From Nitrospirales bacterium LBB_01 (GTDB taxonomy: Bacteria > Nitrospirota > Thermodesulfovibrionia > Thermodesulfovibrionales > Magnetobacteriaceae): 64,000 nt of DNA. Location of the stretch: NCBI GenBank assembly GCA_004376055.2, contig CP049016.1:3100001-3164000 (forward strand), given 5' to 3'. A model generated the notes under the pieces. That model was given only the letters and a program-made list of their open reading frames with translations, did no database searches and had not been told where the DNA came from. Below, in pieces: positions 1-64,000 of this stretch (position 1 is its first letter; each line of letters opens with the position of its first letter). Position numbers and translations under genes: made by a program.

Positions 1-5
1 TTAAA

Positions 6-1010
6 ATGAAGGGAGAGAACAGGGCGTCTTTTTTACAAATAAGCCAACACATCATTGCCTTAATCTACGGAATTACATTAAGAATTCTCAGAGAAGATGC
101 TGTAGAAAATGTCTATGAGAATTTGTGTAAGAGCGATACATTTAAAAAAGAATTTCCTGACATTGAAGAGTTTAAGAGTTTTATAAGATATATAGATTGT
201 AACAGCGACACATTAGAATATCTTGACCTTTTTGAAAAGAATGGGTGGGTTATAGAAAAGGAATGGTTGTGGGAAACTATGATAAGCAACCCAAACCTCT
301 ATCACAAAAAAGCGACTCAACATAAAAAAACAGGCTTATTTTGTACATTGTGTAATCTAAAGAAACTTGTAGATATAAAAGCAGGTGGCATTAATTCAAA
401 TGAAAATGATTCTATCGATATTCACAATTGCATTACAGGCATGATTGAGTTTGTAACTAAAATAGAAGGCATATCCGGTTACTTAATTGGCGGCTTATTA
501 TGGGAATTACCTGAAAATGATGGTAATAAAATAGACGACAATATTACCAAACATATACAACGAATAATTGGTTTTCATAGAAATGAATCTGTGGTGTCTG
601 AAAGTGACCTGAATATTTTAGCACATCATAGAACGCCGATAACAAAAGAACGTTTAGAACATAAGGCTCAGATTGTAAAGAAAGTATTTGAAAAAATTAT
701 ATCGCTTAAAAGCGATTTGGAAGCTCAGATAAAAAACTTTGGAAGATATGAACAAATAGCTTTAGTTGAAACGGTTTCTTTTTTATCTGATAATTTAATA
801 GATAGCTATATAAATAGTTTTATTAGAAATCCGGAAAATAAGTGCAAAGATGATAAAACACTAGAGTTATACATGTATTTTAAGTTAAGTGATAGGTACG
901 TAATAGAAATAAAAAAAGGTGAGAATGAAGAGAATTATAATTACAATTTAGAAAATTGCATTAAGAAAGATGAAATATATTATAAAGGTGTTAACCTATC
1001 CTTATCGTTT
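6..1010 (+). pseudogene. Unrecognised host gene, 5' part, split by IS3 insertion
   Basis: The reading frame is open from the window edge, so the ATG at 6 may not be the real start; too few upstream bases are present to show a ribosome site. It encodes about 335 residues of charged, AT-rich-coded protein that I do not recognise. A CTLCN motif lies near residue 113 and no membrane segment is evident. The native frame stops at 1010, where an IS end begins; the last nine residues before the stop at 1043 are IS-encoded. Removing the element (and one copy of the TTT target) joins this frame to 3614-3823 without a shift, giving a protein of about 403 residues. The insertion breaks the gene, so it is probably inactive. 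Codon use is much more AT-rich than downstream housekeeping genes, suggesting transfer. Confidence 0.7.
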
Positions 1011-1117
1011 ATAGTGGACCCCATTGTCAAGACCACTTTTTAGTGGACTTAAGGTATAGCCCTCTAAGAGGGTATTTAGTCTGTTAGTATAAGGGTAAGG
1101 GATAGGGTAATGCATCC

Positions 1118-1696
1118 TTACGCCGCCATCGCAAAATCAGAGCTTTTATAAACCTCGGCAGGTGTTTTGCCTCTAAGCGTAGAATGCGGACGCTCATTGT
1201 TATAAAAATCAAAATAGCTCCTTAGCGCTTTAATCAACTCATCAACAGTTTCATAATCTTTTATATAAACCTCCTCATACTTGACACTGCGCCACAGCCG
1301 CTCAATCATGATATTATCCATAGCCCGTCCTCTGCCATCCATACTTATCCGAATCCCATTGCTCTGAAGCACATTGATAAACGCTGCCCCTGTATACTGG
1401 CTGCCTTGATCTGTGTTGAATATCTCAGACTGCCATAGAGCCTAATCGCCAAGGCTACTTACGCAAAAACCATCATCCATTGTCACTGACACCTCCCATG
1501 ACAGCACATAGCGGCTATACCAGTCCATTACTGCTGTCAGATACACAAAGCCATGTCTCATTCGAATATACGTTATATCACTGCACCAGACTTGGTTGAT
1601 GATAGTAATATCTAATAATCGCAGTAGATAAGGGTAAACTTTATGTTGCTTATTCCGTACTGTCGTTCTTTTTCTGGGTGCTATAGATACAAGACC
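1118..1696 (-). pseudogene. IS3-family transposase OrfB, 3' half of outer copy
   Basis: This fragment encodes the C-terminal part of a DDE integrase-type transposase. The segment nearest 1696 carries the first catalytic Asp (CSDITY motif). The segment ending at 1118 carries the catalytic Glu region (WRSVKYEE) and the family's terminal NNERPHSTL and TPAEVY motifs. The two segments are in different frames because bases were lost near 1440-1450 relative to the inner copy. The rest of the gene lies at 3002-3242, beyond the inner insertion. Not functional. Confidence 0.85.
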
Positions 1697-1763
1697 TATA
1701 GTGGATCCCAAATATGAGACAATCAGTTAAGATAGAGCTGGTTGTAATGAATGGGAGGATAAA

Positions 1764-2057
1764 ATGAAAAACAGACGGAAGTTTGGCAAAGAGTACAAAG
1801 CAAAAGTAGCAATAGAAGCGCTCAAAGGTCAGAGGACAGCCAATGAGATAGCGCAGGAATTTGATATTCATGTGAACCAGGTGAATGAATGGAAAAAGCA
1901 TTTAGTAGAAGGGGCGTCAACGTTATTTAATGGAGTGCAAGAAAATTCTCAGGCGGCATATGAATCAGAGCGAGAGCGGTTATATAGTCAAATAGGGAAG
2001 TTGCAAGTAGAAGTGGACTGGCTAAAAAAAAAGAGCCTGTTACTTGCGCAACGGTAA
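1764..2057 (+). CDS. IS3-family transposase OrfA (inner copy)
   Basis: A 97-residue OrfA with an N-terminal helix-turn-helix of the transposase_8/IS3 type (KFGKEYKAKVAIEAL, then TANEIAQEFDIHVNQV) and a C-terminal leucine-rich coiled coil. It binds the IS ends and is normally fused to OrfB by -1 frameshifting. A GGGAGGA ribosome site precedes the ATG. The slippery tract is nine A followed by G at 2024-2033. After it, the -1 frame stays open into orfB through the ATG at 2072. The stop at 2055-2057 ends the unfused product. Confidence 0.88.
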   Translation: MKNRRKFGKEYKAKVAIEALKGQRTANEIAQEFDIHVNQVNEWKKHLVEGASTLFNGVQENSQAAYESERERLYSQIGKLQVEVDWLKKKSLLLAQR

Positions 2058-2071
2058 GTGAGAAACGAGCG

Positions 2072-2894
2072 ATGATAGAGCCAGCAAATAAGGAATTGAG
2101 TATTCGTCAGCAGTGTAACCTGCTAAGCCTTCCACGCTCCAGTTATTATCGTCAGGCAGTACCGGAGAGCGAGGAGAATTTGAAGGTGATGAGGGCAATA
2201 GATGAGCAGTACACAATGCATCCATGGTATGGAAGCCGCACAATGGTTTACATTCTTTTCCGAGCAGGATATAAAGTAAATCGCAAGCGAGTAAAGCGTT
2301 TGATGATGTTGATGGGTCTTGTATCTATAGCACCCAGAAAAAGAACGACAGTACGGAATAAGCAACATAAAGTTTACCCTTATCTACTGCGATTATTAGA
2401 TATTACTATCATCAACCAAGTCTGGTGCAGTGATATAACGTATATTCGAATGAGACATGGCTTTGTGTATCTGACAGCAGTAATGGACTGGTATAGCCGC
2501 TATGTGCTGTCATGGGAGGTGTCAGTGACAATGGATGATGGTTTTTGCGTAAGTAGCCTTGAGCGAGCCCTTAGGCTCTATGGCAGTCCTGAGATATTCA
2601 ACACAGATCAAGGCAGCCAGTATACAGGGGCAGCGTTTATCAATGTGCTTCAGAGCAATGGGATTCGGATAAGTATGGATGGCAGAGGACGGCTATGGAT
2701 AATATCATGATTGAGCGGCTGTGGCGCAGTGTCAAGTATGAGGAGGTTTATATAAAAGATTATGAAACTGTTGATGAGTTGATTAAAGCGCTAAGGAGCT
2801 ATTTTGATTTTATAACAATGAGCGTCCGCATTCTACGCTTAGAGGCAAAACACCTGCCGAGGTTTATAAAAGCTCTGATTTTATGGCGGCGTAA
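2072..2894 (+). pseudogene. IS3-family transposase OrfB (inner copy), frameshifted
   Basis: This encodes a DDE transposase of the rve integrase fold. The HTH_21-like N-terminus (RQQCNLLSLPRSSYY), the first Asp (CSDITYIRM) and the second Asp (FNTDQGSQYTG) are in frame. Comparison with the outer copy shows one G missing near 2692, which ends the frame at 2710, and one T missing near 2812. A 3-base deletion lies near 2885. The Glu-bearing segment (WRSVKYEE) continues in another frame from 2695. The expected stop by homology is TAA at 2892-2894. It is broken unless these are sequencing errors. Confidence 0.85.
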
Positions 2895-3001
2895 GGATGC
2901 ATTACCCTATCCTTACCCTTATACTAACAGACTAAATAATTTCAGAGGGCTATACCTTAAGTCCACTAAAAGTGGTCTTGACAATGGGGTCCACTATAAC
3001 C

Positions 3002-3242
3002 CATCAACATCATAAACGCTTTACTGCTTGCGATTTACTTTATATCCTGCTCGGAAAAGAATGTAAACCATTGTGCGGCTTCCATACCATGGATGCATTG
3101 TGTACTGCTCATCTATTGCCCTCATCACCTTCAAATTCTCCTCGCTCTCCGGTACTGCCTGACGATAATAACTGGAGCGTGGAAGGCTTAGCAGGTTACA
3201 CTGCTGACGAATACTCAATTCCTTATTTGCTGGCTCTATCAT
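3002..3242 (-). pseudogene. IS3-family OrfB, 5' part of outer copy
   Basis: This encodes the N-terminal HTH region of OrfB (start MIEPANKELSIRQQC) in reverse orientation. It is cut at 3001 by the inner element. Two single G deletions relative to the inner copy (in the AAGCGAG and TTTGATG stretches) shift the frame near 3016-3030. The remainder of the gene is at 1118-1696. Confidence 0.82.
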
Positions 3243-3252
3243 CGCTCGTTTC

Positions 3253-3546
3253 TCACTTACCGTTGCGCAAGTAACAGGCTCTTTTTAGCCAGTCCACTTC
3301 TACTTGCAACTTCCCTATTTGACTATATAACCGCTCTCGCTCTGATTCATATGCCGCCTGAGAATTTTCTTGCACTCCATTAAATAACGTTGACGCCCCT
3401 TCTACTAAATGCTTTTTCCATTCATTCACCTGGTTCACATGAATATCAAATTCCTGCGCTATCTCATTGGCTGTCCTCTGACCTTTGAGCGCTTCTATTG
3501 CTACTTTTGCTTTGTACTCTTTGCCAAACTTCCGTCTGTTTTTCAT
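3253..3546 (-). CDS. IS3-family transposase OrfA (outer copy)
   Basis: It is identical to the inner OrfA over most of its length, with the same N-terminal helix-turn-helix, but it ends in a different C-terminus because the poly-A tract has five A instead of nine. That places orfB in the +1 rather than the -1 register, so the normal OrfAB fusion cannot form. The unfused OrfA could still be made and act as a repressor or end-binding protein; this is family knowledge, not shown here. A TCCTCCC (reverse of GGGAGGA) ribosome site precedes it. Confidence 0.8.
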   Translation of the reverse strand: MKNRRKFGKEYKAKVAIEALKGQRTANEIAQEFDIHVNQVNEWKKHLVEGASTLFNGVQENSQAAYESERERLYSQIGKLQVEVDWLKRACYLRNGK

Positions 3547-3613
3547 TTTATCCTCCCATTCATTACAACCAGCTCTATCTTAACTGATTGTCTCATATTT
3601 GGGATCCACTATA

Positions 3614-3823
3614 TTTGAAGCAGGTATCGTTCTTTATGATGAATATGTTAAGAATGTGGGGATACCTACAATATTATATACAGCCAGATTAATAACGAAT
3701 AATTTAAGAGATAAGTATAAGAAAGATGAAAACGTAGTTCTAATTGAAAAAAGAGAGCTGCACACTAAACTGATACCTGCCGTAAAAAACTTTTTAAATA
3801 CTGGAAAGTTGAGGGACAAATAG
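3614..3823 (+). pseudogene. Host gene, 3' part, after IS insertion
   Basis: This is the in-frame continuation of the gene at 6-1010: about 69 residues after the IS end. The ATG at 3599 lies inside the IS end and is an accident of the insertion. The peptide runs VLYDEYVKNVGIPTILYTAR, and later VVLIEKREL and HTKLIPAVKNFL. This resembles the second half of a response-regulator receiver domain (beta4 ending in a hydrophobic-T-A motif, then beta5 with a Lys and a final helix). The phosphoacceptor half is not clearly recognisable, so this is a tentative reading. The stop lies two bases before the next ATG, so the two genes were co-transcribed. Confidence 0.6.
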
Positions 3824-3825
3824 TA

Positions 3826-4683
3826 ATGAAAAAAACTTTTATCATTTCTCTAATTATAAGTACTTTACTATTAATTTTATTTGCTAACGTTTCGGCTGAA
3901 CCATTACTTAAACCAACGGCTAATTTGAATACAAATGACAATTTAACACAAAGTAATGTTATAAAAAATACTAATGAGAATCTGGATAATGATAAACCTA
4001 AAGAAAAAAGTAATGATACGTTTGAAGTTTTAATAAAAATATTAGCGATTATGATAGCAATGCTTACGTTAACAGTAGGAGTTTTTTCAGGTATTACTCT
4101 AAAAATAATGTATGAGCTTCGTAGCGAGATTAAAGCAGATGTTAAAGAAGCGAAGGAAAATAATAAAGAGTTTAAAGAAGAATCTAAGAACATTTTTGAT
4201 GTGTATAAAAATGACCTTGACAGTAAGTTGGATGTTTTGGTTCAAAATAAGTTTGTGAACTTATATGACCGTGAGATAAAAGATAAGTTAGATGAAATGT
4301 TAAAAGATAATTCACAAGTGTTTATAAATAAGTTAAACGACCACAAAAAGGAGATAATAGACAGTAATGCCTTATTAGTGAGTGGTCTTTCTAACGTAAC
4401 TGAGGATTTAATAACAGAGTTAACACAAAATCTAAACAAGCCGCAACAAGAAATTAGTGAAATCGTAAGAAATAGGCTGTTGCAGATGTCCTATATAATG
4501 ATGCTATTTTCTGATGATAAGAAAAAGGTTACATCTGCGTTATATAACTTTGCAGCAAATCCTACCATCAGAGTCAGTGAGCAGATATTAACATATATAG
4601 AAAATAAATATAGGCAATACGCTGATATTTTGGATGCAATTGAGCGCATCAGGGGTAATGCTGATTTACCAACTAACATTTAA
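3826..4683 (+). CDS. Membrane protein with coiled coil, unknown function
   Basis: The 285-residue protein is not recognised. It has a signal-peptide-like N-terminus (residues 1-25, ending near VSAEP), a polar linker, one strong transmembrane segment at about residues 66-95, and a long charged coiled-coil-forming region (about 95-220). This implies a membrane-anchored protein whose long domain lies on one side of the membrane. A GAGGGA motif lies about 12 bases before the ATG. It starts two bases after the split host gene, so the pair was an operon that the IS insertion has probably silenced or placed under other control. Codon use is AT-rich like the preceding gene. It ends convergently, overlapping the stop of the next gene by a few bases. 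Confidence 0.72.
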   Translation: MKKTFIISLIISTLLLILFANVSAEPLLKPTANLNTNDNLTQSNVIKNTNENLDNDKPKEKSNDTFEVLIKILAIMIAMLTLTVGVFSGITLKIMYELRSEIKADVKEAKENNKEFKEESKNIFDVYKNDLDSKLDVLVQNKFVNLYDREIKDKLDEMLKDNSQVFINKLNDHKKEIIDSNALLVSGLSNVTEDLITELTQNLNKPQQEISEIVRNRLLQMSYIMMLFSDDKKKVTSALYNFAANPTIRVSEQILTYIENKYRQYADILDAIERIRGNADLPTNI

Positions 4684-5654
4684 TTTACTTTGAAAACGAG
4701 CCTGAAACCTATATCAATGAACCTAAAACCCGGGTTAGCATAATATCGGTTAGTGCATCGGACACTTTTTACGGAGTCGTACCAGCTGCCGCCGCGCATC
4801 ACCCTGCTACGAACGGGGCCGTGATGAACCGGATTATTGCGCCCATGCTTTCTGTAAGCGTCCTTTGCGTAAACATCCAAAACCCACTCCCACACATTAC
4901 CGCTCATATCATAAATCCCCAGACTGTTTGGATTTTTTGTGCCGACAGGCTGAGTTTTCCTGCCCGACGTCGCATCATACCACGCCGCGTTGTCAGGAAA
5001 ATTACCGACTGAGTATCTTTCCTTTAACCCCCCGCCTCTACAGGCAAACTCCCACTCGGCCTCAGTAGGTAAACGATAGTTAGCGCCGCTCTTAGCACAG
5101 AGCTCTTTTATAAAATCCTGCACATCCTCCCAACTGACCTGCTCAACCGGCAGATTCTCCACATCCTGAAAACGCGATGGATTGCCTCCAGTTATGCTTT
5201 TCCACTGCTCCTGAGTTACAGGATACTTACCAATATAAAAATCGTCCACACAAACCTCATGCACCGGCAGCTCATCTGAAAATCCATCGCCAAAAGTGTC
5301 TCCCATCTGAAAACACCCGCCCTTTACAAAGACAAATTCCATGCCGGTAATTGTGTCGGTGTATAGCTCTCCGTCTTGAAACGTATTTTCCGATTTTGCT
5401 GCATTAGATTTCTTAAGTTTTTTCTCAAGCTCTGCTATCTTTCTGTGACTGCTGTTTAGAGTTTCCTTAAGCCTGTTCCAGTTGTCAGTTGCCAATTTAA
5501 GTTTCCTGTTGTACTTATCAAATACATCTGAGGAAACTGTCGCAGACGTCTGATTTAAAGTTACGTCAGACTCTATATCCCAGCTGCATTGCGGACACAA
5601 CAGCTGCGACGTCATAACAATTTCAAACCTGCAGCACGGACATTTTTTTCTCAT
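4680..5654 (-). CDS. Zinc-ribbon, SUMF1/formylglycine-generating-enzyme-like protein
   Basis: A 324-residue protein in three parts. Residues 1-28 hold two CPxC pairs (CPCC, CPQC), a zinc ribbon. Residues about 45-90 are a charged coiled coil. Residues about 98-324 are an FGE-sulfatase (SUMF1) domain with the typical FQMGD, PVTQEQWKSITG, LPTEAEWEFACRGG, YDMSGNVWEWV, RGGSWYD and GFRLVF motifs. True FGEs oxidise sulfatase Cys to formylglycine using a Cys pair; here one Cys (VRCTNRYY) lies at the expected C-terminal region but the second is not obvious. It may therefore be a relative such as a binding or EgtB-like scaffold. No sulfatase gene is nearby. The role is unknown; the domain assignment is firm. 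Confidence 0.85.
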   Translation of the reverse strand: MRKKCPCCRFEIVMTSQLLCPQCSWDIESDVTLNQTSATVSSDVFDKYNRKLKLATDNWNRLKETLNSSHRKIAELEKKLKKSNAAKSENTFQDGELYTDTITGMEFVFVKGGCFQMGDTFGDGFSDELPVHEVCVDDFYIGKYPVTQEQWKSITGGNPSRFQDVENLPVEQVSWEDVQDFIKELCAKSGANYRLPTEAEWEFACRGGGLKERYSVGNFPDNAAWYDATSGRKTQPVGTKNPNSLGIYDMSGNVWEWVLDVYAKDAYRKHGRNNPVHHGPVRSRVMRGGSWYDSVKSVRCTNRYYANPGFRFIDIGFRLVFKVN

Positions 5655-5725
5655 TTTCTATACCCTTTCAAAGTTAACCAATATATATGATAAAGATACC
5701 AAAAATCAAGCCAAAAACGATATGA

Positions 5726-6925
5726 TTAAATAGCAGCCAGTCTCCTCCGGTAAAAGCTAAACATAACCAAAGCGGCAACAAGCACCGCCGATGATACAAA
5801 AAACGTCTTGCTTAGACCAAAAGACGCAGCCACTACTCCCGATACAAGTGGCCCTGCCGTGTGCCCAACGTCCATCACTGAGGCAAACACACCCATTGAC
5901 GAGCTTAACTGCTCCCTGCTGCTAATATCCGCTATAAGCGCCGAGGTGGCTGAGGTCACAACCGATATGCAAAGCCCAAACAGTATGCTCACTATTAAGC
6001 CGCTTACAAAGCTATTTACAAAACTAATCGCCGCAGCGCATAACGCACAAAAGATAAGTCCTGCTATTATCTGATTAACCCTGCCATACTTATCGGAGAA
6101 ACGACCCATGAGAGGTTTAGTCAGAGCCACTGATATTATCTGGGCTGACAGTACCACTCCTATCTTATACGGGCTAAGACCTCTGCTTAGAAAATATAAC
6201 GGTAAAAACGTCTCAAAAGTTCCATATGAAAAAAGCACTGCCGCCTCAACCGCCGCTGTAAGAAGTATTGCTCTGCGCGAAAATAGCTCAGTCAGCATAT
6301 TTATAAAATCGGTGCGTTTGGGCACTTTAGGAGTATCGGCATCCTTAGGGAGTTTTAAAATAAAAACCAGTGTAATCAACCCGCTAAGGCAGCACAGCGC
6401 ATAGACTGCATTAAAACCCGCGTGCTGCTTTGCTGCAAATAAGCCAATTATAGTGCCTCCCACTATCGGCGCAAAAAACCTCCCAGCAAGTGTAGCGCTC
6501 GAAAACATTCCCAATAGCTCGCCCTTTCTGCCTGCGTGTAACTCTGAAATAACAGACATAGCTACAGGGATAAATATAGCCGTAGCAAGCCCATGATAAA
6601 ATCTTACCGCAGACAGATAGACGACATTTGCTGCAAATAAGTACAAAAGCGGAGCCGTAAAAAAAATACAGGAGGCTACAAAAAGCATTTTTTTACTGCC
6701 ATATCTGCCAGCAAGTATCCCTGCCGGAATGCTGCACAGTATGCCGGCTATCGGTGAAATTGAGGCTATAATCCCTATTCCCTCAGGCCCCACTCCCAAA
6801 TACGCTGCATACAGAGGCAACACCGGACTTTTGGCCATTGTTGTACTAAATATTGCAAAAAGCCCTGCAATGCAAATAACCATATATGTTGACATTATTT
6901 TATTTAGCCTCGCAGCTACCATCAT
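5726..6925 (-). CDS. MFS transporter
   Basis: A 399-residue protein with about 12 hydrophobic segments and a major-facilitator motif A between segments 2 and 3 (GILAGRYGSKKM). A second related motif lies between segments 8 and 9 (LMGRFSDKYGRVNQ). Length and pattern fit a drug/H+ antiporter-like or sugar-exporter-like MFS member in the inner membrane. The substrate cannot be told. Two ATG codons start the frame (MM); no strong ribosome site is visible for either. It stands alone, transcribed away from the Fur operon, with a REPIN-like repeat and the Fur promoter in the 305 bp between them. Confidence 0.88.
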   Translation of the reverse strand: MMVAARLNKIMSTYMVICIAGLFAIFSTTMAKSPVLPLYAAYLGVGPEGIGIIASISPIAGILCSIPAGILAGRYGSKKMLFVASCIFFTAPLLYLFAANVVYLSAVRFYHGLATAIFIPVAMSVISELHAGRKGELLGMFSSATLAGRFFAPIVGGTIIGLFAAKQHAGFNAVYALCCLSGLITLVFILKLPKDADTPKVPKRTDFINMLTELFSRRAILLTAAVEAAVLFSYGTFETFLPLYFLSRGLSPYKIGVVLSAQIISVALTKPLMGRFSDKYGRVNQIIAGLIFCALCAAAISFVNSFVSGLIVSILFGLCISVVTSATSALIADISSREQLSSSMGVFASVMDVGHTAGPLVSGVVAASFGLSKTFFVSSAVLVAALVMFSFYRRRLAAI

Positions 6926-6977
6926 ACAATAAAATTTTTAACAATTCAATATGAATTATTAAAATTGCATATGCAGT

Positions 6978-7099
6978 TAGCTCCGCAAACAAAAACTGGA
7001 TTCCTGCCTTCGCAAGAATGACAAGAAAAAGAAATTGCCCCCCTTTGTCATTCCCGCCTACGAGCGGGAATCCAGTTCTTTAAATATATCATTTGCTGA
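6978..7099 (+). repeat. REPIN-like palindromic doublet, copy 1
   Basis: Two inverted modules, an imperfect palindrome (GGATTCCTGCC...) and GTCATTCCCGCC...GGCGGGAATCCAG-like, are separated by a poly-purine spacer. The element runs from TAGCTCCGCAAA to ATCATTTGCTGA. The same unit occurs reverse-complemented at 22878-23024, including both outer ends. Short non-coding mobile repeats of this form (REP doublets) are mobilised in trans in other bacteria. Confidence 0.8.
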
Positions 7100-7151
7100 T
7101 AGAAAACCCTATTTCGGAGTTAACTCAATAAGCATTATTATTAAATTGCAC

Positions 7152-7180
7152 TTGACAACTTTAATTTTTTCGTATATGAT
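7152..7180 (+). promoter_or_regulatory. Sigma-70 promoter of the iron operon
   Basis: TTGACA at 7152-7157, a 17 bp spacer, then TATGAT at 7175-7180: a near-consensus housekeeping promoter about 50 bases before the fur-feoA ATG. The Fur box overlaps the -10 element. Confidence 0.85.
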
Positions 7181-7202
7181 AATCACAATGATAATCAATA
7201 TC
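7177..7202 (+). promoter_or_regulatory. Fur box overlapping the -10 element
   Basis: TGATAATCACAATGATAATC with the following AATATC closely matches the Fur operator consensus (repeats of GATAAT with an inverted ATTATC-like half). It covers the -10 and transcription start, so iron-loaded Fur should repress the operon. The first gene of the operon is itself a Fur-family protein, implying autoregulation. Confidence 0.82.
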
Positions 7203-7230
7203 GTTTATTAAATATTATAAAGGATTTAGA

Positions 7231-7965
7231 ATGATTGAAGAAGCAAAATTGGAATTTGAACAATACCTTAACAGCCGGCAGCTTAAGATGACTACTCAGC
7301 GAGAGTTAATACTGGAGGTTTTTCTCACTAACGCAAAACATATCTCCGCAGAGGAGCTGTATCATATAGTCAGCGATAAAGACAACTCTATTGGTCAGGC
7401 GACAGTTTACAGAACTATGAGACTTCTAACGGACTCAGCAATAGCCCGCGAGAGCGAATTTGGCGATGGAATACACCGCTATGAACCGAGTTTTGGCATT
7501 AGTCACCATGACCATTTAGTTTGCTTACAATGTGCTAAAAAAATTGAGATTTATGATGAGAAAATAGAAAAACAACAGGAATTAATCGCAAAAAAACACG
7601 GATTTAAAATGACAAACCACCGAATGGATTTGTTTGGAGTTTGCGGCGATTGTCTCATGTCTAACAGTAAAGTTGTGACAAACACACATGGAGCATTACC
7701 TCTTGCTAAATTAGCAATAGGCAGCAGAGCTATTGTTGTAGAATTTAAATCTGACGAAAAACATATATCAACTGCAACAGGAGGCAAGTCATTAACATCG
7801 CACCAAAGCAGGATTCAGGAGCTTGGCATACGAACCGGCAAAGTGGTTGAAATGCTTAATAACAAAGGAGGAGGCCCTGTGCTCTTTAAGGTTGACGATT
7901 CACGCATTGCTTTGGCAAGAGGACTTGCTATGAAAATAATGGTCAAGAGGGATGGACAGATATGA
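7231..7965 (+). CDS. Fur-family regulator fused to a FeoA domain
   Basis: A 244-residue protein. Residues about 10-145 are a ferric-uptake-regulator-type repressor: winged helix (MTTQRELILEVF, then GQATVYRTMRLL), metal-binding segment SHHDHLVCLQC and the second Cys pair VCGDC. Residues about 154-240 are a FeoA/SH3-like domain (LPLAKLAIGSRAIVVEF, IQELGIRTGKVVEML, ARGLAMKIMV). FeoA is normally a separate about 75-residue partner of FeoB, and Fur (about 140 residues) is normally separate. The fusion could couple iron sensing with the FeoB transporter. An AAAGGA ribosome site precedes the ATG, and the stop overlaps the feoB start (ATGA). The Fur box upstream predicts autoregulation. Confidence 0.9.
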   Translation: MIEEAKLEFEQYLNSRQLKMTTQRELILEVFLTNAKHISAEELYHIVSDKDNSIGQATVYRTMRLLTDSAIARESEFGDGIHRYEPSFGISHHDHLVCLQCAKKIEIYDEKIEKQQELIAKKHGFKMTNHRMDLFGVCGDCLMSNSKVVTNTHGALPLAKLAIGSRAIVVEFKSDEKHISTATGGKSLTSHQSRIQELGIRTGKVVEMLNNKGGGPVLFKVDDSRIALARGLAMKIMVKRDGQI

Positions 7966-10151
7966 CAGAAGCAGCTAATCCAAAAATATATATAACAGTA
8001 GCAGTGGCCGGTAACCCAAATGCCGGTAAGTCCACCCTCATAAACGCTATATGTGGCAGCAGACTTCATGTGGGTAATTGGTCGGGAGTAACGGTGGAGA
8101 AAAAAGAAGCCGTGTTTCAGCATAAAGACATGGAAATTAAACTTGTTGATTTACCAGGCGTCTATAGCCTGAGTCCATTTTCTCAAGATGAGGTAATAGC
8201 CAGAGCCTTTCTCCTAAATGACAAACCGGACTGTATCATAAATGTTGTTGACGCCACTAATCTTGAGAGAAACCTTAGCCTTACGATTCAACTGATGGAG
8301 CTTGAAATTCCCATCATCATGGCTCTTAATATATACGATGAGGCTGAGAAAAAAGGGTATAAAATAGACTATGAGCGCATGGCTGAGATGCTGGGCATTA
8401 TTGTTATTCCCACAGTGGCAAAGAAAAAACAAGGGGTAGCAGAGCTTCTGGATTCAGTGGTAAACATATCGTTAAGCGGCAATCGTGACAAACCTAAGCA
8501 GCTTGTTTATGATGAGGATGTTGAGTCAGCTATGATTGCAGTCAAAGAGGAAATTAGAAAACATTATCCAACAGCTCAGGACAAATACCCGCTGAGATGG
8601 CTTTCGTACAAGGTATTGGAGGCTGATTCTGTAATATGCCGGGAGTTTGAGGCTGTTACCAGCTACGAGATAATTAGCACTGCCACGGAACACCTCAGAG
8701 AAGCCCATGACAGCGATATCAGGTCGGTTATAGAAGATGCCAGGTATGCAGTATCCTCAGGACTTGCGCATGAGGTGCTGTCAAGACCGCTTTTGCCTAA
8801 AATTGAGCTTACAGAAAAAATTGATAAATTATTGCTAAATAAATACCTTGGTATTCCCATTTTTCTTGTCTTTATTTGGTTTATATTTAAATTAACTTTT
8901 GATATATCTAAGCCCTTTTCAGACTGGATAAGCTCCGCTTTCTCAGGCCCTGTAACAACCTGGCTTAAGGCGCTGTTGGTTATCATGAGTGCACCCGAGT
9001 GGATGGTTTCACTGCTTACGGAGGGAGTTATTGTAGGGGTTGGACTTGTGCTGACATTTCTCCCTATGATTTTTACGATGATGTTTTTTATCACATTTTT
9101 AGAGGGAAGCGGTTATATGGCAAGGGCTGCTTTTGTAATGGACGGTCTTATGCACAGGATAGGACTTCATGGAAAGTCATTTATACCGATGCTGCTAGGA
9201 TTTGGCTGTAATGTGCCGGCAATTTATGCTACACGGACTCTTGAAACAGGCTCAGACAAAATCCTCACAGCACTGCTTATTCCTCTGATGTCCTGCAGCG
9301 CAAGACTCCCCGTGTATATCCTGTTTGTCAGCGTGTTTTTTGGCGCTCACTCGGGCACTGTGTTGTGGTCGTTGTATGTGCTTGGAATTTTACTTGCTGT
9401 TTTAGTAGGAATCATTTTTAAAAATTCGCTTTTTAAGGGAGAAACCTCTATGTTTATCATGGAGCTGCCGCCGTATCGGATTCCCTCGTTTAATAATCTG
9501 ATGGTTCATAGCTGGGAAAAGGGAAAGCATTTCATAGCAAAGGCAGGGACATATATTTTTGCTATGACGATACTTATCTGGTTTCTCTTTAATTTGCCGT
9601 GGGGGGTTGAAAATAAGCGGGATTCGTATCTTGGACATGCTGGGCAAGCGCTTTCTCCGATTTTTAAGCCGCTTGGATTTGGCAACTGGGAGGCAGTGTC
9701 TTCTCTTATAACCGGAGTTGTCGCTAAAGAGATAGTGGTCAGCACAATGGGCGAGATATACGCAGGCACTAAAAAGGATGAACCTAAGAAGACATTATCT
9801 GTGGCTGATGATATCAGAGAGTTGATAATTTCGTTTATAAGGGCGTGCCGGGACTCTGTAAAGAATGTCTTTTCCTCCCTGATGATTTCAAGCATAGGCG
9901 GAGGTGAGAAAGAAAACCCACCGCCTCTGATTTCTGCCATACATGGGGCATTCAGCCCGCTTAGCGCCTATGCCTTTATGGTGTTTGTGTTAATCTATAT
10001 GCCGTGTATGGTTACAGCAGCAGCGTTTAAGCATGAGTTTGGTTCATGGAAATGGTTTGGTGTAGCAGTTTCTTATGAATTGACTCTTGCCTGGGCGGCA
10101 GCCTTTGTAGTTTATCAGGTGGGAGCGCTCTTAAAAATAGGAGTGTCATAA
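7962..10151 (+). CDS. feoB: Ferrous iron transporter FeoB
   Basis: A 729-residue inner-membrane Fe(II) transporter. The N-terminal GTPase domain has G1 GNPNAGKST at about residue 17, G3 DLPG at about 67 and G4 NIYD at about 124, followed by a helical GDI-like segment. The membrane part starts near residue 285 and includes the two Gate regions, with the conserved GFGCNVPAI and SCSARLPVYI motifs. Length is normal for the family. Its start overlaps the Fur-FeoA stop by four bases, so the two are translationally coupled. The small Cys-rich partner follows two bases after the stop. Confidence 0.96.
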   Translation: MTEAANPKIYITVAVAGNPNAGKSTLINAICGSRLHVGNWSGVTVEKKEAVFQHKDMEIKLVDLPGVYSLSPFSQDEVIARAFLLNDKPDCIINVVDATNLERNLSLTIQLMELEIPIIMALNIYDEAEKKGYKIDYERMAEMLGIIVIPTVAKKKQGVAELLDSVVNISLSGNRDKPKQLVYDEDVESAMIAVKEEIRKHYPTAQDKYPLRWLSYKVLEADSVICREFEAVTSYEIISTATEHLREAHDSDIRSVIEDARYAVSSGLAHEVLSRPLLPKIELTEKIDKLLLNKYLGIPIFLVFIWFIFKLTFDISKPFSDWISSAFSGPVTTWLKALLVIMSAPEWMVSLLTEGVIVGVGLVLTFLPMIFTMMFFITFLEGSGYMARAAFVMDGLMHRIGLHGKSFIPMLLGFGCNVPAIYATRTLETGSDKILTALLIPLMSCSARLPVYILFVSVFFGAHSGTVLWSLYVLGILLAVLVGIIFKNSLFKGETSMFIMELPPYRIPSFNNLMVHSWEKGKHFIAKAGTYIFAMTILIWFLFNLPWGVENKRDSYLGHAGQALSPIFKPLGFGNWEAVSSLITGVVAKEIVVSTMGEIYAGTKKDEPKKTLSVADDIRELIISFIRACRDSVKNVFSSLMISSIGGGEKENPPPLISAIHGAFSPLSAYAFMVFVLIYMPCMVTAAAFKHEFGSWKWFGVAVSYELTLAWAAAFVVYQVGALLKIGVS

Positions 10152-10152
10152 A

Positions 10153-10302
10153 ATGGCAATAACCGATTATCTATGGATAACGGCAATAGTGTCTGGAGCA
10201 GTTTATATTTTGTACAGATCAATGTTTAAAAAGGGTAGTGGCGGCGGCTGCCACGGTTGTGGTTCAGACAGTTGTTCTAAAGAAACGCATGTGAAGAGGT
10301 AA
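10153..10302 (+). CDS. FeoB-associated Cys-rich membrane protein
   Basis: A 49-residue protein starting just after the feoB stop. One N-terminal transmembrane segment (residues 5-21) is followed by a short basic stretch, a GSGGG linker and a Cys cluster (CHGCGSDSC). This is the pattern of the small FeoB-associated Cys-rich proteins found in place of FeoC in many bacteria. Position and co-direction support a role as a FeoB accessory. The gene is short enough to be missed by standard length cut-offs. Confidence 0.85.
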   Translation: MAITDYLWITAIVSGAVYILYRSMFKKGSGGGCHGCGSDSCSKETHVKR

Positions 10303-10406
10303 ATAAAGGAACTATCAGAAAAAACTTAATCCGCTGATTTGTGTTTTCTCATCTGCGGAAATCTGCGCAATCTGCGGATAAAATCCTTTATCAGTATCTT
10401 AACAAC

Positions 10407-11231
10407 TTATCTGAGTATCGTGGAAACCTGCCCAAAAAAGTCTTCAGCCACGTTTATCTCAACTTTTTTAACGCCTTCAAAATCCTTCAAGGCTTCTCTG
10501 ATGGCTGCAATCCTTTTTTCTTTGTCCTTTTCCACGGCCTTAGTGTTTATTGTCAGCTCACCGTACTCAGCCCGCACTATTATACTGCTATCTATGTTGA
10601 TTAGTTGTGCTCGCACTCTGCAGGATAATTCAAGATTTTTCATGCACTGCTCGGAGTACGTCATAGGCTGGAAACGCCTGTTTTCTGAGGTATCCTGAAT
10701 TATTTTTGCTGCATCCTCAAGGGTTATTTGTCCGATATTTAAAACTATATCATACAGCACGGGGTTTGAATCATCTGTGTTAAACAGTGTTTTTATCCGT
10801 TTTTTATGCTCTTTATCTTCTTTTTGAATTTCCTTAAGAGCCTTTTTCTCATCAATACCCTCATCAGCAACCTTTCTTGATGCCCTATCGTTTACGTTTG
10901 CTACAATATAGGCCTTAAGGACATGAGACACACCGGATATGAGCATGTGACCCACAGCTCCGTGATAAATAATGTTTCCCCTTGTCAGAGTACTTATTAA
11001 AGTGGCTTGAAAATACGCCGTGTATTTGAGTATTTCCTCCTGTGACATGCCAAAAAGTGACGGCGCCCGCCTGAGCGCTGTTTTGAATTTCTCTACAGGT
11101 ACTTTATAGTTCTTTGCCGACGTCTCCATTAGCTCATCATCAATTAGTTCGTAGCCCATCTGCTTTGACAAAATCTCAGAAACTCTCTTACCACCGCTAT
11201 AGGGCGGACTGCTTATCATAATAATCGGCAT
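10407..11231 (-). CDS. Cytidylate-kinase-like protein with C-terminal BON-like domain
   Basis: A 274-residue protein. Residues 1-195 resemble the cytidylate kinase-like family: a nucleotide-binding loop of the SxxYSGGKR type near residue 8, a GNIIYHGAVGHML motif near 85 and a basic ERxSRK-like region (NDRASRKVADEG) near 118. Residues about 205-274 form an alpha/beta module (VRAQLINIDSSIIVRAEYG ... GVKKVEINV) like a BON or transport-associated domain. Such proteins are annotated as kinase-like with unknown substrate. GAGG lies five bases before the ATG. The gene is monocistronic. Confidence 0.75.
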   Translation of the reverse strand: MPIIMISSPPYSGGKRVSEILSKQMGYELIDDELMETSAKNYKVPVEKFKTALRRAPSLFGMSQEEILKYTAYFQATLISTLTRGNIIYHGAVGHMLISGVSHVLKAYIVANVNDRASRKVADEGIDEKKALKEIQKEDKEHKKRIKTLFNTDDSNPVLYDIVLNIGQITLEDAAKIIQDTSENRRFQPMTYSEQCMKNLELSCRVRAQLINIDSSIIVRAEYGELTINTKAVEKDKEKRIAAIREALKDFEGVKKVEINVAEDFFGQVSTILR

Positions 11232-11275
11232 TGCAACCTCGCTGTGTTATATACGTTTTAGTTTATTATAACAAA

Positions 11276-13444
11276 TCAACCGGCGTTTAAATAACAAACA
11301 TTAATTAGCGGACATTGTTTTTCTGAACTGTTTTCATGTGCTATATGATGCACAGCCTGTATGGCTTTGGATTCGGTCGTAAATATTCTGCGGCTGCCAA
11401 TTTTGTCATACAAACCGGTACGCTTAAGCACCTCTATCACCTGATCTTTTAACCCTACAAATGACACATCGATATTTCTGTCGTTTAGTCTTGAAATTAG
11501 AGTGCCGATAGTCTCCTCGCCGGTAGCATCTATCTCATTTATACCCTCACAGCACAGTATCAGATGTCTAAGGTCAGGTTTTTCTGTAACCTGCATAAGC
11601 ACCTGCTCTTCAAGATATGCAGCATTGGCAAAAAACAGCGAGCCTTCAAACGTAACAGCAGATATGTGCTGACAGCGATTGAGGCCGTACATATCGCTGT
11701 TTCTGAGTGTGCCGTCGTCGTGCCTGGATAGCACTGCCATCTGAGGCTTCATGTTTCTATAGAGGTAATGGCCCAAGGAGAAGGCAACACCTATCATTAT
11801 CCCCTTATCAAGATGAGGGGCAAAGGCAAGCGTAAAGAAAAACGTTAAAATGGCAGACACCCCGTCATATTTTTGGGCGTGCCAGACGTGTATGATTCCC
11901 TTTATATTGATAAGGCCGAAAACGGCCATCATGATAATTGAAGCCAGCACCGACTGCGGTAAATGATACAGAAGCGGAGTAAAAAACATTAAAGTCACAA
12001 CAACAAGAACACTGGTAAAAACGCTTGAAAGACCTGAAAGTGCACCAGCTTGCAAATTAACCGCAGAACGGGAAAACGATCCTGAGATGGCATAACTTTG
12101 ACTGAATGAGCCTAACACATTGGCAATTCCCTGCCCCAGCAGTTCCTGATTAGGGTCAAGCCTGTGCCCTGTTTTGGTAGCCATTGCTTTAGCTATTGAT
12201 ATGGCCTCCATGAAACCCAAAATTGAGATAATCATAGCAGTCGGAAATATGGTCAGAAATATATTCATATTGAATTTAGGGAAAGCAAACGTAGGCAGTC
12301 CTTTGGGTATCTCTCCTAATACTGCTCCTCCGCCTTTTATAGTAATGGCGTCTTCTTTTATGGGTTTATTCTTTACACTTATATGCCACAGATTGCCCTT
12401 AGGGCTATTGTCTGCAAGAGTAAACATGGCGTCGCCGCGCTCTGATGTTGTTTTAGTGAGCTTAAGTTTTCTAAGCTGGCCTCTCATGAGCTTGCTTCTT
12501 TTCTTAGCCTCTTCTTTAAGTATGTTTAACCGTTCTCCGCTTTGAAACACTTCAAGCGCTTCAAGTGATTGCTCTCCTTTTTCATGTTTTACCCTGGTTA
12601 ACTCATCAGACAATTCAGCTCTTTTTTTAGATAGTACCTCGACATCGTTTAACGTGGCATTATACTCTTTAATTTTCTCTGTAATACTGAGGTCTTTAAT
12701 TGCGGTGATTTTAATTTTTTGATTATTTTCCAGTCCCAGAAACCACGAAAGAAGCGTGGTTACGATTACAGCAATCAGAACGCCGGGCAGGCGCGGGTTA
12801 ATCTTTTTAAGGCCAGCCATTATGCCTATAGCTAAAACGGCAAATCCCAGCGAAAGCCAATGAGTGTAGTCAATGGCAGCTTTAACAACATTAATAATGG
12901 TCTCATAATGATGTTCGGCGTTATCAACAGAGACGCCAAGCAGGTTTCCCAGCTGCGATGTGGCTATGATAATGGCGGCAGCGTTTGTAAATCCAATAAC
13001 TACCGGATGAGACAGGAAATTAACAATCAGCCCCAATCTAAAGACTGCCAAAGAAAACTGAAATATACCTACAGCAAGAGCAAGGAGTACGGAGTATGCG
13101 ATAAAAGCCTCTCCGCCTCTTGTAGCAAGCGGCTCAAGTGCGGCAGCACTCATAAGAGAGACAACTGCAACCGGACCTGTTGCCAATTGGCGGCTTGAAC
13201 CAAACAAGGCTGCCAACATAGGAGGCAAAAAAGAGGCATATAAACCATAGTACGGTGGAAGTCCAGCTAACTGGGCATAGGCCATAGACTGCGGGATTAG
13301 TACCAGCGCCACAGTTATACCGGCTATCAGGTCTGCCCTCAACGCCGCCGGGGAATAGTCTTTAAACCAGTCAAGAAATGGAAACACACGCTTTACAACT
13401 ACACTCATCGTACCCTTAGATACCATACTCTCCTGCCTGCTCAT
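11276..13444 (-). CDS. SulP-family anion permease with STAS domain and internal coiled-coil insertion
   Basis: A 722-residue inner-membrane SulP (SLC26) transporter, probably for sulfate or another anion. It has the family signature near the N-terminus (LIPQSMAYAQLAGLPPYYGLY), later membrane segments with the GQGIANVLGSF region, and a C-terminal STAS domain (about residues 590-710). Family members usually have about 550-600 residues. The excess is a charged, helix-prone insertion of about 130-150 residues (about 240-380) between LGLENN and the conserved GEIPKGLPTFAFP. The start is uncertain: ATG at 13444 has no ribosome site, while ATG at 13426 follows AGGAGA and ATG at 13408 follows AAGGG. 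An (AT)8 tract lies just upstream. Confidence 0.88.
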   Translation of the reverse strand: MSRQESMVSKGTMSVVVKRVFPFLDWFKDYSPAALRADLIAGITVALVLIPQSMAYAQLAGLPPYYGLYASFLPPMLAALFGSSRQLATGPVAVVSLMSAAALEPLATRGGEAFIAYSVLLALAVGIFQFSLAVFRLGLIVNFLSHPVVIGFTNAAAIIIATSQLGNLLGVSVDNAEHHYETIINVVKAAIDYTHWLSLGFAVLAIGIMAGLKKINPRLPGVLIAVIVTTLLSWFLGLENNQKIKITAIKDLSITEKIKEYNATLNDVEVLSKKRAELSDELTRVKHEKGEQSLEALEVFQSGERLNILKEEAKKRSKLMRGQLRKLKLTKTTSERGDAMFTLADNSPKGNLWHISVKNKPIKEDAITIKGGGAVLGEIPKGLPTFAFPKFNMNIFLTIFPTAMIISILGFMEAISIAKAMATKTGHRLDPNQELLGQGIANVLGSFSQSYAISGSFSRSAVNLQAGALSGLSSVFTSVLVVVTLMFFTPLLYHLPQSVLASIIMMAVFGLINIKGIIHVWHAQKYDGVSAILTFFFTLAFAPHLDKGIMIGVAFSLGHYLYRNMKPQMAVLSRHDDGTLRNSDMYGLNRCQHISAVTFEGSLFFANAAYLEEQVLMQVTEKPDLRHLILCCEGINEIDATGEETIGTLISRLNDRNIDVSFVGLKDQVIEVLKRTGLYDKIGSRRIFTTESKAIQAVHHIAHENSSEKQCPLINVCYLNAG

Positions 13445-13451
13445 CAGCTTA

Positions 13452-13467
13452 ATATATATATATATAT
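13452..13467. repeat. (AT)8 dinucleotide tract upstream of the SulP gene
   Basis: Sixteen bases of perfect AT repeat sit 8 bases upstream of the first possible SulP start, in the leader or promoter region. Confidence 0.9.
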
Positions 13468-13518
13468 GTTACGACGTGTATGGTAACAAATTATCTTAGC
13501 AAAAGCAATATAAAAAAT

Positions 13519-15318
13519 TTAGTCTCTCTCTGAAGATACACTCATGTTATCAAAAAACTCATCCCGCTCTAAAAAAGGCCACAAATCCTCAAGCGGTTTA
13601 GAGACCATAGTGCCATCGGGCATTGCCATAGAGGACAGCCTTGGTGCGGTTTGTAAATCAGGGGCAACCATAACCTCACACACAACAGGCCCATCTGTGT
13701 TGAGTACATTAGCAACCTCATCTTTTAGATTCCGTTGGTCAGATATTCTTATTGAAGAAAGCCCGTAAGCCTGAGCAATTTTGCATGTATCTGGAAGCGT
13801 TAAACCGCTTGAGGGGTCACAACAAACCAGCCGTCCCTCAAAAAACCTGTTATGTGTGTTTCTGATAGCAGCATATCCGTTATTGTTCAAGACAAACAGT
13901 TTTACTGGCAAATTCAGACGTTTCATGGTTTGAAGCTCTTGAATATTGTGTTGAAGACCGCCATCTCCCACAATACAAACGGTGCGTTTGCCGCTTGCGA
14001 TAGATACCCCTATGCTTTGAGGAAGCCCAAACCCCATCGAACCCAGCCCCGGTGAGTTGATAACTCTCTGACCGCTCTTTACCCTAAAGCTCTGACAGGT
14101 TATCTCAGCGCAGCTTCCTGAAGATCCCGGCACAATCACATCAGTTTCTGTAAGAAGCTTAGAGAGCGTATCTATCAAGGCATATGTATTAACGTAGTCC
14201 TTCTGAGCAAAATATTGTGGCAGCACTACCGGATACGCCTCTTTCCACTTTTTGCACATACGCAGCCAACTGGAGCGCTCCGTGTGTTTTATCAGGTTTA
14301 ATTTATGTATGAATTTGTTAAGAAACTCCTTTGCATCAGAAACTATGGGGACTGCAATTTCAGTATCAATTTTTTTGATTTCTGCCTCATCAATGTCAAC
14401 TATTACCTTCTTAGCGCTGCGTGCAAAGTCGCGATAATTATGCCCAACCTGAGGAAGGTCAAGCCGTGCGCCGATAGTCAGCAAAAAATCAGAATTTTGG
14501 AGGACAAAGTTAGCTCCCCGTGAGGCAATAGAGCCGGGGCGTCCAAAATATAAATCACTGTCCTCAGATAAAATATCCATAAGCCGCCACGTGGTAAGAA
14601 CAGGGATGTTAAGAGATTCTATCAGAGATAGGAATTCCTTTTTTGCTTTAGCTAACTTGATACCACGCCCTGCCAAAATCACAGGCCGCTTTGCGTTATT
14701 TAAAAGCTCTATGGTTTTTTCAACCAGAGAGCTTAGCGTTGTTTTTTCTAAAGTAACACTTTCTGAGTTTGGCTCAAAACCCCTGAGATTTTCCACATCA
14801 ACACTTGCCCCCTGAACATCAAGCGGGATATCAATCCAGACGGGTCCCGGGCGTCCGGTTTTGGCAAGATAAAAAGCCTTCTCTATATGATAACGAATCT
14901 CATGTGGTTCCATAACGGTAACAGCATACTTTGTAATCGGGTTTACCATAGAGACAATATCTGCCTCCTGAATCCCCATCTGTCTTAGCCCTTTGCCGCA
15001 CAAGAGGTCTTTACGTTTAACCTGACCTGATAACACTACAAGCGGAGTTGAATCTATCCATGAAGCAGTGACGCCTGTTATGGCATTGGTGCCACCCGGC
15101 CCCGTTGTAACAAGAGCAACAGCTATATCGTTTTTGTACTGAGCAAAACCGTCGGCAGCTATAATTGCCGCCTGTTCATGAAGAAACCCTGTGTGATTAA
15201 TTTTTCTGCCAACAGAATCAACAAGGTGCATACAGCCGCCGCCGGGCAACATAAAAACATGATTAACGCCAAAGTCTTTAATAAGGTCAATCACATAGTC
15301 TGAAAGTTTTGTAATCAT
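13519..15318 (-). CDS. Thiamine-diphosphate-dependent enzyme, acetolactate-synthase-like
   Basis: About 599 residues from the preferred ATG at 15318, which overlaps the HAD gene stop (ATGA) and follows GGGAG. The upstream in-frame ATG at 15369 is inside the HAD gene and less likely. It has the three ThDP-enzyme domains: an N-terminal Pyr domain with the catalytic Glu (HEQAAIIAADG), a central domain, and a C-terminal PP domain with the cofactor motif GDGGLQHNIQ ... LNNNGY near residue 448. Acetolactate synthase itself needs a small subunit and a branched-chain context, both absent. Next to a NeuB-like synthase and a HAD-like gene it is more likely a lyase or decarboxylase making or using a short acyl or sugar unit. 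Reaction unknown. Confidence 0.85.
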   Translation of the reverse strand: MITKLSDYVIDLIKDFGVNHVFMLPGGGCMHLVDSVGRKINHTGFLHEQAAIIAADGFAQYKNDIAVALVTTGPGGTNAITGVTASWIDSTPLVVLSGQVKRKDLLCGKGLRQMGIQEADIVSMVNPITKYAVTVMEPHEIRYHIEKAFYLAKTGRPGPVWIDIPLDVQGASVDVENLRGFEPNSESVTLEKTTLSSLVEKTIELLNNAKRPVILAGRGIKLAKAKKEFLSLIESLNIPVLTTWRLMDILSEDSDLYFGRPGSIASRGANFVLQNSDFLLTIGARLDLPQVGHNYRDFARSAKKVIVDIDEAEIKKIDTEIAVPIVSDAKEFLNKFIHKLNLIKHTERSSWLRMCKKWKEAYPVVLPQYFAQKDYVNTYALIDTLSKLLTETDVIVPGSSGSCAEITCQSFRVKSGQRVINSPGLGSMGFGLPQSIGVSIASGKRTVCIVGDGGLQHNIQELQTMKRLNLPVKLFVLNNNGYAAIRNTHNRFFEGRLVCCDPSSGLTLPDTCKIAQAYGLSSIRISDQRNLKDEVANVLNTDGPVVCEVMVAPDLQTAPRLSSMAMPDGTMVSKPLEDLWPFLERDEFFDNMSVSSERD

Positions 15319-15884
15319 AGTAAAAGAGCTCCCAGTGCTTGATTTATGGTCGTTGTGAGTCCATTCCAAGGACGCGGGAATAGAATACCATTTACTCCGA
15401 TGCAGTCTGCTATGTTTGTTTTACTGTCATCAACTAGAGCATCTGCCTTGTCAAGCCATTTTAAAAAGGCAGCCTTATCAGTGTCATACACCGGATGTCT
15501 CTCATCTGCTCTCATAGCCGGTATGAAGTGAAAAGTGCGTATCCACTTTCCATAATGCTTAATAACCCACGAGGCTGAGACGTGCGCTGAGGCAAAGGAT
15601 GTTGCAGTAAGAGCAATATGCCTAAAACCCTCACCATGACGCTTAAACCACTCCATCACTTCTCCAACAGGCTCCATCGCCTGATACTTTTGTGATAAGC
15701 GGAACTCATCCAGAGACTGCAGGTATTCTCTTAACGTAACGCCAAGAATCCGATGCGGAGGGTTTTCGGTAAGCTCCTCATAACAAAGCAGGCAGTTGTG
15801 ATTTTCAGGAAGCCACTTTTGGTTAAACCACTGATACATCAAGTCGTTTAACACGTCATCGTTGTCCCACACGATGGTTTTCAA
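15315..15884 (-). CDS. HAD-like hydrolase
   Basis: A 189-residue protein beginning with a HAD-type motif I (IVWDNDDVLNDL, with DxD Asp residues). A Thr-containing motif II (IALTATSF) lies near residue 91 and a late acidic motif (ALVDDSKTN) near 150. It is probably a phosphatase or phosphotransferase. The start appears to be TTG at 15884, with GGGG about 11 bases upstream overlapping the NeuB stop; a GTG four codons in is the alternative. It lies 13 bases after the NeuB-like gene and overlaps the ThDP gene, so the three are tightly coupled. By analogy with sialic-acid pathways it may remove the phosphate from a 9-phosphate-type product; this is inference. Confidence 0.72.
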   Translation of the reverse strand: MKTIVWDNDDVLNDLMYQWFNQKWLPENHNCLLCYEELTENPPHRILGVTLREYLQSLDEFRLSQKYQAMEPVGEVMEWFKRHGEGFRHIALTATSFASAHVSASWVIKHYGKWIRTFHFIPAMRADERHPVYDTDKAAFLKWLDKADALVDDSKTNIADCIGVNGILFPRPWNGLTTTINQALGALLL

Positions 15885-15897
15885 ATTTCAGCTGCCC

Positions 15898-17427
15898 CTA
15901 AAATATAGGCTTATAAAGCCAATCTGACCAGAAAGTCATAGCAGTTTTTCTGTTTTTAGCGATGTTGTCATCATCATAAAAGGAATCGTCTTTGTAATGT
16001 GTGGTTGAAATCTCCTCAAAAATTGCGCCAGTCTCGGACCTGAAACTGTGTTTTACCTCCCGCTCAACAACCACAATATCTCCACACTTATACGTCTTCT
16101 CGATGCCGCCAAGATTAACCGTCACAGTGCCATAGAGGACATGAAAGGTCTCTTCTTTCTTTTTATGAAAGTGTATAGGGTGTTTTTGTCCGGGAAGCAG
16201 GATAATTATCTTCTTACAGTACTCCCTGTTTATGCAGTTTATGATTGCAGCGCCCCACTCACTGAAGCGCTCTATCCCGTAGTGATGAGACAGCTCCATT
16301 TCCAGTTTGTCACTTAGGGCTATCTTACTTTCCGTAAGTAGTGGTTTTAGTTTATTAATAATTGCCAACACATCAGCTCTGAAGTTTTTTATGGAGACAT
16401 CAGAAAACATAACCGGCTCACCGGCTTTGACGTCTTTTATGGCGATAAACTCGATGTACTTAGAAATATCGTTTGCTACTACTTGATTTTCAAGATTTGG
16501 GATAGCATAAAAGGTATTAGAAGTATCAATCGTGCTACCTGCTTTAATTTCAGTTTTAGCAAAAACCCCTCTTTGTAATCCTCTTAAATCCGCTCTTTCC
16601 TTATCAGTGCCTGCAAACCTTTCTCCACCAGAACCCCCGCACATGGCAAGCGCACTGCTTGCCGATTTAAGCCACGCATGGATTTGCTCAGGAGTTGAAG
16701 AATAAGCGTTTACATCATACTTTTCTGTTTTAAGGGCGACATGCCTTTCAAAAACCTTTGCCCCCTTAGCAATTGCAATTTTTATTGAGTCGGTGTTATC
16801 CGGGGATTCGTGAGTTGAAAACCCGACAGTCAACTCCGGGTATCTTTTCTTTAGCATATCTATTTGATTTAGTTGCAGGTTACTCTCAGCCGTAGGATAC
16901 TCGCCCACACAGTGCATGAGGCACAGTGTTTTTTCTCTGTGTTCAAAAAATAGAACAACTTTGTCAATGTCTGCAAGAGAAACGCCTGCTGTGGAGGCAA
17001 TAATCGGTTTATCGGTTTTTGCAATTTTTTCCAGAAGCGGCCAATCTATAAATGAACAGCTTGCAATTTTTATGATTGAAAATCCGTGCTCTTCTATTAA
17101 ATCAACAGAGTTTTCATCAAAAGGGGTACATATGGTTATAAGTCCGAGTTTTTCAGCCTCAGTTTTTAAGAGTTTTTTTTCAGAGGCAGAGATGTTTGTC
17201 TCCAGAAATCTTTTAACATATTTTATATCAGATCTTTTTTTATAATCGTTATGAATAAATGTTTCAATGTCTCTGTATTGAAATTTAAAAGCAAAGTTAA
17301 ATTCTTTAAAATCATCGCATATCTTACGAAATTCTCTTATGATTTTAACCCCATGTTCAACATCGCCCATGTGGTTATTTGCCATCTCAAATACAAACAA
17401 ATTAGAAAACAAATTCTTCTCCCTCAT
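15898..17427 (-). CDS. NeuB-family sugar-acid synthase fused to a cupin
   Basis: A 509-residue protein. Residues 1-265 are a NeuB-type TIM barrel that condenses phosphoenolpyruvate with an amino sugar or similar aldehyde in known members (FEMANNHMGD, ICTPFDENSV, KIASCSFIDWPLL, GFSTHE, FERHVALK). Residues about 280-350 form a SAF/antifreeze-like domain (GVFAKTEIKAGSTI). Residues about 390-480 are a cupin (HPIHFHKKKEETFHVL, then GDIVVVEREVKHSF) with the metal-binding His/Glu set. Standard NeuB proteins stop near 350 residues, so the cupin is an addition. The ATG at 17427 lies nine bases after cysteine synthase and lacks a ribosome site; a TTG five codons later follows GGGAGAAG. Substrate unknown. 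Confidence 0.88.
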   Translation of the reverse strand: MREKNLFSNLFVFEMANNHMGDVEHGVKIIREFRKICDDFKEFNFAFKFQYRDIETFIHNDYKKRSDIKYVKRFLETNISASEKKLLKTEAEKLGLITICTPFDENSVDLIEEHGFSIIKIASCSFIDWPLLEKIAKTDKPIIASTAGVSLADIDKVVLFFEHREKTLCLMHCVGEYPTAESNLQLNQIDMLKKRYPELTVGFSTHESPDNTDSIKIAIAKGAKVFERHVALKTEKYDVNAYSSTPEQIHAWLKSASSALAMCGGSGGERFAGTDKERADLRGLQRGVFAKTEIKAGSTIDTSNTFYAIPNLENQVVANDISKYIEFIAIKDVKAGEPVMFSDVSIKNFRADVLAIINKLKPLLTESKIALSDKLEMELSHHYGIERFSEWGAAIINCINREYCKKIIILLPGQKHPIHFHKKKEETFHVLYGTVTVNLGGIEKTYKCGDIVVVEREVKHSFRSETGAIFEEISTTHYKDDSFYDDDNIAKNRKTAMTFWSDWLYKPIF

Positions 17428-17436
17428 CAGGCTGTC

Positions 17437-18369
17437 TTAAGGCGGGCAGTCAGCACATATTGATTTAAACAGCGTTGTGCTCAGGTATCTGTCTCCTCTG
17501 TCGGGCAATATCACCACAATCATGCCGTCTTTCATGCCCTTAGCTATAGTTACAGCGGCATGAACCGCTGCTCCGCTGCTCATTCCAACAAAAAGTCCCT
17601 CTTTTACCGCCAAATTCCTTGCCATAGTGAATGCGTCATCGTCCACAACGTTAATTTTCTCATCTAATTTAGATAAATCCAGTATGCCAGGCACTATGGA
17701 TTCTGCCATGTTTTTAAGTCCCTGAATTTTATGCCCAAGAATCGGTTCAACGCCGACTATTTTTATTGAGGAATCATACTCCTTAAGTCTCTTACCCGTA
17801 CCCATCAGCGTTCCGGTTGTTCCCATGCCGGCTACAAACATGCTGATCTGCCCTTTGGTCTGCTCATAGACCTCTACTCCTGTTGTCTCATAGTGTGCTC
17901 TGATGTTGGCAGGGTTATTAAACTGATCCGGCATGAAATAGACGTCTTTGTTGTCATCGTATATTTTATGAGCCATGCGAATTGCGCCGTCTGTGCCCTC
18001 ACAGCCCGGACTTAGGATTAACTCAGCACCAAATGCCTCAAGCGTCATTCTTCTTTCCATACTGACACACTCAGGCATCACAAGCTTAACTCTGTAGCCT
18101 CTTGCCGCCCCCACCATGGCTAAACCAATTCCTGTGTTACCGCTGGTAGGTTCAAGAATGATTTTATCTTTTGTAAGAAGCCCCCTGTCCTCGGCATCTT
18201 TGACCATATACCACGCTATCCTGTCTTTAACGGAGCCGCCGGGGTTATTACCCTCTAATTTAGCAAGGATTTTAACCCCACCCCTTTTGACAGGGTTTAT
18301 GTTTTCAAGAGTAACCAGCGGGGTATTGCCAATTGCTGATATGACACCTTCTGAATGCTTCTTTTCCAT
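17437..18369 (-). CDS. Cysteine synthase family PLP enzyme
   Basis: A 310-residue fold-type II PLP enzyme. The Schiff-base Lys is in NPGGSVKDR near residue 47, the phosphate/substrate loop is TSGNTGIGLA near residue 80, and the C-terminal region carries GMSSGAAVHAA. Length fits O-acetylserine sulfhydrylase (CysK/CysM), which makes cysteine from O-acetylserine and sulfide. It ends in an unusual Cys-containing tail (SICADCPP). No serine acetyltransferase is in the window. Instead it heads a run with NeuB-cupin, HAD and ThDP genes, nine bases from the next start. It could supply cysteine, or carry out a different beta-substitution for that pathway. Confidence 0.88.
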   Translation of the reverse strand: MEKKHSEGVISAIGNTPLVTLENINPVKRGGVKILAKLEGNNPGGSVKDRIAWYMVKDAEDRGLLTKDKIILEPTSGNTGIGLAMVGAARGYRVKLVMPECVSMERRMTLEAFGAELILSPGCEGTDGAIRMAHKIYDDNKDVYFMPDQFNNPANIRAHYETTGVEVYEQTKGQISMFVAGMGTTGTLMGTGKRLKEYDSSIKIVGVEPILGHKIQGLKNMAESIVPGILDLSKLDEKINVVDDDAFTMARNLAVKEGLFVGMSSGAAVHAAVTIAKGMKDGMIVVILPDRGDRYLSTTLFKSICADCPP

Positions 18370-18423
18370 TTCCAGAGCTGATTATACCAATTAGCTCTCA
18401 GAAAAGTAAAATAACAGAAACCG

Positions 18424-18552
18424 CTAGTGAGCACCGTGAATCAGAGGCGGGAGACAGCGCACACAAACCATCTTTTTCTCTCCCTCATGGTAACACTCTA
18501 AATACACTCTCTCTTTACTCTGTGTGCCGCATACAAAACACTTGCATTCCAT
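18424..18552 (-). CDS. CxxC mini-protein (zinc-ribbon-like)
   Basis: A 42-residue protein with two Cys pairs (CFVCG near residue 5 and CVRC near residue 30) and an extra N-terminal Cys, typical of a small zinc-binding fold. A strong TAGGAGGA ribosome site lies just before the ATG. The start is one base after the stop of the DUF1858-like gene, so the two are coupled. Function is not known. Confidence 0.7.
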   Translation of the reverse strand: MECKCFVCGTQSKERVYLECYHEGEKKMVCVRCLPPLIHGAH

Positions 18553-18553
18553 C

Positions 18554-18757
18554 TTATCCTCCTAATGAGTTTATTTCGTCAACAATTTTCTGGGGATCCA
18601 TATTGTGCATCATAGAACCAAACGATATGGATTCCATATTAATACCTGGGCAAGTGAAACAGCCGTTACCGAAGTACTTTTCTATAACGTCTTTTGCCCC
18701 AGGCACATCATTTATGACATGCCCAATCACAGAGTCTTTTGTTATTTTCTCAGCCAT
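18554..18757 (-). CDS. DUF1858-like small protein
   Basis: A 67-residue protein matching the DUF1858 / hybrid-cluster-associated disulfide pattern: an N-terminal helix with DSVIGHVINDVPGAKDVIEKY, then GCFTCPG carrying a CxxC, and a C-terminal helix (VDEINSLGG). Relatives often lie beside redox or sulfur-handling genes; their function is unsettled. AGGAGGC precedes the ATG. It opens the minus-strand run toward cysteine synthase. Confidence 0.82.
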   Translation of the reverse strand: MAEKITKDSVIGHVINDVPGAKDVIEKYFGNGCFTCPGINMESISFGSMMHNMDPQKIVDEINSLGG

Positions 18758-18885
18758 AGCCTGCCTCCTATATAGAACTTAATTACAGATATTGATTAAT
18801 TATTTAACAAAATCGGTTTTTATATATATGAGCTATGTCATAAAGCAAAATATTTTTTGGAATTGTTACTAATTAAAGAGAAATT

Positions 18886-18962
<77 letters not shown>

Positions 18963-19139
18963 GCAAATTTAATGACTACACTCTGAGTACTGTAACATAA
19001 CAATATTTAAATGTCAAATACTTTATCCTGACTTTTGAGTATTTTAATGTTTTTTTTCTAACCATGCTATCTACAGTAATAAAAGCAAAATATCAGGGCG
19101 TATTGAAAAATTCATTCAGAGTGTGCTACTATAAACGAA

Positions 19140-21260
19140 GTGGATTTTATGTTTGAGCATTTATCTGTAGATAAGTTAAACTCTAAGCAGGGTGAGGCCA
19201 TTGAACACATGGAATCTCCCATTATTGTGCTTGCTGGTGCCGGAAGCGGTAAGACCCAGCTTATAACCCACAAATACAGCCACCTCTATAAGAAAGACAA
19301 GTCAAAGTATGAAAACATGCTTGCCATTGCTTTTTCCATTAAAGCAGCTACTGAGATGAAAAGCAGGATATCGCATATTATATCTGAGAATTTGGAGGAT
19401 GCGTGGATAGGAACTTTTTATTCTCAGTGCAGCAGAATTTTAAGACAGGAGGGGGCAAAAGTCTCCGTCAACAGCGATTTTATAATATATGATACCGATG
19501 ACCAAAGCAGGCTGATACGTCATATACTGAGTGAGATGAAACTCTACGAGGCTCTCTATAAGGGTGTGCTGTCTAAGATAAGCTGTTTTAAGTCCTCCTT
19601 GATTATGCCTGATGATTTGCTGTCCTCTACGAGCAGCTTTGATTTTGATGAAAAGATTATCAAGGTATATGTCCGATATCAGGACGAAATGGCAAAATCC
19701 AGTGCACTTGATCAGGACGATTTGATTATTTATACGATAAAACTGTTTGAGGAAAATCCAGATATTCTTGATAAGTACACAAACCTGTTTAACTATATAC
19801 TGGTTGACGAGTTTCAGGACTCAAGTTACTCGCAGTATTATTTACTTAAAATATTATCGGAAAAAAACAGAAATATTCTTGTAGCCGGGGATGATGACCA
19901 GAGCACTTATAAGTATAAGGGGCTTGAGAGCGAAAACGTACTAAACCGATTTGAAAAGGATTTCCCCGATGCGATGTCTATTAATCTTGAGCAGGCGTAT
20001 CGCTTTACGAAAAACATTCTTGACGTATCGCATAGCATAATAGCAAAAAACAGAAACAGAAAGACAAAACCGCTTTGGACAGACAAAGCTCCCGGCGAAA
20101 AAGTGTGCCACTACTGGTTTATATCAGAAGAGGATGAGGCTAAATACATAGCTAAAAACATAAAAGACCTCTACCTTAAGGGCACATACGTTTATGGTGA
20201 TATAGCGATACTCTACAGAGTGCCGCTTCAGTCAAGAGTAATAGAGGAGGCACTGAAAGAAGAAAGGATTCCTTTCAGAGTATTTGGCTGTACTAACTTT
20301 TATCAGAAAAAAGAAATTAAAGACATAATATCATATATGAGATTGATTGTGAACTCCTTCGATAACGTAAGTATAAGGAGAATAATAAATTTGCCGGCGC
20401 GTTCAATCTCAGCTAACACAATCTCTAAACTTGAACAGGAGGCAAAGAAAGAGGGCATAAGTCTCTATGTTGCCATGCAAAACGTCTGTAACAATAAGGG
20501 ACTGACCGCTCAGGTAAAGGAAAAACTTAAGGGATTTGTCTCGCTCCTTGATACGATTTCAAGCTCAGATGTTAAAACGGTATCAGATGGAATAAAGCTA
20601 ATAGGCACACTGACAGGTTACATAGAGATTTTAGATGAACACGAGCTAAGTGAAATCACCGAATTGATGTTTGCTAACGGTAGTATGCCGATTCGGGAAT
20701 TTCTTGATATGGTGGCTATCTCAGCAGCAAGCACTTGTGATGCCACAACCACTAATGCCATAACTCTGACAACTCTGCATAATGTTAAGGGAATGGAGTT
20801 TCCTGTGGTGTTTATAACCGGACTTGAGGACGGGTTGATTCCTTATTTTAAGGCTACGGGGACAGAGGATGAGCTTGATGAGGAGAGGCGGCTTTTCTAT
20901 CTGGGGATGACGCGGGCAAAGGATGTTTTATATATGACGGGGGCACGCAGGCGGAGGCTTTATGCTAAGTTTCAGGAACAGGAGCCCTCGCGTTTTCTAA
21001 AAGACATACCAAAGGATTGCTGCTTATGGCTTGAGAAAAATGCAATCCCAACAAACAACTCAACACGTTCTCAGGAGGGTAAGAAGGAACCTGTTGAATT
21101 TCCGTACAATTCCGGCTGCAGGGTTAAACATCCCAAGTGGGGAGTGGGGGTGGTGAGGGACTGTTATGGCGAGGATGATGATGTGAAAGTCACGGTAAAT
21201 TTTCCCAATGTTGGGATAAAAAGATTAGCGCTTAAGTTTGCTAATTTGGAAAAAATATAA
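19140..21260 (+). CDS. UvrD/PcrA-like superfamily 1 DNA helicase
   Basis: A 706-residue 3'-5' helicase. Walker A GAGSGKT lies near residue 38, DEFQDSS (motif II) near 222, GDDDQSTYKYKG (motif III) near 255, the Arg-finger region LEQAYRFT near 285, the motif V region TLHNVKGMEF near 545 and LGMTRAKDVLY (motif VI) near 590. The C-terminus has a small beta domain (GCRVKHPKWGVGVVRDC) like the Tudor-like tail of PcrA that contacts RNA polymerase. It acts in repair or replication restart. The reading starts at GTG 19140 or ATG 19149; neither has a strong ribosome site. TTGAAA (19103) and TACTAT (19127) form a possible promoter very close to the start. Confidence 0.93.
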   Translation: MDFMFEHLSVDKLNSKQGEAIEHMESPIIVLAGAGSGKTQLITHKYSHLYKKDKSKYENMLAIAFSIKAATEMKSRISHIISENLEDAWIGTFYSQCSRILRQEGAKVSVNSDFIIYDTDDQSRLIRHILSEMKLYEALYKGVLSKISCFKSSLIMPDDLLSSTSSFDFDEKIIKVYVRYQDEMAKSSALDQDDLIIYTIKLFEENPDILDKYTNLFNYILVDEFQDSSYSQYYLLKILSEKNRNILVAGDDDQSTYKYKGLESENVLNRFEKDFPDAMSINLEQAYRFTKNILDVSHSIIAKNRNRKTKPLWTDKAPGEKVCHYWFISEEDEAKYIAKNIKDLYLKGTYVYGDIAILYRVPLQSRVIEEALKEERIPFRVFGCTNFYQKKEIKDIISYMRLIVNSFDNVSIRRIINLPARSISANTISKLEQEAKKEGISLYVAMQNVCNNKGLTAQVKEKLKGFVSLLDTISSSDVKTVSDGIKLIGTLTGYIEILDEHELSEITELMFANGSMPIREFLDMVAISAASTCDATTTNAITLTTLHNVKGMEFPVVFITGLEDGLIPYFKATGTEDELDEERRLFYLGMTRAKDVLYMTGARRRRLYAKFQEQEPSRFLKDIPKDCCLWLEKNAIPTNNSTRSQEGKKEPVEFPYNSGCRVKHPKWGVGVVRDCYGEDDDVKVTVNFPNVGIKRLALKFANLEKI

Positions 21261-21272
21261 AAGGAGTACAGC

Positions 21273-21560
21273 GTGAGCGTAACAACTGAGGACGTAAAGC
21301 ACATAGCGGCGCTCTCAAGGCTGAGAATAGACGAGGGCGATCTTGGGACATTTGGAAAGCAGTTAAGCGATATATTGCTCTATGTCGAAAAGTTAAACGA
21401 ACTTAACACTGACGGAATAGAGCCCACTTCACACGTTATCCCAGTTATAAATGTATTTAGAGAGGACACCGAACGCAACTCACTTGCCATTGAAGACGCT
21501 CTTTCAAATGCACCAGAAAGGCACGGTAATTTCTACAAAGTGCCTAAGATTATAGAATAG
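21273..21560 (+). CDS. gatC: Asp/Glu-tRNA(Asn/Gln) amidotransferase subunit C
   Basis: A 95-residue GatC with the family pattern (VTTEDVKHIAALSRLRI, FGKQLSDILLYVEKLNELNTDGIEP with FREDT later). It stabilises GatA in the GatCAB complex that amidates Glu-tRNA(Gln) or Asp-tRNA(Asn). It starts at GTG with AAAGGAG seven bases upstream, 12 bases after the helicase stop. gatA and gatB are not adjacent, so the complex genes are dispersed. Confidence 0.93.
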   Translation: MSVTTEDVKHIAALSRLRIDEGDLGTFGKQLSDILLYVEKLNELNTDGIEPTSHVIPVINVFREDTERNSLAIEDALSNAPERHGNFYKVPKIIE

Positions 21561-21635
21561 TGTTCCATCTTGACCTTTCAGGATGGAAAGGAACCAAATG
21601 TTTTTCTGTCATAACAAATAAGGAGATATATTTAA

Positions 21636-22703
21636 ATGGTAGAAACTATAAGGTGGGAGCGGGATTGTGTTGAAATACTTGACCAGCGGGTGCTGCCGCA
21701 AGTTGTAACTTATATTAAATGTGACCACTACAAGCTGGTAGTGGAGTGTATAAAAAATCTGTCAATACGAGGGGCTCCGGCTATTGGTATAGCGGCATCT
21801 ATGGCTGTTGCTCTGGCTGCAAGCTCAATTGAAGCTGATACAGCTGCCGAGTTAACCTCTAAGCTCGCTCCTGTCTTTAAAGACCTGCTGGACAGCCGCC
21901 CAACTGCGGTAAATATCCGTTGGGCTGTTGAGAGGGCAACGAAGCTGCTGACTGATAACCAATCACTGCCGGTTAAAGATGTAAAAGAGCTTCTGATTAA
22001 AGACAGCATATCTGTATTAAAAGAAGACATAGAGATTAATAAGGCCATTGGCAGATGGGGAGCGGAATTTATAAAAACTGGCAGCAGGATTCTTACCCAC
22101 TGTAATGCTGGCTCTCTTGCCACTGGAGGTTATGGCACGGCAACCGCCCCTATGCGCACGGCTAAAGAGCAGGGTAAGCAAATATCCGTGATAGCCGATG
22201 AGACTAGACCAGTCCTTCAGGGCGCACGCCTCACCGCATGGGAACTGATGCAAGACAACATTGACGTAACTCTGATAACCGACAACACGGCAGGTGCCAT
22301 TATGAAAAGGGGCGAGATTGATTTGTGTATCGTTGGCACCGATAGAACCGTAAGAAACGGCGATGTCGCTAATAAAATTGGCACATACTCGGTGGCAGTG
22401 CTTGCTAAGGAAAACAATATTCCGTTTTATGTGGCAGCACCGTTAAGCAGTATAGATTTTACGCTTGCCACAGGGGATAGTATTCCGATAGAGGAAAGAG
22501 CTGCAGATGAGGTGACAAACGTGTTTGGGAAGTGTAAAATAGCACCCGAGGGTGTAAAAGTCAGAAATATTGCTTTTGATGTAACACCTGCAAGGTATAT
22601 AACCGCTATAATAACGGAAAAAGGTGCATTTAGACCGGAGGATTTACATCATCTTGCGGATGCCGGTTTTGATTGCGAAAAGATAAGGATAAAGAAACCT
22701 TAG
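21636..22703 (+). CDS. mtnA: S-methyl-5-thioribose-1-phosphate isomerase
   Basis: A 355-residue eIF2B-like aldose-ketose isomerase of the methionine salvage pathway, converting methylthioribose-1-P to methylthioribulose-1-P. Family motifs are [11 protein letters not shown] near residue 45, [16 protein letters not shown] near 155 (catalytic Cys), [10 protein letters not shown] near 215 and [18 protein letters not shown] near 233. AAGGAG precedes the ATG. No other methionine salvage gene is in the window. It is separated from gatC by a short palindrome-bearing gap. Confidence 0.94.
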
Positions 22704-22755
22704 GAGATGGAAAATTGCGATAAATTATTGAACGCTCATAGTGACACTATCAACC

Positions 22756-22856
22756 GTTGGAGCAATCTTGTAGATTGCTCCGCAGTATTTGGAAATAAGA
22801 AAAATGCCAGGCTACAATCCTAAACGTTATGGAGCAGTCTGAAAGACTGCTCCAAC
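22756..22856. repeat. REPIN-like doublet of GGAGCAATCT-type hairpins
   Basis: Two perfect 10 bp hairpins with 3-base loops lie in one unit: GGAGCAATCT/AGATTGCTCC (22759-22781) and GGAGCAGTCT/AGACTGCTCC (22831-22853). The outer ends are inverted (GTTGGAGC at 22756 and GCTCCAAC at 22856). This is the form of a REP doublet; it lies 50 bases after the mtnA stop. Confidence 0.85.
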
Positions 22857-22877
22857 GCAGGTGTAATTTTTTTTCAG

Positions 22878-23024
22878 TCAGCAAATGATACAGTAAAAAG
22901 GACTGGATTCCCGCTCGTAGGCGGGAATGACAAAGGGGGCCACTTTACAGGGGAATCCAGGTCATTCCTTTCTTTCTTGTCATTCCTGCGAAGGCAGGAA
23001 TCCAGTTTTTTCTTTGCGGAGCTA
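22878..23024 (-). repeat. REPIN-like palindromic doublet, copy 2 (reverse of copy 1)
   Basis: This is the reverse complement of 6978-7099 including its ends (TCAGCAAATGATA at the left, TTTGCGGAGCTA at the right), with about 25 extra bases in the centre. The arms contain palindromes CCCGCTCGTAGGCGGG and CCTGCGAAGGCAGG. Confidence 0.82.
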
Positions 23025-23125
23025 AGAGCATAAGCAATTAATTCAATCTCTTTTTTATCAAGAGTCTCTTACCCTTTTTACGGCTACTTGGTATTAGCAT
23101 GAACCCTTATCTATATTAACAGGCA

Positions 23126-25276
23126 TCAGGTGATAAGCTCTTCAGCTCTAAGAGCTATTTCGGTTGCCTGAAGCAGCTGCCATAGCTCAATAGGCCAACT
23201 AATAAAAGACGACTTTGTCGATATCGCCTTAGCAAGGGCAGTTAGTTCCTCCTTGTGTCCTTTTTCGGCTGTTTTTGTTTTTAACAGTGCAGAGGGAGTT
23301 CCAAACATCTGAGTGGTTCTATAATCGTCAAGCACTATCGTCTTGCCGTCAAAGAACACCTCCATTCGTTCTTTGGGATAGTCTTTGCTGCCCATAGATG
23401 TATATGTAAGCGTGCAGAGGGAACCGTCTTCAAAAGTAATGACAGCTGTAAAATTATCGTTTCTCATATAGTATCCGGTAAGCGGTATGACAGAGGCCGC
23501 CTCTACGGTTTTTACGCGTGAGTTGGTAAGAAACGTGAAGATATCGTAAATGTGACAAGCCTCACCGAGGTTTCGCCCTCCACCCTCACGAGTTTGTATC
23601 CAATTGTCAGGCGCTATGAAGCCGCCATTTATGCGGTAGGTTATTATTAAGGGACTTGTCCGCTTCTCTGTCAGTTTTTTAACTTTCTGAATATGAGGAG
23701 AAAACCGCCTGTTAAAGCCAACCATAAGCAAAGGCTTATCCGATGTCTGTGAACCTGTCTGATAGAAATCAGTGATAAGCGAAAGCTCCTCTTTAGATAT
23801 AGCAAGGGGTTTTTCCACAAAAACGTTCTTTCCGGCATAAAGCGCATCATACGCCATTTTTGCATGAAGATTGTGCGTTGTTGAAATTAAAACAGTGTCT
23901 ATGGTCTCATCTTTTAAAAGTTCCCTGTAATCGGTCGTTGAGTAATCTGCTCCAAATTGTTTTGCCGAGTTTTTAGCAATATGACCGGTTCTGTTCATAA
24001 TTGCCCTTAAGTGATAAAGGTTTTTTAACTCCCTCAGATTTGGCAAATGGACGGCTCGGGCAAAACTGCCGCACCCTGCCAGAGCTATATGTATCTTGTC
24101 TCCTTTTACCGGTTTTGCAGCATGAGCAAACACCACACGGCTTACCGACTCAGTATCTGTCTGAGAGTATGATAAAAGAATAATAAGCGGTTTACTTTCC
24201 GAATTTTTTAATCCCTCATACGCCTGCTTTACGCTCTCAATTGGAAATGTTGCGCTTATAAGCGTATCCAGCTTGATAAGACCATTAGCAGCAAGACGTA
24301 AAAACTCAGACATATTCCGATTTTCTGTCCATCTGACATACCCTATCGGATAATCAAGCCCTTTTTCCTCATACACGCCGTCATATCTGCCCGGGCCATA
24401 CGAGGTTGAAATGAAAAAATCCAATTCCTTTTCATAAAAATCCCCTCTGTTGAGATTAAGCCCCACGTCTCCTACAAGCACAACGCGCCCCTTTTTCCGG
24501 CACATCTTAAACGCAGTTGAAATTATACTATCTGAGGCGGACGAGGCTGTAATGATAACTCCGTCAACGCCATGCCCATGTGCCAGGCGTTTTACTGCAT
24601 CCACGCCGTTGTCTTCTTGCGGCTCTAAACAATACTCCATTCCAAGGGTCATGGCAAGAGCGGTGCGTTTTGGGTCAACATCAGTCCCGATAACCACACA
24701 GCCGTTTGCTCGTAAAATCTGGGCCGTTAACTGACCAAGTATGCCAAGCCCTATGACGCAAAACACCTCGCCGATTGTGGGCGCTGCCCTGCGAACTCCC
24801 TGAAGCGCTATAGCTCCAATTGTTGCCGTTGATGCTGCTGACATATTAACAGTGTCAGGAATTTTGACAACAAGATTTTGGGGAACTATCACAACCTCGC
24901 TGTGATACGCATACTTGTTTCCGCCGCAAGCGACTTTATCTCCAACACTAAATTCCACAACACCTTCTCCCGTCTCTATAATCGTACCGGAGAGAGAGTA
25001 TCCAACAGGGTTTCCAGCGTTCAGCTTGTCGGTAATCAGTGAGTATGTGCTTTTAATGCCTCTTTGAGCTGCCATTCCAACGGCCTGTTTTATTTTCTCC
25101 GGTTCGCGTAATGCCCGCTCCCACAAAGGAGTTGCACCGTGTTTGATACCGGTTAGCTCCGTTCCTGATGAGATTGCTGAAAAGACAGTACGTACGACTA
25201 CAAATCCGGGTGCCGCAACGGGTGCCGGCACATCCTCAACAAACACCTCACCGCCTCGTATCAATATCTGTTTCAC
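23126..25276 (-). CDS. Bi-domain oxidoreductase (zinc-ADH-like plus Gfo/Idh/MocA)
   Basis: A 716-residue fusion. Residues 1-355 are an alcohol-dehydrogenase-like MDR with the nucleotide fold (CVIGLGILGQLTAQIL) and VGDKVACGGN. Residues about 385-716 are a Gfo/Idh/MocA oxidoreductase (IHIALAGCGSFARAVHLPNL, then FVEKPLAISKEEL with the conserved EKP Lys, and GEACHIYDIFTFL). Such fusions occur in exopolysaccharide and glycan loci and probably act on sugar derivatives with NAD(P). It lies 18 bases downstream of a DegT-type aminotransferase, so both may serve one nucleotide- or glycan-sugar pathway. Substrate unknown. Confidence 0.9.
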   Translation of the reverse strand: MKQILIRGGEVFVEDVPAPVAAPGFVVVRTVFSAISSGTELTGIKHGATPLWERALREPEKIKQAVGMAAQRGIKSTYSLITDKLNAGNPVGYSLSGTIIETGEGVVEFSVGDKVACGGNKYAYHSEVVIVPQNLVVKIPDTVNMSAASTATIGAIALQGVRRAAPTIGEVFCVIGLGILGQLTAQILRANGCVVIGTDVDPKRTALAMTLGMEYCLEPQEDNGVDAVKRLAHGHGVDGVIITASSASDSIISTAFKMCRKKGRVVLVGDVGLNLNRGDFYEKELDFFISTSYGPGRYDGVYEEKGLDYPIGYVRWTENRNMSEFLRLAANGLIKLDTLISATFPIESVKQAYEGLKNSESKPLIILLSYSQTDTESVSRVVFAHAAKPVKGDKIHIALAGCGSFARAVHLPNLRELKNLYHLRAIMNRTGHIAKNSAKQFGADYSTTDYRELLKDETIDTVLISTTHNLHAKMAYDALYAGKNVFVEKPLAISKEELSLITDFYQTGSQTSDKPLLMVGFNRRFSPHIQKVKKLTEKRTSPLIITYRINGGFIAPDNWIQTREGGGRNLGEACHIYDIFTFLTNSRVKTVEAASVIPLTGYYMRNDNFTAVITFEDGSLCTLTYTSMGSKDYPKERMEVFFDGKTIVLDDYRTTQMFGTPSALLKTKTAEKGHKEELTALAKAISTKSSFISWPIELWQLLQATEIALRAEELIT

Positions 25277-25294
25277 GATATAAGACCAACCGAT

Positions 25295-26413
25295 TTAACC
25301 GGCATTATAGAAATCCCTAATAACATCGGTAACATAGACGGCCTCTTCATCTGTCATATCCCCATGTATCGGCAAACTCAATATCTTGTCCTTTAAATCA
25401 AAAGAAACCGGAAAGTCCTCCGGCTTATGAGAAAGATAGTCGTAGGCATTAAGAAATGGAGGCGGAGTAGGATAATGAATGCCTGTTGAGATACCATGCT
25501 CTGAGAGATGTTTTATAAGCCGCTGCCTGTCTCTATGTACCTGTATAACGTACAGATGATAGACGTGAGTGACATCAGGCATAACCCACGGGGTTATTAC
25601 CGTGTCGGAAAGTTTCTCATTGTAAATATCTGCAATCTGGCGTCTCCTGAGTGTCCATTTATTAAGATGCCTCAGTTTAACATTTAATATCGCAGCCTGT
25701 ATGCCATCGAGACGGCTGTTTATGCCCTCAAACTCGTGGTTATATTTATCCACTCTGCCGTGGTTAGCGTACATTTTTATCTTAACTGCAAGGTCATCAT
25801 TATCTGTAGTTACGGCGCCGGCATCCCCGTAAGCGCCGAGATTTTTACCCGGGAAAAAACTAAAACAGGCAGCATGTCCTAACGTGCCAACCGTTCTACC
25901 CTTATAGAGCGCCCCATGAGCTTGCGCGGCATCCTCTATAACGTATAGGTTGTGAGCCTCTGCAAAGCCCACAACTTTATCCATATCTGCAGGTTGACCG
26001 TACAAGTGAACCGGTATAATAGCTTTCGTTTTCTGAGTTATGGTATCTTTTAGCTTATCGGTATCTATGTTATAAGTCTTAGGGTTGCAATCAACAAAGA
26101 CAATTTTAGCGCCAATAGCGGTAACAGCCTCAGAGGTTGCTATAAAACTGTTTGCTGGAGCTATGACCTCTTCTCCTGTGGAAACTCCAAGGCATTTCAG
26201 TGAGACAGAGAGCGCATCGGTACCGTTTCCAACTCCAACAGCATTTTTTGCACTGAGATATTTAGCGAAATTCTCCTCGAAATCCTTAATGCGCTTGCCG
26301 CCAATAAAGGCGCTATCCATTATTACACTTTCTATTGCCGAATCTATCTCTTCTTTAATAGAAAGATACTGAGTCCTCAAATCGACAAACGGTACTTTCA
26401 TCAAATCTTTCAA
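25295..26413 (-). CDS. DegT/DnrJ/EryC1-family sugar aminotransferase
   Basis: A 372-residue PLP enzyme that transfers an amino group to a keto-sugar nucleotide. Motifs are PFVDLRTQY at the N-terminus, [14 protein letters not shown] near 58, EDAAQAHGA near 160, the PLP Lys in [16 protein letters not shown] near 189, and [12 protein letters not shown] near 235. Length is standard. It is followed at 18 bases by the bi-domain oxidoreductase. The pair could convert a sugar nucleotide to an amino sugar for surface glycans. The first Met (MKDLMKV) may be preceded by the true start at the second Met. Confidence 0.93.
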
Positions 26414-26491
26414 TCCCTTCCCTTAACTCAAGAATTAATAAATCTTCACACAGTGGATAATAATAAGTTTATTGTCAGTGTGTATAATTGT

Positions 26492-27541
26492 TCAATAAAT
26501 CTTTGAGACAAAATCATAGACTTCATTTGGCTTCATAATAGCGCCGCCTGAGCGTCCATAAAAAAACACATCTGACCTGCCGTTTACAGAAAGCCTTACA
26601 TCTTCAACCATCTGACCTGAGTTTAACTCTACCACAACAAATTTCCTCCCTGTATCAGTTAGACTTAGAATGTCATCATACGGAAATGGAAACAGTGTTA
26701 TCGGTCTGAATAGCCCCACTTTCTTGCCCTCTTTTCTTAACGCTGTCATAGCTGAGTGCGCTATCCTTGCCGCTATCCCAAAAGCAACTACCACAATGTC
26801 AGCGTCCTCTACATTTACGGCTTCAAAGCGCACCTCTTTCTCTTTTATAGTTTTGTACTTTTCAGAAAGAATCTTGTTCACGTTTTCAAGTTCATCATCA
26901 TTCATGTACAGGGTGCGTATCACATTAGGCATCCTGCCCTTACAGCCAGTCAGCGCCCACGACTTTTCCGGCAATTGCGGCATCACATAGCGGGTTGGGA
27001 TAAGCGGTTCCATCATTTGCCCCAAAATCCCATCGGTAAGAATCATCACGGGGTTTCTGTAGAGATCGGCTTTATCAAATGCAAGCATGGTTAAGTCCCA
27101 CATCTCCTGAACATTGTATGGGGCATAGACCAATAATTTATAATCGCCGTGTCCGCCGCCCTTTACGGCTTGAAAATAATCCGCCTGAGAGCCCGATATG
27201 TTACCTAGCCCAGGGCCCCCTCTCTGAACATTTATAATTACAGCTGGAAGCTCCGCTCCTGCTAAAAACGACAGCCCCTCCTGCTTAAGACTAATCCCTG
27301 GTGAACTTGAGGAAGTCATTGCCCGCACTCCGGCTGCCGCCGCTCCATAGACCATGTTTATCGCCGCTATCTCACTCTCCGCCTGAATAAACACGCCACC
27401 CGACTCAGGCATTGCAAACGACATGTACTCCGGTATCTCATTTTGCGGCGTTATGGGGTATCCGGCATAAAACCGGCACCCGGCCTCTATAGCGGCCTTA
27501 GCTACCGCCTCGTTACCTTTTATCAGAACCTTATCTGTCAA
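26492..27541 (-). CDS. 2-oxoacid:ferredoxin oxidoreductase alpha subunit
   Basis: A 349-residue subunit of the KorA/VorB type (GNEAVAKAAIEAGCRFYAGYPITPQNEI at the start, read here in pieces; SSSPGISLKQEGLSFLAGAELP; QRGGPGLGN). It contributes the Pyr-type ThDP domain and a C-terminal domain of enzymes that oxidise 2-oxoglutarate or branched 2-oxoacids and reduce ferredoxin. The beta subunit (with the GDG cofactor motif), gamma and ferredoxin subunits are not in the neighbourhood. That is unusual, since these genes normally sit together. Which 2-oxoacid is used cannot be told from this subunit. Confidence 0.88.
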   Translation of the reverse strand: MTDKVLIKGNEAVAKAAIEAGCRFYAGYPITPQNEIPEYMSFAMPESGGVFIQAESEIAAINMVYGAAAAGVRAMTSSSSPGISLKQEGLSFLAGAELPAVIINVQRGGPGLGNISGSQADYFQAVKGGGHGDYKLLVYAPYNVQEMWDLTMLAFDKADLYRNPVMILTDGILGQMMEPLIPTRYVMPQLPEKSWALTGCKGRMPNVIRTLYMNDDELENVNKILSEKYKTIKEKEVRFEAVNVEDADIVVVAFGIAARIAHSAMTALRKEGKKVGLFRPITLFPFPYDDILSLTDTGRKFVVVELNSGQMVEDVRLSVNGRSDVFFYGRSGGAIMKPNEVYDFVSKIY

Positions 27542-27634
27542 CTGGCCTTTGCCTTATGTTTTCACATGCTTTCACAAGAGAATTATAACATAATTGACAA
27601 AACAAGTTAGTATTCTTTATGATTCTATCACACC

Positions 27635-28507
27635 ATGTACTTTCAGGATATTTTTTTAAAACTTCAGGAGTTTTGGGCTAAGAAAGGATGCGTGCTCCTT
27701 CAGCCTTATGACCTTGAAGTTGGTGCGGGCACGTTTCATCCGGCAACTTTTTTCAGAGTGCTGGGTCCTAAGCCCTGGAGCACTGTTTATGTGCAGCCCT
27801 CCCGCCGCCCAACAGACGGCAGATACGGAGAAAATCCCAACAGGCTTCAACACTACTACCAGTACCAGGTAATTCTTAAGCCCTCGCCGCCAAACTCTCA
27901 GGACATTTACCTGCAAAGCCTGACAGCCCTTGGCATAGACCCGGCAAAGCACGACATCCGGTTTGTAGAGGACGACTGGGAATCCCCCACGCTTGGCGCA
28001 TGGGGGCTTGGTTGGGAGGTGTGGCTTGACGGAATGGAGGTCACGCAGTTTACGTATTTTCAACAAGTCGGCGGATTTGATCTAAAACCTGTCAGTGTAG
28101 AGCTTACTTACGGTCTTGAACGCATCGCCATGTATCTACAGGGCGTCAATAACGTCTATGACCTTAAATGGAATGAAAATTTTAGTTATGGAGATATTCA
28201 TCACGAGGATGAGGTGTTGTTTTCAAAATTTAATTTTGACTATGCCTCTGTTGATATGCACAGACGGCTGTTTGACGATTTTGAAAAGCAATCGCAGGAA
28301 TTAGCCAAAGTGGGGCTTGTATATCCGGCTTATGAGTTCTGTCTAAAGTGTTCGCATGTGTTTAATATATTGGATGCGCGGGGAGCAATATCAGTCTCTG
28401 AGCGTACCTCATACATCGGGCGTGTTAGAGCGCTTGCTAAACACTGTGCACAGCTTTATGTGAATAATTTGAATCCGCAGCAGACAGAACAACAGGACGC
28501 ACCATAA
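27635..28507 (+). CDS. glyQ: Glycyl-tRNA synthetase alpha subunit
   Basis: A 290-residue class II aminoacyl-tRNA synthetase subunit, catalytic for glycine activation. Typical opening [19 protein letters not shown] and motifs [56 protein letters not shown] are present. It is followed four bases later by glyS, the standard bacterial alpha2beta2 arrangement. Confidence 0.97.
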
Positions 28508-28510
28508 CTT

Positions 28511-30601
28511 ATGAACACAGTAAACTTACTGCTTGAGATAGGCGTGGAGGAGGTTCCGGCAGGGTTTTTGCCTGATGCTTTTAAACAATTAAGGACGCTT
28601 GCCGAAAAATTCCTGACTGAGTCCGCCGTAACATTTTCCGATATAAACACCTTTGCCACACCAAGACGTCTTGCGCTTATCATAACGGGAGTAAATCCCA
28701 GTCAGGAGGGACGCACTCGCGAACTACTAGGTCCTCCAGTAAAGGTTGCATATGACGATACCGGCGCTCCTGCTAAGGCTGCCATTGCCTTCGCTGCTTC
28801 AAACGGCATTCCGGTTGAAAAACTTGAAGTACGCACCAAAGGCAAGGGACAATACGTGTGTGCCGTGATTGAAGAACCGGGTGTTGCTGTTAGAGAAATC
28901 ATTGGCGCAATGTTTGTTAAAATCATATCGGCGCTGACATTTCCTAAGATGATGCGATGGGGTGACCAGGACATCCGTTTTGTAAGACCTATTCAATGGC
29001 TTACTGCACTCTATGATAATGAACCGGTTGTGTTTGAATTTGCCGGAGTTAAAAGCTCCGATAAGACTTATGGCCACAGGTTTTTATCTCTTGGTGAAAT
29101 TCCTTGCAACGATGTGTCCGGCTACATTGAGCTTTTGCGAATAAATTACGTAATAGTTGACCAAACTGAGCGCAAAGCAATGATAAAAGCCCAATTAACC
29201 GATATAGCTGCCCAAAACGGCGCTTTTTTATATGAAGATGAAGCTCTGCTAGACACTGTAACGTACCTTGTTGAATATCCGGTGGCAGTGACCGCTGAGT
29301 TTTCGGCTGAGAGGTTTTTAACGCTGCCTCCTGAGCTTTTAATCAGCGTCATGCGGGACCATCAGAAATATTTTGCTCTTACAGACAAAAACGGAAAGCT
29401 TATCAATAAGTTTGTCGTTATAAGTAACACCGTCGCTGATAATGCCGCAGTGGTAAGAGCCGGAGCTGAACGGGTCATCAAGGCACGCCTTGACGACGCA
29501 AAATTTTACTACGAGACCGATTTAAAACTGCCGCTTATTGATCTGCTAAGTAAACTTAGCGGCATAATGCATCACGAAGCCATCGGCACAATGCACCACA
29601 AAATAAACCGGATGTATCCTCTTGCTGCAGCTCTTGCAGATAAACTAGCTAATAATAAGCCGCCGGGGGTCGCTGACCCCTTTCCTGATAAGACTGTAAT
29701 TGAAAGAGCAGTAAAACTCTCCAAAACCGATCTCTTAACCGGTATGGTTAGAGAATTTCCAGAGCTTCAGGGGATAACCGGAACCCGCCTTGCCGCCATA
29801 AATGGAGAGCATAGTGAGGTTAGCAAGGCGCTTTCAGAACAGTATCTGCCTGCGTTTTACGGGGATAATATTCCGCAGTCCGTAACCGGCATAATTTTAA
29901 GTCTCACCGATAAGATTGACAACATTGTATCGTTTTTCTCAGCCGGACTTATTCCCTCTGGCTCAGAAGACCCGTATGCGCTTAGAAGACAAGCGCTTGG
30001 GATTATCTCTATACTGCTGAAAACAGGATACAGGGTAAGTCTCAACGAGATTTTTACTGACGCCCTAAGACTTAACAACTTTGACGCATCTTTGGTTACT
30101 GCGATAGAGGGGTTTTTCCGGCAACGGATTGAAGTCCTGCTTACGACAACGATGGGCTATTCTTACGATACCGTTTCGGCTGCCATCAAGGATTTTTTTA
30201 CAGTACCTGTAATCTATCTGATAAACAAACTGGATGCTTTGAAAGGGTTTAAAAACTCTGACGGATATGAGGAGTTTTTGCAAGCAATTAAACGGGTCTA
30301 TAACATAATTCCAGAGGGATTTGCGGGTTTGACTGGGTCATTGAAGTTTGAACTTGAAGAGGAAAAATCGCTATACATCGCTCTTAATGAGATAAAGGAT
30401 ACAATAGAAGAACCGGTTTCAGACGGCAACTACAAAGCGGCTGTAGAGGAAATAAAAAAACTCAAAACTCCGATAAATCTATTTTTTGAAAAAGTGCTGG
30501 TCATGGACAAAGATGAGAACAAAAAGAACAACAGATTGTCACTTCTTTTGGAAATAAGGAATTTGTTTCTAAAAATAGCGGATTTTACAAAACTTCAGTA
30601 A
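28511..30601 (+). CDS. glyS: Glycyl-tRNA synthetase beta subunit
   Basis: A 696-residue beta subunit that binds tRNA-Gly. It opens with LLLEIGVEEVPAGFLPDA, has RELLGPPVKVAYD near 75, an HD-type domain with MHHKINRMYPLAA in the middle (about residue 355), and a C-terminal anticodon-binding-like helical domain (FFEKVLVMDKDENKKNNRL). Length is normal. It ends just before a perfect 18 bp hairpin (30611-30648) that is a bidirectional terminator shared with the convergent cytochrome operon. Confidence 0.96.
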   Translation: MNTVNLLLEIGVEEVPAGFLPDAFKQLRTLAEKFLTESAVTFSDINTFATPRRLALIITGVNPSQEGRTRELLGPPVKVAYDDTGAPAKAAIAFAASNGIPVEKLEVRTKGKGQYVCAVIEEPGVAVREIIGAMFVKIISALTFPKMMRWGDQDIRFVRPIQWLTALYDNEPVVFEFAGVKSSDKTYGHRFLSLGEIPCNDVSGYIELLRINYVIVDQTERKAMIKAQLTDIAAQNGAFLYEDEALLDTVTYLVEYPVAVTAEFSAERFLTLPPELLISVMRDHQKYFALTDKNGKLINKFVVISNTVADNAAVVRAGAERVIKARLDDAKFYYETDLKLPLIDLLSKLSGIMHHEAIGTMHHKINRMYPLAAALADKLANNKPPGVADPFPDKTVIERAVKLSKTDLLTGMVREFPELQGITGTRLAAINGEHSEVSKALSEQYLPAFYGDNIPQSVTGIILSLTDKIDNIVSFFSAGLIPSGSEDPYALRRQALGIISILLKTGYRVSLNEIFTDALRLNNFDASLVTAIEGFFRQRIEVLLTTTMGYSYDTVSAAIKDFFTVPVIYLINKLDALKGFKNSDGYEEFLQAIKRVYNIIPEGFAGLTGSLKFELEEEKSLYIALNEIKDTIEEPVSDGNYKAAVEEIKKLKTPINLFFEKVLVMDKDENKKNNRLSLLLEIRNLFLKIADFTKLQ

Positions 30602-30610
30602 ATCATGTCT

Positions 30611-30648
30611 AAAATGGAACAGGACGGCAAGCCGTCCTGTTCCATTTT
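30611..30648. terminator. Bidirectional intrinsic terminator
   Basis: An 18 bp perfect stem with a 2-base apex (AAAATGGAACAGGACGGC pairs with its complement). Runs of A before and T after the GC-rich core make it work in both directions. It separates convergent glyS and the cytochrome operon. Confidence 0.9.
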
Positions 30649-30673
30649 AATTTACCAAATCAAAACTCAATGT

Positions 30674-31462
30674 TTAGTGTTCCTTTTTCTTGTCCAATTT
30701 GCCCATCAGCTTAAGGGTGTATGAGACAAGATGCCATCTCTTTTCTTCATTAAGTGTATCCTCGTACGAGGGCATTCCTGTTCCATCAAGTCCGCTTGTA
30801 AACGTCATGTAGATAGCCTCAGGAGTTGAACCTCTTTTGAGTTCTCCGGTTAAGAAATTAAAGGGCAAAATAGGAAAACCCCAGTCATCCTTAATGTCGT
30901 TAGACTTAGTACCGTCTCCCTTACCTGTTTCCCCGTGACACTCCCAGCATTTCATATTTTTATAAATTGTCTTTCCTTGAATTACTGAGTCTGGCGAACC
31001 TACCCACGGAGGTTTAACCGTTTTAATAGCATCACACGATTGGTCCTCAGCAAATCTTGACGAAAATGTCTTTATATACGCTCTCAACGCCTTTCTTTCC
31101 TCAAGCGGCAAATCTTTTAGACTTGTCATAAAAGACCTTGGAACGCCATTGGTTATCGTAGCAAGGAGGTCGTCATCAGTCGGTAAACAACCGGACGATG
31201 TGGTGCGAAATCTGTAAAGACCAAGCGTAAAATCACGCGGGCGTATTTCAAGCACGCGGCCACTCAGTTCCTGTTTTCTAAGCACACCGACCGCCCCATT
31301 GCCGTCTCCTTTTTTACCATGACACGGCATACAGCGATGAGTATAAATCTTTTCACCCAGCTTGACATCCGCGCCGTCATCTGCTCCCACTGAGGCAGCG
31401 ACCCCTATGTTAAGAAAAAACATACATAGCGCTGCAATTAATATATATTTCAGTCTCTTCAT
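30674..31462 (-). CDS. Di-haem cytochrome c, exported
   Basis: About 262 residues from the ATG at 31462 (MKRLKYIL), which follows GGAAGGG; the ATG six codons upstream has no such site. A signal peptide covers residues 1-25. Two CxxCH haem sites: CMPCH near residue 45 and CWECH near 170, each in a class I cytochrome c fold with a distal Met-containing segment (GTGMPSYEDTL for the second). It is the last gene of the quinol-oxidase-like operon and probably carries electrons from the six-haem subunit to a periplasmic acceptor. Confidence 0.88.
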   Translation of the reverse strand: MKRLKYILIAALCMFFLNIGVAASVGADDGADVKLGEKIYTHRCMPCHGKKGDGNGAVGVLRKQELSGRVLEIRPRDFTLGLYRFRTTSSGCLPTDDDLLATITNGVPRSFMTSLKDLPLEERKALRAYIKTFSSRFAEDQSCDAIKTVKPPWVGSPDSVIQGKTIYKNMKCWECHGETGKGDGTKSNDIKDDWGFPILPFNFLTGELKRGSTPEAIYMTFTSGLDGTGMPSYEDTLNEEKRWHLVSYTLKLMGKLDKKKEH

Positions 31463-31546
31463 ATAGTCCCTTCCTTGCATTTAACTATTGTAAGTTGTGT
31501 CAGGGCACAATACCCCTGTTTTAGCGTATACTCCAGGCTTGTCGTT

Positions 31547-32962
31547 TTATTTGGCAGCACTTGGGAACTCCTTTATGAAAGCAACCACGTCGGCAACATC
31601 CTGTTTGGTTAACACCTCTGAATCCTTAATAAATGGAGGCATAGACGTACCGGCTCTGCCGTCAGCGATAGTTACGGCAAGCAGTTCTGTATCTATTTTC
31701 TTCTGAACCACCGGAGACCTCAGGCTTATACCGAGTAGGTTCTCGCCGCCTTTGGCATCTTTACCGTGGCATACCGAACAGTTTACCTCATACACTTCCT
31801 TACCATGCTTTACGTCACCCGTAAACGCCGCTAAACCAAAAGGCTCATGCTGTTCAGCAGGTCTTTTAAGCGCCAAATAACCGATTATTTCTTTTATTTG
31901 CTCATCGCTAAGTCCTGCTGCGGAGCTCTTCCATGCTGTCATCTGAGTGCCTGCTCTGCCCTCTTTTACGATTACATCCATGTTGGCATCGTTCATCGTC
32001 CTTAAAAGCGAGGGATTCTTTATAGCAGGCACGGTGCGTTTGAACACCTCATCGTAGATGGTCTTGTCTCCGTCCTCGTGGCAAGCGCTGCAGTACATCT
32101 TGTATAAAGCCTCTCCGTCATACTTAGGCGGGTTGGCATAATTTATGCGCCTATATTTTTTGGGCATCTCCTCCGATTTTAGCGACAACGCATACGTTGT
32201 CAACAAATCGTCCTCACCGGCAGCCAGTTTAACTTTCATAGCAGATTCGGCCACTAAAGCACGAGGATCGACAAAGTGCTGTTTTAGCCAGTTAAACACC
32301 GTGCGCTCCCCTATGACGTGTTTCATCGGGAAATAGGCTATCGGCTGGTTTCCAACACCATCCAGCGCCTTACCAATGTCGCCGCCTACGCCATCAATCT
32401 TATGGCAGCCCTTGCAGCCCTTCTCTCTAAAGAGTTCTTCTCCTTTAGCCACCTTTTCGCCGCCATTTTTAGCAAGCATATTGAAATCGTGGCACTGCGC
32501 ACATGAGCTTTGAACGTACTTAAGCGGCAGTATTGGATAGTCCCAGTGGGTTTCATGTCCTTTGCCGTGCGCTTCTTTTTCATTTGTCGCAAAGCTCTGG
32601 CCATCGTGACACACCGTGCAGCCAAACTTATCAACAGGGTGGTTAACAAGGTAATTGCCGCTGTGTTTTTTAAACGGCACCTTAGCGCCCTCCATCAGAG
32701 GATTATCCACTCCCGCATGACAGTTTATACAGCGGTCTTCTCTTTTTAAATCTTTTAGGTAAACTTGCTTAAACCCAAGCGTCATAGCCATTGCTCTTTT
32801 CCGTGTAGCATCGTCTTTAGCATTTTTGACCACTAAGTCCTTATACTCGGCTTGATAGTATTTCCACTCAGGCATGACCGCATGATATGCCGTTAATCCT
32901 AAGTAAGAAATGACAAGCAGCCCGGATATCAATAATAGGGACAAATAAAATCTACTGTGCAT
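31547..32962 (-). CDS. Six-haem cytochrome c, membrane-anchored
   Basis: A 471-residue protein with an N-terminal membrane anchor (residues 5-28) and six CxxCH sites near residues 76, 116, 154, 184, 290 and 396 (CINCH, CTVCH, CAQCH, CKGCH, CSACH, CSVCH). The first two sites sit in a multihaem-like arrangement; the last ones resemble separate class I domains. In the operon it follows cytochrome b and takes the place of cytochrome c1/f. The order of transcription is flavin/FeS subunit, Rieske, cytochrome b, this protein, di-haem cytochrome, with short gaps. It should accept electrons from the Rieske centre on the outer face of the membrane. Confidence 0.92.
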   Translation of the reverse strand: MHSRFYLSLLLISGLLVISYLGLTAYHAVMPEWKYYQAEYKDLVVKNAKDDATRKRAMAMTLGFKQVYLKDLKREDRCINCHAGVDNPLMEGAKVPFKKHSGNYLVNHPVDKFGCTVCHDGQSFATNEKEAHGKGHETHWDYPILPLKYVQSSCAQCHDFNMLAKNGGEKVAKGEELFREKGCKGCHKIDGVGGDIGKALDGVGNQPIAYFPMKHVIGERTVFNWLKQHFVDPRALVAESAMKVKLAAGEDDLLTTYALSLKSEEMPKKYRRINYANPPKYDGEALYKMYCSACHEDGDKTIYDEVFKRTVPAIKNPSLLRTMNDANMDVIVKEGRAGTQMTAWKSSAAGLSDEQIKEIIGYLALKRPAEQHEPFGLAAFTGDVKHGKEVYEVNCSVCHGKDAKGGENLLGISLRSPVVQKKIDTELLAVTIADGRAGTSMPPFIKDSEVLTKQDVADVVAFIKEFPSAAK

Positions 32963-33015
32963 TTTTTACCTCATCTTTTTTATTATTCAAGTCCATTTAT
33001 CAGTTCTTGTCGCCA

Positions 33016-34572
33016 TCAGTGTATTGGCCACTGGCTCTTAGACCAGTAAAATCCCCAGTTTGGGCCTCTCATCTCGGTTGCAAAGTAAGTCAAAATCACA
33101 TAGCTGACCAAAAACATGACAAACAGCGCCATAGCGCCCATTCTGGTTGAGCCTGTTCTTTTTATGACAAACAGAGACCACAATATCATAAATCCTACCC
33201 ATATACTGCCGGGATTTATTAGGGTTATGACCAACTGCGGAATTTCTGGAAACCAATTCCTGAGCCAGCCAAAGTTCACCGCAAAGACCAGCATTCCTAT
33301 AATGACTATAACACTGATTATAAATGACTCTACGGCTATCTTTTTTCCAGTGCTATCGGTAAACCACACACCCACCTTGTACTGTTCCCTGTCAAGATAT
33401 GGGATGAGGGCAAGACCAAGCAGTGCAGCAGAGGGCAGCCCCACACCTCCCATAAAAGCCGAATAGGACAGCAGCTCCTGAAGGCCAAGGAAATACCACG
33501 GCGCTTTTGCAGGATTTTCAGGAATCAGCGCATTTGCCATCTCCTTAAGCGGCGCATCTATATAGTAAGAGTAGATTAATACGCCGGCCAATGTGACCAT
33601 TAACACTGCCAACTCGGCTATCAGAAGATTAGGCCAGCTCATGACCGTGTTTTCAATGTCTTTGTCAACAGCTGGAGTTTTACCCTTAGCAAGCTCCATA
33701 AGTCCGTAGGTCTTGTGAGTGGGGAAAATTCCGCTTGTTTTATCCGGCTCAAGCACATAGCCGATGTCGCTGTTTCTTACTGAGAAGTCCTCAGGCTTTG
33801 TGAGGCCTCCGTCTTTGCGAATTCTCCAAAAGTGAATGCCTACAAAAACTGAGATTACAATTGGAAGGAGCATGACGTGAAACAGATAGATTCTGTTTAA
33901 GGACTCTTTGCCAGGGTTTAAACCGGCAAAAACAAAGTCTGTCGTAAATGTGCCGACATCAAAGAATTTGGTTAACCCGAGCGAGTCGGTAAGCTCTTTG
34001 GGCGACATCATTATATTTGAGACAATGACAGTAGCCCAGTATGAAAGTTGGTCCCACGGCAGCAGGTATCCGGTCAGGTTAAGAGCAAACGTTAAAATCA
34101 GAAGCACGATACCTATCAGCCAGTTGAACTCCCTGCCTGCCTTATAAGAGCTTGTGAAAAACACCCTTGCCATGTGTAAAAACAGAAAGACAATCATTCC
34201 CTCGCCGGCCCACTTGTGAACGTTTCTTGCTACCTTGCCGCCAAAGACAACGTTGTTAATGTTTTTTACCGTTTTGAAGGCATTTTCTAACGAGGGGTTA
34301 TAATAGACCATAAGAAAAATGCCCGAGGCTACTACAATCAAAAACAGGAACAGCGCTATAAGCCCCATCCCCAGCGTGTATGAGGGGCGAAGGGTGTTGA
34401 TATGGGTTTTAACGCCCTGAATGTGCATAAAGAAGTTATTATAGATAACCGACGCCCTTGCCTTGTCAGAGGATGGCTTGCCGCCTCTGAAAACGGAGCT
34501 TGTGAAGGAATCGGCTAATGTCTTTAAATTCCCTGTGAATTTGGAAATTCCCGATTGTCCAGTTTCGTTCAT
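33016..34572 (-). CDS. Cytochrome b of a Rieske/cytochrome b complex (fused b6-subunit IV type)
   Basis: A 518-residue integral membrane protein with about 12 hydrophobic segments. The haem ligands are spaced His-X13-His (HKWAGEGMIVFLFLH) and His-X14-His (HVMLLPIVISVFVGIH); the X14 spacing in the second helix is of the b6 type. The quinol-site motif usually PEWY appears as KAPWYFLGLQELL, as in several Gram-positive and anaerobe complexes. It oxidises a low-potential quinol, passing electrons to the Rieske protein and through the b haems. The extra C-terminal helices fit a fusion of cytochrome b6 and subunit IV. It lies 21 bases after the Rieske gene. Confidence 0.93.
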   Translation of the reverse strand: MNETGQSGISKFTGNLKTLADSFTSSVFRGGKPSSDKARASVIYNNFFMHIQGVKTHINTLRPSYTLGMGLIALFLFLIVVASGIFLMVYYNPSLENAFKTVKNINNVVFGGKVARNVHKWAGEGMIVFLFLHMARVFFTSSYKAGREFNWLIGIVLLILTFALNLTGYLLPWDQLSYWATVIVSNIMMSPKELTDSLGLTKFFDVGTFTTDFVFAGLNPGKESLNRIYLFHVMLLPIVISVFVGIHFWRIRKDGGLTKPEDFSVRNSDIGYVLEPDKTSGIFPTHKTYGLMELAKGKTPAVDKDIENTVMSWPNLLIAELAVLMVTLAGVLIYSYYIDAPLKEMANALIPENPAKAPWYFLGLQELLSYSAFMGGVGLPSAALLGLALIPYLDREQYKVGVWFTDSTGKKIAVESFIISVIVIIGMLVFAVNFGWLRNWFPEIPQLVITLINPGSIWVGFMILWSLFVIKRTGSTRMGAMALFVMFLVSYVILTYFATEMRGPNWGFYWSKSQWPIH

Positions 34573-34593
34573 ATTTAAATCCTCTCTTATTTA

Positions 34594-35073
34594 TTAACTA
34601 AATCTATTTTTTGTGCCCGCAGGGACTTCACGCGATGAGTCAACAACAAGGCTGCCATCTACGTCCTGAGTGATCTCATACCACGGCAGGCCTCTGGGCG
34701 CAGGGCCTGATATCACCTTTCCGACCTGATTGTACTTTGAGCCGTGGCACGGGCATTGAAACCCGGTATCTGTCTCGTAAACCAGACACCCCAGGTGTGT
34801 GCAAACGCTGGATATAGCGTAAACACCGGCATCGTCTGAGACAATAAAGACCTTCTTATCGGCGATGTTTCTGAAAGTACCTACGGGGAAGTTTTCCGGT
34901 TTACCTATCTTGAAACTGCGTGCCTCCTCATAGCTGGCATCGGACTTGAAAAATCTGAAAACACCGGCTACAATCCCCAAAAGCGCTAAAGCGCCGGTGG
35001 CCAGAGCCGAGATAGTCAAAAAATCACGTCTCGATACTTTTTCGTCCTTTTCCTGTACGTCTTCACTCCTCAT
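34594..35073 (-). CDS. Rieske iron-sulfur protein
   Basis: About 159 residues from the ATG at 35073, which follows AAGGAGG by eight bases and overlaps the upstream stop by 11 bases; an upstream ATG at 35097 lacks such a site. It has a Tat-type N-terminus (SRRDFLTISALATGALALLG) serving as membrane anchor and a Rieske [2Fe-2S] domain with CTHLGC and CPCHGSKY ligand boxes, followed by GPAPRGLPWY. It carries electrons from quinol at cytochrome b to cytochrome c in the periplasm. Confidence 0.95.
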   Translation of the reverse strand: MRSEDVQEKDEKVSRRDFLTISALATGALALLGIVAGVFRFFKSDASYEEARSFKIGKPENFPVGTFRNIADKKVFIVSDDAGVYAISSVCTHLGCLVYETDTGFQCPCHGSKYNQVGKVISGPAPRGLPWYEITQDVDGSLVVDSSREVPAGTKNRFS

Positions 35074-36901
35074 CTTTGTACACCTCCTTGAAAGCAAATC
35101 TTTCCATGGTTATAGCGTTAACAGGGCAGCGGTGAGCGCAAAAGCCGCACCGTATGCATCTGTCCTCATCTTTTATGATAGCGGAGCCGGTTGATCCCTC
35201 TGGGAGTTTACCGTAACGGTTTACATATAGAGCCGTCAAAGTCTCATTCCCTTTGATCTTATCCAGTCCGACCAATCTCAGGCAATACTCCGGGCACACA
35301 TCGGCGCACCCGCCACAAAGAATACATCTGTCTCCGTTAAATATCGTGTTTACGGCACAGTTTAAACACCTGTCGCCTTGCTCATGGGCAGCGTCCTCCC
35401 TAAAACCGGTCTCAACAAGGTTCATTATATTTTTCACCCTCTCTTCAACCGGAGCCGCAGGAACGTGCGCACGTTCTATTTTTTCATATTCAGCTATATG
35501 ATCCACCTTGTTGTCGGCAACCTCACCCTTGCGAAACTCAGCATGTACTTCGTATGTTTTTAATTGCAAATTCCTACCGCTTATATACTCGTGAATCTTT
35601 AGCGCTGCCTTTTTCCCGCTTGCTACAGCATCTATCACGAGTTTTGGGCCATAGGCAACGTCACCTGCCACAAAAAGTCCGTCCAACGATGTGGAAACGC
35701 GGTCTTTGTTGACGCTTATCATGCCGCGCTCTGTCATACTGATGTCCAACCCGCAATTTGACAGGAAAGATAAATCAAAAGCCTGACCGATTGCAAACAT
35801 TACCGTATTGGCAGGCAGCGTTATTATGTCATCCTCGTCATATCTGGGATTAAACTTTCTCTCGCTGTCAAACAGTGAGATGCATCTTTTAAACATCATA
35901 GAGACGGCTTGGTTTTTTTCGTTGAGGTTTATCTTTAGAGGTCCGTAGCTGTTAATTCTCTCAACACCCTCCTCCTCCGCCTCCTCAATTTCTATCTTAT
36001 CGGCCAGCATCTGTTCAAACGCCTCTATGCAGACCAAAGTGACCGAATTTACCCCTTTTTGTCTGACAGAGGTTCGGGCAACGTCGTAAGCGACATTACC
36101 GCCGCCTATTACTACAACATCGGGCCCAATGGTGACATCCTTACCGCAAAACACATCCCTCAGAAAATTCACGCCGCCGATAACCCCTTGTCCTTTTGCT
36201 CCTTCAAGGGGGAGCATTCTGGAGTTCTTAGCGCCAACCGTAATCACAACCGCCGAGGAATTGTCGTATAGCTCTTTGATACTGACGTCTTTTCCCACTG
36301 TGACACCGAGCTTTATCTCCACCCCGAGAGCCATTATGGCGTCAATTTCCGCCTGAAGGATTTCTCTTGAGAGCCTATAGGGAGGAATACCAACGGCACA
36401 CATGCCGCCTGCGATATTTTCCATCTCATAGATGACAGGTTTGTAGCCCATGAGGGCAAGTTCGTGAGCACAGGCAAGACCTGCGGGTCCCGCTCCTATT
36501 ATGGATATGGGTTTGGAATCATCCCCGGCAATCCCCATTATCCCTGAGCCTTTAGAGCGGAGCTGCTGTTTCAAATTATCTACAAATTCCCCTTTATCCG
36601 CATACATCTCCGTACCGTACTTTTCGGTTACAAATCTCTTAAGCGCTCTGATTGATACGGCAGCGTCAATGCCCTTTCGTCTGCAGGCAAGCTCACAGGG
36701 CGCTGCGCAGATTCTGCCGCATATAGAGGCAAGAGGATTAGGGGTCCTGGCTATCCAATACGCTTTTTCATAGTCTCCATCGGCAATTGCTCTTACATAA
36801 CCTCTGGAGTCGGTGTTGACAGGGCACCCGGTCTGACACCTTACATTCTGCTTCCAGTACTTATAGTCCGGAATCACTACCTCAAAAATTCGTTTGATCA
36901 T
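35063..36901 (-). CDS. GltD-like flavin oxidoreductase with ferredoxin domains
   Basis: A 612-residue cytoplasmic protein. The N-terminal region has the GltD-type Cys cluster (CQTGCPVN, ICGRICAAPCELACRR). The FAD site is SIIGAGPAGLACAHEL near residue 133 and the NAD(P) site is VVVIGGGNVAYDVA near 262. A second FAD-binding motif (GLFVAGDVAYGP) follows near 415. The C-terminus has CILCGGCADVCPEYC and CIRCGFCAHRCPVN, two [4Fe-4S] ferredoxin motifs. As first gene of the Rieske/cytochrome b operon it may link the quinol complex to NAD(P)H or ferredoxin. Related gene sets with a pyridine-nucleotide oxidoreductase beside Rieske/cytochrome b are known in anammox bacteria. Its direction of electron flow is unknown. 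Confidence 0.9.
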   Translation of the reverse strand: MIKRIFEVVIPDYKYWKQNVRCQTGCPVNTDSRGYVRAIADGDYEKAYWIARTPNPLASICGRICAAPCELACRRKGIDAAVSIRALKRFVTEKYGTEMYADKGEFVDNLKQQLRSKGSGIMGIAGDDSKPISIIGAGPAGLACAHELALMGYKPVIYEMENIAGGMCAVGIPPYRLSREILQAEIDAIMALGVEIKLGVTVGKDVSIKELYDNSSAVVITVGAKNSRMLPLEGAKGQGVIGGVNFLRDVFCGKDVTIGPDVVVIGGGNVAYDVARTSVRQKGVNSVTLVCIEAFEQMLADKIEIEEAEEEGVERINSYGPLKINLNEKNQAVSMMFKRCISLFDSERKFNPRYDEDDIITLPANTVMFAIGQAFDLSFLSNCGLDISMTERGMISVNKDRVSTSLDGLFVAGDVAYGPKLVIDAVASGKKAALKIHEYISGRNLQLKTYEVHAEFRKGEVADNKVDHIAEYEKIERAHVPAAPVEERVKNIMNLVETGFREDAAHEQGDRCLNCAVNTIFNGDRCILCGGCADVCPEYCLRLVGLDKIKGNETLTALYVNRYGKLPEGSTGSAIIKDEDRCIRCGFCAHRCPVNAITMERFAFKEVYKDEE

Positions 36902-37240
36902 AGAATGCTCCTTTTTCTAATCCTCAATACTCAAAGGCTGCCTGAAAATATCACTAAAAAAACATTCCACAACAGCCAGCACCATCATTGCACATTAACC
37001 ACCACTGTGTCAACTTTTTTTAAATCCTTAAAACAGTTCAACTACTATACGCAAAATCTTAAAAAAAGGTGGATTAGTATAACATATTATTTTTTAGAAG
37101 AACATACAAATTCCAGAGAATATTTCTTGAGAAAATAATTATTGCTTACAAAGTTACAACAAAGACAATATTAATATTTTTTGTAATGCCACACCCTTAG
37201 GCACCGGATAATGATGCATAAGGGTGTGAAGATGTTTGCA
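36902..37240. promoter_or_regulatory. Upstream region of the quinol-complex operon
   Basis: This 339 bp gap has no coding signal. On the minus strand TTGACA at 37013-37008 is followed 18 bases later by AATGAT, a possible sigma-70 promoter for the operon at 36901. An inverted repeat CACACCCTTA/TAAGGGTGTG (37190-37228) lies after the NosL-barrel gene on the plus side of the gap; no U-run follows it on either strand, so its role is unclear. Confidence 0.45.
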
Positions 37241-38665
37241 TTAAAACATTACTTGAATGCCTGCAGTCATAAACCATGAGGTTTTCATCTGCAGACCGTT
37301 TAGATCCTGAAACAATGGCATACCGCCCTCTACACCTACACTGAATGGACCTTTTGTAAAACTAAGACCAAGTGTACCATCCAGGCGTTGTCCTCCATAA
37401 TTAGACGTCACCGAATCAGGCATAGGAGCGCTTGTGTTTATCTTGGCAATTTCAGTGTCCTCTCCTCTAATTGCGCCGGTGTTGTTGTATGTCAGACGAA
37501 GCCATGTGGCAGCAGGTCCCAGAGCACGTTGGAGCCATGTCATTGCCTTAAAATTATCCCCATAACTCCAACCGTTATTGTTTTTGCCGGTATGCCAGGT
37601 GTACATAGCCTGTCCACCGTAGTTCCAGTTTCCATCGTCTGTTGTTGCAGATACAGTAATGGCGGGTTTTAGGTCAAGAGTTCCATCCCCTGGCTGCATG
37701 TCGTAAGGCGCACGATATGTAGTTTTCATCATTGTGACCTGCTGATTAATGTCGCCAGATGGCAGACTGACTCCAACACTTCCTGTAAGATATTTATTTA
37801 TCTTGTATATACCTCTTAACTCTGAATCTCCAATGCCTTCAGTTTTCATCGGGTCCTCGGTTGTTATGCCTTTTTTTGACATCGGCCCCATATCCATTAG
37901 CATTCCCATTTTATAAGACAAGTAAGTTGTCATTGCCATCACAGTCCATCTGTCCGTAACTCCGTACATTAACATCAACATGTGCATGTCCATTGTCATA
38001 TCGGTAGGGATCATCATGTACTTGTAAGGGGTATTTCTTTTGTATCCAACATCTGACTGACTGACATCAGATGTGCCGTCCCTAAGACCCCTCATGTCCA
38101 TGTGCATATACTTATAATTGACCATCCACATGCCGGCTGGGTGCGTGTGATAGACATCGTCACCAAATGCCGGGTTATATACCAGTTGAGAGCCGGCTCC
38201 CATATTCATGTGCATCATATCGTGCCCGCCATGGGGGGCAGTAGCTGCCTCCTTCTGTGCTGTATCCAATGCTGATTCAAAAGATGTAATATTCCCGCCG
38301 TTTGCTTGCGTATATTTTACGGCATCCTCTTTTTTAGCAAAAGCCCATTTTGCGACAGAGCTCATGACACCCTCCTTAGCTCCCCCAACTACCCAAAACG
38401 CAGCTCTTGCATCAATCAGCTCCTTTGTAACATAATCAGCTGCCTTTAGAGATTCAATTTTAGCATCTGAATGTTCTTTCATATAATTTGCAGTACAATT
38501 AATAGAGCAAAAATCCACCTTTGTGCCGTTAGTATAAACAATCTGCATACGGCTGCGAGCATCCAGCTCCATTCCACAAAAGGTACATTTTCCTGTGTCG
38601 GCAGCTACAGCTGTCACAGAAGCAAGTAACAAATAAGCTGTAAGAATAATAGACATAATTTTCAT
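37241..38665 (-). CDS. NosL-like domain fused to outer-membrane barrel, Met/His-rich
   Basis: A 474-residue exported protein. The signal peptide ends near VAA (residue 22). Residues about 25-150 are a NosL-like metal-binding domain (CTFCGMELDARSRMQ, DFCSINCTANYMKEH). A Met/His-rich stretch follows (GGHDMMHMNMG near 149, then MHMDMRG and MTMDMHMLMLMYG). The remainder is a beta-rich outer-membrane-type domain ending in aromatic-rich strands (WFMTAGIQVMF). NosL normally is a small copper chaperone or lipoprotein. Here the domain sits on what looks like an outer-membrane barrel, suggesting copper capture or delivery at the outer membrane. A GGAGAG site precedes the ATG. Next to a five-haem cytochrome operon. 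Confidence 0.78.
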   Translation of the reverse strand: MKIMSIILTAYLLLASVTAVAADTGKCTFCGMELDARSRMQIVYTNGTKVDFCSINCTANYMKEHSDAKIESLKAADYVTKELIDARAAFWVVGGAKEGVMSSVAKWAFAKKEDAVKYTQANGGNITSFESALDTAQKEAATAPHGGHDMMHMNMGAGSQLVYNPAFGDDVYHTHPAGMWMVNYKYMHMDMRGLRDGTSDVSQSDVGYKRNTPYKYMMIPTDMTMDMHMLMLMYGVTDRWTVMAMTTYLSYKMGMLMDMGPMSKKGITTEDPMKTEGIGDSELRGIYKINKYLTGSVGVSLPSGDINQQVTMMKTTYRAPYDMQPGDGTLDLKPAITVSATTDDGNWNYGGQAMYTWHTGKNNNGWSYGDNFKAMTWLQRALGPAATWLRLTYNNTGAIRGEDTEIAKINTSAPMPDSVTSNYGGQRLDGTLGLSFTKGPFSVGVEGGMPLFQDLNGLQMKTSWFMTAGIQVMF

Positions 38666-38782
38666 AACAAAATCTCTCCTTTTAATATTAAGTTATACCA
38701 TTTCTTTACAACAAGGGAGTTGCTTTAATAGCCAACTCCCCTATGTTTACATGGCGCAGCCGATATGGTCAAAATCCCCGAC

Positions 38783-40060
38783 TTACTGCTTGTGACCCTT
38801 TATGCTCACAAATTTTGAGAACTTACCAAGTTCATATACGGCCTCTTTCACCCCTGGCTCCATAATGAGCGTCAGAGACACATCTACCACTGCATCTTCT
38901 ACATCCTTTGGCAGTTTTATCTCAAACGTCTCCTCGTTAGTCTTAAAGGGCTGCAGTGCAGTGTCCCGCATAAGCGTCAGTTTCCTTAATGAAGCAAACA
39001 CTACCTTGTTTTCGGCATCGCCCCGTTTTTTCTGCGGGTAATAATACTTCGTATCAGTGAAAAGCTCTTTGCCCTCTTTTGATTTAACTCTTACTTTCAA
39101 CAAAAAGTGTTTTGTTGACGGGCAGCCGTCTGTAAATCTGTGTCCGATTTCCTCTGACCATACCTTTGTCTTTACAACGACCATCGGAGTGAAAATCAGC
39201 TCCGGCACTTTTATTTGCTGAGTGTAGGCCATTGCCGATACGTCAAACTTTATGTGCTTTTTCAGTCTGTCAAGCTCATACGCATGGTCTTGATAGTTTG
39301 GCGGAAAACGATGCCCTGTGTTTGAAGCTCTCATGTGGCAGTCCTGACAGCTTTTGTCTCCTCCGTTTGGTATATAGTTCTGCAGCCAGCTGTCAAGGTT
39401 TGATACGCACCACAGCGGCTCTGAGGCAGGGAGGACGAGGGAGGTTATAACATTTGGCCCCTGATGGCACTGTCCGCAAAAAGAGGAATCCTCCATCATC
39501 TCATGACGCTTTGATTTTGTAAATACCGAATCTGCGTGTACGCCGCCGAGATCCTTATTGCCATACACAGTGTCGGGTTCGGGATTGCCGTCTCTGAATT
39601 TCCTTATGATTGAAACCTGATTGTGGCATACGATGCAGTTTATCTGTAATTTATCCAGCACGTCATAGTTCTCTTTTAAAACCGCATCGGCAAGTTCCTG
39701 TGCAGCCTTTTCCGACATCTCTCTAAGCTGAGGCACGTGGCAGACAAAACACGGCATCATGTAATCTTTTATGCTCTTGGTTACTTCATTTGATTTCTTA
39801 AACTCGCCCTTTTCCGGGTTACGCTGCTTAAGATAATCCTGTAGTGTGCCAAGAACCTTATTGAACGGCCCTGTCATCGGCATCGAATGGGCTGCCTTTT
39901 CCCAGTCTGTGTAGATTTGTTCGTGGCACTGCTTACATCGTGTTGAATCATATGCTGTGATTACTTCTTTCAATGTCCCGTACTCTTTTGCTTTTGCTGA
40001 CGCTGGAATCATCAGAGCGCAAATAAAGACAACTGTCGCTATCAATCTAAAAACTCGCAT
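38783..40060 (-). CDS. Five-haem cytochrome c, exported
   Basis: About 425 residues from the ATG at 40060 (MRVFRLIATVV), which follows GAGGAGG; the TTG five codons earlier overlaps that site and is less likely. Signal peptide residues 1-23. CxxCH sites: CKQCH, CFVCH, CIVCH, CGQCH, CQDCH, all in the N-terminal two thirds; the C-terminal 150 residues are a beta-rich domain without haem sites. This resembles multihaem cytochromes of the c554/NrfB-like class with an appended domain. It may pass electrons to outer acceptors or reduce nitrogen or sulfur compounds; the reaction cannot be told. Confidence 0.85.
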   Translation of the reverse strand: MRVFRLIATVVFICALMIPASAKAKEYGTLKEVITAYDSTRCKQCHEQIYTDWEKAAHSMPMTGPFNKVLGTLQDYLKQRNPEKGEFKKSNEVTKSIKDYMMPCFVCHVPQLREMSEKAAQELADAVLKENYDVLDKLQINCIVCHNQVSIIRKFRDGNPEPDTVYGNKDLGGVHADSVFTKSKRHEMMEDSSFCGQCHQGPNVITSLVLPASEPLWCVSNLDSWLQNYIPNGGDKSCQDCHMRASNTGHRFPPNYQDHAYELDRLKKHIKFDVSAMAYTQQIKVPELIFTPMVVVKTKVWSEEIGHRFTDGCPSTKHFLLKVRVKSKEGKELFTDTKYYYPQKKRGDAENKVVFASLRKLTLMRDTALQPFKTNEETFEIKLPKDVEDAVVDVSLTLIMEPGVKEAVYELGKFSKFVSIKGHKQ

Positions 40061-40116
40061 GGATTTCCTCCTCAATGAATTTTATAGCTTTTGATTTGAA
40101 GAAATACTACTGGCTT

Positions 40117-40404
40117 TTATGCAGACTGAGGAGGATGACTTATTTCGGTTAAAAGAACTGGTTTATGGGAGGTAAAACTTTGAAATCTTTTTGGCTCAGA
40201 TATATTAAATAAGATTGTTTCTGTCATTTGTTCAATAACAACTGGTATATCTGTCACATGTACTCCAGCTATTGTGGTTTTACAGATGTCAAGGGTTAAA
40301 ATCATTTGCTTACCGTTAAAAGGCGTACCTGCAGAGACAGCAACAGGAACAAACACAGCGCTTAATACAAATGCCACAACTAAAGCGACAGCCACCGCTT
40401 TCAT
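40117..40404 (-). CDS. Small exported protein, unknown
   Basis: A 95-residue frame with a strong signal peptide (residues 1-25) and a short mature part of beta-prone sequence with one Cys. It lies 56 bases before the five-haem cytochrome start and is co-directional, so it could be an accessory. No clear ribosome site precedes the ATG. Not recognised; coding status is moderately likely because of the signal peptide. Confidence 0.5.
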   Translation of the reverse strand: MKAVAVALVVAFVLSAVFVPVAVSAGTPFNGKQMILTLDICKTTIAGVHVTDIPVVIEQMTETILFNISEPKRFQSFTSHKPVLLTEISHPPQSA

Positions 40405-40486
40405 AGTACAATGATAATATTATTGCAAAATAAAAGTCAAGCTACAGGAAAAGCTGGTGTGAAAAGTTGATTTGAAAATTTTTTTG

Positions 40487-40514
40487 TTGACAAAGACATA
40501 ACCGGTATGATAAG
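40487..40514 (+). promoter_or_regulatory. Possible promoter of gcvH-lpd
   Basis: TTGACA at 40487-40492 with a 16 bp spacer to GATAAG at 40509-40514. It lies about 55 bases before the gcvH ATG. No glycine riboswitch pattern was seen in this leader. Confidence 0.4.
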
Positions 40515-40569
40515 AAATTGTAGGCCCTGTAATTGATGATGGGAAAAAAACTATTTCAGGAGGTATAGG

Positions 40570-40956
40570 ATGAATCCAGAGGATCTTCGTTACCATAAGA
40601 AGCACACATGGGTGAGTCTTTCAGGTAAGAAAGCAACGATAGGGATAACGGATTATGCGCAGGACGCACTGGGGGATATAGTCTATCTGGATTTGCCGGA
40701 AATGGACACAGAGGTTGAGGCTAACACGGAGATGTCTGAGATAGAATCAACGAAGGCGACCTCGTCGGTTGTTGCGCCGGTTAGCGGCACAATAGTCAGC
40801 ATAAATGAAGAGCTTGAGGATGCTCCTGAGGTGATAAACGAGGACCCTTACGGTAAGGGCTGGATAGCTGTAGTGGAGATGAGCGACGAGTCGGAGCTTG
40901 ACGACCTTATGGATCTACCGGAGTATGAAAAGTTTGTAGAAGAGGAAGAGGGATGA
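40570..40956 (+). CDS. gcvH: Glycine cleavage system H protein
   Basis: A 128-residue lipoyl carrier. The lipoylated Lys is in EIESTKATSSV near residue 62, preceded by YLDLPEMDTEVEAN, with the N-terminal HTWVSLSGKKATIGITDYA. It carries the aminomethyl group between P and T proteins in glycine cleavage, or serves as lipoate donor. AGGAGG precedes the ATG. The P and T genes are not in the window; lpd overlaps its stop. Confidence 0.96.
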   Translation: MNPEDLRYHKKHTWVSLSGKKATIGITDYAQDALGDIVYLDLPEMDTEVEANTEMSEIESTKATSSVVAPVSGTIVSINEELEDAPEVINEDPYGKGWIAVVEMSDESELDDLMDLPEYEKFVEEEEG

Positions 40957-42338
40957 AATTAGCAATATTGGGAGCAGGCCCGGGAGGCTATGTAGCCGCC
41001 CTTAAGGCTGCTCAAATGGGGGCCGATGTAACCGTCATTGAGGGAAAAGAAGTCGGGGGCACATGTTTAAACGAGGGCTGTATTCCCACAAAAACTCTGA
41101 TTGCCTCAGCGGAGGCATATTCAAAAGCTAAACATCTCGGCGACTTCGGAATAGATGTAACCGGAGAGATAAAACCAAATCCATCAAAGATTCTTGCTAG
41201 AAAAAACGATGTCATTTCCACTCAGGTTAAGGGAATAAGGGGACTGTTTAAAAGTTGGGGGGTTAAGTTAAAAGAAGGTCGTGGAGAGTTTATATCTGAA
41301 AAGGAAATACGAATATCGTTAAAAGACGGCAGTGAGGAAACTCTTACTGCAGATAAATTCATAGTGGCCACAGGCTCAAGACCTGCTGAGATTCCGATTT
41401 TCCCGTTTGACGGTAAACGCATACTTAACAGCACCGATGCTCTGGAGATTAGCTCCATTCCAGCCTCTATGATAATTGTCGGTGCTGGGGTTATGGGCTG
41501 TGAGTTTGCCTGTATTTATCAGGAGTTTGGCACAGAGGTGACGATGGTTGAGTTGATGCCCCGAGCGCTTACCACTGAAGACCCTGAGATTTCACAAACC
41601 ATCGAACGAGAGTTAAAGAAAAAGAAGATAAAGCTATTTACTGGCGTTAAAGTTGAAAAGGTATCGGTGGAGGCAAATGGCGTAAAGGTATCATTGTCAA
41701 ATGGCAAGGAACTGTCGGCGGAAAAGCTCCTTGTTACTATCGGCAGAGCGTTTAACTCACAAGGCATGGGACTGGATAAGGTGAGTGTGGAAACCGGTAA
41801 GCGAGGAGAGATAAAGGTAAACAGATACATGGAGACGTCCAATCCGGACGTATACGCAATAGGGGACGTTACAGGCGGAATGTTATTAGCCCATACGGCC
41901 TCAAAAGAGGGCATTGCTGCGGCAAACAACATTATGGGGCACACAGAGGAAATGGACTATACTGTGGTTCCCGGTGGAATATTTACTCATCCTGAGATAG
42001 GTTCGGTTGGGCTTAGAGAGCATCAACTTGAGGAAAGGGGGGTAAAGTACAGAGTGGGCAGGTTTCAGTACCGGGCCCTTGGCAAAGCTCATGCAATGGG
42101 TGAAATTTCGGGGCTTTTTAAGGTCATCTCCGATGAGGATGCCAAACGGATACTGGGAGTGCACATAATAGGGCAAAACGCCTCCGACATAGTTCATGAG
42201 GCGGCAGTAGCCATGAAAAACGGATTGACGGTGCAGGATTTGGCAGAAACCATTCATGCCCATCCGACTCTTTCCGAGGGGCTAATGGAGGCAGCCGAGG
42301 ACGTTTTGGGGCACGCCATTCATATGCCTAAAAAATAG
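40953..42338 (+). CDS. lpd: Dihydrolipoyl dehydrogenase
   Basis: A 461-residue FAD disulfide oxidoreductase that reoxidises the lipoyl arm (E3 or L protein). FAD fold LGAGPGGYVAALKAA, redox disulfide GGTCLNEGCIPTK (Cys-X4-Cys) near residue 36, NAD fold IIVGAGVMGCEFA near 172, and C-terminal His-Glu pair in HAHPTLSEG near 443. The start overlaps the gcvH stop by four bases, supporting a glycine-cleavage L-protein role. Confidence 0.95.
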   Translation: MKLAILGAGPGGYVAALKAAQMGADVTVIEGKEVGGTCLNEGCIPTKTLIASAEAYSKAKHLGDFGIDVTGEIKPNPSKILARKNDVISTQVKGIRGLFKSWGVKLKEGRGEFISEKEIRISLKDGSEETLTADKFIVATGSRPAEIPIFPFDGKRILNSTDALEISSIPASMIIVGAGVMGCEFACIYQEFGTEVTMVELMPRALTTEDPEISQTIERELKKKKIKLFTGVKVEKVSVEANGVKVSLSNGKELSAEKLLVTIGRAFNSQGMGLDKVSVETGKRGEIKVNRYMETSNPDVYAIGDVTGGMLLAHTASKEGIAAANNIMGHTEEMDYTVVPGGIFTHPEIGSVGLREHQLEERGVKYRVGRFQYRALGKAHAMGEISGLFKVISDEDAKRILGVHIIGQNASDIVHEAAVAMKNGLTVQDLAETIHAHPTLSEGLMEAAEDVLGHAIHMPKK

Positions 42339-42377
42339 GTACCATTGTTGGTTTAAGGTGAGAGTTGTTTGAAATGA

Positions 42378-43709
<1,332 letters not shown>

Positions 43710-43721
43710 TTTAGATATAAC

Positions 43722-43753
43722 CACTCAGGGAGTACGCATTGTCTCCCTGAGTG
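43722..43753 (+). terminator. Hairpin after eno
   Basis: An 11 bp perfect stem CACTCAGGGAG/CTCCCTGAGTG with a 10-base loop, followed by a weak T-containing stretch. It probably ends or attenuates eno transcription before the ftsB-like gene. Confidence 0.65.
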
Positions 43754-43807
43754 TGTTACAATACTAAAGGTGACAGAGCATGAAACTAAGAGAAGGACGG
43801 CAATTTA

Positions 43808-44164
43808 TTGAACAATCTTTTAAGGACGCAAATTATAAAAGAGCGTAAGAATCGAAGTCGTGTTTTTGTATTTTTGTTTACGATAGCCTTTGTGCTGATA
43901 ATGTTTGATTTGGTCTTTGATGACATGGGAGTGCTGCGGTACATGAAACTCAAACAGGAGGAGAAGGTGCTTGAGACCAGCATATCGGACATGGAAAAAA
44001 GCATAGTCAAACTGAAAGAAGAAATTGGAGTGATAAGAAGCGATCCGTTTTACATAGAAAAACAGGCACGTGAGGACCTTGGGCTTGCTAAACCCGATGA
44101 ATATACCTTTAAATTTGAAAACCCTGAGGCATCTAAAGAGAAAAATAAAAAACAGACAAAATAA
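43808..44164 (+). CDS. FtsB/DivIC-family septum formation initiator
   Basis: A 118-residue protein with one transmembrane helix (about residues 16-36), a leucine-zipper-like coiled coil (about 45-80) and the family motif around DPFYIEKQAREDLGLAKPDEYTF, read in two parts (YIEKQAREDLGL, AKPDEY). It bridges division proteins FtsL and FtsQ in the septum. The likely start is TTG at 43808 with AGAAGGA about ten bases upstream. A short out-of-frame ORF of 22 codons (43780-43848, ATG after AAAGGTGA) overlaps the start and could be a leader or a coupling ORF. Its position beside eno is common for ftsB. Confidence 0.85.
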   Translation: MNNLLRTQIIKERKNRSRVFVFLFTIAFVLIMFDLVFDDMGVLRYMKLKQEEKVLETSISDMEKSIVKLKEEIGVIRSDPFYIEKQAREDLGLAKPDEYTFKFENPEASKEKNKKQTK

Positions 44165-44570
44165 ACTATTTTGTGTTTGAAGTTGTCACGCCTTGGCTTT
44201 TCCTGATATTTGATTTTATAAATGACATAAAACTCATTGATTTTAATTACTATAGTGACATGCAAAAGTGCATTCATATTGAATTTATTAAAGACGAGAT
44301 TGCCCTACCCTAAAGGTGATTCCCCTGATCCATTACGTGGGTTTGCAATGACAGCAAGGAGTTGTTTTGTCAGTATTTTTTTATTCGTCATTGCGAGGAG
44401 CGTTAGCGACCAGGGGCATCCCCTCAGGGGAGGGCAATCTCAGCTCTTAAAAATAATGAATAGAATTATGCACATTGCTATGAATTTACTTTCTTGTGTT
44501 TTTTGTTATAATCTTCAAGTTATAGAAATTAAATGACAATAATGCTGTTGTAGTTTTTAGGTGGTGCTTT
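44165..44570. other. Intergenic region with palindromic repeat
   Basis: This 406 bp region contains a palindromic doublet (44296-44441). The rest is AT-rich with no visible gene; an open frame across the repeat (44237-44536) has no family features and is not called. Confidence 0.7.
44296..44441. repeat. REPIN-like element of GAGATTGCCCT type
   Basis: The outer ends are inverted (GAGATTGCCCT at left, AGGGCAATCTC at right). Inside, GATTCCCCTGATCC and a GTCATTGCGAGGAGCGTTAGCGAC module with CCCCTCAGGGG palindrome form paired hairpins. Repeats of this form are common in intergenic DNA of some deltaproteobacteria and Nitrospirota (recalled, not searched). Confidence 0.7.
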
Positions 44571-45609
44571 ATGAATAAGTTAGGAATGTTAAAGATTTTT
44601 GTCGCTTTTTGCTTGCTAACATGTTTTTTTATTAGCTATTCGTATGCTGATATTGGTGTAACCACAACTACAACGACAGCATCAACCACTACAACGGCAT
44701 CCACTACTACAAAAGCCACAACTACTACAACCACAGCGTCAACTACTACCACAACGAAAGCCACAACAACAGCAAGCACAACAACACCTTCGACTACGAC
44801 AACGACTGCAACCACGACAACGACTACGTACACTTGGACGGAGAGAACTGTTAATAACAGCAACGGCTGGTCTTCGATAACGTCTTCATCGGATGGGACA
44901 AAACTCGCTGCCGTGTGTGATGGACAGTTAAATAATGGCGGATCTATACCTCAATAGATTCTGGCGCTACATGGACAAAGCGAACTAGTGCTGGCAGCAG
45001 AGCTTGGTATTCAATAGCATCCTCATCAGATGGATCAAAACTTGCTGCTGTAGCCTATTGCGGTAAAACCACTGGTGTATGCAACGGAAGTGAAGCGACT
45101 GAGAATATCTATACCTCAACAGATTCTGGCGCTACATGGACAAAGCGAACTAGTGCTGGCAGCAGAGCTTGGTATTCAATAGCATCCTCATCAGATGGAT
45201 CAAAACTTGCTGCTGGAAATTGGATGGGTTACATTTACACCGCTGTGTCATCAGGCACAGAATCAACAACTACAACCACAGCAGCATCCTCAACACTACT
45301 CATACACTTACAGTGCCGACAACGACACTAGTCTCCCTTGGCGGCTATGTAGGACCATTTTCATCGACTATCACAAATAATACAAGTTCTACCTATTACA
45401 TGTATCTTTATGTCTATACCCCTGGCGGCTCATGGCTTGTCTTAAATAGCGGGCAAACGATATCAGCAGGACAGACATTATCTGCAAGCAATCTATATTC
45501 GTATGTTCCATACGCTGCTCAAACAGGCACCTATTACTATTTTGAAATAACTTATGATTCAAGTTGGAATCAGTACGAGTATAAATATTTCACTTATACT
45601 GTCAACTGA
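44571..45609 (+). pseudogene. Thr-rich, BNR-like-repeat surface protein, frameshifted
   Basis: The frame opens with a signal peptide (MNKLGMLKIFVAFCLL...; residues 1-26), then about 55 residues almost entirely Thr/Ala/Ser/Lys repeats (TTTTASTTT pattern), then a WTERTVNNSNGWSSITSSSDG unit. It stops at 44957, but the next frame continues with IYTSIDSGATW, TKRTSAGSRAWYSIASSSDG and a second such unit. A third frame (ending at 45609) gives a beta-rich C-terminus with GGYVGPFSSTITNN. So at least two frame changes are needed, near 44940 and near 45290. Thr-rich and BNR/sialidase-like repeat proteins are usually secreted or cell-surface proteins. It may be a pseudogene, or the changes may be assembly errors. 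Confidence 0.65.
44942..45215 (+). repeat. Direct repeat of 109 bp within the Thr-rich gene
   Basis: 44942-45050 and 45107-45215 are almost identical (one visible base difference, TCAATAG versus TCAACAG). The 165 bp period equals 55 codons and corresponds to one BNR-like unit each. Confidence 0.88.
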
Positions 45610-45645
45610 GACAAGACAAAGAGTGTTAACCTAAAAACCTGAGGT

Positions 45646-45665
45646 CAAGGAGGTTGGCCTCCTTG
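45646..45665. terminator. Short hairpin between convergent genes
   Basis: CAAGGAGG/CCTCCTTG with a 4-base loop, between the Thr-rich gene and lpxI. No strong U-run follows, so termination activity is uncertain. Confidence 0.4.
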
Positions 45666-45709
45666 CGGTTGAGTTTGAGGGAGGGCAAAGCCACCCATCA
45701 AATTACTTA

Positions 45710-46519
45710 CTATACACCAATCACAGAAATACCGGCGGCATTAGCCGCTTTCAACATTTCGTCTTTTTGGATTATCAGGGTGTGCTCCGCCTCTATGGCT
45801 AACACACGGGCTTTAACCTCGATCATCGCTTTTATTGTGCTAAGACCGCAAGCAGGATAGTCAAATCTTTTATCCTGATTTGGTTTGCTAACCTTTACCA
45901 CGGCGGCTCCAGACAAAGCCAATGTGCCACCTCGCACGATTGCACTGTCTGTTCCCTCTATCGCCTCCACTGCCATGATTGCAAGGTTTTTCACTATCAC
46001 CGTTTGTCCTATATCAAGTCTGCCTAATTCCTTTGCTATACTAAAACCAAAGTCAACATCTTTTTTTTCCGAGTCGGTCAGCCTTTTTTCTGTCAACAAA
46101 CCCTTTGGCGCTAAAAGCTCCGATGTAAATTCCGTAACATCAAGCATTCTGATACCTTCTTTAGCAAACTCATTTACCAACGCAAGTAATATAGAATCAT
46201 CACTGCGGTCTTTTAACTTAACAAGAAATGTAACCGCCTTCAGATCAGGCTTAATCTTACCCTCGTAAAGAATCGACTTAGGGACTTTGCCTCCCATGAC
46301 AGCTTCTTTTGCTCCGGACTTTTTTAACGTATCTATTATTGCGCCAAGTTTTCCAACACTAACCGGTTTAAAGTGATCCACATAGTTGGCTAAGCTCTCA
46401 TCGACAAGAGGCTGAAGTCCAATAGCAAACACCTCATATCCTTTAGCCCTTGCCCCCTCTGCTATTGCTCGCGGCAAGTCCCCTTTACCGGCAATTAAAC
46501 CCAATAGTCTGCCTGCCAT
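45710..46519 (-). CDS. lpxI: UDP-2,3-diacylglucosamine diphosphatase LpxI
   Basis: A 269-residue LpxI that hydrolyses UDP-2,3-diacylglucosamine to lipid X in lipid A synthesis; used instead of LpxH in many non-gammaproteobacteria. Family start LGLIAGKGDLPRAIAEGA, then LGAIIDTLKKSGAKEAVMGG and a C-terminal EVKARVLAIEAEHTLI. It lies six bases after lpxA as last gene of the envelope operon. Confidence 0.93.
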   Translation of the reverse strand: MAGRLLGLIAGKGDLPRAIAEGARAKGYEVFAIGLQPLVDESLANYVDHFKPVSVGKLGAIIDTLKKSGAKEAVMGGKVPKSILYEGKIKPDLKAVTFLVKLKDRSDDSILLALVNEFAKEGIRMLDVTEFTSELLAPKGLLTEKRLTDSEKKDVDFGFSIAKELGRLDIGQTVIVKNLAIMAVEAIEGTDSAIVRGGTLALSGAAVVKVSKPNQDKRFDYPACGLSTIKAMIEVKARVLAIEAEHTLIIQKDEMLKAANAAGISVIGV

Positions 46520-46525
46520 CTTAAT

Positions 46526-47305
46526 TTACCTGCAAATTCCTCTTGTATTTTGTGAAATAAACTCTGTCAACTTCTTTATATCATCAATATGCCCAAGCTC
46601 ACTGATAACCTTGTCAAGCGCTTCTTTAAGAGTAAGTTTGTCTCTGAAAAGCACTTTATACGCTCTCTTTAGGTTTTGAATCCTGTCATCAGTAAACCCG
46701 TGGCGTTTTAGCCCTATTACGTTTGGTCCATACAACCGGGCTCTTGGCCCAGAGGCCATCATAAACGGCGGTATATCCTGACCTATCCCGCTAAAGCCGC
46801 CCACCATCGCATACGCGCCAATACGCGTAAACTGATGCACTGCCACGATACCGCCAAACACCGCATGATCCCCCACGCTCACATGCCCGGCAAGCGTTGC
46901 CGCATTAGCCATCACTATTGAGTTGCCAAGTTTGCAGTCATGCGCTATATGCACGTAGGCCATTATGAAGTTATTGTTTCCTATCTCTGTGATCCCATCA
47001 CCGCCAACTGAGGCTCTGTGAATTGTCGTATATTCACGAATTATATTTTTGTTACCTATGCGGATTTTAGTTGCTCTGCCATCGTATTTTAAGTCCTGGG
47101 GAGGCAGTCCTATGCTTGTAAAGGGATAGATTTGACAATCCTCACCTATTTCCACAGTTCCGTCTAAGACTATGTTTGACATCAGTTTTGTCCCTTTGCC
47201 AATTGTAACGTTATCCCCTATTATGCAGTAAGGACCAACTGATGTATCATCACTCAGTTTAGCGCTTTGCCCCACAATTGCGGTGGGATGAATATCGGGC
47301 TTCAT
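46526..47305 (-). CDS. lpxA: UDP-N-acetylglucosamine acyltransferase LpxA
   Basis: A 259-residue left-handed beta-helix acyltransferase with many hexapeptide repeats. Catalytic His region YVHIAHDCKLGN near residue 120 and the C-terminal helical part (FTDDRIQNLKRAYKVLF) are present. It transfers a 3-hydroxyacyl chain from ACP to UDP-GlcNAc, the first step of lipid A. The ATG overlaps the fabZ stop (ATGA). Confidence 0.96.
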   Translation of the reverse strand: MKPDIHPTAIVGQSAKLSDDTSVGPYCIIGDNVTIGKGTKLMSNIVLDGTVEIGEDCQIYPFTSIGLPPQDLKYDGRATKIRIGNKNIIREYTTIHRASVGGDGITEIGNNNFIMAYVHIAHDCKLGNSIVMANAATLAGHVSVGDHAVFGGIVAVHQFTRIGAYAMVGGFSGIGQDIPPFMMASGPRARLYGPNVIGLKRHGFTDDRIQNLKRAYKVLFRDKLTLKEALDKVISELGHIDDIKKLTEFISQNTRGICR

Positions 47306-47733
47306 GACTCCTTCTCTATAATCATAGCTGTAAACTCAGCCTCAGACACCACTGCGCCATCCACTGAGGCTTTTCCTGTAAACCGCCAGACATTACCTCT
47401 TTTGTGAGTCACTTTTACATCCAACACCAGCGTGTTTCCGGGCACTACTGGTTTTCTGAATTTTGCCTTCTCTATACTCATGAAATACACGGTGTCGCCC
47501 TTTACGCCGGATTTAAAAGCTAAAATGCCGGAAAGCTGTGCAAGTGCTTCTATTATCAACACTCCGGGCATTACAGGATTGCCAGGAAAATGCCCCTGGA
47601 AAAATGGTTCGTTTATCGTAACATTTTTTATCCCGCGGGCGCTCTCACCTGCTGTAAGCTCATCCACCCTGTCCACTAATAAAAACGGATACCTGTGTGG
47701 TAAAGTGTTAAGTATTCCTGATATATCTATCAT
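47302..47733 (-). CDS. fabZ: 3-hydroxyacyl-ACP dehydratase FabZ
   Basis: About 143 residues from the ATG at 47733 (MIDISGILNTLPHRYPFLL), which follows GGAGGG; the ATG six codons upstream precedes that ribosome site and is unlikely. Hot-dog fold with catalytic His in LPHRYPFLLVDRV and Glu in PGVLIIEALAQLSG; also FFQGHFPGNPVMPG. It dehydrates 3-hydroxyacyl-ACP in fatty-acid synthesis and competes with LpxA and LpxD for the same substrate. It sits between lpxD and lpxA. Confidence 0.96.
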   Translation of the reverse strand: MIDISGILNTLPHRYPFLLVDRVDELTAGESARGIKNVTINEPFFQGHFPGNPVMPGVLIIEALAQLSGILAFKSGVKGDTVYFMSIEKAKFRKPVVPGNTLVLDVKVTHKRGNVWRFTGKASVDGAVVSEAEFTAMIIEKES

Positions 47734-47786
47734 TTTGCCACCCTCCTGCAATTAAGATATTTGACAGCCTGTGACATAAATTGAAC

Positions 47787-48806
47787 TTAGCCCGTTTTTG
47801 ATGACAGGGCATCTAATTTCCTCTCAAGCTCCAGTATTTTTTCATTCAATTCAGGCAATTTTGTAAAAATAATATGTGACCTCTTATATCGGCTATGGGA
47901 AAAACACGGTGAACCCATGTACATGCCTTTTGGCAGAATGCCTTTTACTCCAGACTGAGCAGCTATCATTGTGCCTGAGGAAATCTCTGCGTGATCAGCT
48001 ATCCCTGCCTGACCGCCAACCATCACATAGTCGCCTATAACCGTGCTTCCGCCGATTCCAACCTGTGCCACGATTATAGAGTTCCTGCCGATTTTAACAT
48101 TGTGCGCTATCTGCACAAGATTGTCTATCTTAGTGCCGTCGCCTATTACCGTCGCACCGGTTGTTGCTCTGTCTATTGTAGAGTTAGCCCCTATTTCCAC
48201 ATCGTTTCCTATTATAACCGTGCCGACATGAGGAATTTTTACGTGTGTGCCGCTGTCTTGCTCATAGCCAAAGCCGTCTGAGCCCACTACAACCCCGGGG
48301 TGTATTATCACCCGGCTGCCAATTGTGACCCTCTCCCGTATGGTTACGTTAGGGTAGATAAGACAGTCATCCCCTATTGTCGTACCCTCGCCGATAAAAA
48401 CACCAGGATACACTACAGTCCTATTGCCTATAACAGCTTGAGCTCCTACATATGAGGCCGGATAAATCGTCACTTGCTCGCCTATATCGGCATCGTTTGA
48501 GACAAACGCTCCGTCCACCACCCCTTTTACCTCATGAGGACTAACATAAAAAGCCCCCAGAAGTTTTGCAAAACTCAGAGACGGATTTTTCACTATCACC
48601 TGAGCTTTATTCAGACCATGTATTTCCTCGCTGACCAACACTGCTGAGACTGGAGATTTTCTGAGTTGTTCTATATAACTTTTTTGATTAACATAAGTTA
48701 TATAACCCTGTCCCGCCCCATCAATACCGGCAGCGCCCGCTATCTCAAGCTCCTCATCACCTATCACAAGCCCGCCCGTTATACGGGCTATATCATTAAG
48801 TCTCAT
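47787..48806 (-). CDS. lpxD: UDP-3-O-acylglucosamine N-acyltransferase LpxD
   Basis: A 339-residue acyltransferase with an N-terminal uridine-binding domain ([30 protein letters not shown]) and a C-terminal left-handed beta helix of hexapeptide repeats. It contains the [18 protein letters not shown] region and the catalytic His in [12 protein letters not shown] near residue 234. It adds the second acyl chain in lipid A synthesis. Gene order skp-lpxD-fabZ-lpxA is conserved across diderms. Confidence 0.96.
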
Positions 48807-48836
48807 ATATGCTATATATAAGCAAACTGTTTGGTT

Positions 48837-49358
48837 CTATTTATTCTTTTCGTTTAGTTTCTTTACAATCTTGTCCGTAATATCGGCTTTACCATCGGAG
48901 TAAACGACCATCGAGTTGTCAAGTATTGCGGCATAACCCTCGTCTTTACCTATGGAGACTACAAGCTCTTTAACGGCTTTAAATATGTCTTTAGTTATTT
49001 CTTGCTCCTTCTTTCTTACCTCATCCTGTGACTCTGCCGCAAATCTCTTATACTCCCTTAACATGGAGGCAAGTTCCTCCTGTTTCTTCTTCTTTGCATC
49101 GTCTGACATCACGCTGGACTTTTTGTCATATTCCTCTTTAGCCTTCTCAATAGCTTTTTCCTTCTCGTCTATTTTTACCTGATGGCTCTTAACAAACGTA
49201 TCCAGAGTCTCCTTCGCTTTTTTACCTTGCTCTGACTCCATAAACACCTTTTGAATGTCCACAAACCCTATTTTGGTGTGATCTGCTGCAAAAGCACTGC
49301 CTGCGGCAAACACAATAACTACAGTCACTGCCGCCATTAACGACAAAACTTTCTTCAT
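48837..49358 (-). CDS. skp: OmpH/Skp-family periplasmic chaperone
   Basis: About 173 residues from the ATG at 49358 (MKKVLSLM), spaced six bases from AGGAGG; the ATG two codons earlier directly abuts that site. Signal peptide ends near AFA. The mature part is KIGFVDIQKVFMESEQGK followed by a long Lys/Glu coiled coil (about residues 50-120) and LDNSMVVYSDGKADIT at the end. It carries unfolded outer-membrane proteins to BamA, whose gene precedes it. Confidence 0.93.
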   Translation of the reverse strand: MKKVLSLMAAVTVVIVFAAGSAFAADHTKIGFVDIQKVFMESEQGKKAKETLDTFVKSHQVKIDEKEKAIEKAKEEYDKKSSVMSDDAKKKKQEELASMLREYKRFAAESQDEVRKKEQEITKDIFKAVKELVVSIGKDEGYAAILDNSMVVYSDGKADITDKIVKKLNEKNK

Positions 49359-49405
49359 TACCATCCTCCTGGATATTTTTTTAACTGTATTTGAAAATAT
49401 TCCGT

Positions 49406-51646
49406 CTAAAAGAAACTTCCTACAGAAAACTCCACTCTGCCTGGAGCCTCATCCCCAGTCCTTCTTAGGTTATAGCCGTACTCCACACGTATCGGGCCAA
49501 ACGGGGATATCCACCTTACTCCCAAACCTGTTGTGTATTTCACATCACGTATAGTGACAGTGCTATCCATTGCTGTGCCAATATCCACAAAGTAAACACC
49601 CTTAATTTTAAGTTCCGGTAAAATCGGAAAAATTATTTCATTGTTATTTAATATCTGGCTTGTACCGCCAAGGTATTGGTTTTGTGAATCCTTTGGTCCG
49701 GCGTCTCCAAAAGCTACACCCCTTAAGGTACTGATACCGCCGACAAAGAAACGCTCATAGACCGGAAGAGGCTTGCCAAATAATCCAGTTGCATACCCGT
49801 AACGTAATCTTGTCGAAAATGTAGTCTGACCTATAAAGGGAAAAAACCATAATGATTCAATGCCGGTTTTAAAAAACCTATTTGAACCAAGTAACCCTGC
49901 CCCGGTAATGTACACACTGTTTAGAGAACCAACCGTCGGATCAAGATAGTTATCCCTCGTGTCTCTGCTAATTGAAGGGGTCAGGCTGCCTGTGGTAGAG
50001 TAACCAGCCTGATCTGAAATCAGCTGGCTTGCCGAATCGCTTATATCATATACGTCAACCTTTTCTAACTTGTAGAAAACCCCTGACGTGTAGTATTCGG
50101 CAAACCTTTTACCTAAACCAAGAGTTAAGCCTGTAGCTTTCCTGCTAAACGTAGAATAAACCCTGTCTGTCCTATAGATACTTGACGTAAACACTAATGG
50201 TTTATCTAAAAACCACGGATTTTTATAAGTTACCTCATAAAGAGATGATATTCCGCCAAGCTGACTGCTGACCTTAAGTGAATTACCAGAGCCAAAGAGG
50301 TTTATCTGAGTGACCTCAACTATCCCTATCAGATGATCAACCGAGCTATAGCCGCCTCCCAAATTTACAAAACCAGTCATTTTATCTTTTACTTTTACAT
50401 CCAAATTAACAGTGTCATTATCCGGTTCAGGTTTTGGTAAGAGTTCCACGGATTCAAAAAAGTTAAGATTATTAACGTTCTGTTGGCTTCTTTTAAGTTT
50501 TGCACTATTATATAGGTCGCCCTCGTCAAGGGTCACCTCACGTCTTATAACTTTATCACGAGTCTTTGTATTGCCTGAAATCTCAACTCGGCCTATATGA
50601 TAAACCTTGCCCTCCTCAACAAGCAGTCCTACACTAACTGTGTGGTCGGTCTCATTAGGCATAATCTGGGGTGCCACGTTTGCTGTGGCAAACCCACGCT
50701 CTGCATAGTAATCCGATACAGCTGTCATATCTTTTGTCAGTTTAGCTCTGCTAAAAACATCTCCGGCTTTTAGCTTAACAAGCGGTGTCAACGTATCCAG
50801 TGGGTACGCCTTATTTCCTGAGAGCGTAATCGTGTTTATCTTATACGGCTGTCCCTCGGACAGCTCAAATTTAACCGTTATAGAGTTTGCCTTCTCATCC
50901 ACCACGACTTGAGGTTCGCTTACTTTTATGTCAAGGTAACCATAGTCAAGATATACGTCCTTTATTTTCTGAACGTCAGCATTGAGCATTTCTTTTTTCA
51001 GATACCCTGTGCCTGTTATAAAAGACAATATATTCCACGTTCCGGTGTCAATGGCTTTTTTCAACTTCTTTGTGGTAATCCCTTTATTTCCGATAAATTC
51101 CAGTTTCCGGATTTTTATTCTCTTATTTTCTTTTATTTCAAATGTTAACGTCACTTCATCTTCTTTTTCGTACCTGATTATAGGATATATCTGAGCAAGA
51201 TAATATCCCTCCTCGTTATAGTATCCCTTGAGTTTTTGCGTAATGTCTTCTATCAACGAGTAATCGGCAAGTGTGCCGACATTAAGAGGCGCTTTCTCTC
51301 TTAGCTTGTCGTCGCTAAGCTCATCATTTCCGACAAAAACTATCTTAACGATAGTGGGCTTTTCCTTAAGTCTGTATATGAGCTTAAGTCCGCCCTCATA
51401 AAACTCCATATCAACGTTGACATCGTCAAAAAATCCCATTCTGTAAATAGTTTGGATGTCCTCAGAGACCTTCTCCCTAACAAATGGCTGATTAATCTTC
51501 TGGGACAACTTGCCGCGCACTGCCCCGTCTTCTATTCTTCTGAGCCCAGCAATGTCTATAGAAACGACAAGAGGCTCCACACAATACCCCGCTACCGCTG
51601 TCAAAAGCAAAATCAGCGCCATCACAAATATAATTGTTTTATTCAT
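49406..51646 (-). CDS. bamA: Outer-membrane assembly factor BamA
   Basis: About 746 residues from the ATG at 51646 (MNKTIIFVMAL), chosen because GAGGGAG lies upstream and a signal peptide follows directly. Five POTRA repeats cover about residues 20-420 (for example SEDIQTIYRMGFFDDVNV and KRSQQNVNNLNFFESVEL). A 16-stranded barrel follows with GGYSSVDHLIG, FFVGGISTLRGVAFGDAGP (the L6 RGF-like loop as LRGVAF) and a C-terminal Phe (VEFSVGSFF), the signal for barrel insertion. It inserts outer-membrane proteins. First gene of the lipid A/envelope operon. Confidence 0.96.
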   Translation of the reverse strand: MNKTIIFVMALILLLTAVAGYCVEPLVVSIDIAGLRRIEDGAVRGKLSQKINQPFVREKVSEDIQTIYRMGFFDDVNVDMEFYEGGLKLIYRLKEKPTIVKIVFVGNDELSDDKLREKAPLNVGTLADYSLIEDITQKLKGYYNEEGYYLAQIYPIIRYEKEDEVTLTFEIKENKRIKIRKLEFIGNKGITTKKLKKAIDTGTWNILSFITGTGYLKKEMLNADVQKIKDVYLDYGYLDIKVSEPQVVVDEKANSITVKFELSEGQPYKINTITLSGNKAYPLDTLTPLVKLKAGDVFSRAKLTKDMTAVSDYYAERGFATANVAPQIMPNETDHTVSVGLLVEEGKVYHIGRVEISGNTKTRDKVIRREVTLDEGDLYNSAKLKRSQQNVNNLNFFESVELLPKPEPDNDTVNLDVKVKDKMTGFVNLGGGYSSVDHLIGIVEVTQINLFGSGNSLKVSSQLGGISSLYEVTYKNPWFLDKPLVFTSSIYRTDRVYSTFSRKATGLTLGLGKRFAEYYTSGVFYKLEKVDVYDISDSASQLISDQAGYSTTGSLTPSISRDTRDNYLDPTVGSLNSVYITGAGLLGSNRFFKTGIESLWFFPFIGQTTFSTRLRYGYATGLFGKPLPVYERFFVGGISTLRGVAFGDAGPKDSQNQYLGGTSQILNNNEIIFPILPELKIKGVYFVDIGTAMDSTVTIRDVKYTTGLGVRWISPFGPIRVEYGYNLRRTGDEAPGRVEFSVGSFF

Positions 51647-51878
51647 AAATTCTTGCTCCCTCGTCATATTTTAAAACATTCCGTGACAAGCAATTATATA
51701 GTATATGTTGGATTTGTGTAAATAGGTAAAATAATTTTTTTTTAAGACAGCTGTTTCTGACTAAGGCACTTGTTTTTTTCTTGGGAATTTAGTATATTGT
51801 TTCTCTGTAGCCTAATTATAGACAGGATAACCGTAAAATTAAAATACTATAAATATATAAGGAGGTATTAAACTCAGC

Positions 51879-53591
51879 ATGAACATACTGGACAAATACA
51901 CAACAGAGCCAAAAATAGCTTATTTCACTATGGAGATAGGTCTCAAGGACGATATTCCTACCTACAGTGGAGGTTTAGGGATATTGGCGGGGGATACGAT
52001 AAAATCCACCGCTGACTTAAAACTGCCTGTGGTAGCAGTAACCCTTATGCACAGAAAGGGGTATTTCACACAGGATTTTGACGCAAGCGGATATCAGATA
52101 AGCAATCCCGTGCAGTGGGACCCGGCAACGTATATGACCCTTACGACAGAGAAAGTTACAGTAAGAATTGAGGGACGGGATGTATATGTTCAGGCGTGGA
52201 TTTATTTTGTGGAGAGTTTAAGGGGCGGTGCTGTTCCGGTACTCTATCTTGATACGGATATGCCTGAAAACATCCCTGAGGACAGAGAGTTGACCAATCA
52301 TCTTTATGGCGGCGACACCTCTTATAGAATCAAACAGGAGATAATACTTGGAATCGGCGGCGTAAGGATGCTTAGAGAGCTGGGCTTTACCGTCAAAAAA
52401 TACCACATGAACGAGGGACACGCATCTTTTCTCACATTGGAACTTTTACATGAGTTCAAAAAAGACATAGAAAGCGTGTGGGATGAATCCCTAATCTGGG
52501 ATTTTGAAAAGGTTAAGGATATTTGTGTCTTTACAACCCATACTCCTGTTGAGGCTGGTCATGACAGATTTACCTATGAGTTATACAGCAAAGTTATGGG
52601 GGATTATTTCCCTGAAAGAGTCCTAAAAGCGCTTGCCGGTGATGACATTTTAAACATGACAATGCTTGCATTAAATCTCAGTAACTTTGTAAACGGTGTC
52701 GCCAAAAAGCACGGCGAAGTCTCACAAAGCATGTTCCCCGGCTACAGGATTAACGCTATAACAAACGGAATTCACTCCTACACGTGGACTTGCGAGCACT
52801 TTAAAAAGCTCTATGACAAGTACCTTCCCGGCTGGGCAAATGAGCCGGAAATTTTCGTGCGAGTTGAGACAATCCCTGATGATGAAATCTGGAATGCTCA
52901 CATGGCTGCCAAAAAAGATTTGATAGACTACGTTAACAGAACCTGTAACGCCGGCATGGATACTGACACCCTGACGCTGGGGTTTGCCAGACGTTTTGCT
53001 ACCTATAAGAGAGCAAACTTGCTTTTTAGCGACATTGAAAGGCTTATAAAGATAGCCCAGGGGAAGGTGCAGTTTATATTTGCTGGAAAAGCGCATCCGC
53101 GGGATGACGCCGGTAAGCTCTTGATTCAGAGCATCTTTAACTATGCGCGTGACCTCAAGGATAAAATAAAGATTTGCTTTGTGAAAAACTACAAGATGGA
53201 CCTCGGACTTCTTTTAACCTCAGGAGTTGATGTGTGGCTTAATAATCCGCTGAGACCGCTTGAAGCCTCAGGGACAAGCGGCATGAAGGCTACGCATAAT
53301 GGAGTGCCTAACTTTAGTGTTTTGGACGGCTGGTGGATAGAGGGTCACATTGAGGGTTATACAGGCTGGTCAATTGGGCCTGCCCCTACAGAGCTTGAGC
53401 CGGATGAGAAGATGAACGACATAGACGCCGCAGACCTTTACGATAAACTTGAGAATGTTCTGATTCCAACCTACTACGGCCCAAGAAAGAACTGGATTTT
53501 CGTTATGAAAGGCACAATTGGCAAAAACGCCTACTACTTCAACACCCACAGAATGATGAGAAGGTACGTAACTGAAGCTTATATAAGGTAA
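51879..53591 (+). CDS. glgP: Alpha-glucan phosphorylase (short bacterial type)
   Basis: A 570-residue GT35 phosphorylase that releases glucose-1-phosphate from glycogen or maltodextrin. It opens with IAYFTMEIGLKDDIPTYSGGLG, contains KYHMNEGHASFLTLEL near 170, FTTHTPVEAGHDRF near 222, and the PLP-Lys region EASGTSGMKATHNGVPNFS near 468. It is much shorter than the 800-residue E. coli enzymes and matches the short bacterial/archaeal subfamily. AAGGAGG precedes the ATG. The 211 bp gap to bamA holds both divergent promoters, which I could not place exactly. Confidence 0.92.
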   Translation: MNILDKYTTEPKIAYFTMEIGLKDDIPTYSGGLGILAGDTIKSTADLKLPVVAVTLMHRKGYFTQDFDASGYQISNPVQWDPATYMTLTTEKVTVRIEGRDVYVQAWIYFVESLRGGAVPVLYLDTDMPENIPEDRELTNHLYGGDTSYRIKQEIILGIGGVRMLRELGFTVKKYHMNEGHASFLTLELLHEFKKDIESVWDESLIWDFEKVKDICVFTTHTPVEAGHDRFTYELYSKVMGDYFPERVLKALAGDDILNMTMLALNLSNFVNGVAKKHGEVSQSMFPGYRINAITNGIHSYTWTCEHFKKLYDKYLPGWANEPEIFVRVETIPDDEIWNAHMAAKKDLIDYVNRTCNAGMDTDTLTLGFARRFATYKRANLLFSDIERLIKIAQGKVQFIFAGKAHPRDDAGKLLIQSIFNYARDLKDKIKICFVKNYKMDLGLLLTSGVDVWLNNPLRPLEASGTSGMKATHNGVPNFSVLDGWWIEGHIEGYTGWSIGPAPTELEPDEKMNDIDAADLYDKLENVLIPTYYGPRKNWIFVMKGTIGKNAYYFNTHRMMRRYVTEAYIR

Positions 53592-53599
53592 TTCAACAG

Positions 53600-53628
53600 G
53601 TGGGAGGGACTTTCTGAGTTCCTCCTAC
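53600..53628 (+). terminator. Terminator between convergent glgP and methyltransferase gene
   Basis: An 11 bp stem (two G-T pairs) GTGGGAGGGAC/GTTCCTCCTAC with a 7-base loop, followed by a T-containing stretch, 8 bases after the glgP stop. Confidence 0.65.
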
Positions 53629-54378
53629 TTAGTTTGAATCCAAAGACATCCACTGAATGCCGGCAGGTCTGTATTCAGAAACAGCTATTTCCTGCTCAAG
53701 TTTGGTAAAACCTTTCAAAACCGGATAATCTGACGGGTTTCTCTCAATAATGTGAAACTCTGTAATATTATGAGTGGCGCTGAATCTTTCTTTTATAGTA
53801 GCCGAAATAGCGGGATTAAGAAAATCATGCAGCTCTACTATTATATCCCAGTCTTTTAAATTAGGCAGTTTCTCCAAGTCCAGAAGGTCAAGTTCACAAC
53901 CCTCACAATCACAAAAAATCAAACCTTTTTTGCTGAATTTAATCTCAGAAAGCCATTTGACGGTACAATGCCCGCCTATGAGTATTTGATTGTGCACTCC
54001 ATTTTTTCCCGCCATAAGACTACAGATATTGGCTGCATTATGGTTTGTGTCAAAAGCATAAACTGTCACGCCGGGTATTCGTTTAGCAAAACCAACAGCA
54101 TAGTATCCCTCTCCTGAGCCAATATTTATAATATCTGAATAGTTCTTTTCACAGGCATTTTCTATTGCCGTGTGAATTTCAGTTTCATAGCAGCCCAGCA
54201 CCTTAGGAATTATAGCGCTTCCGACTAAGTCCATATTATCATACAGGATACCTTTAAAGGGGCCTCCCAACACTCTGTTGTCAGGACTTATAAGCGGAAT
54301 CAATTTATATTCCACCTCTCTTCTCTCACTAAGTTTTATGAAACGCCCACTGCCCATACATAGGTCAATATCATCCAT
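53629..54378 (-). CDS. SAM-dependent methyltransferase-like protein
   Basis: A 249-residue protein with a Rossmann-type motif I (IINIGSGEGYYAVGFAKRI near residue 84), an acidic motif II (VTVYAFDTN near 110) and a late IFCDCEGCELDLL segment near 155, then a typical EL-HDF region (VELHDFLNP). It resembles FkbM/class I methyltransferases. It lies 32 bases after the polyketide synthase stop and is co-directional, so it may methylate the polyketide or its glycosylated form. Substrate not known. Confidence 0.72.
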   Translation of the reverse strand: MDDIDLCMGSGRFIKLSERREVEYKLIPLISPDNRVLGGPFKGILYDNMDLVGSAIIPKVLGCYETEIHTAIENACEKNYSDIINIGSGEGYYAVGFAKRIPGVTVYAFDTNHNAANICSLMAGKNGVHNQILIGGHCTVKWLSEIKFSKKGLIFCDCEGCELDLLDLEKLPNLKDWDIIVELHDFLNPAISATIKERFSATHNITEFHIIERNPSDYPVLKGFTKLEQEIAVSEYRPAGIQWMSLDSN

Positions 54379-54410
54379 AACCTTTCCCCTGTTTATACAT
54401 CTTGCACGTT

Positions 54411-57400
54411 TTACCCCAGCTCCTTTTTTATCAATGATTCAAGGTCGTCATCGTTTAAATCATCAATGTAATCCAGATTATCTGACTCTTTCTCTGACAA
54501 AGTGGCAGTATCAAGGTTCTCAGCAGATTCATCATCTGCAAAAAATTCATTTCTCAAATTGTCAGATATAGCTCTTATTGTGGGATAGCTAAAGAGAAAC
54601 CCCACAGGGAGCGCAATGTTAAGCTCTTTTGAAATGAGATTACGAAACTCAACACTCATAAGAGAATCAAAACCCTGCTCCATAATAGGCTCTTCAATAA
54701 AAATATTAGCGTCTCTATCAGAACCGAGTATCCTGTTAACTGCGCCCTTTATATAGGAAACAAGAAGTTCAAGTCTGCTTTCAGAAGATGCCGCTCTAAG
54801 ATTTTTAAGGATGTCCGATTCAGGCACATCTCCTGTATTTAAAGTTTCCGGCGAAGCAGAGCCGGATATTTCAGCATAAAAATATTCTAAAAACCCAGAG
54901 TTTGTTCCTTGAGGAAGCCGTGCTAAGTAAGTATTCCAGTTAAGGTCAATGACGCACGTGTTTGTGTGTTTATCATAAAGAAGTTTTTCTAAAATTGACA
55001 GACCGTCTTTTATTTCTATTTTGTTAAAGCCAATTGCCGCTATGTTTTCAGGTCTCTTTGCAGTCATCCCGGTGCTTGCCCAAATGCCCCAATTAATGGC
55101 AATAGTCCTGATGCCGCACCCTGAGAAATAATGTGCCGCTGAGTTAAGGAAAGTATTTGCGGCGGCGTAGTTAGACTGCCCGGCGCTTCCTAAAACAGAT
55201 GCCGCTGAGGAAAATAGCACAAAGAAATCAATTTCTCTGTTTTCTATAATATTATAAAGATTCCATGTGCCGCTTACCTTTGGCTCCATAACTTTCCTAA
55301 ATCTCTCCGCATTCTGATTTACTATCACACTGTCATCCAAAACACCTGCGGCATGAAACACTCCCCGCACTTGCGGCATTTCCTTATCTATAACGGTACA
55401 TATCCGCTCAACGTCCTTTGTGACAGAAACATCGGCTGACACCACCATCACTCTGACCCCTTGTGCTTCAAGCTGTGAGATTTTTTCACGCGCCTCCGTA
55501 GTTGCCCCATGCCTGCCTGTCAGCACTATGTAAAGCGCCCCTTTTTCCACAAGCCACTGGGATAACTCAAGACCCAGTGCGCCCAGTCCGCCTGTTATGA
55601 TATACGTTGCATCATTACGGATAATCCTTGAAGGAACAGCGTCTATCTTAAGCACTACCTTGCCGACATGTTTGGCTGCTGCCATGTATCTGAAGGCCGA
55701 CACTGCATCGGTTATCGGAAACACTTTGTTAAAGAGCGGTTTTAGCTCCCCTGAGTTTAAATGCGTTGTGAGAGCTTTAAACATTTCTCTTATAATGAGA
55801 GGCGTTCGCTCTGATACCTCACCCATGTCAAAGCTGTGATATGAGACGTCAGGGCGGTGACGTTTTACCTCCTCCTCTGTCCATATACCAATTTTGCCAA
55901 TTTCTATGAAACGCCCGCCATTAGAGAGCACTCTCAGACTTTTAGGGATGTACTCACCATTTAGACTGTTTAACACCATGTTTACGCCACACCCCTGCGT
56001 TATAGTCATTATCTCATCGGAAAAATCAAGACTGCGGGAATCCATTATGTGATTAACACCCTGTGCTCTTAAAAAATCCCATTTGCCGCGGCTTGCGGTA
56101 GCATAAATATCCGCTCCAATCATCTTAGCAATCTGTACTGCAGCACATCCCACTCCCCCTGCCGCCGCATGAATCAGGATGCGCTCCCCGGCCTTAAGTT
56201 TGCCGCACACTATGAGACCATACCATGCGGTCAAATACGTTAGCGGCACTGTGGCAGCATCGGTGAAGCTCAACTTTTCAGGCATCGGCGATGCAAAATT
56301 GCTATTAACTGTCGTGTAGGTTGAAAATGTCCCATTTACCGGAGCCGCTATAACTGAATCACCAGGTTTTATGTCTTTCACAGCGCTCCCTGTGCGGCTG
56401 ACAACACCAGAGCACTCAAAACCAAATATCACGTCCTGTGGAGCCTTATTGCCGCTGTATTCCCTAAGCATTCCAAGAGCGTTCAGCACATCTCTGAAAT
56501 TAAGCCCAGCCGCTTTTACCTCTATCTCAACCTCGTTTTCTGAGGGGTTTCTTCTTTGAGCAGGCTTTAACTTGAGTGCATCCATGCCTCCGTACTCAGT
56601 GAGTTTTAGCGCTGTGTTTTCAGACTCAGCAATAGCCTTACGTCTCTTAAGACGGCAAACAAACCTGATGTCATTTCTCAAAGCCACCTGTTGTTCTTTG
56701 TCACCATTAAATAACTCATTATAAAGAAAAAAAGTTTCGTTCTGAACCGGCATTGCAGGTAAATCAACAAGTTTTGCGGTAAGTTCAGGGTGTTCAAGAA
56801 ACAGTACACGGCCAAAGCCCCACACCGGTGATTGGTATGGGATTATATCTTTCCCCTCATCATCACCAACTTGCCATACCCCGCGGGTTGCTATCATGAG
56901 TTTTACGTTTTCATGTTTCACAAGTGCCTGCACTGTATGAAGCAGCCCAATAACTCCGAGATGGTCAACGCCAAACTCAGAACCGGAAACTCCGGCGCTC
57001 CATAAATAAACAACACCGGTTAGTTTGCCTATGGAGGTAAACAATTTTTCAAAATCACCCGCAGACTGAGGGTTTATCTCATAGTTTTTACCATCGGAAA
57101 GTTCTCTGAATGTGTTTCCAGCTCTTACGAGGACACTCTCTAAGCCGTTTTCCTTAAAAATAGACGTAAGCTGCTCTCCAATGCCGTCTCTGTTGGTAAA
57201 TATTGCCCATTGACCGGTTTTCTCCAGTAATTTTTCAGACTGTTGCGTATCTTTCCTTTCCCAGACAATATCGTAAAGAAAATCATCGTGCTTAGTTTTA
57301 GAGAGGAGTTTAGTACGGTCTGCCTTTTTGGCAGTAAGTCCTTCTATAAACATCACAGGCGCGCCATCCTCTGTAAAGACAGTAAAGTTGAGTTTTATTT

Positions 57401-60400
57401 CATTATCTGATTTAAATATTGTTTTGGCATGGCTCCACAGTTTTGTAACGCTCTGGGGTTTAGTTTGTAATGCGCCAAAGCCCACGGGAAGGAATGTTTC
57501 CTCTGCATCTATCAGTGCGGCGGCTGTCTGAAGCACAGCGTCTATTGCTATTGGATGTATATTGTATTTGGATGAGTCCATTGCCGCACTATCTGAAAGA
57601 CTTATCAAGCTAAGCGCTTCGCCATCTGCGCTCCATAACTTTTGCATTGCCTGAAAGTCAGTCCCATATTCCAGCTCTTGTGAGGAAAATTGTCTATAAA
57701 TACCCGATACATTGTGCTCTTTAGTACAACGTGCTTTTACAGACTCCAGTGATTCAGTTATATCAAAACTACTATTGGAAATTGCACCGTTTACGTGTAA
57801 AATCCACGGCTGGTTGTCATCGGTATTTTCTACTAAACGGCTGAATATTTTAAAAGCAAACTCTCCGTCATTAACAATAAGAGTTTGAACTTTTCGTCTG
57901 TCATTTTCCGAGATTATTAACGGCTGTAAAATACTAAAGTTTTTTAGGGCTATTGTCTCAGATTTAAGTAAATGTTTAGCAGCAGTAAGAGCCATCTCTA
58001 TAAACACTGCGGCAGGTACAACTACGGAGCCGTAAATGCGGTGTTGTTTTATAAAGTCAGGGAATTCATAAGAAAACTCGTTTTCAAAAACTACGTCTCC
58101 AGTTGCTAAAGGAAGTTTCATGCCTAAGAGTGAAAGAGGTGTTTCCGTCATAAACGCTCTTGGTTTAACATCTATCCAGTATCGTTTACGTGCAAATGGA
58201 TAGTTTGGCAGCTCTGCAACTTTTCTATAACCGTATGGAGCGTTAAATTCTTTCCAATTTATATCCATACCGCAGACATAGAGTGCGCCAACGGATTTTA
58301 ACATCTGCCGCCACTCGTTTTGATTCGCTCTCAGACTGGGAAGCCACGCAGTTGCTTTATCATCAATATTTCTTTTTCCCATGCTAAGGAGCACAGATCC
58401 CGGACCAAGCTCCACAAACACCCGGTAACCATCCTTATACAGTGTCTCAATGCCTGAAAGAAACCTCACAGTTCCTCTAAGATGTTTTACCCAGTAGTCA
58501 GAAGACTCTTCGCCGCTATAGTAGCCTCCGGTTATGTTTGATACTATAGGGATTTTGCCTCTGTGATAGACAACTGTGTCGGCGGTTTTAGCGAAGCTCT
58601 CCAACACAGGCTCCATCAAGCGCGAGTGAAACCCGTGTGAAACTACAAGTTCCGTGCTCTTTATACCGCGCTCTGAAAGACGTTTGCATGTTTCCATTAC
58701 GCTATTTCGCAGCCCTGAAATTACAACACTGTCATGCCCATTTACTGCCGCTATGGAAACATCCTCTGAGGTCAACTCCTCCAGCACGACAGTCTCACTT
58801 GCAAACACGGCAGCCATTGTGCCCTCTCCGGGAGCCTCCCACATCAGGCGTCCACGCTTAGCCACAAGCATTAACGCATCCTCAAGAGAAAACACTCCTG
58901 AGACACAAGCGGCAGTGTATTCACCTATACTGTGACCAAGCAGCGCTCCAGGCTCAATCCCCCACGATTGCCACAACTTGTATAAACTGTACTCAAGACA
59001 AAACAACACAGGCTGAGCGTATCGTGTTTCATTTAGAACATCTGCCGATATGCCGCCGTACATCAGTTCCAAAAGCGGCACATCAATATGTTTTAACAGT
59101 ATCTTGTTGCATTCGGTAAGGGTATCTCTAAACACCGGACTGTTTTCGTAAAGGTTCTGCCCCATACCGGCAGTAAGTCCACCTTGTCCCGTAAAAAGAA
59201 AAGCAATTTTCGGATACCCCTGCGGTAATTGGAAGTCATCTTTTGCAGATAACCCACCCAAAATCTCCTCAGCAGTTTGTCCTATCACAAATCTGCGCCT
59301 GTTAAAATGATTTCGTCCAACGTTTGATGTATAACAGAAATCAGAAACTATAATATCGGGTTGTGATGTCAGCAACTCTTTATATCGGACTGTCAACTCT
59401 GAAAGAGCCTCATCGGTTTTAGCCGATAGTGTCAATATGTGAAGAGGGCGATTGAGTCCGGAATCAACAGTTTTATATTGTGGCGACTCCTCTAACACCA
59501 CATGAGCATTTGTTCCGCTAAAGCCAAAAGAGCTGACTCCGGCAATCTTTTTACCGCTCCATGTGCGTTTGTCTGAGGCTACCTCGATAGGTATCGCCGC
59601 CCAGTCAATGTGCGGATTTGGGGTTTTAAAGTGCAGATGAGGGGGAATTGTTCCGTGCTGTATAGAAAGAACTACCTTTATAAGTCCTGCGACACCTGCG
59701 GCAGCCTCAAGGTGTCCGAAGTTTGTCTTTACTGTGCCTATTATAAGAGGGTCTGATTTGCTCTTAACTTTATTAAATACTGCTCCAAGAGAGTTGACCT
59801 CAATGGGGTCGCCAAGTGGTGTGCCAGTGCCGTGTGCCTCTATATAACTGACCTCCGCTGGCTCTACTCCCCCGTCAGAAAGGGCGCTGCGAATTACACG
59901 CCCCTGGGCCGGGCCGCTAGGGACAGTGAGTCCTCCGCTTGGCCCGTCCTGATTAACAGCGCTGCCTCTTATTATAGCAAGTATTTTGTCCCCATCGGAA
60001 AGCGCATCGGAAAGACGCTTGAGCACTACAACACCGCAGCCCTCACCGCGCACATATCCATCCGCACTGGCATCAAAAGTCTTGCACCTGCCATAGGGGG
60101 AGAGCATCCGCGCTCTTGAAAAAATTATATTCGGGGCAGGTATAAGAATCAGATTTACGCCTGCTGCAATTCCCATGTTGCATTCCCTGCGTCTTAGACT
60201 TTGTACGGCAAGGTGTGTGGCAACCAGAGATGACGAACAGGCAGTGTCTATTGACATGCTGGGCCCTGTCAACCCAAAAGTATAAGAGAGACGACCTGCT
60301 GCCACGCAAAGACCTGCGCCTACGCCGCTGTAAGCATTTATCAAACGGGCATCCTGAGCAGTAAATTGAAGAGCACCATACTCAAATCCGCTTATACCAA

Positions 60401-60866
60401 CAAAAACCCCTGTGTTACTGCCATATAGGGTATCCGAGGAAATGGCAGCATTTTCAATAGCCTCCCATGTAACCTCTAATAGAATCCGATGCTGCGGGTC
60501 AATGTTAACGGTCTCCTTTGGGGAGATTCCAAAAAGGTGCGCATCAAATGTATCCACGGAATCCAAAAAACCGCCGTATCGGCAATACATCTTGCCGGGA
60601 GCATCGGGGTCTGAGGAGTAATAATCATCTATATCCCATCGGCTGGCTGGAACCTCAGTTATGGCGTCAGTTCCGTGTTCAAGCATTTTCCAGTAAGAAT
60701 TAGGATTGATAACGCCGCCCGGCAGCCGACACCCTAAACCAATTATTGCTATTGGCTCATGCTGCCTGTACTCCATGCTCTCTAAACGCCCTCTCATGTC
60801 TTTGAGTTCCATGAGAGCCTTTTTCATTAGTGACTGGTTATCCATAAGTATGGCTTTGGAAGACAC
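54411..60866 (-). CDS. Type I polyketide synthase, single fully reducing module
   Basis: A 2151-residue multidomain protein. Docking-like coiled coil (10-35). KS about 36-460 with Cys near 209 (DTACSSSLVATH) and His in EAHGTGTPLGDP and KTNFGHLEAAAG. AT about 560-860 with GHSIGEYTAA near 647 and a HGFH malonyl-type motif. DH about 920-1200 with HRIYGSVVVP near 942 and DAVLQ near 1110. ER about 1490-1740 with HAAAGGVGCAAVQ near 1567. KR about 1755-1940 with ITGGLGALGLELS near 1762 and Tyr in SNYAAANTF near 1900. ACP about 2030-2110 with QGFDSLMS near 2065. No thioesterase. GTG at 60866 or ATG at 60845 could start it; neither has a clear ribosome site. It lies 28 bases after galU. Confidence 0.95.
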   Translation of the reverse strand: MSSKAILMDNQSLMKKALMELKDMRGRLESMEYRQHEPIAIIGLGCRLPGGVINPNSYWKMLEHGTDAITEVPASRWDIDDYYSSDPDAPGKMYCRYGGFLDSVDTFDAHLFGISPKETVNIDPQHRILLEVTWEAIENAAISSDTLYGSNTGVFVGISGFEYGALQFTAQDARLINAYSGVGAGLCVAAGRLSYTFGLTGPSMSIDTACSSSLVATHLAVQSLRRRECNMGIAAGVNLILIPAPNIIFSRARMLSPYGRCKTFDASADGYVRGEGCGVVVLKRLSDALSDGDKILAIIRGSAVNQDGPSGGLTVPSGPAQGRVIRSALSDGGVEPAEVSYIEAHGTGTPLGDPIEVNSLGAVFNKVKSKSDPLIIGTVKTNFGHLEAAAGVAGLIKVVLSIQHGTIPPHLHFKTPNPHIDWAAIPIEVASDKRTWSGKKIAGVSSFGFSGTNAHVVLEESPQYKTVDSGLNRPLHILTLSAKTDEALSELTVRYKELLTSQPDIIVSDFCYTSNVGRNHFNRRRFVIGQTAEEILGGLSAKDDFQLPQGYPKIAFLFTGQGGLTAGMGQNLYENSPVFRDTLTECNKILLKHIDVPLLELMYGGISADVLNETRYAQPVLFCLEYSLYKLWQSWGIEPGALLGHSIGEYTAACVSGVFSLEDALMLVAKRGRLMWEAPGEGTMAAVFASETVVLEELTSEDVSIAAVNGHDSVVISGLRNSVMETCKRLSERGIKSTELVVSHGFHSRLMEPVLESFAKTADTVVYHRGKIPIVSNITGGYYSGEESSDYWVKHLRGTVRFLSGIETLYKDGYRVFVELGPGSVLLSMGKRNIDDKATAWLPSLRANQNEWRQMLKSVGALYVCGMDINWKEFNAPYGYRKVAELPNYPFARKRYWIDVKPRAFMTETPLSLLGMKLPLATGDVVFENEFSYEFPDFIKQHRIYGSVVVPAAVFIEMALTAAKHLLKSETIALKNFSILQPLIISENDRRKVQTLIVNDGEFAFKIFSRLVENTDDNQPWILHVNGAISNSSFDITESLESVKARCTKEHNVSGIYRQFSSQELEYGTDFQAMQKLWSADGEALSLISLSDSAAMDSSKYNIHPIAIDAVLQTAAALIDAEETFLPVGFGALQTKPQSVTKLWSHAKTIFKSDNEIKLNFTVFTEDGAPVMFIEGLTAKKADRTKLLSKTKHDDFLYDIVWERKDTQQSEKLLEKTGQWAIFTNRDGIGEQLTSIFKENGLESVLVRAGNTFRELSDGKNYEINPQSAGDFEKLFTSIGKLTGVVYLWSAGVSGSEFGVDHLGVIGLLHTVQALVKHENVKLMIATRGVWQVGDDEGKDIIPYQSPVWGFGRVLFLEHPELTAKLVDLPAMPVQNETFFLYNELFNGDKEQQVALRNDIRFVCRLKRRKAIAESENTALKLTEYGGMDALKLKPAQRRNPSENEVEIEVKAAGLNFRDVLNALGMLREYSGNKAPQDVIFGFECSGVVSRTGSAVKDIKPGDSVIAAPVNGTFSTYTTVNSNFASPMPEKLSFTDAATVPLTYLTAWYGLIVCGKLKAGERILIHAAAGGVGCAAVQIAKMIGADIYATASRGKWDFLRAQGVNHIMDSRSLDFSDEIMTITQGCGVNMVLNSLNGEYIPKSLRVLSNGGRFIEIGKIGIWTEEEVKRHRPDVSYHSFDMGEVSERTPLIIREMFKALTTHLNSGELKPLFNKVFPITDAVSAFRYMAAAKHVGKVVLKIDAVPSRIIRNDATYIITGGLGALGLELSQWLVEKGALYIVLTGRHGATTEAREKISQLEAQGVRVMVVSADVSVTKDVERICTVIDKEMPQVRGVFHAAGVLDDSVIVNQNAERFRKVMEPKVSGTWNLYNIIENREIDFFVLFSSAASVLGSAGQSNYAAANTFLNSAAHYFSGCGIRTIAINWGIWASTGMTAKRPENIAAIGFNKIEIKDGLSILEKLLYDKHTNTCVIDLNWNTYLARLPQGTNSGFLEYFYAEISGSASPETLNTGDVPESDILKNLRAASSESRLELLVSYIKGAVNRILGSDRDANIFIEEPIMEQGFDSLMSVEFRNLISKELNIALPVGFLFSYPTIRAISDNLRNEFFADDESAENLDTATLSEKESDNLDYIDDLNDDDLESLIKKELG

Positions 60867-60894
60867 TACGCACAGCTATTAAGACAGAGATAAG

Positions 60895-61758
60895 TTAGAA
60901 ACCTGAGGCTAATTCTTTAATGTACTTTTTTAGTTTTTCGGTATATTCTGGGCGCTTTAGAGAAAGGCTTATCGTAGCTTTAAGAAACCCAAATTTATCT
61001 CCGGCATCGTACCGCTGTCCCTTAAAAAGATAGCCGTATATGACACGCTTTTTAAGCAATAGACTGAGAGCATCTGTTAACTGATACTCACCTCCGCGAC
61101 CGGGAGGAATAACATCAAGCTCTGCAAAGATATCAGGCGTTAGTATATAGCGCCCTATAACGGCAAGCCTTGACGGCGCCTCTTCCACCTTTGGTTTTTC
61201 TACAAGGCCGTTGATTTTATATAACTGCCCGGAAACAAGCTCTCCTGATATAACGCCATACATTGAGACATCTTCAAGCGGTACCTCCTGAAGGGCTATT
61301 ACCGGCGACTTATATTGTTCATATATGGCTATCATATCGGCAAGAAGCGTATCGTCGGGATCTATAATATCATCACCCAAAAGCACGGCAAAAGGCTCGT
61401 CCTTAACAAAAGCCTTAGCACAGTTTATAGCATCGCCAAGCCCAAGCGGCTTGCTCTGTCTTATAAAAGCAAAGTTAAGATCGTTTTGAATATTTAGTTC
61501 CGGTATGTGTGCTTCTTTGCCTTTTATTCGGAGAGTTTCTTCAAGCTCGCAGTTGTAGTCAAAGTGGTCTTCTATGGCCCGCTTGTTCCTGCCGGTAATG
61601 ACTATAAACTCATCTATATTACACCTGACACATTCCTCCACAGAATACTGTATCAGTGGTTTATCCACTATAGGAAGCATCTCCTTAGGCGAGGCTTTAG
61701 TCACAGGCAAAAACCTTGTGCCTAAACCCGCTGCCGGCAATATTGCCTTTTTCAACAT
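60895..61758 (-). CDS. galU: UTP-glucose-1-phosphate uridylyltransferase
   Basis: A 287-residue nucleotidyltransferase making UDP-glucose. Opening KKAILPAAGLGTRFLPVTKA and SPKEMLPIVDKPLIQYSVEE near 24, VLLGDDIID near 130, GLVEKPKVEEAPS near 185 and GRYILTPDIFAEL near 202. UDP-glucose feeds lipopolysaccharide, exopolysaccharide or glycolipid synthesis. It is directly upstream of and co-directional with the polyketide synthase. Confidence 0.95.
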   Translation of the reverse strand: MLKKAILPAAGLGTRFLPVTKASPKEMLPIVDKPLIQYSVEECVRCNIDEFIVITGRNKRAIEDHFDYNCELEETLRIKGKEAHIPELNIQNDLNFAFIRQSKPLGLGDAINCAKAFVKDEPFAVLLGDDIIDPDDTLLADMIAIYEQYKSPVIALQEVPLEDVSMYGVISGELVSGQLYKINGLVEKPKVEEAPSRLAVIGRYILTPDIFAELDVIPPGRGGEYQLTDALSLLLKKRVIYGYLFKGQRYDAGDKFGFLKATISLSLKRPEYTEKLKKYIKELASGF

Positions 61759-61861
61759 TTAGTACTGTAACAAAAGTATAATTGTTTTGTAAATACTTTT
61801 TTTTGTCAGAAAATTATAAAAAATGCTACAATAACCTTGTGTGAGTCTATAAACACATGAC

Positions 61862-62791
61862 ATGACTCAAACATTATCTTTATCTAAGGTGGGAGGAACT
61901 GAGCAACAGATGCCAGTGGCTGAAAGAGCAGAAGACAATCAGTTTAAAAGAGCATCGCTGACCGATAAGGAATTCCGGAGGCTGGGTGATTTTGTTCACT
62001 CAGAGGTTGGAATCAAAATGCCTGATATAAAAAAAACCATGCTTGAGGCCCGTCTGCAGAAAAGACTAAAAGCGCTTGGGTTTGACACTTTTAACCAGTA
62101 CATAGAGTATGTGTTTAGCCCTAAGGGGCGCGATGCTGAAATTATAAATTTTATAGACGTTGTCACAACAAATAAGACCGATTTTTTCAGAGAGCCCAAC
62201 CACTTTGAATACCTGACCTCAACCGCCCTGCCGACTCTCATCAGAACCCATGGTGCAGGCGTAAGGCGAAAACTTATGGTCTGGAGCGCTGGGTGCTCTA
62301 CCGGAGAAGAGCCCTACACGCTCACTATGGTTCTTGATAACTATGGGCTTAAGCAATACAACGGGGTGTTCAGTTTTACGTTGATAGCGACGGATATTTC
62401 CTCACGAGTGCTTGAAAAAGCCCAAAGCGGCGTGTATGAAGAGGAAAAAGTAGCTCCCATACCTATGGAGATGAAAAAGCGGTATCTGTTACGAAGCAAA
62501 GACAGGAGCAAAAAAATTGTGAAAATAGTGCCTGAGCTAAGGTCTATGATAAAGTTTCGCCGTCTTAATTTCATGGAAGGGGATTTTGGATTCAGAGAAG
62601 AGATGGATATAATTTTTTGCAGAAATGTGGTTATATATTTTGATAAACAGACGCAGGAAAAACTTCTGAACAAATTCAGCCGCTATCTGATTCCCGGAGG
62701 ATATTTGTTTATGGGGCATTCGGAAACTATTGCCGGATTAAAAGTGCCGTTTGTGCAGGTAGCGCCTACCGTTTACAGGGTTGCTCATTGA
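61862..62791 (+). CDS. cheR: Chemotaxis protein methyltransferase CheR
   Basis: A 309-residue methyltransferase that methylates chemoreceptor glutamates using SAM. An N-terminal all-helical domain (KEFRRLGDFVHSEVGI) precedes the catalytic domain with VWSAGCSTGEEPYTL near 140, ATDISSRVLEKAQSGVY near 177 and IIFCRNVVIYFD near 248, then GYLFMGHSE. About 60-residue N-terminal tail is polar. No clear ribosome site; another ATG lies five bases upstream out of frame. The cheD start overlaps its stop. Confidence 0.95.
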   Translation: MTQTLSLSKVGGTEQQMPVAERAEDNQFKRASLTDKEFRRLGDFVHSEVGIKMPDIKKTMLEARLQKRLKALGFDTFNQYIEYVFSPKGRDAEIINFIDVVTTNKTDFFREPNHFEYLTSTALPTLIRTHGAGVRRKLMVWSAGCSTGEEPYTLTMVLDNYGLKQYNGVFSFTLIATDISSRVLEKAQSGVYEEEKVAPIPMEMKKRYLLRSKDRSKKIVKIVPELRSMIKFRRLNFMEGDFGFREEMDIIFCRNVVIYFDKQTQEKLLNKFSRYLIPGGYLFMGHSETIAGLKVPFVQVAPTVYRVAH

Positions 62792-63330
62792 AGATATCTG
62801 AAATACGCCTGCCAATCGTTTTCTTAAAGCCCGGAGAGCTACACATGGGAACAAACCACGTAGCAGTGCACACGGTGCTGGGCTCCTGTGTCTCCGTAAC
62901 GATGTATAATCCGCATAAGGGACTTGCCGCTATGTGTCACGGGTTGCTTCCTAACTGCGGCTGTGAGTGTGGGAGTTGCCCGGAAAAAATGAAATACGTG
63001 GAGTGTTCCATAGTGCATATGATAAATTGGTTTTACAAAGCAGGAGTTGATAAGTCTCAGATAGAAACTAAAGTGTTTGGCGGCGGTGATGTGCTTGATA
63101 AAGGGCATTGCGTTAACGCTCTCCCTCCTGAAAGGCAAAGACTGAGTGTTGGTAGCCAAAACATAAAAGCTGCATTAAAAGTGCTTGATGAGGCCGGTTT
63201 TAAGATAAGCGCTAAAGATGTCGGGGGCAATTTAGGCAGAAAGATGTTTTTCTTTACAGATAACGGCGAGGTCTTACTACGGAAAATTAAAAAGACCTGT
63301 ACTTCAAGCCAAAAGCAGATGGCTTATTAA
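62788..63330 (+). CDS. cheD: Chemoreceptor glutamine deamidase CheD
   Basis: A 180-residue CheD that deamidates receptor glutamines and can interact with CheC. Catalytic Cys in [10 protein letters not shown] near residue 32 and His in AMCHGLLP near 50; [19 protein letters not shown] at the start and FGGGDV near 96. An extra Cys-rich run ([11 protein letters not shown]) lies near 56. The start is TTG at 62788, overlapping the cheR stop, so translation is coupled. Confidence 0.93.
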
Positions 63331-63346
63331 GCATAATGGAGCGTAT

Positions 63347-64000
63347 GTGGGCTTAGGCTTCGTATCAAAGAAAATAAAAGTGTTGATTGTCGATGATTCG
63401 GCAGTGGTAAGACAGACACTTTTGACAATACTGTCTTCAGATCCAATGATTGAGGTTATAGGCACGGCATCGGATCCGTATGCTGCGGTAAATAAGATAC
63501 ATGAGTCCCCGCCTGATGTAATCACACTTGACGTAGAAATGCCGCGGATGGATGGGATAACGTTCCTTAAAAAAATAATGACTCAGAATCCGATACCTGT
63601 CGTTATGTGTTCAACCCTTACAGACAGAGGCTCAGAGACAGCGCTTAAGGCTCTTGAGTATGGGGCAGTGGATATAATAAGTAAGCCGCGTGTGGGCACT
63701 AAGCAGTTTTTAGAGGATTCGCGCGTACAGATATGTGACACAATAAAGGCAGCGGCGTCATCGCGCTTAAGAAAGATATCTCCCATAGATCAAAAGGTAG
63801 CGCCAAAACTTACGGCTGACGCCGTAATTTCAAAAGCGCCCTCACAGGCTATGATTCAAACTACGGAAAAAGTGGTCATCGTGGGGGCCTCAACTGGAGG
63901 CACAGAGGCGTTAAAGGTATTTTTAGAGGATTTCCCTATGGATTGCCCCGGCATAGTTATAGTACAGCACATGCCTGAGCATTTTACGGCGGCTTTTGCA
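63347..64000 (+). CDS. cheB: Chemotaxis methylesterase CheB (partial, runs off the window)
   Basis: At least 218 residues are visible from GTG at 63347, with a TGGAG-like site upstream; the in-frame alternatives are weaker. Residues about 12-125 are a receiver domain ([13 protein letters not shown], the phosphoacceptor Asp in [11 protein letters not shown] near 57, and Lys in DIISKPRVG near 110). A linker follows, then the methylesterase domain with [18 protein letters not shown] near 185 (catalytic Ser) and [12 protein letters not shown] at the window end. It removes receptor methyl groups when phosphorylated by CheA. It lies 16 bases after cheD. Confidence 0.93.

What the first reader, a model, noticed from the sequence alone, without database searches (positions are those of the whole stretch)
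30674..36901. Rieske/cytochrome b operon with a GltD-like flavin/iron-sulfur module and multihaem cytochromes
Order: FAD/NAD(P)/ferredoxin protein, Rieske, fused b6-type cytochrome b, six-haem cytochrome c, di-haem cytochrome c. The first gene overlaps the Rieske gene and would put a pyridine-nucleotide or ferredoxin-reacting unit on the cytoplasmic side of a quinol complex. Related sets are known from anammox bacteria, but the exact combination here is not one I can match. It may bifurcate or reverse electrons between quinol and NAD(P)H.
Basis: partly seen in the sequence, partly recalled or inferred. Interest (0 to 1): 0.7.

Follow-up and report, generated by a model that had tools for sequence, protein, structure and literature searches.

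The report
NAD-linked Rieske/cytochrome b complex
A magnetotactic Nitrospirota bacterium carries an unusual version of respiratory complex III with an NADH-handling enzyme predicted on its inner face; it probably makes NADH while feeding nitrate- or nitrous-oxide-respiring enzymes outside, a trick so far proposed only for anammox bacteria.

Summary
In detail: five minus-strand genes (30674-36901) encode a GltD-like FAD/FeS protein, a Rieske protein, a fused b6/subunit-IV cytochrome b, a membrane-anchored hexahaem c and a periplasmic dihaem c. The genome is a Magnetominusculus-like Nitrospirota.

This is a new variant of the NAD(P)-oxidoreductase-linked Rieske/cytochrome b complexes of anammox Kuenenia. 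The solved structure closest in sequence to our Rieske protein is Kuste4569.

New here:
(1) The flavoprotein-Rieske-cyt b block is conserved in 40 Nitrospirota loci.
(2) It is often followed directly by periplasmic reductases: NosZ (9 loci), Nar-like (4), Nap/Nas-like (2). The window's own genome has NosZ and Nar-like clusters, each led by a paralogue of the dihaem c.
(3) The flavin subunit has the Lys-ligated cluster of StnC, whose FAD does not bifurcate. It has lost the NADPH-binding Arg pair, with Glu invariant, which predicts NAD(H).
(4) A cytoplasmic linker, KTYGLMEL...SWP, occurs in 40/40 flavoprotein-adjacent complexes and is absent from 11 of 16 others: a candidate docking site.
(5) Haem cN is lost.

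Most likely function: menaquinol is bifurcated at the Qp site, one electron going to periplasmic N-oxide reductases and the other to NAD+. No biochemistry supports this yet.

The parts
35063..36901 (-). GltD/StnC-like FAD-NAD(H) oxidoreductase with four predicted FeS clusters (612 aa), predicted cytoplasmic subunit
   Evidence: Pfam Fer4_20, Pyr_redox_2, Fer4_7; AF2 pLDDT 84.5, best structural match NfnABC/StnABC large subunits Z 34-36 over residues 8-605; invariant K88, E293, C22/26/65/69/73/512/515 and two CxxCxxCxxxC
34594..35073 (-). Rieske [2Fe-2S] protein, TAT signal, CTHLGC...CPCHGSKY (Ser and Tyr of high-potential type); ATG start at 35073
   Evidence: Pfam PF00355; closest PDB sequence 9rk4 = Kuenenia Kuste4569, E 1.7e-24; alignment
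33016..34572 (-). fused cytochrome b6 + subunit IV (518 aa): haem ligands H119/H133/H232/H247, H50 + R252/K253, APWY Qp motif, no haem-cN Cys, five hydrophobic segments in the subunit-IV half
33655..33792 (-). n-side linker of the fused cytochrome b, residues about 261-306, with KTYGLMELAKGKTPAVDKDIENTVMSWP: candidate docking site of the flavoprotein
   Evidence: present in 40/40 flavoprotein-adjacent loci, absent in 11/16 without adjacent flavoprotein; deleted in L098/L099
31547..32962 (-). hexahaem cytochrome c, N-terminal membrane anchor
   Evidence: six CXXCH, hydrophobic segment 5-23
30674..31480 (-). dihaem periplasmic cytochrome c, presumed electron carrier to periplasmic reductases
   Evidence: two CXXCH; paralogues 52% and 58% identical precede nosZ and a Nar-like gene set elsewhere in the genome

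Best explanation
The five genes encode one quinol-oxidising Rieske/cytochrome b complex with an NAD(H)-reacting flavoprotein docked on its cytoplasmic face. Menaquinol is oxidised at the Qp site. One electron goes through the high-potential Rieske protein, the hexahaem c and the dihaem c to periplasmic N-oxide reductases (NosZ, a Nar-like molybdoenzyme). The other goes through the b haems (and possibly an interfacial haem on H50) to the four FeS clusters and FAD of the flavoprotein, and reduces NAD+. Two menaquinols would give one NADH. Shown by sequence: composition, conservation, co-occurrence with reductases, cofactor ligands, the linker correlation. Inferred: physical assembly, topology, electron path, direction of flow, nucleotide used.
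For: 40 loci with flavoprotein-Rieske-cyt b in the same order. Linker motif 40/40 with adjacent flavoprotein vs 5/16 without; three of those five genomes carry the flavoprotein unlinked. Flavin subunit exchanged but kept in L065/L066: it groups with L062/L063 (100/100) while their cyt b stays in the fused clade. NosZ directly downstream in nine loci, 0-40 bp after a dihaem c in the seven measured; Nar-like alpha/beta/gamma/chaperone or Nap/Nas-like genes in others. Own genome has NosZ and Nar-like clusters headed by dihaem c paralogues. CPCHGS in all 22 operon Rieske proteins aligned, with Tyr two residues on in ours; in Kuenenia such proteins measure > +300 mV (PMC12954380). K88 matches StnC K170, an essential Lys beside a non-bifurcating FAD (PMC10482914). 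E293 replaces the NADPH Arg pair in 32/32.
Against: No biochemistry for this complex or, for NAD(P) reduction, any relative. The haem site on H50/R252/K253 also occurs in complexes without flavoprotein, so it does not mark an NAD-directed electron exit. Two genomes (f33; L100, L101) have the linker without a detected flavoprotein of this type, and G213 has a 35%-identical flavoprotein without the linker. The window's operon has no reductase beside it. A working Qn site cannot be excluded. The genome has complex I-like genes, so NADH could be made otherwise. The linker statistic ignores shared descent.
Confidence: 0.55

Rival explanations
1. Same assembly, opposite flow: the flavoprotein is an NADH input that passes electrons into the b haems or quinone pool, making an NADH:quinone/cytochrome c oxidoreductase that feeds periplasmic N-oxide respiration.
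For: Same gene and cofactor evidence fits; flavin/FeS chains are reversible; NosZ and nitrate reductase are electron sinks.
Against: Loses the energy complex I would save; Hauser et al. (PMC12954380) reject it for Kuenenia on that ground. The genome has complex I-like genes. High-potential Rieske signature suits an uphill low-potential branch.
Confidence: 0.2
2. Same bifurcating complex, but the low-potential product is reduced ferredoxin, docking at the C-terminal 2[4Fe-4S] domain, not NADH.
For: Two ferredoxin-type clusters at the C-terminus and loss of the NADPH Arg pair. Related Nitrospirota magnetotactic bacteria are reported as Wood-Ljungdahl/rTCA autotrophs (PMC11344931), which need ferredoxin.
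Against: The FAD and GGGNVA nucleotide motifs are conserved. In the AF3 models of PMC12954380 the FeS clusters trace a path from cyt b to FAD. Ferredoxin (about -400 mV or lower) is far from menaquinol.
Confidence: 0.12
3. The flavoprotein is a separate cytoplasmic enzyme (GltD/NfnB type) co-transcribed with an ordinary Q-cycle complex.
For: GltD-type fold; NfnB and GltD are structural neighbours.
Against: Lacks the NADPH Arg pair and Glu ligand of NfnB; GltB and an NfnB/GltD-like gene lie elsewhere; adjacency and linker correlation; subunit swap without loss.
Confidence: 0.08

Closest known systems
Kuenenia stuttgartiensis Kuste4569-4574 and Kustd1480-1485 NAD(P)-oxidoreductase-linked Rieske/cytochrome b complexes (Hauser et al. 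2025, PMC12954380; original proposal Kartal et al.)
   Same: GltD-like FAD/FeS subunit with Lys in place of the fourth Cys by FAD; b6-type cyt b; subunit-IV part with five TM segments; multihaem c; His plus Arg/Lys of the proposed extra haem; closest Rieske sequence (9rk4)
   Different: cyt b and subunit IV fused; no haem-cN Cys; hexahaem plus dihaem c and no HAO-like octahaem; linked to NosZ/Nar/Nap-like reductases; predicted NAD-type site. Kuenenia flavoprotein and cyt b sequences could not be compared directly here.
StnABC / NfnABC transhydrogenases, large subunits (8oh5, 9bov, 9n5u; PMC10482914)
   Same: Same GltD fold through the C-terminal FeS region; Lys-ligated proximal cluster; FAD-side Arg; Cys pair placed after the flavin domain
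   Different: No molybdopterin-like domain, no StnA/StnB partners; NADPH Arg pair replaced by x-Glu; partner is a Rieske/cyt b complex
Geobacter extKLMNOPQS Rieske/cyt b cluster (PMC5877670) and NCBIfam diclust_near_Sec
   Same: ExtP/ExtQ-like cyt b halves; multihaem c; an ExtKL homologue lies 2 kb upstream in the window
   Different: Scores far below family cut-offs; ExtKL linkage not kept in relatives; different c-type subunits
Rieske/cyt b complexes encoded with nitrate reductases (Methanoperedens and haloarchaea, PMC4683180; Caldithrix nap cluster, PMC5317091)
   Same: Quinol complex thought to feed a periplasmic-side nitrate reductase
   Different: No NAD-reacting flavoprotein reported in the passages read

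Membership tests
Kuenenia-type NAD(P)-oxidoreductase-linked Rieske/cyt b complex | GltD-like FAD/FeS gene in the Rieske/cyt b operon | tested here: met
Kuenenia-type NAD(P)-oxidoreductase-linked Rieske/cyt b complex | FAD-proximal cluster with three Cys and a Lys | tested here: met
   K88 and C26/C65/C69 invariant in 32 sequences; aligns with the Lys of StnC
Kuenenia-type NAD(P)-oxidoreductase-linked Rieske/cyt b complex | b6-type cyt b with five-TM subunit-IV part | tested here: met
   five merged hydrophobic segments after residue 300 in the window protein; AF2 model too poor to confirm (pLDDT 54.5)
Kuenenia-type NAD(P)-oxidoreductase-linked Rieske/cyt b complex | His and Arg/Lys of the proposed interfacial haem b | tested here: met
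   H50, R252, K253; His-to-Arg spacing 204 in split relatives as in Kustd1481, 202 here; also present in flavoprotein-less complexes, so not diagnostic
Kuenenia-type NAD(P)-oxidoreductase-linked Rieske/cyt b complex | Rieske with redox-raising Ser/Tyr | tested here: met
   CPCHGSKY; potential itself not testable here
Kuenenia-type NAD(P)-oxidoreductase-linked Rieske/cyt b complex | haem cN covalent Cys (present in the Kuenenia models, not defining) | tested here: not met
   Gly at the Cys position in window cyt b and all fused relatives checked
Kuenenia-type NAD(P)-oxidoreductase-linked Rieske/cyt b complex | physical assembly and NAD(P) reduction | not testable with these tools
   needs purification; NAD(P) reduction is also unproven in Kuenenia
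Glutamate synthase small subunit / NfnB | NADPH Arg pair (YRR) and Glu as fourth ligand of the proximal cluster | tested here: not met
   x-Glu and Lys instead; NfnB/GltD-like controls show YRR and LERF
Glutamate synthase small subunit / NfnB | adjacent large subunit (GltB or NfnA) | tested here: not met
   GltB domain at C1:715891-716874, far from the window
StnC / NfnABC large subunit | molybdopterin-like C-terminal domain and StnAB partners | tested here: not met
   612 aa, no Molybdopterin hit; neighbours are Rieske/cyt b
NCBIfam diclust_near_Sec (near Geobacter-type ext operons) | score above family cut-off | tested here: not met
   116.5 against 530 bits

The most novel reading that the evidence does not exclude
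A widespread Nitrospirota respiratory complex makes NADH directly from menaquinol by quinone-site bifurcation, driven by periplasmic N2O or nitrate reduction. It uses a dedicated cytoplasmic linker of subunit IV to dock an exchangeable NAD reductase, in place of a Qn site and haem cN.
Probability: 0.4. Interest if true: 0.85.

Novelty: new variant of a known kind. Interest (0 to 1): 0.62.

Why it matters
Bifurcating NAD reduction by a complex III relative has, as far as the papers read show, been proposed only for anammox bacteria, where the driving acceptor of one complex is unknown (PMC12954380). Here the same module sits beside genes for named high-potential reductases in many genomes, which suggests the driving reactions (N2O or nitrate reduction), a predicted nucleotide (NAD) and a predicted docking segment. 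If true, denitrifying or N2O-reducing autotrophs could make NADH without reverse complex I, changing energy budgets for Nitrospirota N2O sinks.

Tried and rejected
Operon extension upstream to NosL-domain/ExtKL genes: rejected, not next to the module in any relative fetched, and a 340-bp gap separates them. H50/R252/K253 haem site as a marker of the NAD branch: rejected, also in complexes without flavoprotein. Cyt b structure prediction: poor, not used as evidence. Promoter/terminator scan: at chance level. NirS: no hit over the cut-off in the own genome. Literature searches found no report of this flavoprotein-Rieske/cyt b-NosZ arrangement, but the library is open-access only.

Full report
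What is there. Five minus-strand ORFs lie at 36901-30674. Pfam and NCBIfam give a GltD-like flavoprotein with N-terminal Fer4_20, Pyr_redox_2 and a C-terminal two-cluster ferredoxin domain; a TAT-exported Rieske protein; a cytochrome b whose halves match ExtP (b6) and ExtQ (subunit IV); and two c-type cytochromes with six and two CXXCH motifs. The window lies in a single-contig 3.27-Mb genome; the nearest named relative is Candidatus Magnetominusculus sp. LBB02 (83% flavoprotein identity). The Rieske gene probably starts at the ATG at 35073, so the overlap with the flavoprotein gene is 11 bp (sequence).

Distribution. A flavoprotein search of 396 Nitrospirota genomes gave 120 with hits at E <= 1e-60. 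Neighbourhoods of about 50 loci were read. Flavoproteins of this subfamily are followed at once by Rieske and cyt b. The weaker 35-42% group divides: in L074-L076 the flavoprotein is unlinked, L077 has multihaem neighbours without Rieske in the stretch fetched, and the PRK12814-like L079/L080 have no Rieske beside them. A reciprocal cyt b search found fused cyt b of 50% identity or more almost only with the flavoprotein: L097 is cut by a contig end but still shows a flavoprotein fragment of 75% identity. The exceptions are L098 and L099, which have none.

What the high-potential branch feeds. Downstream of the dihaem c gene, nine loci carry NosZ (L008, L009, L043, L045-L048, L050, L054; L048 NosZ scores 830 bits against a 625 cut-off). 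The gap to the dihaem c is 0-40 bp in the seven loci measured. Loci L049 and L051-L053 carry a Nar-like type II DMSO-reductase-family alpha subunit; where the locus extends far enough they also carry beta, EbdC-like gamma and a chaperone. L055/L056 carry a ten-haem c and a NapA/NasA-like molybdoenzyme. The catalytic subunits checked begin with TAT-like signals, hence are probably periplasmic. In the window's own genome the dihaem c has two paralogues (52% and 58% identical), one directly before nosZ at C1:422688, the other directly before a Nar-like alpha/beta/gamma/chaperone set at C1:1796822. The exact substrate of the Nar-like enzyme was not tested. Tat-type NosZ in Nitrospirota is known (PMC11033732), and a magnetotactic Nitrospirota is reported as a nitrate-using, CO2-fixing organism (PMC11344931).

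The flavoprotein. AlphaFold2 gave pLDDT 84.5. Best structural matches are the large subunits of NfnABC (9bov, Z 35.7) and StnABC (8oh5, Z 34.8), covering residues 8-605; NfnB and GltD match only the flavin part. In 32 relatives C22, C26, C61, C65, C69, C73, K88, R176, E293, C512, C515 and both CxxCxxCxxxC motifs are invariant. The profile alignment shows that the segment carrying RCLxC, which in NfnB is N-terminal, lies C-terminal here; C512/C515 are therefore assigned to the first cluster (inference). K88 aligns with the Lys of StnC that ligates the cluster next to FAD; in StnC that Lys is essential and the FAD does not bifurcate (PMC10482914). The Kuenenia proteins show the same three-Cys-plus-Lys site (PMC12954380). 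The YRR that accompanies NADPH use in Nfn and Stn is replaced by a residue followed by x-Glu in all 32; NfnB/GltD-like controls in the same genomes keep YRR and LERF. This predicts NAD(H), at moderate confidence.

The membrane part. Four haem b ligands (H119, H133, H232, H247) and the APWY motif are present. H50 with R252/K253 corresponds by spacing to the extra haem site modelled in Kuenenia (204 residues in split relatives, exactly as His62/Arg266; 202 here), but split complexes without a flavoprotein have it too. The haem-cN Cys of b6f-type proteins is Gly in the fused clade and absent in L062, L063 and L078; it is kept in the split tetrahaem complexes. The subunit-IV half has five hydrophobic segments, as in Kuenenia. 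The Rieske protein has CPCHGSKY and its closest solved relative is Kuste4569 (9rk4, E 1.7e-24; next 5.5e-19); the genome's other cyt b-linked Rieske has CPCHGG.

A docking candidate. The segment between the b6 and subunit-IV halves should be on the cytoplasmic side by b6f topology (established knowledge). It carries KTYGLMEL...TPAV...ENTV.SWP, or a recognisable variant, in all 40 loci with adjacent flavoprotein, fused or split. Of 16 scored loci without adjacent flavoprotein, 11 lack it (Fisher p 3e-8, not corrected for descent). Of the five that have it, three (f22) carry a flavoprotein with the same signature elsewhere in the genome (shown for L103, L104 and L111 genomes by family and handle); the two f33 genomes do not. 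L098/L099, fused but without flavoprotein, have the segment cleanly deleted. G213 is a counter-example in the other direction: a 35%-identical flavoprotein on the same contig but no motif.

Subunit exchange. In L065/L066 the cyt b belongs to the fused clade (99/97 support) while the flavoprotein groups with L062/L063 (100/100): the flavin subunit was replaced, not lost.

Mechanism. With menaquinol near -70 mV, NAD+ at -320 mV and a Rieske protein near +300 mV (values of PMC12954380; potentials here are not measured), one electron per quinol can fall to the periplasmic acceptor while the other climbs to NAD+. Loss of haem cN and the presence of a docked NAD reductase fit an exit of the low-potential electron to the cytoplasm. 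Shown: genes, order, conservation, motifs, reductase linkage. Inferred: assembly, topology, path, direction, nucleotide. NADH input and ferredoxin reduction remain live rivals.

Novelty. The idea of an NAD(P)-reducing Rieske/cyt b complex belongs to the anammox literature. New here are its spread and operon structure in Nitrospirota, the reductase partners, the predicted NAD specificity, the fused cN-less cytochrome b and the linker. No open-access paper found describes the arrangement, but subscription papers were not searchable.

Noticed in passing
window 37241-38665: A NosL domain (residues 24-130) fused to a roughly 340-residue C-terminal part with no Pfam hit (perhaps a beta-barrel); not next to the module in relatives.
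   Followed up: partly
window 38783-40075: Five-haem ExtKL homologue (420 bits, cut-off 250), a family tied in Geobacter to selenite/tellurite reduction; linkage here not conserved.
   Followed up: partly
L098, L099: Fused cyt b complex without flavoprotein: in L098 a TAT-signalled 922-aa Nar-alpha-like protein and a NarH-like FeS protein precede Rieske; the cyt b linker is deleted in both.
   Followed up: partly
L065, L066: Flavoprotein swapped for one from another lineage while Rieske, cyt b and hexahaem c stayed.
   Followed up: yes
L106, L113, L114: Octahaem-c Rieske/cyt b operons with a second Rieske-like gene and a 783-aa molybdoenzyme-like protein, no flavoprotein.
   Followed up: no
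L051:4232-7837: A 1201-aa hydrolase/F5-F8-type protein sits between cyt b and the Nar-like alpha gene.
   Followed up: no
window 54411-60866: A 2151-aa ORF whose start looks like a polyketide synthase ketosynthase domain (read by eye, not tested).
   Followed up: no
window 1764-3546: Transposase-like ORFs whose copies recur in L092, L095 and L096 of the same genome.
   Followed up: no
G000:C1:78094-79920: Molybdopterin oxidoreductase frame with one in-frame TGA, possibly a selenocysteine formate dehydrogenase.
   Followed up: no
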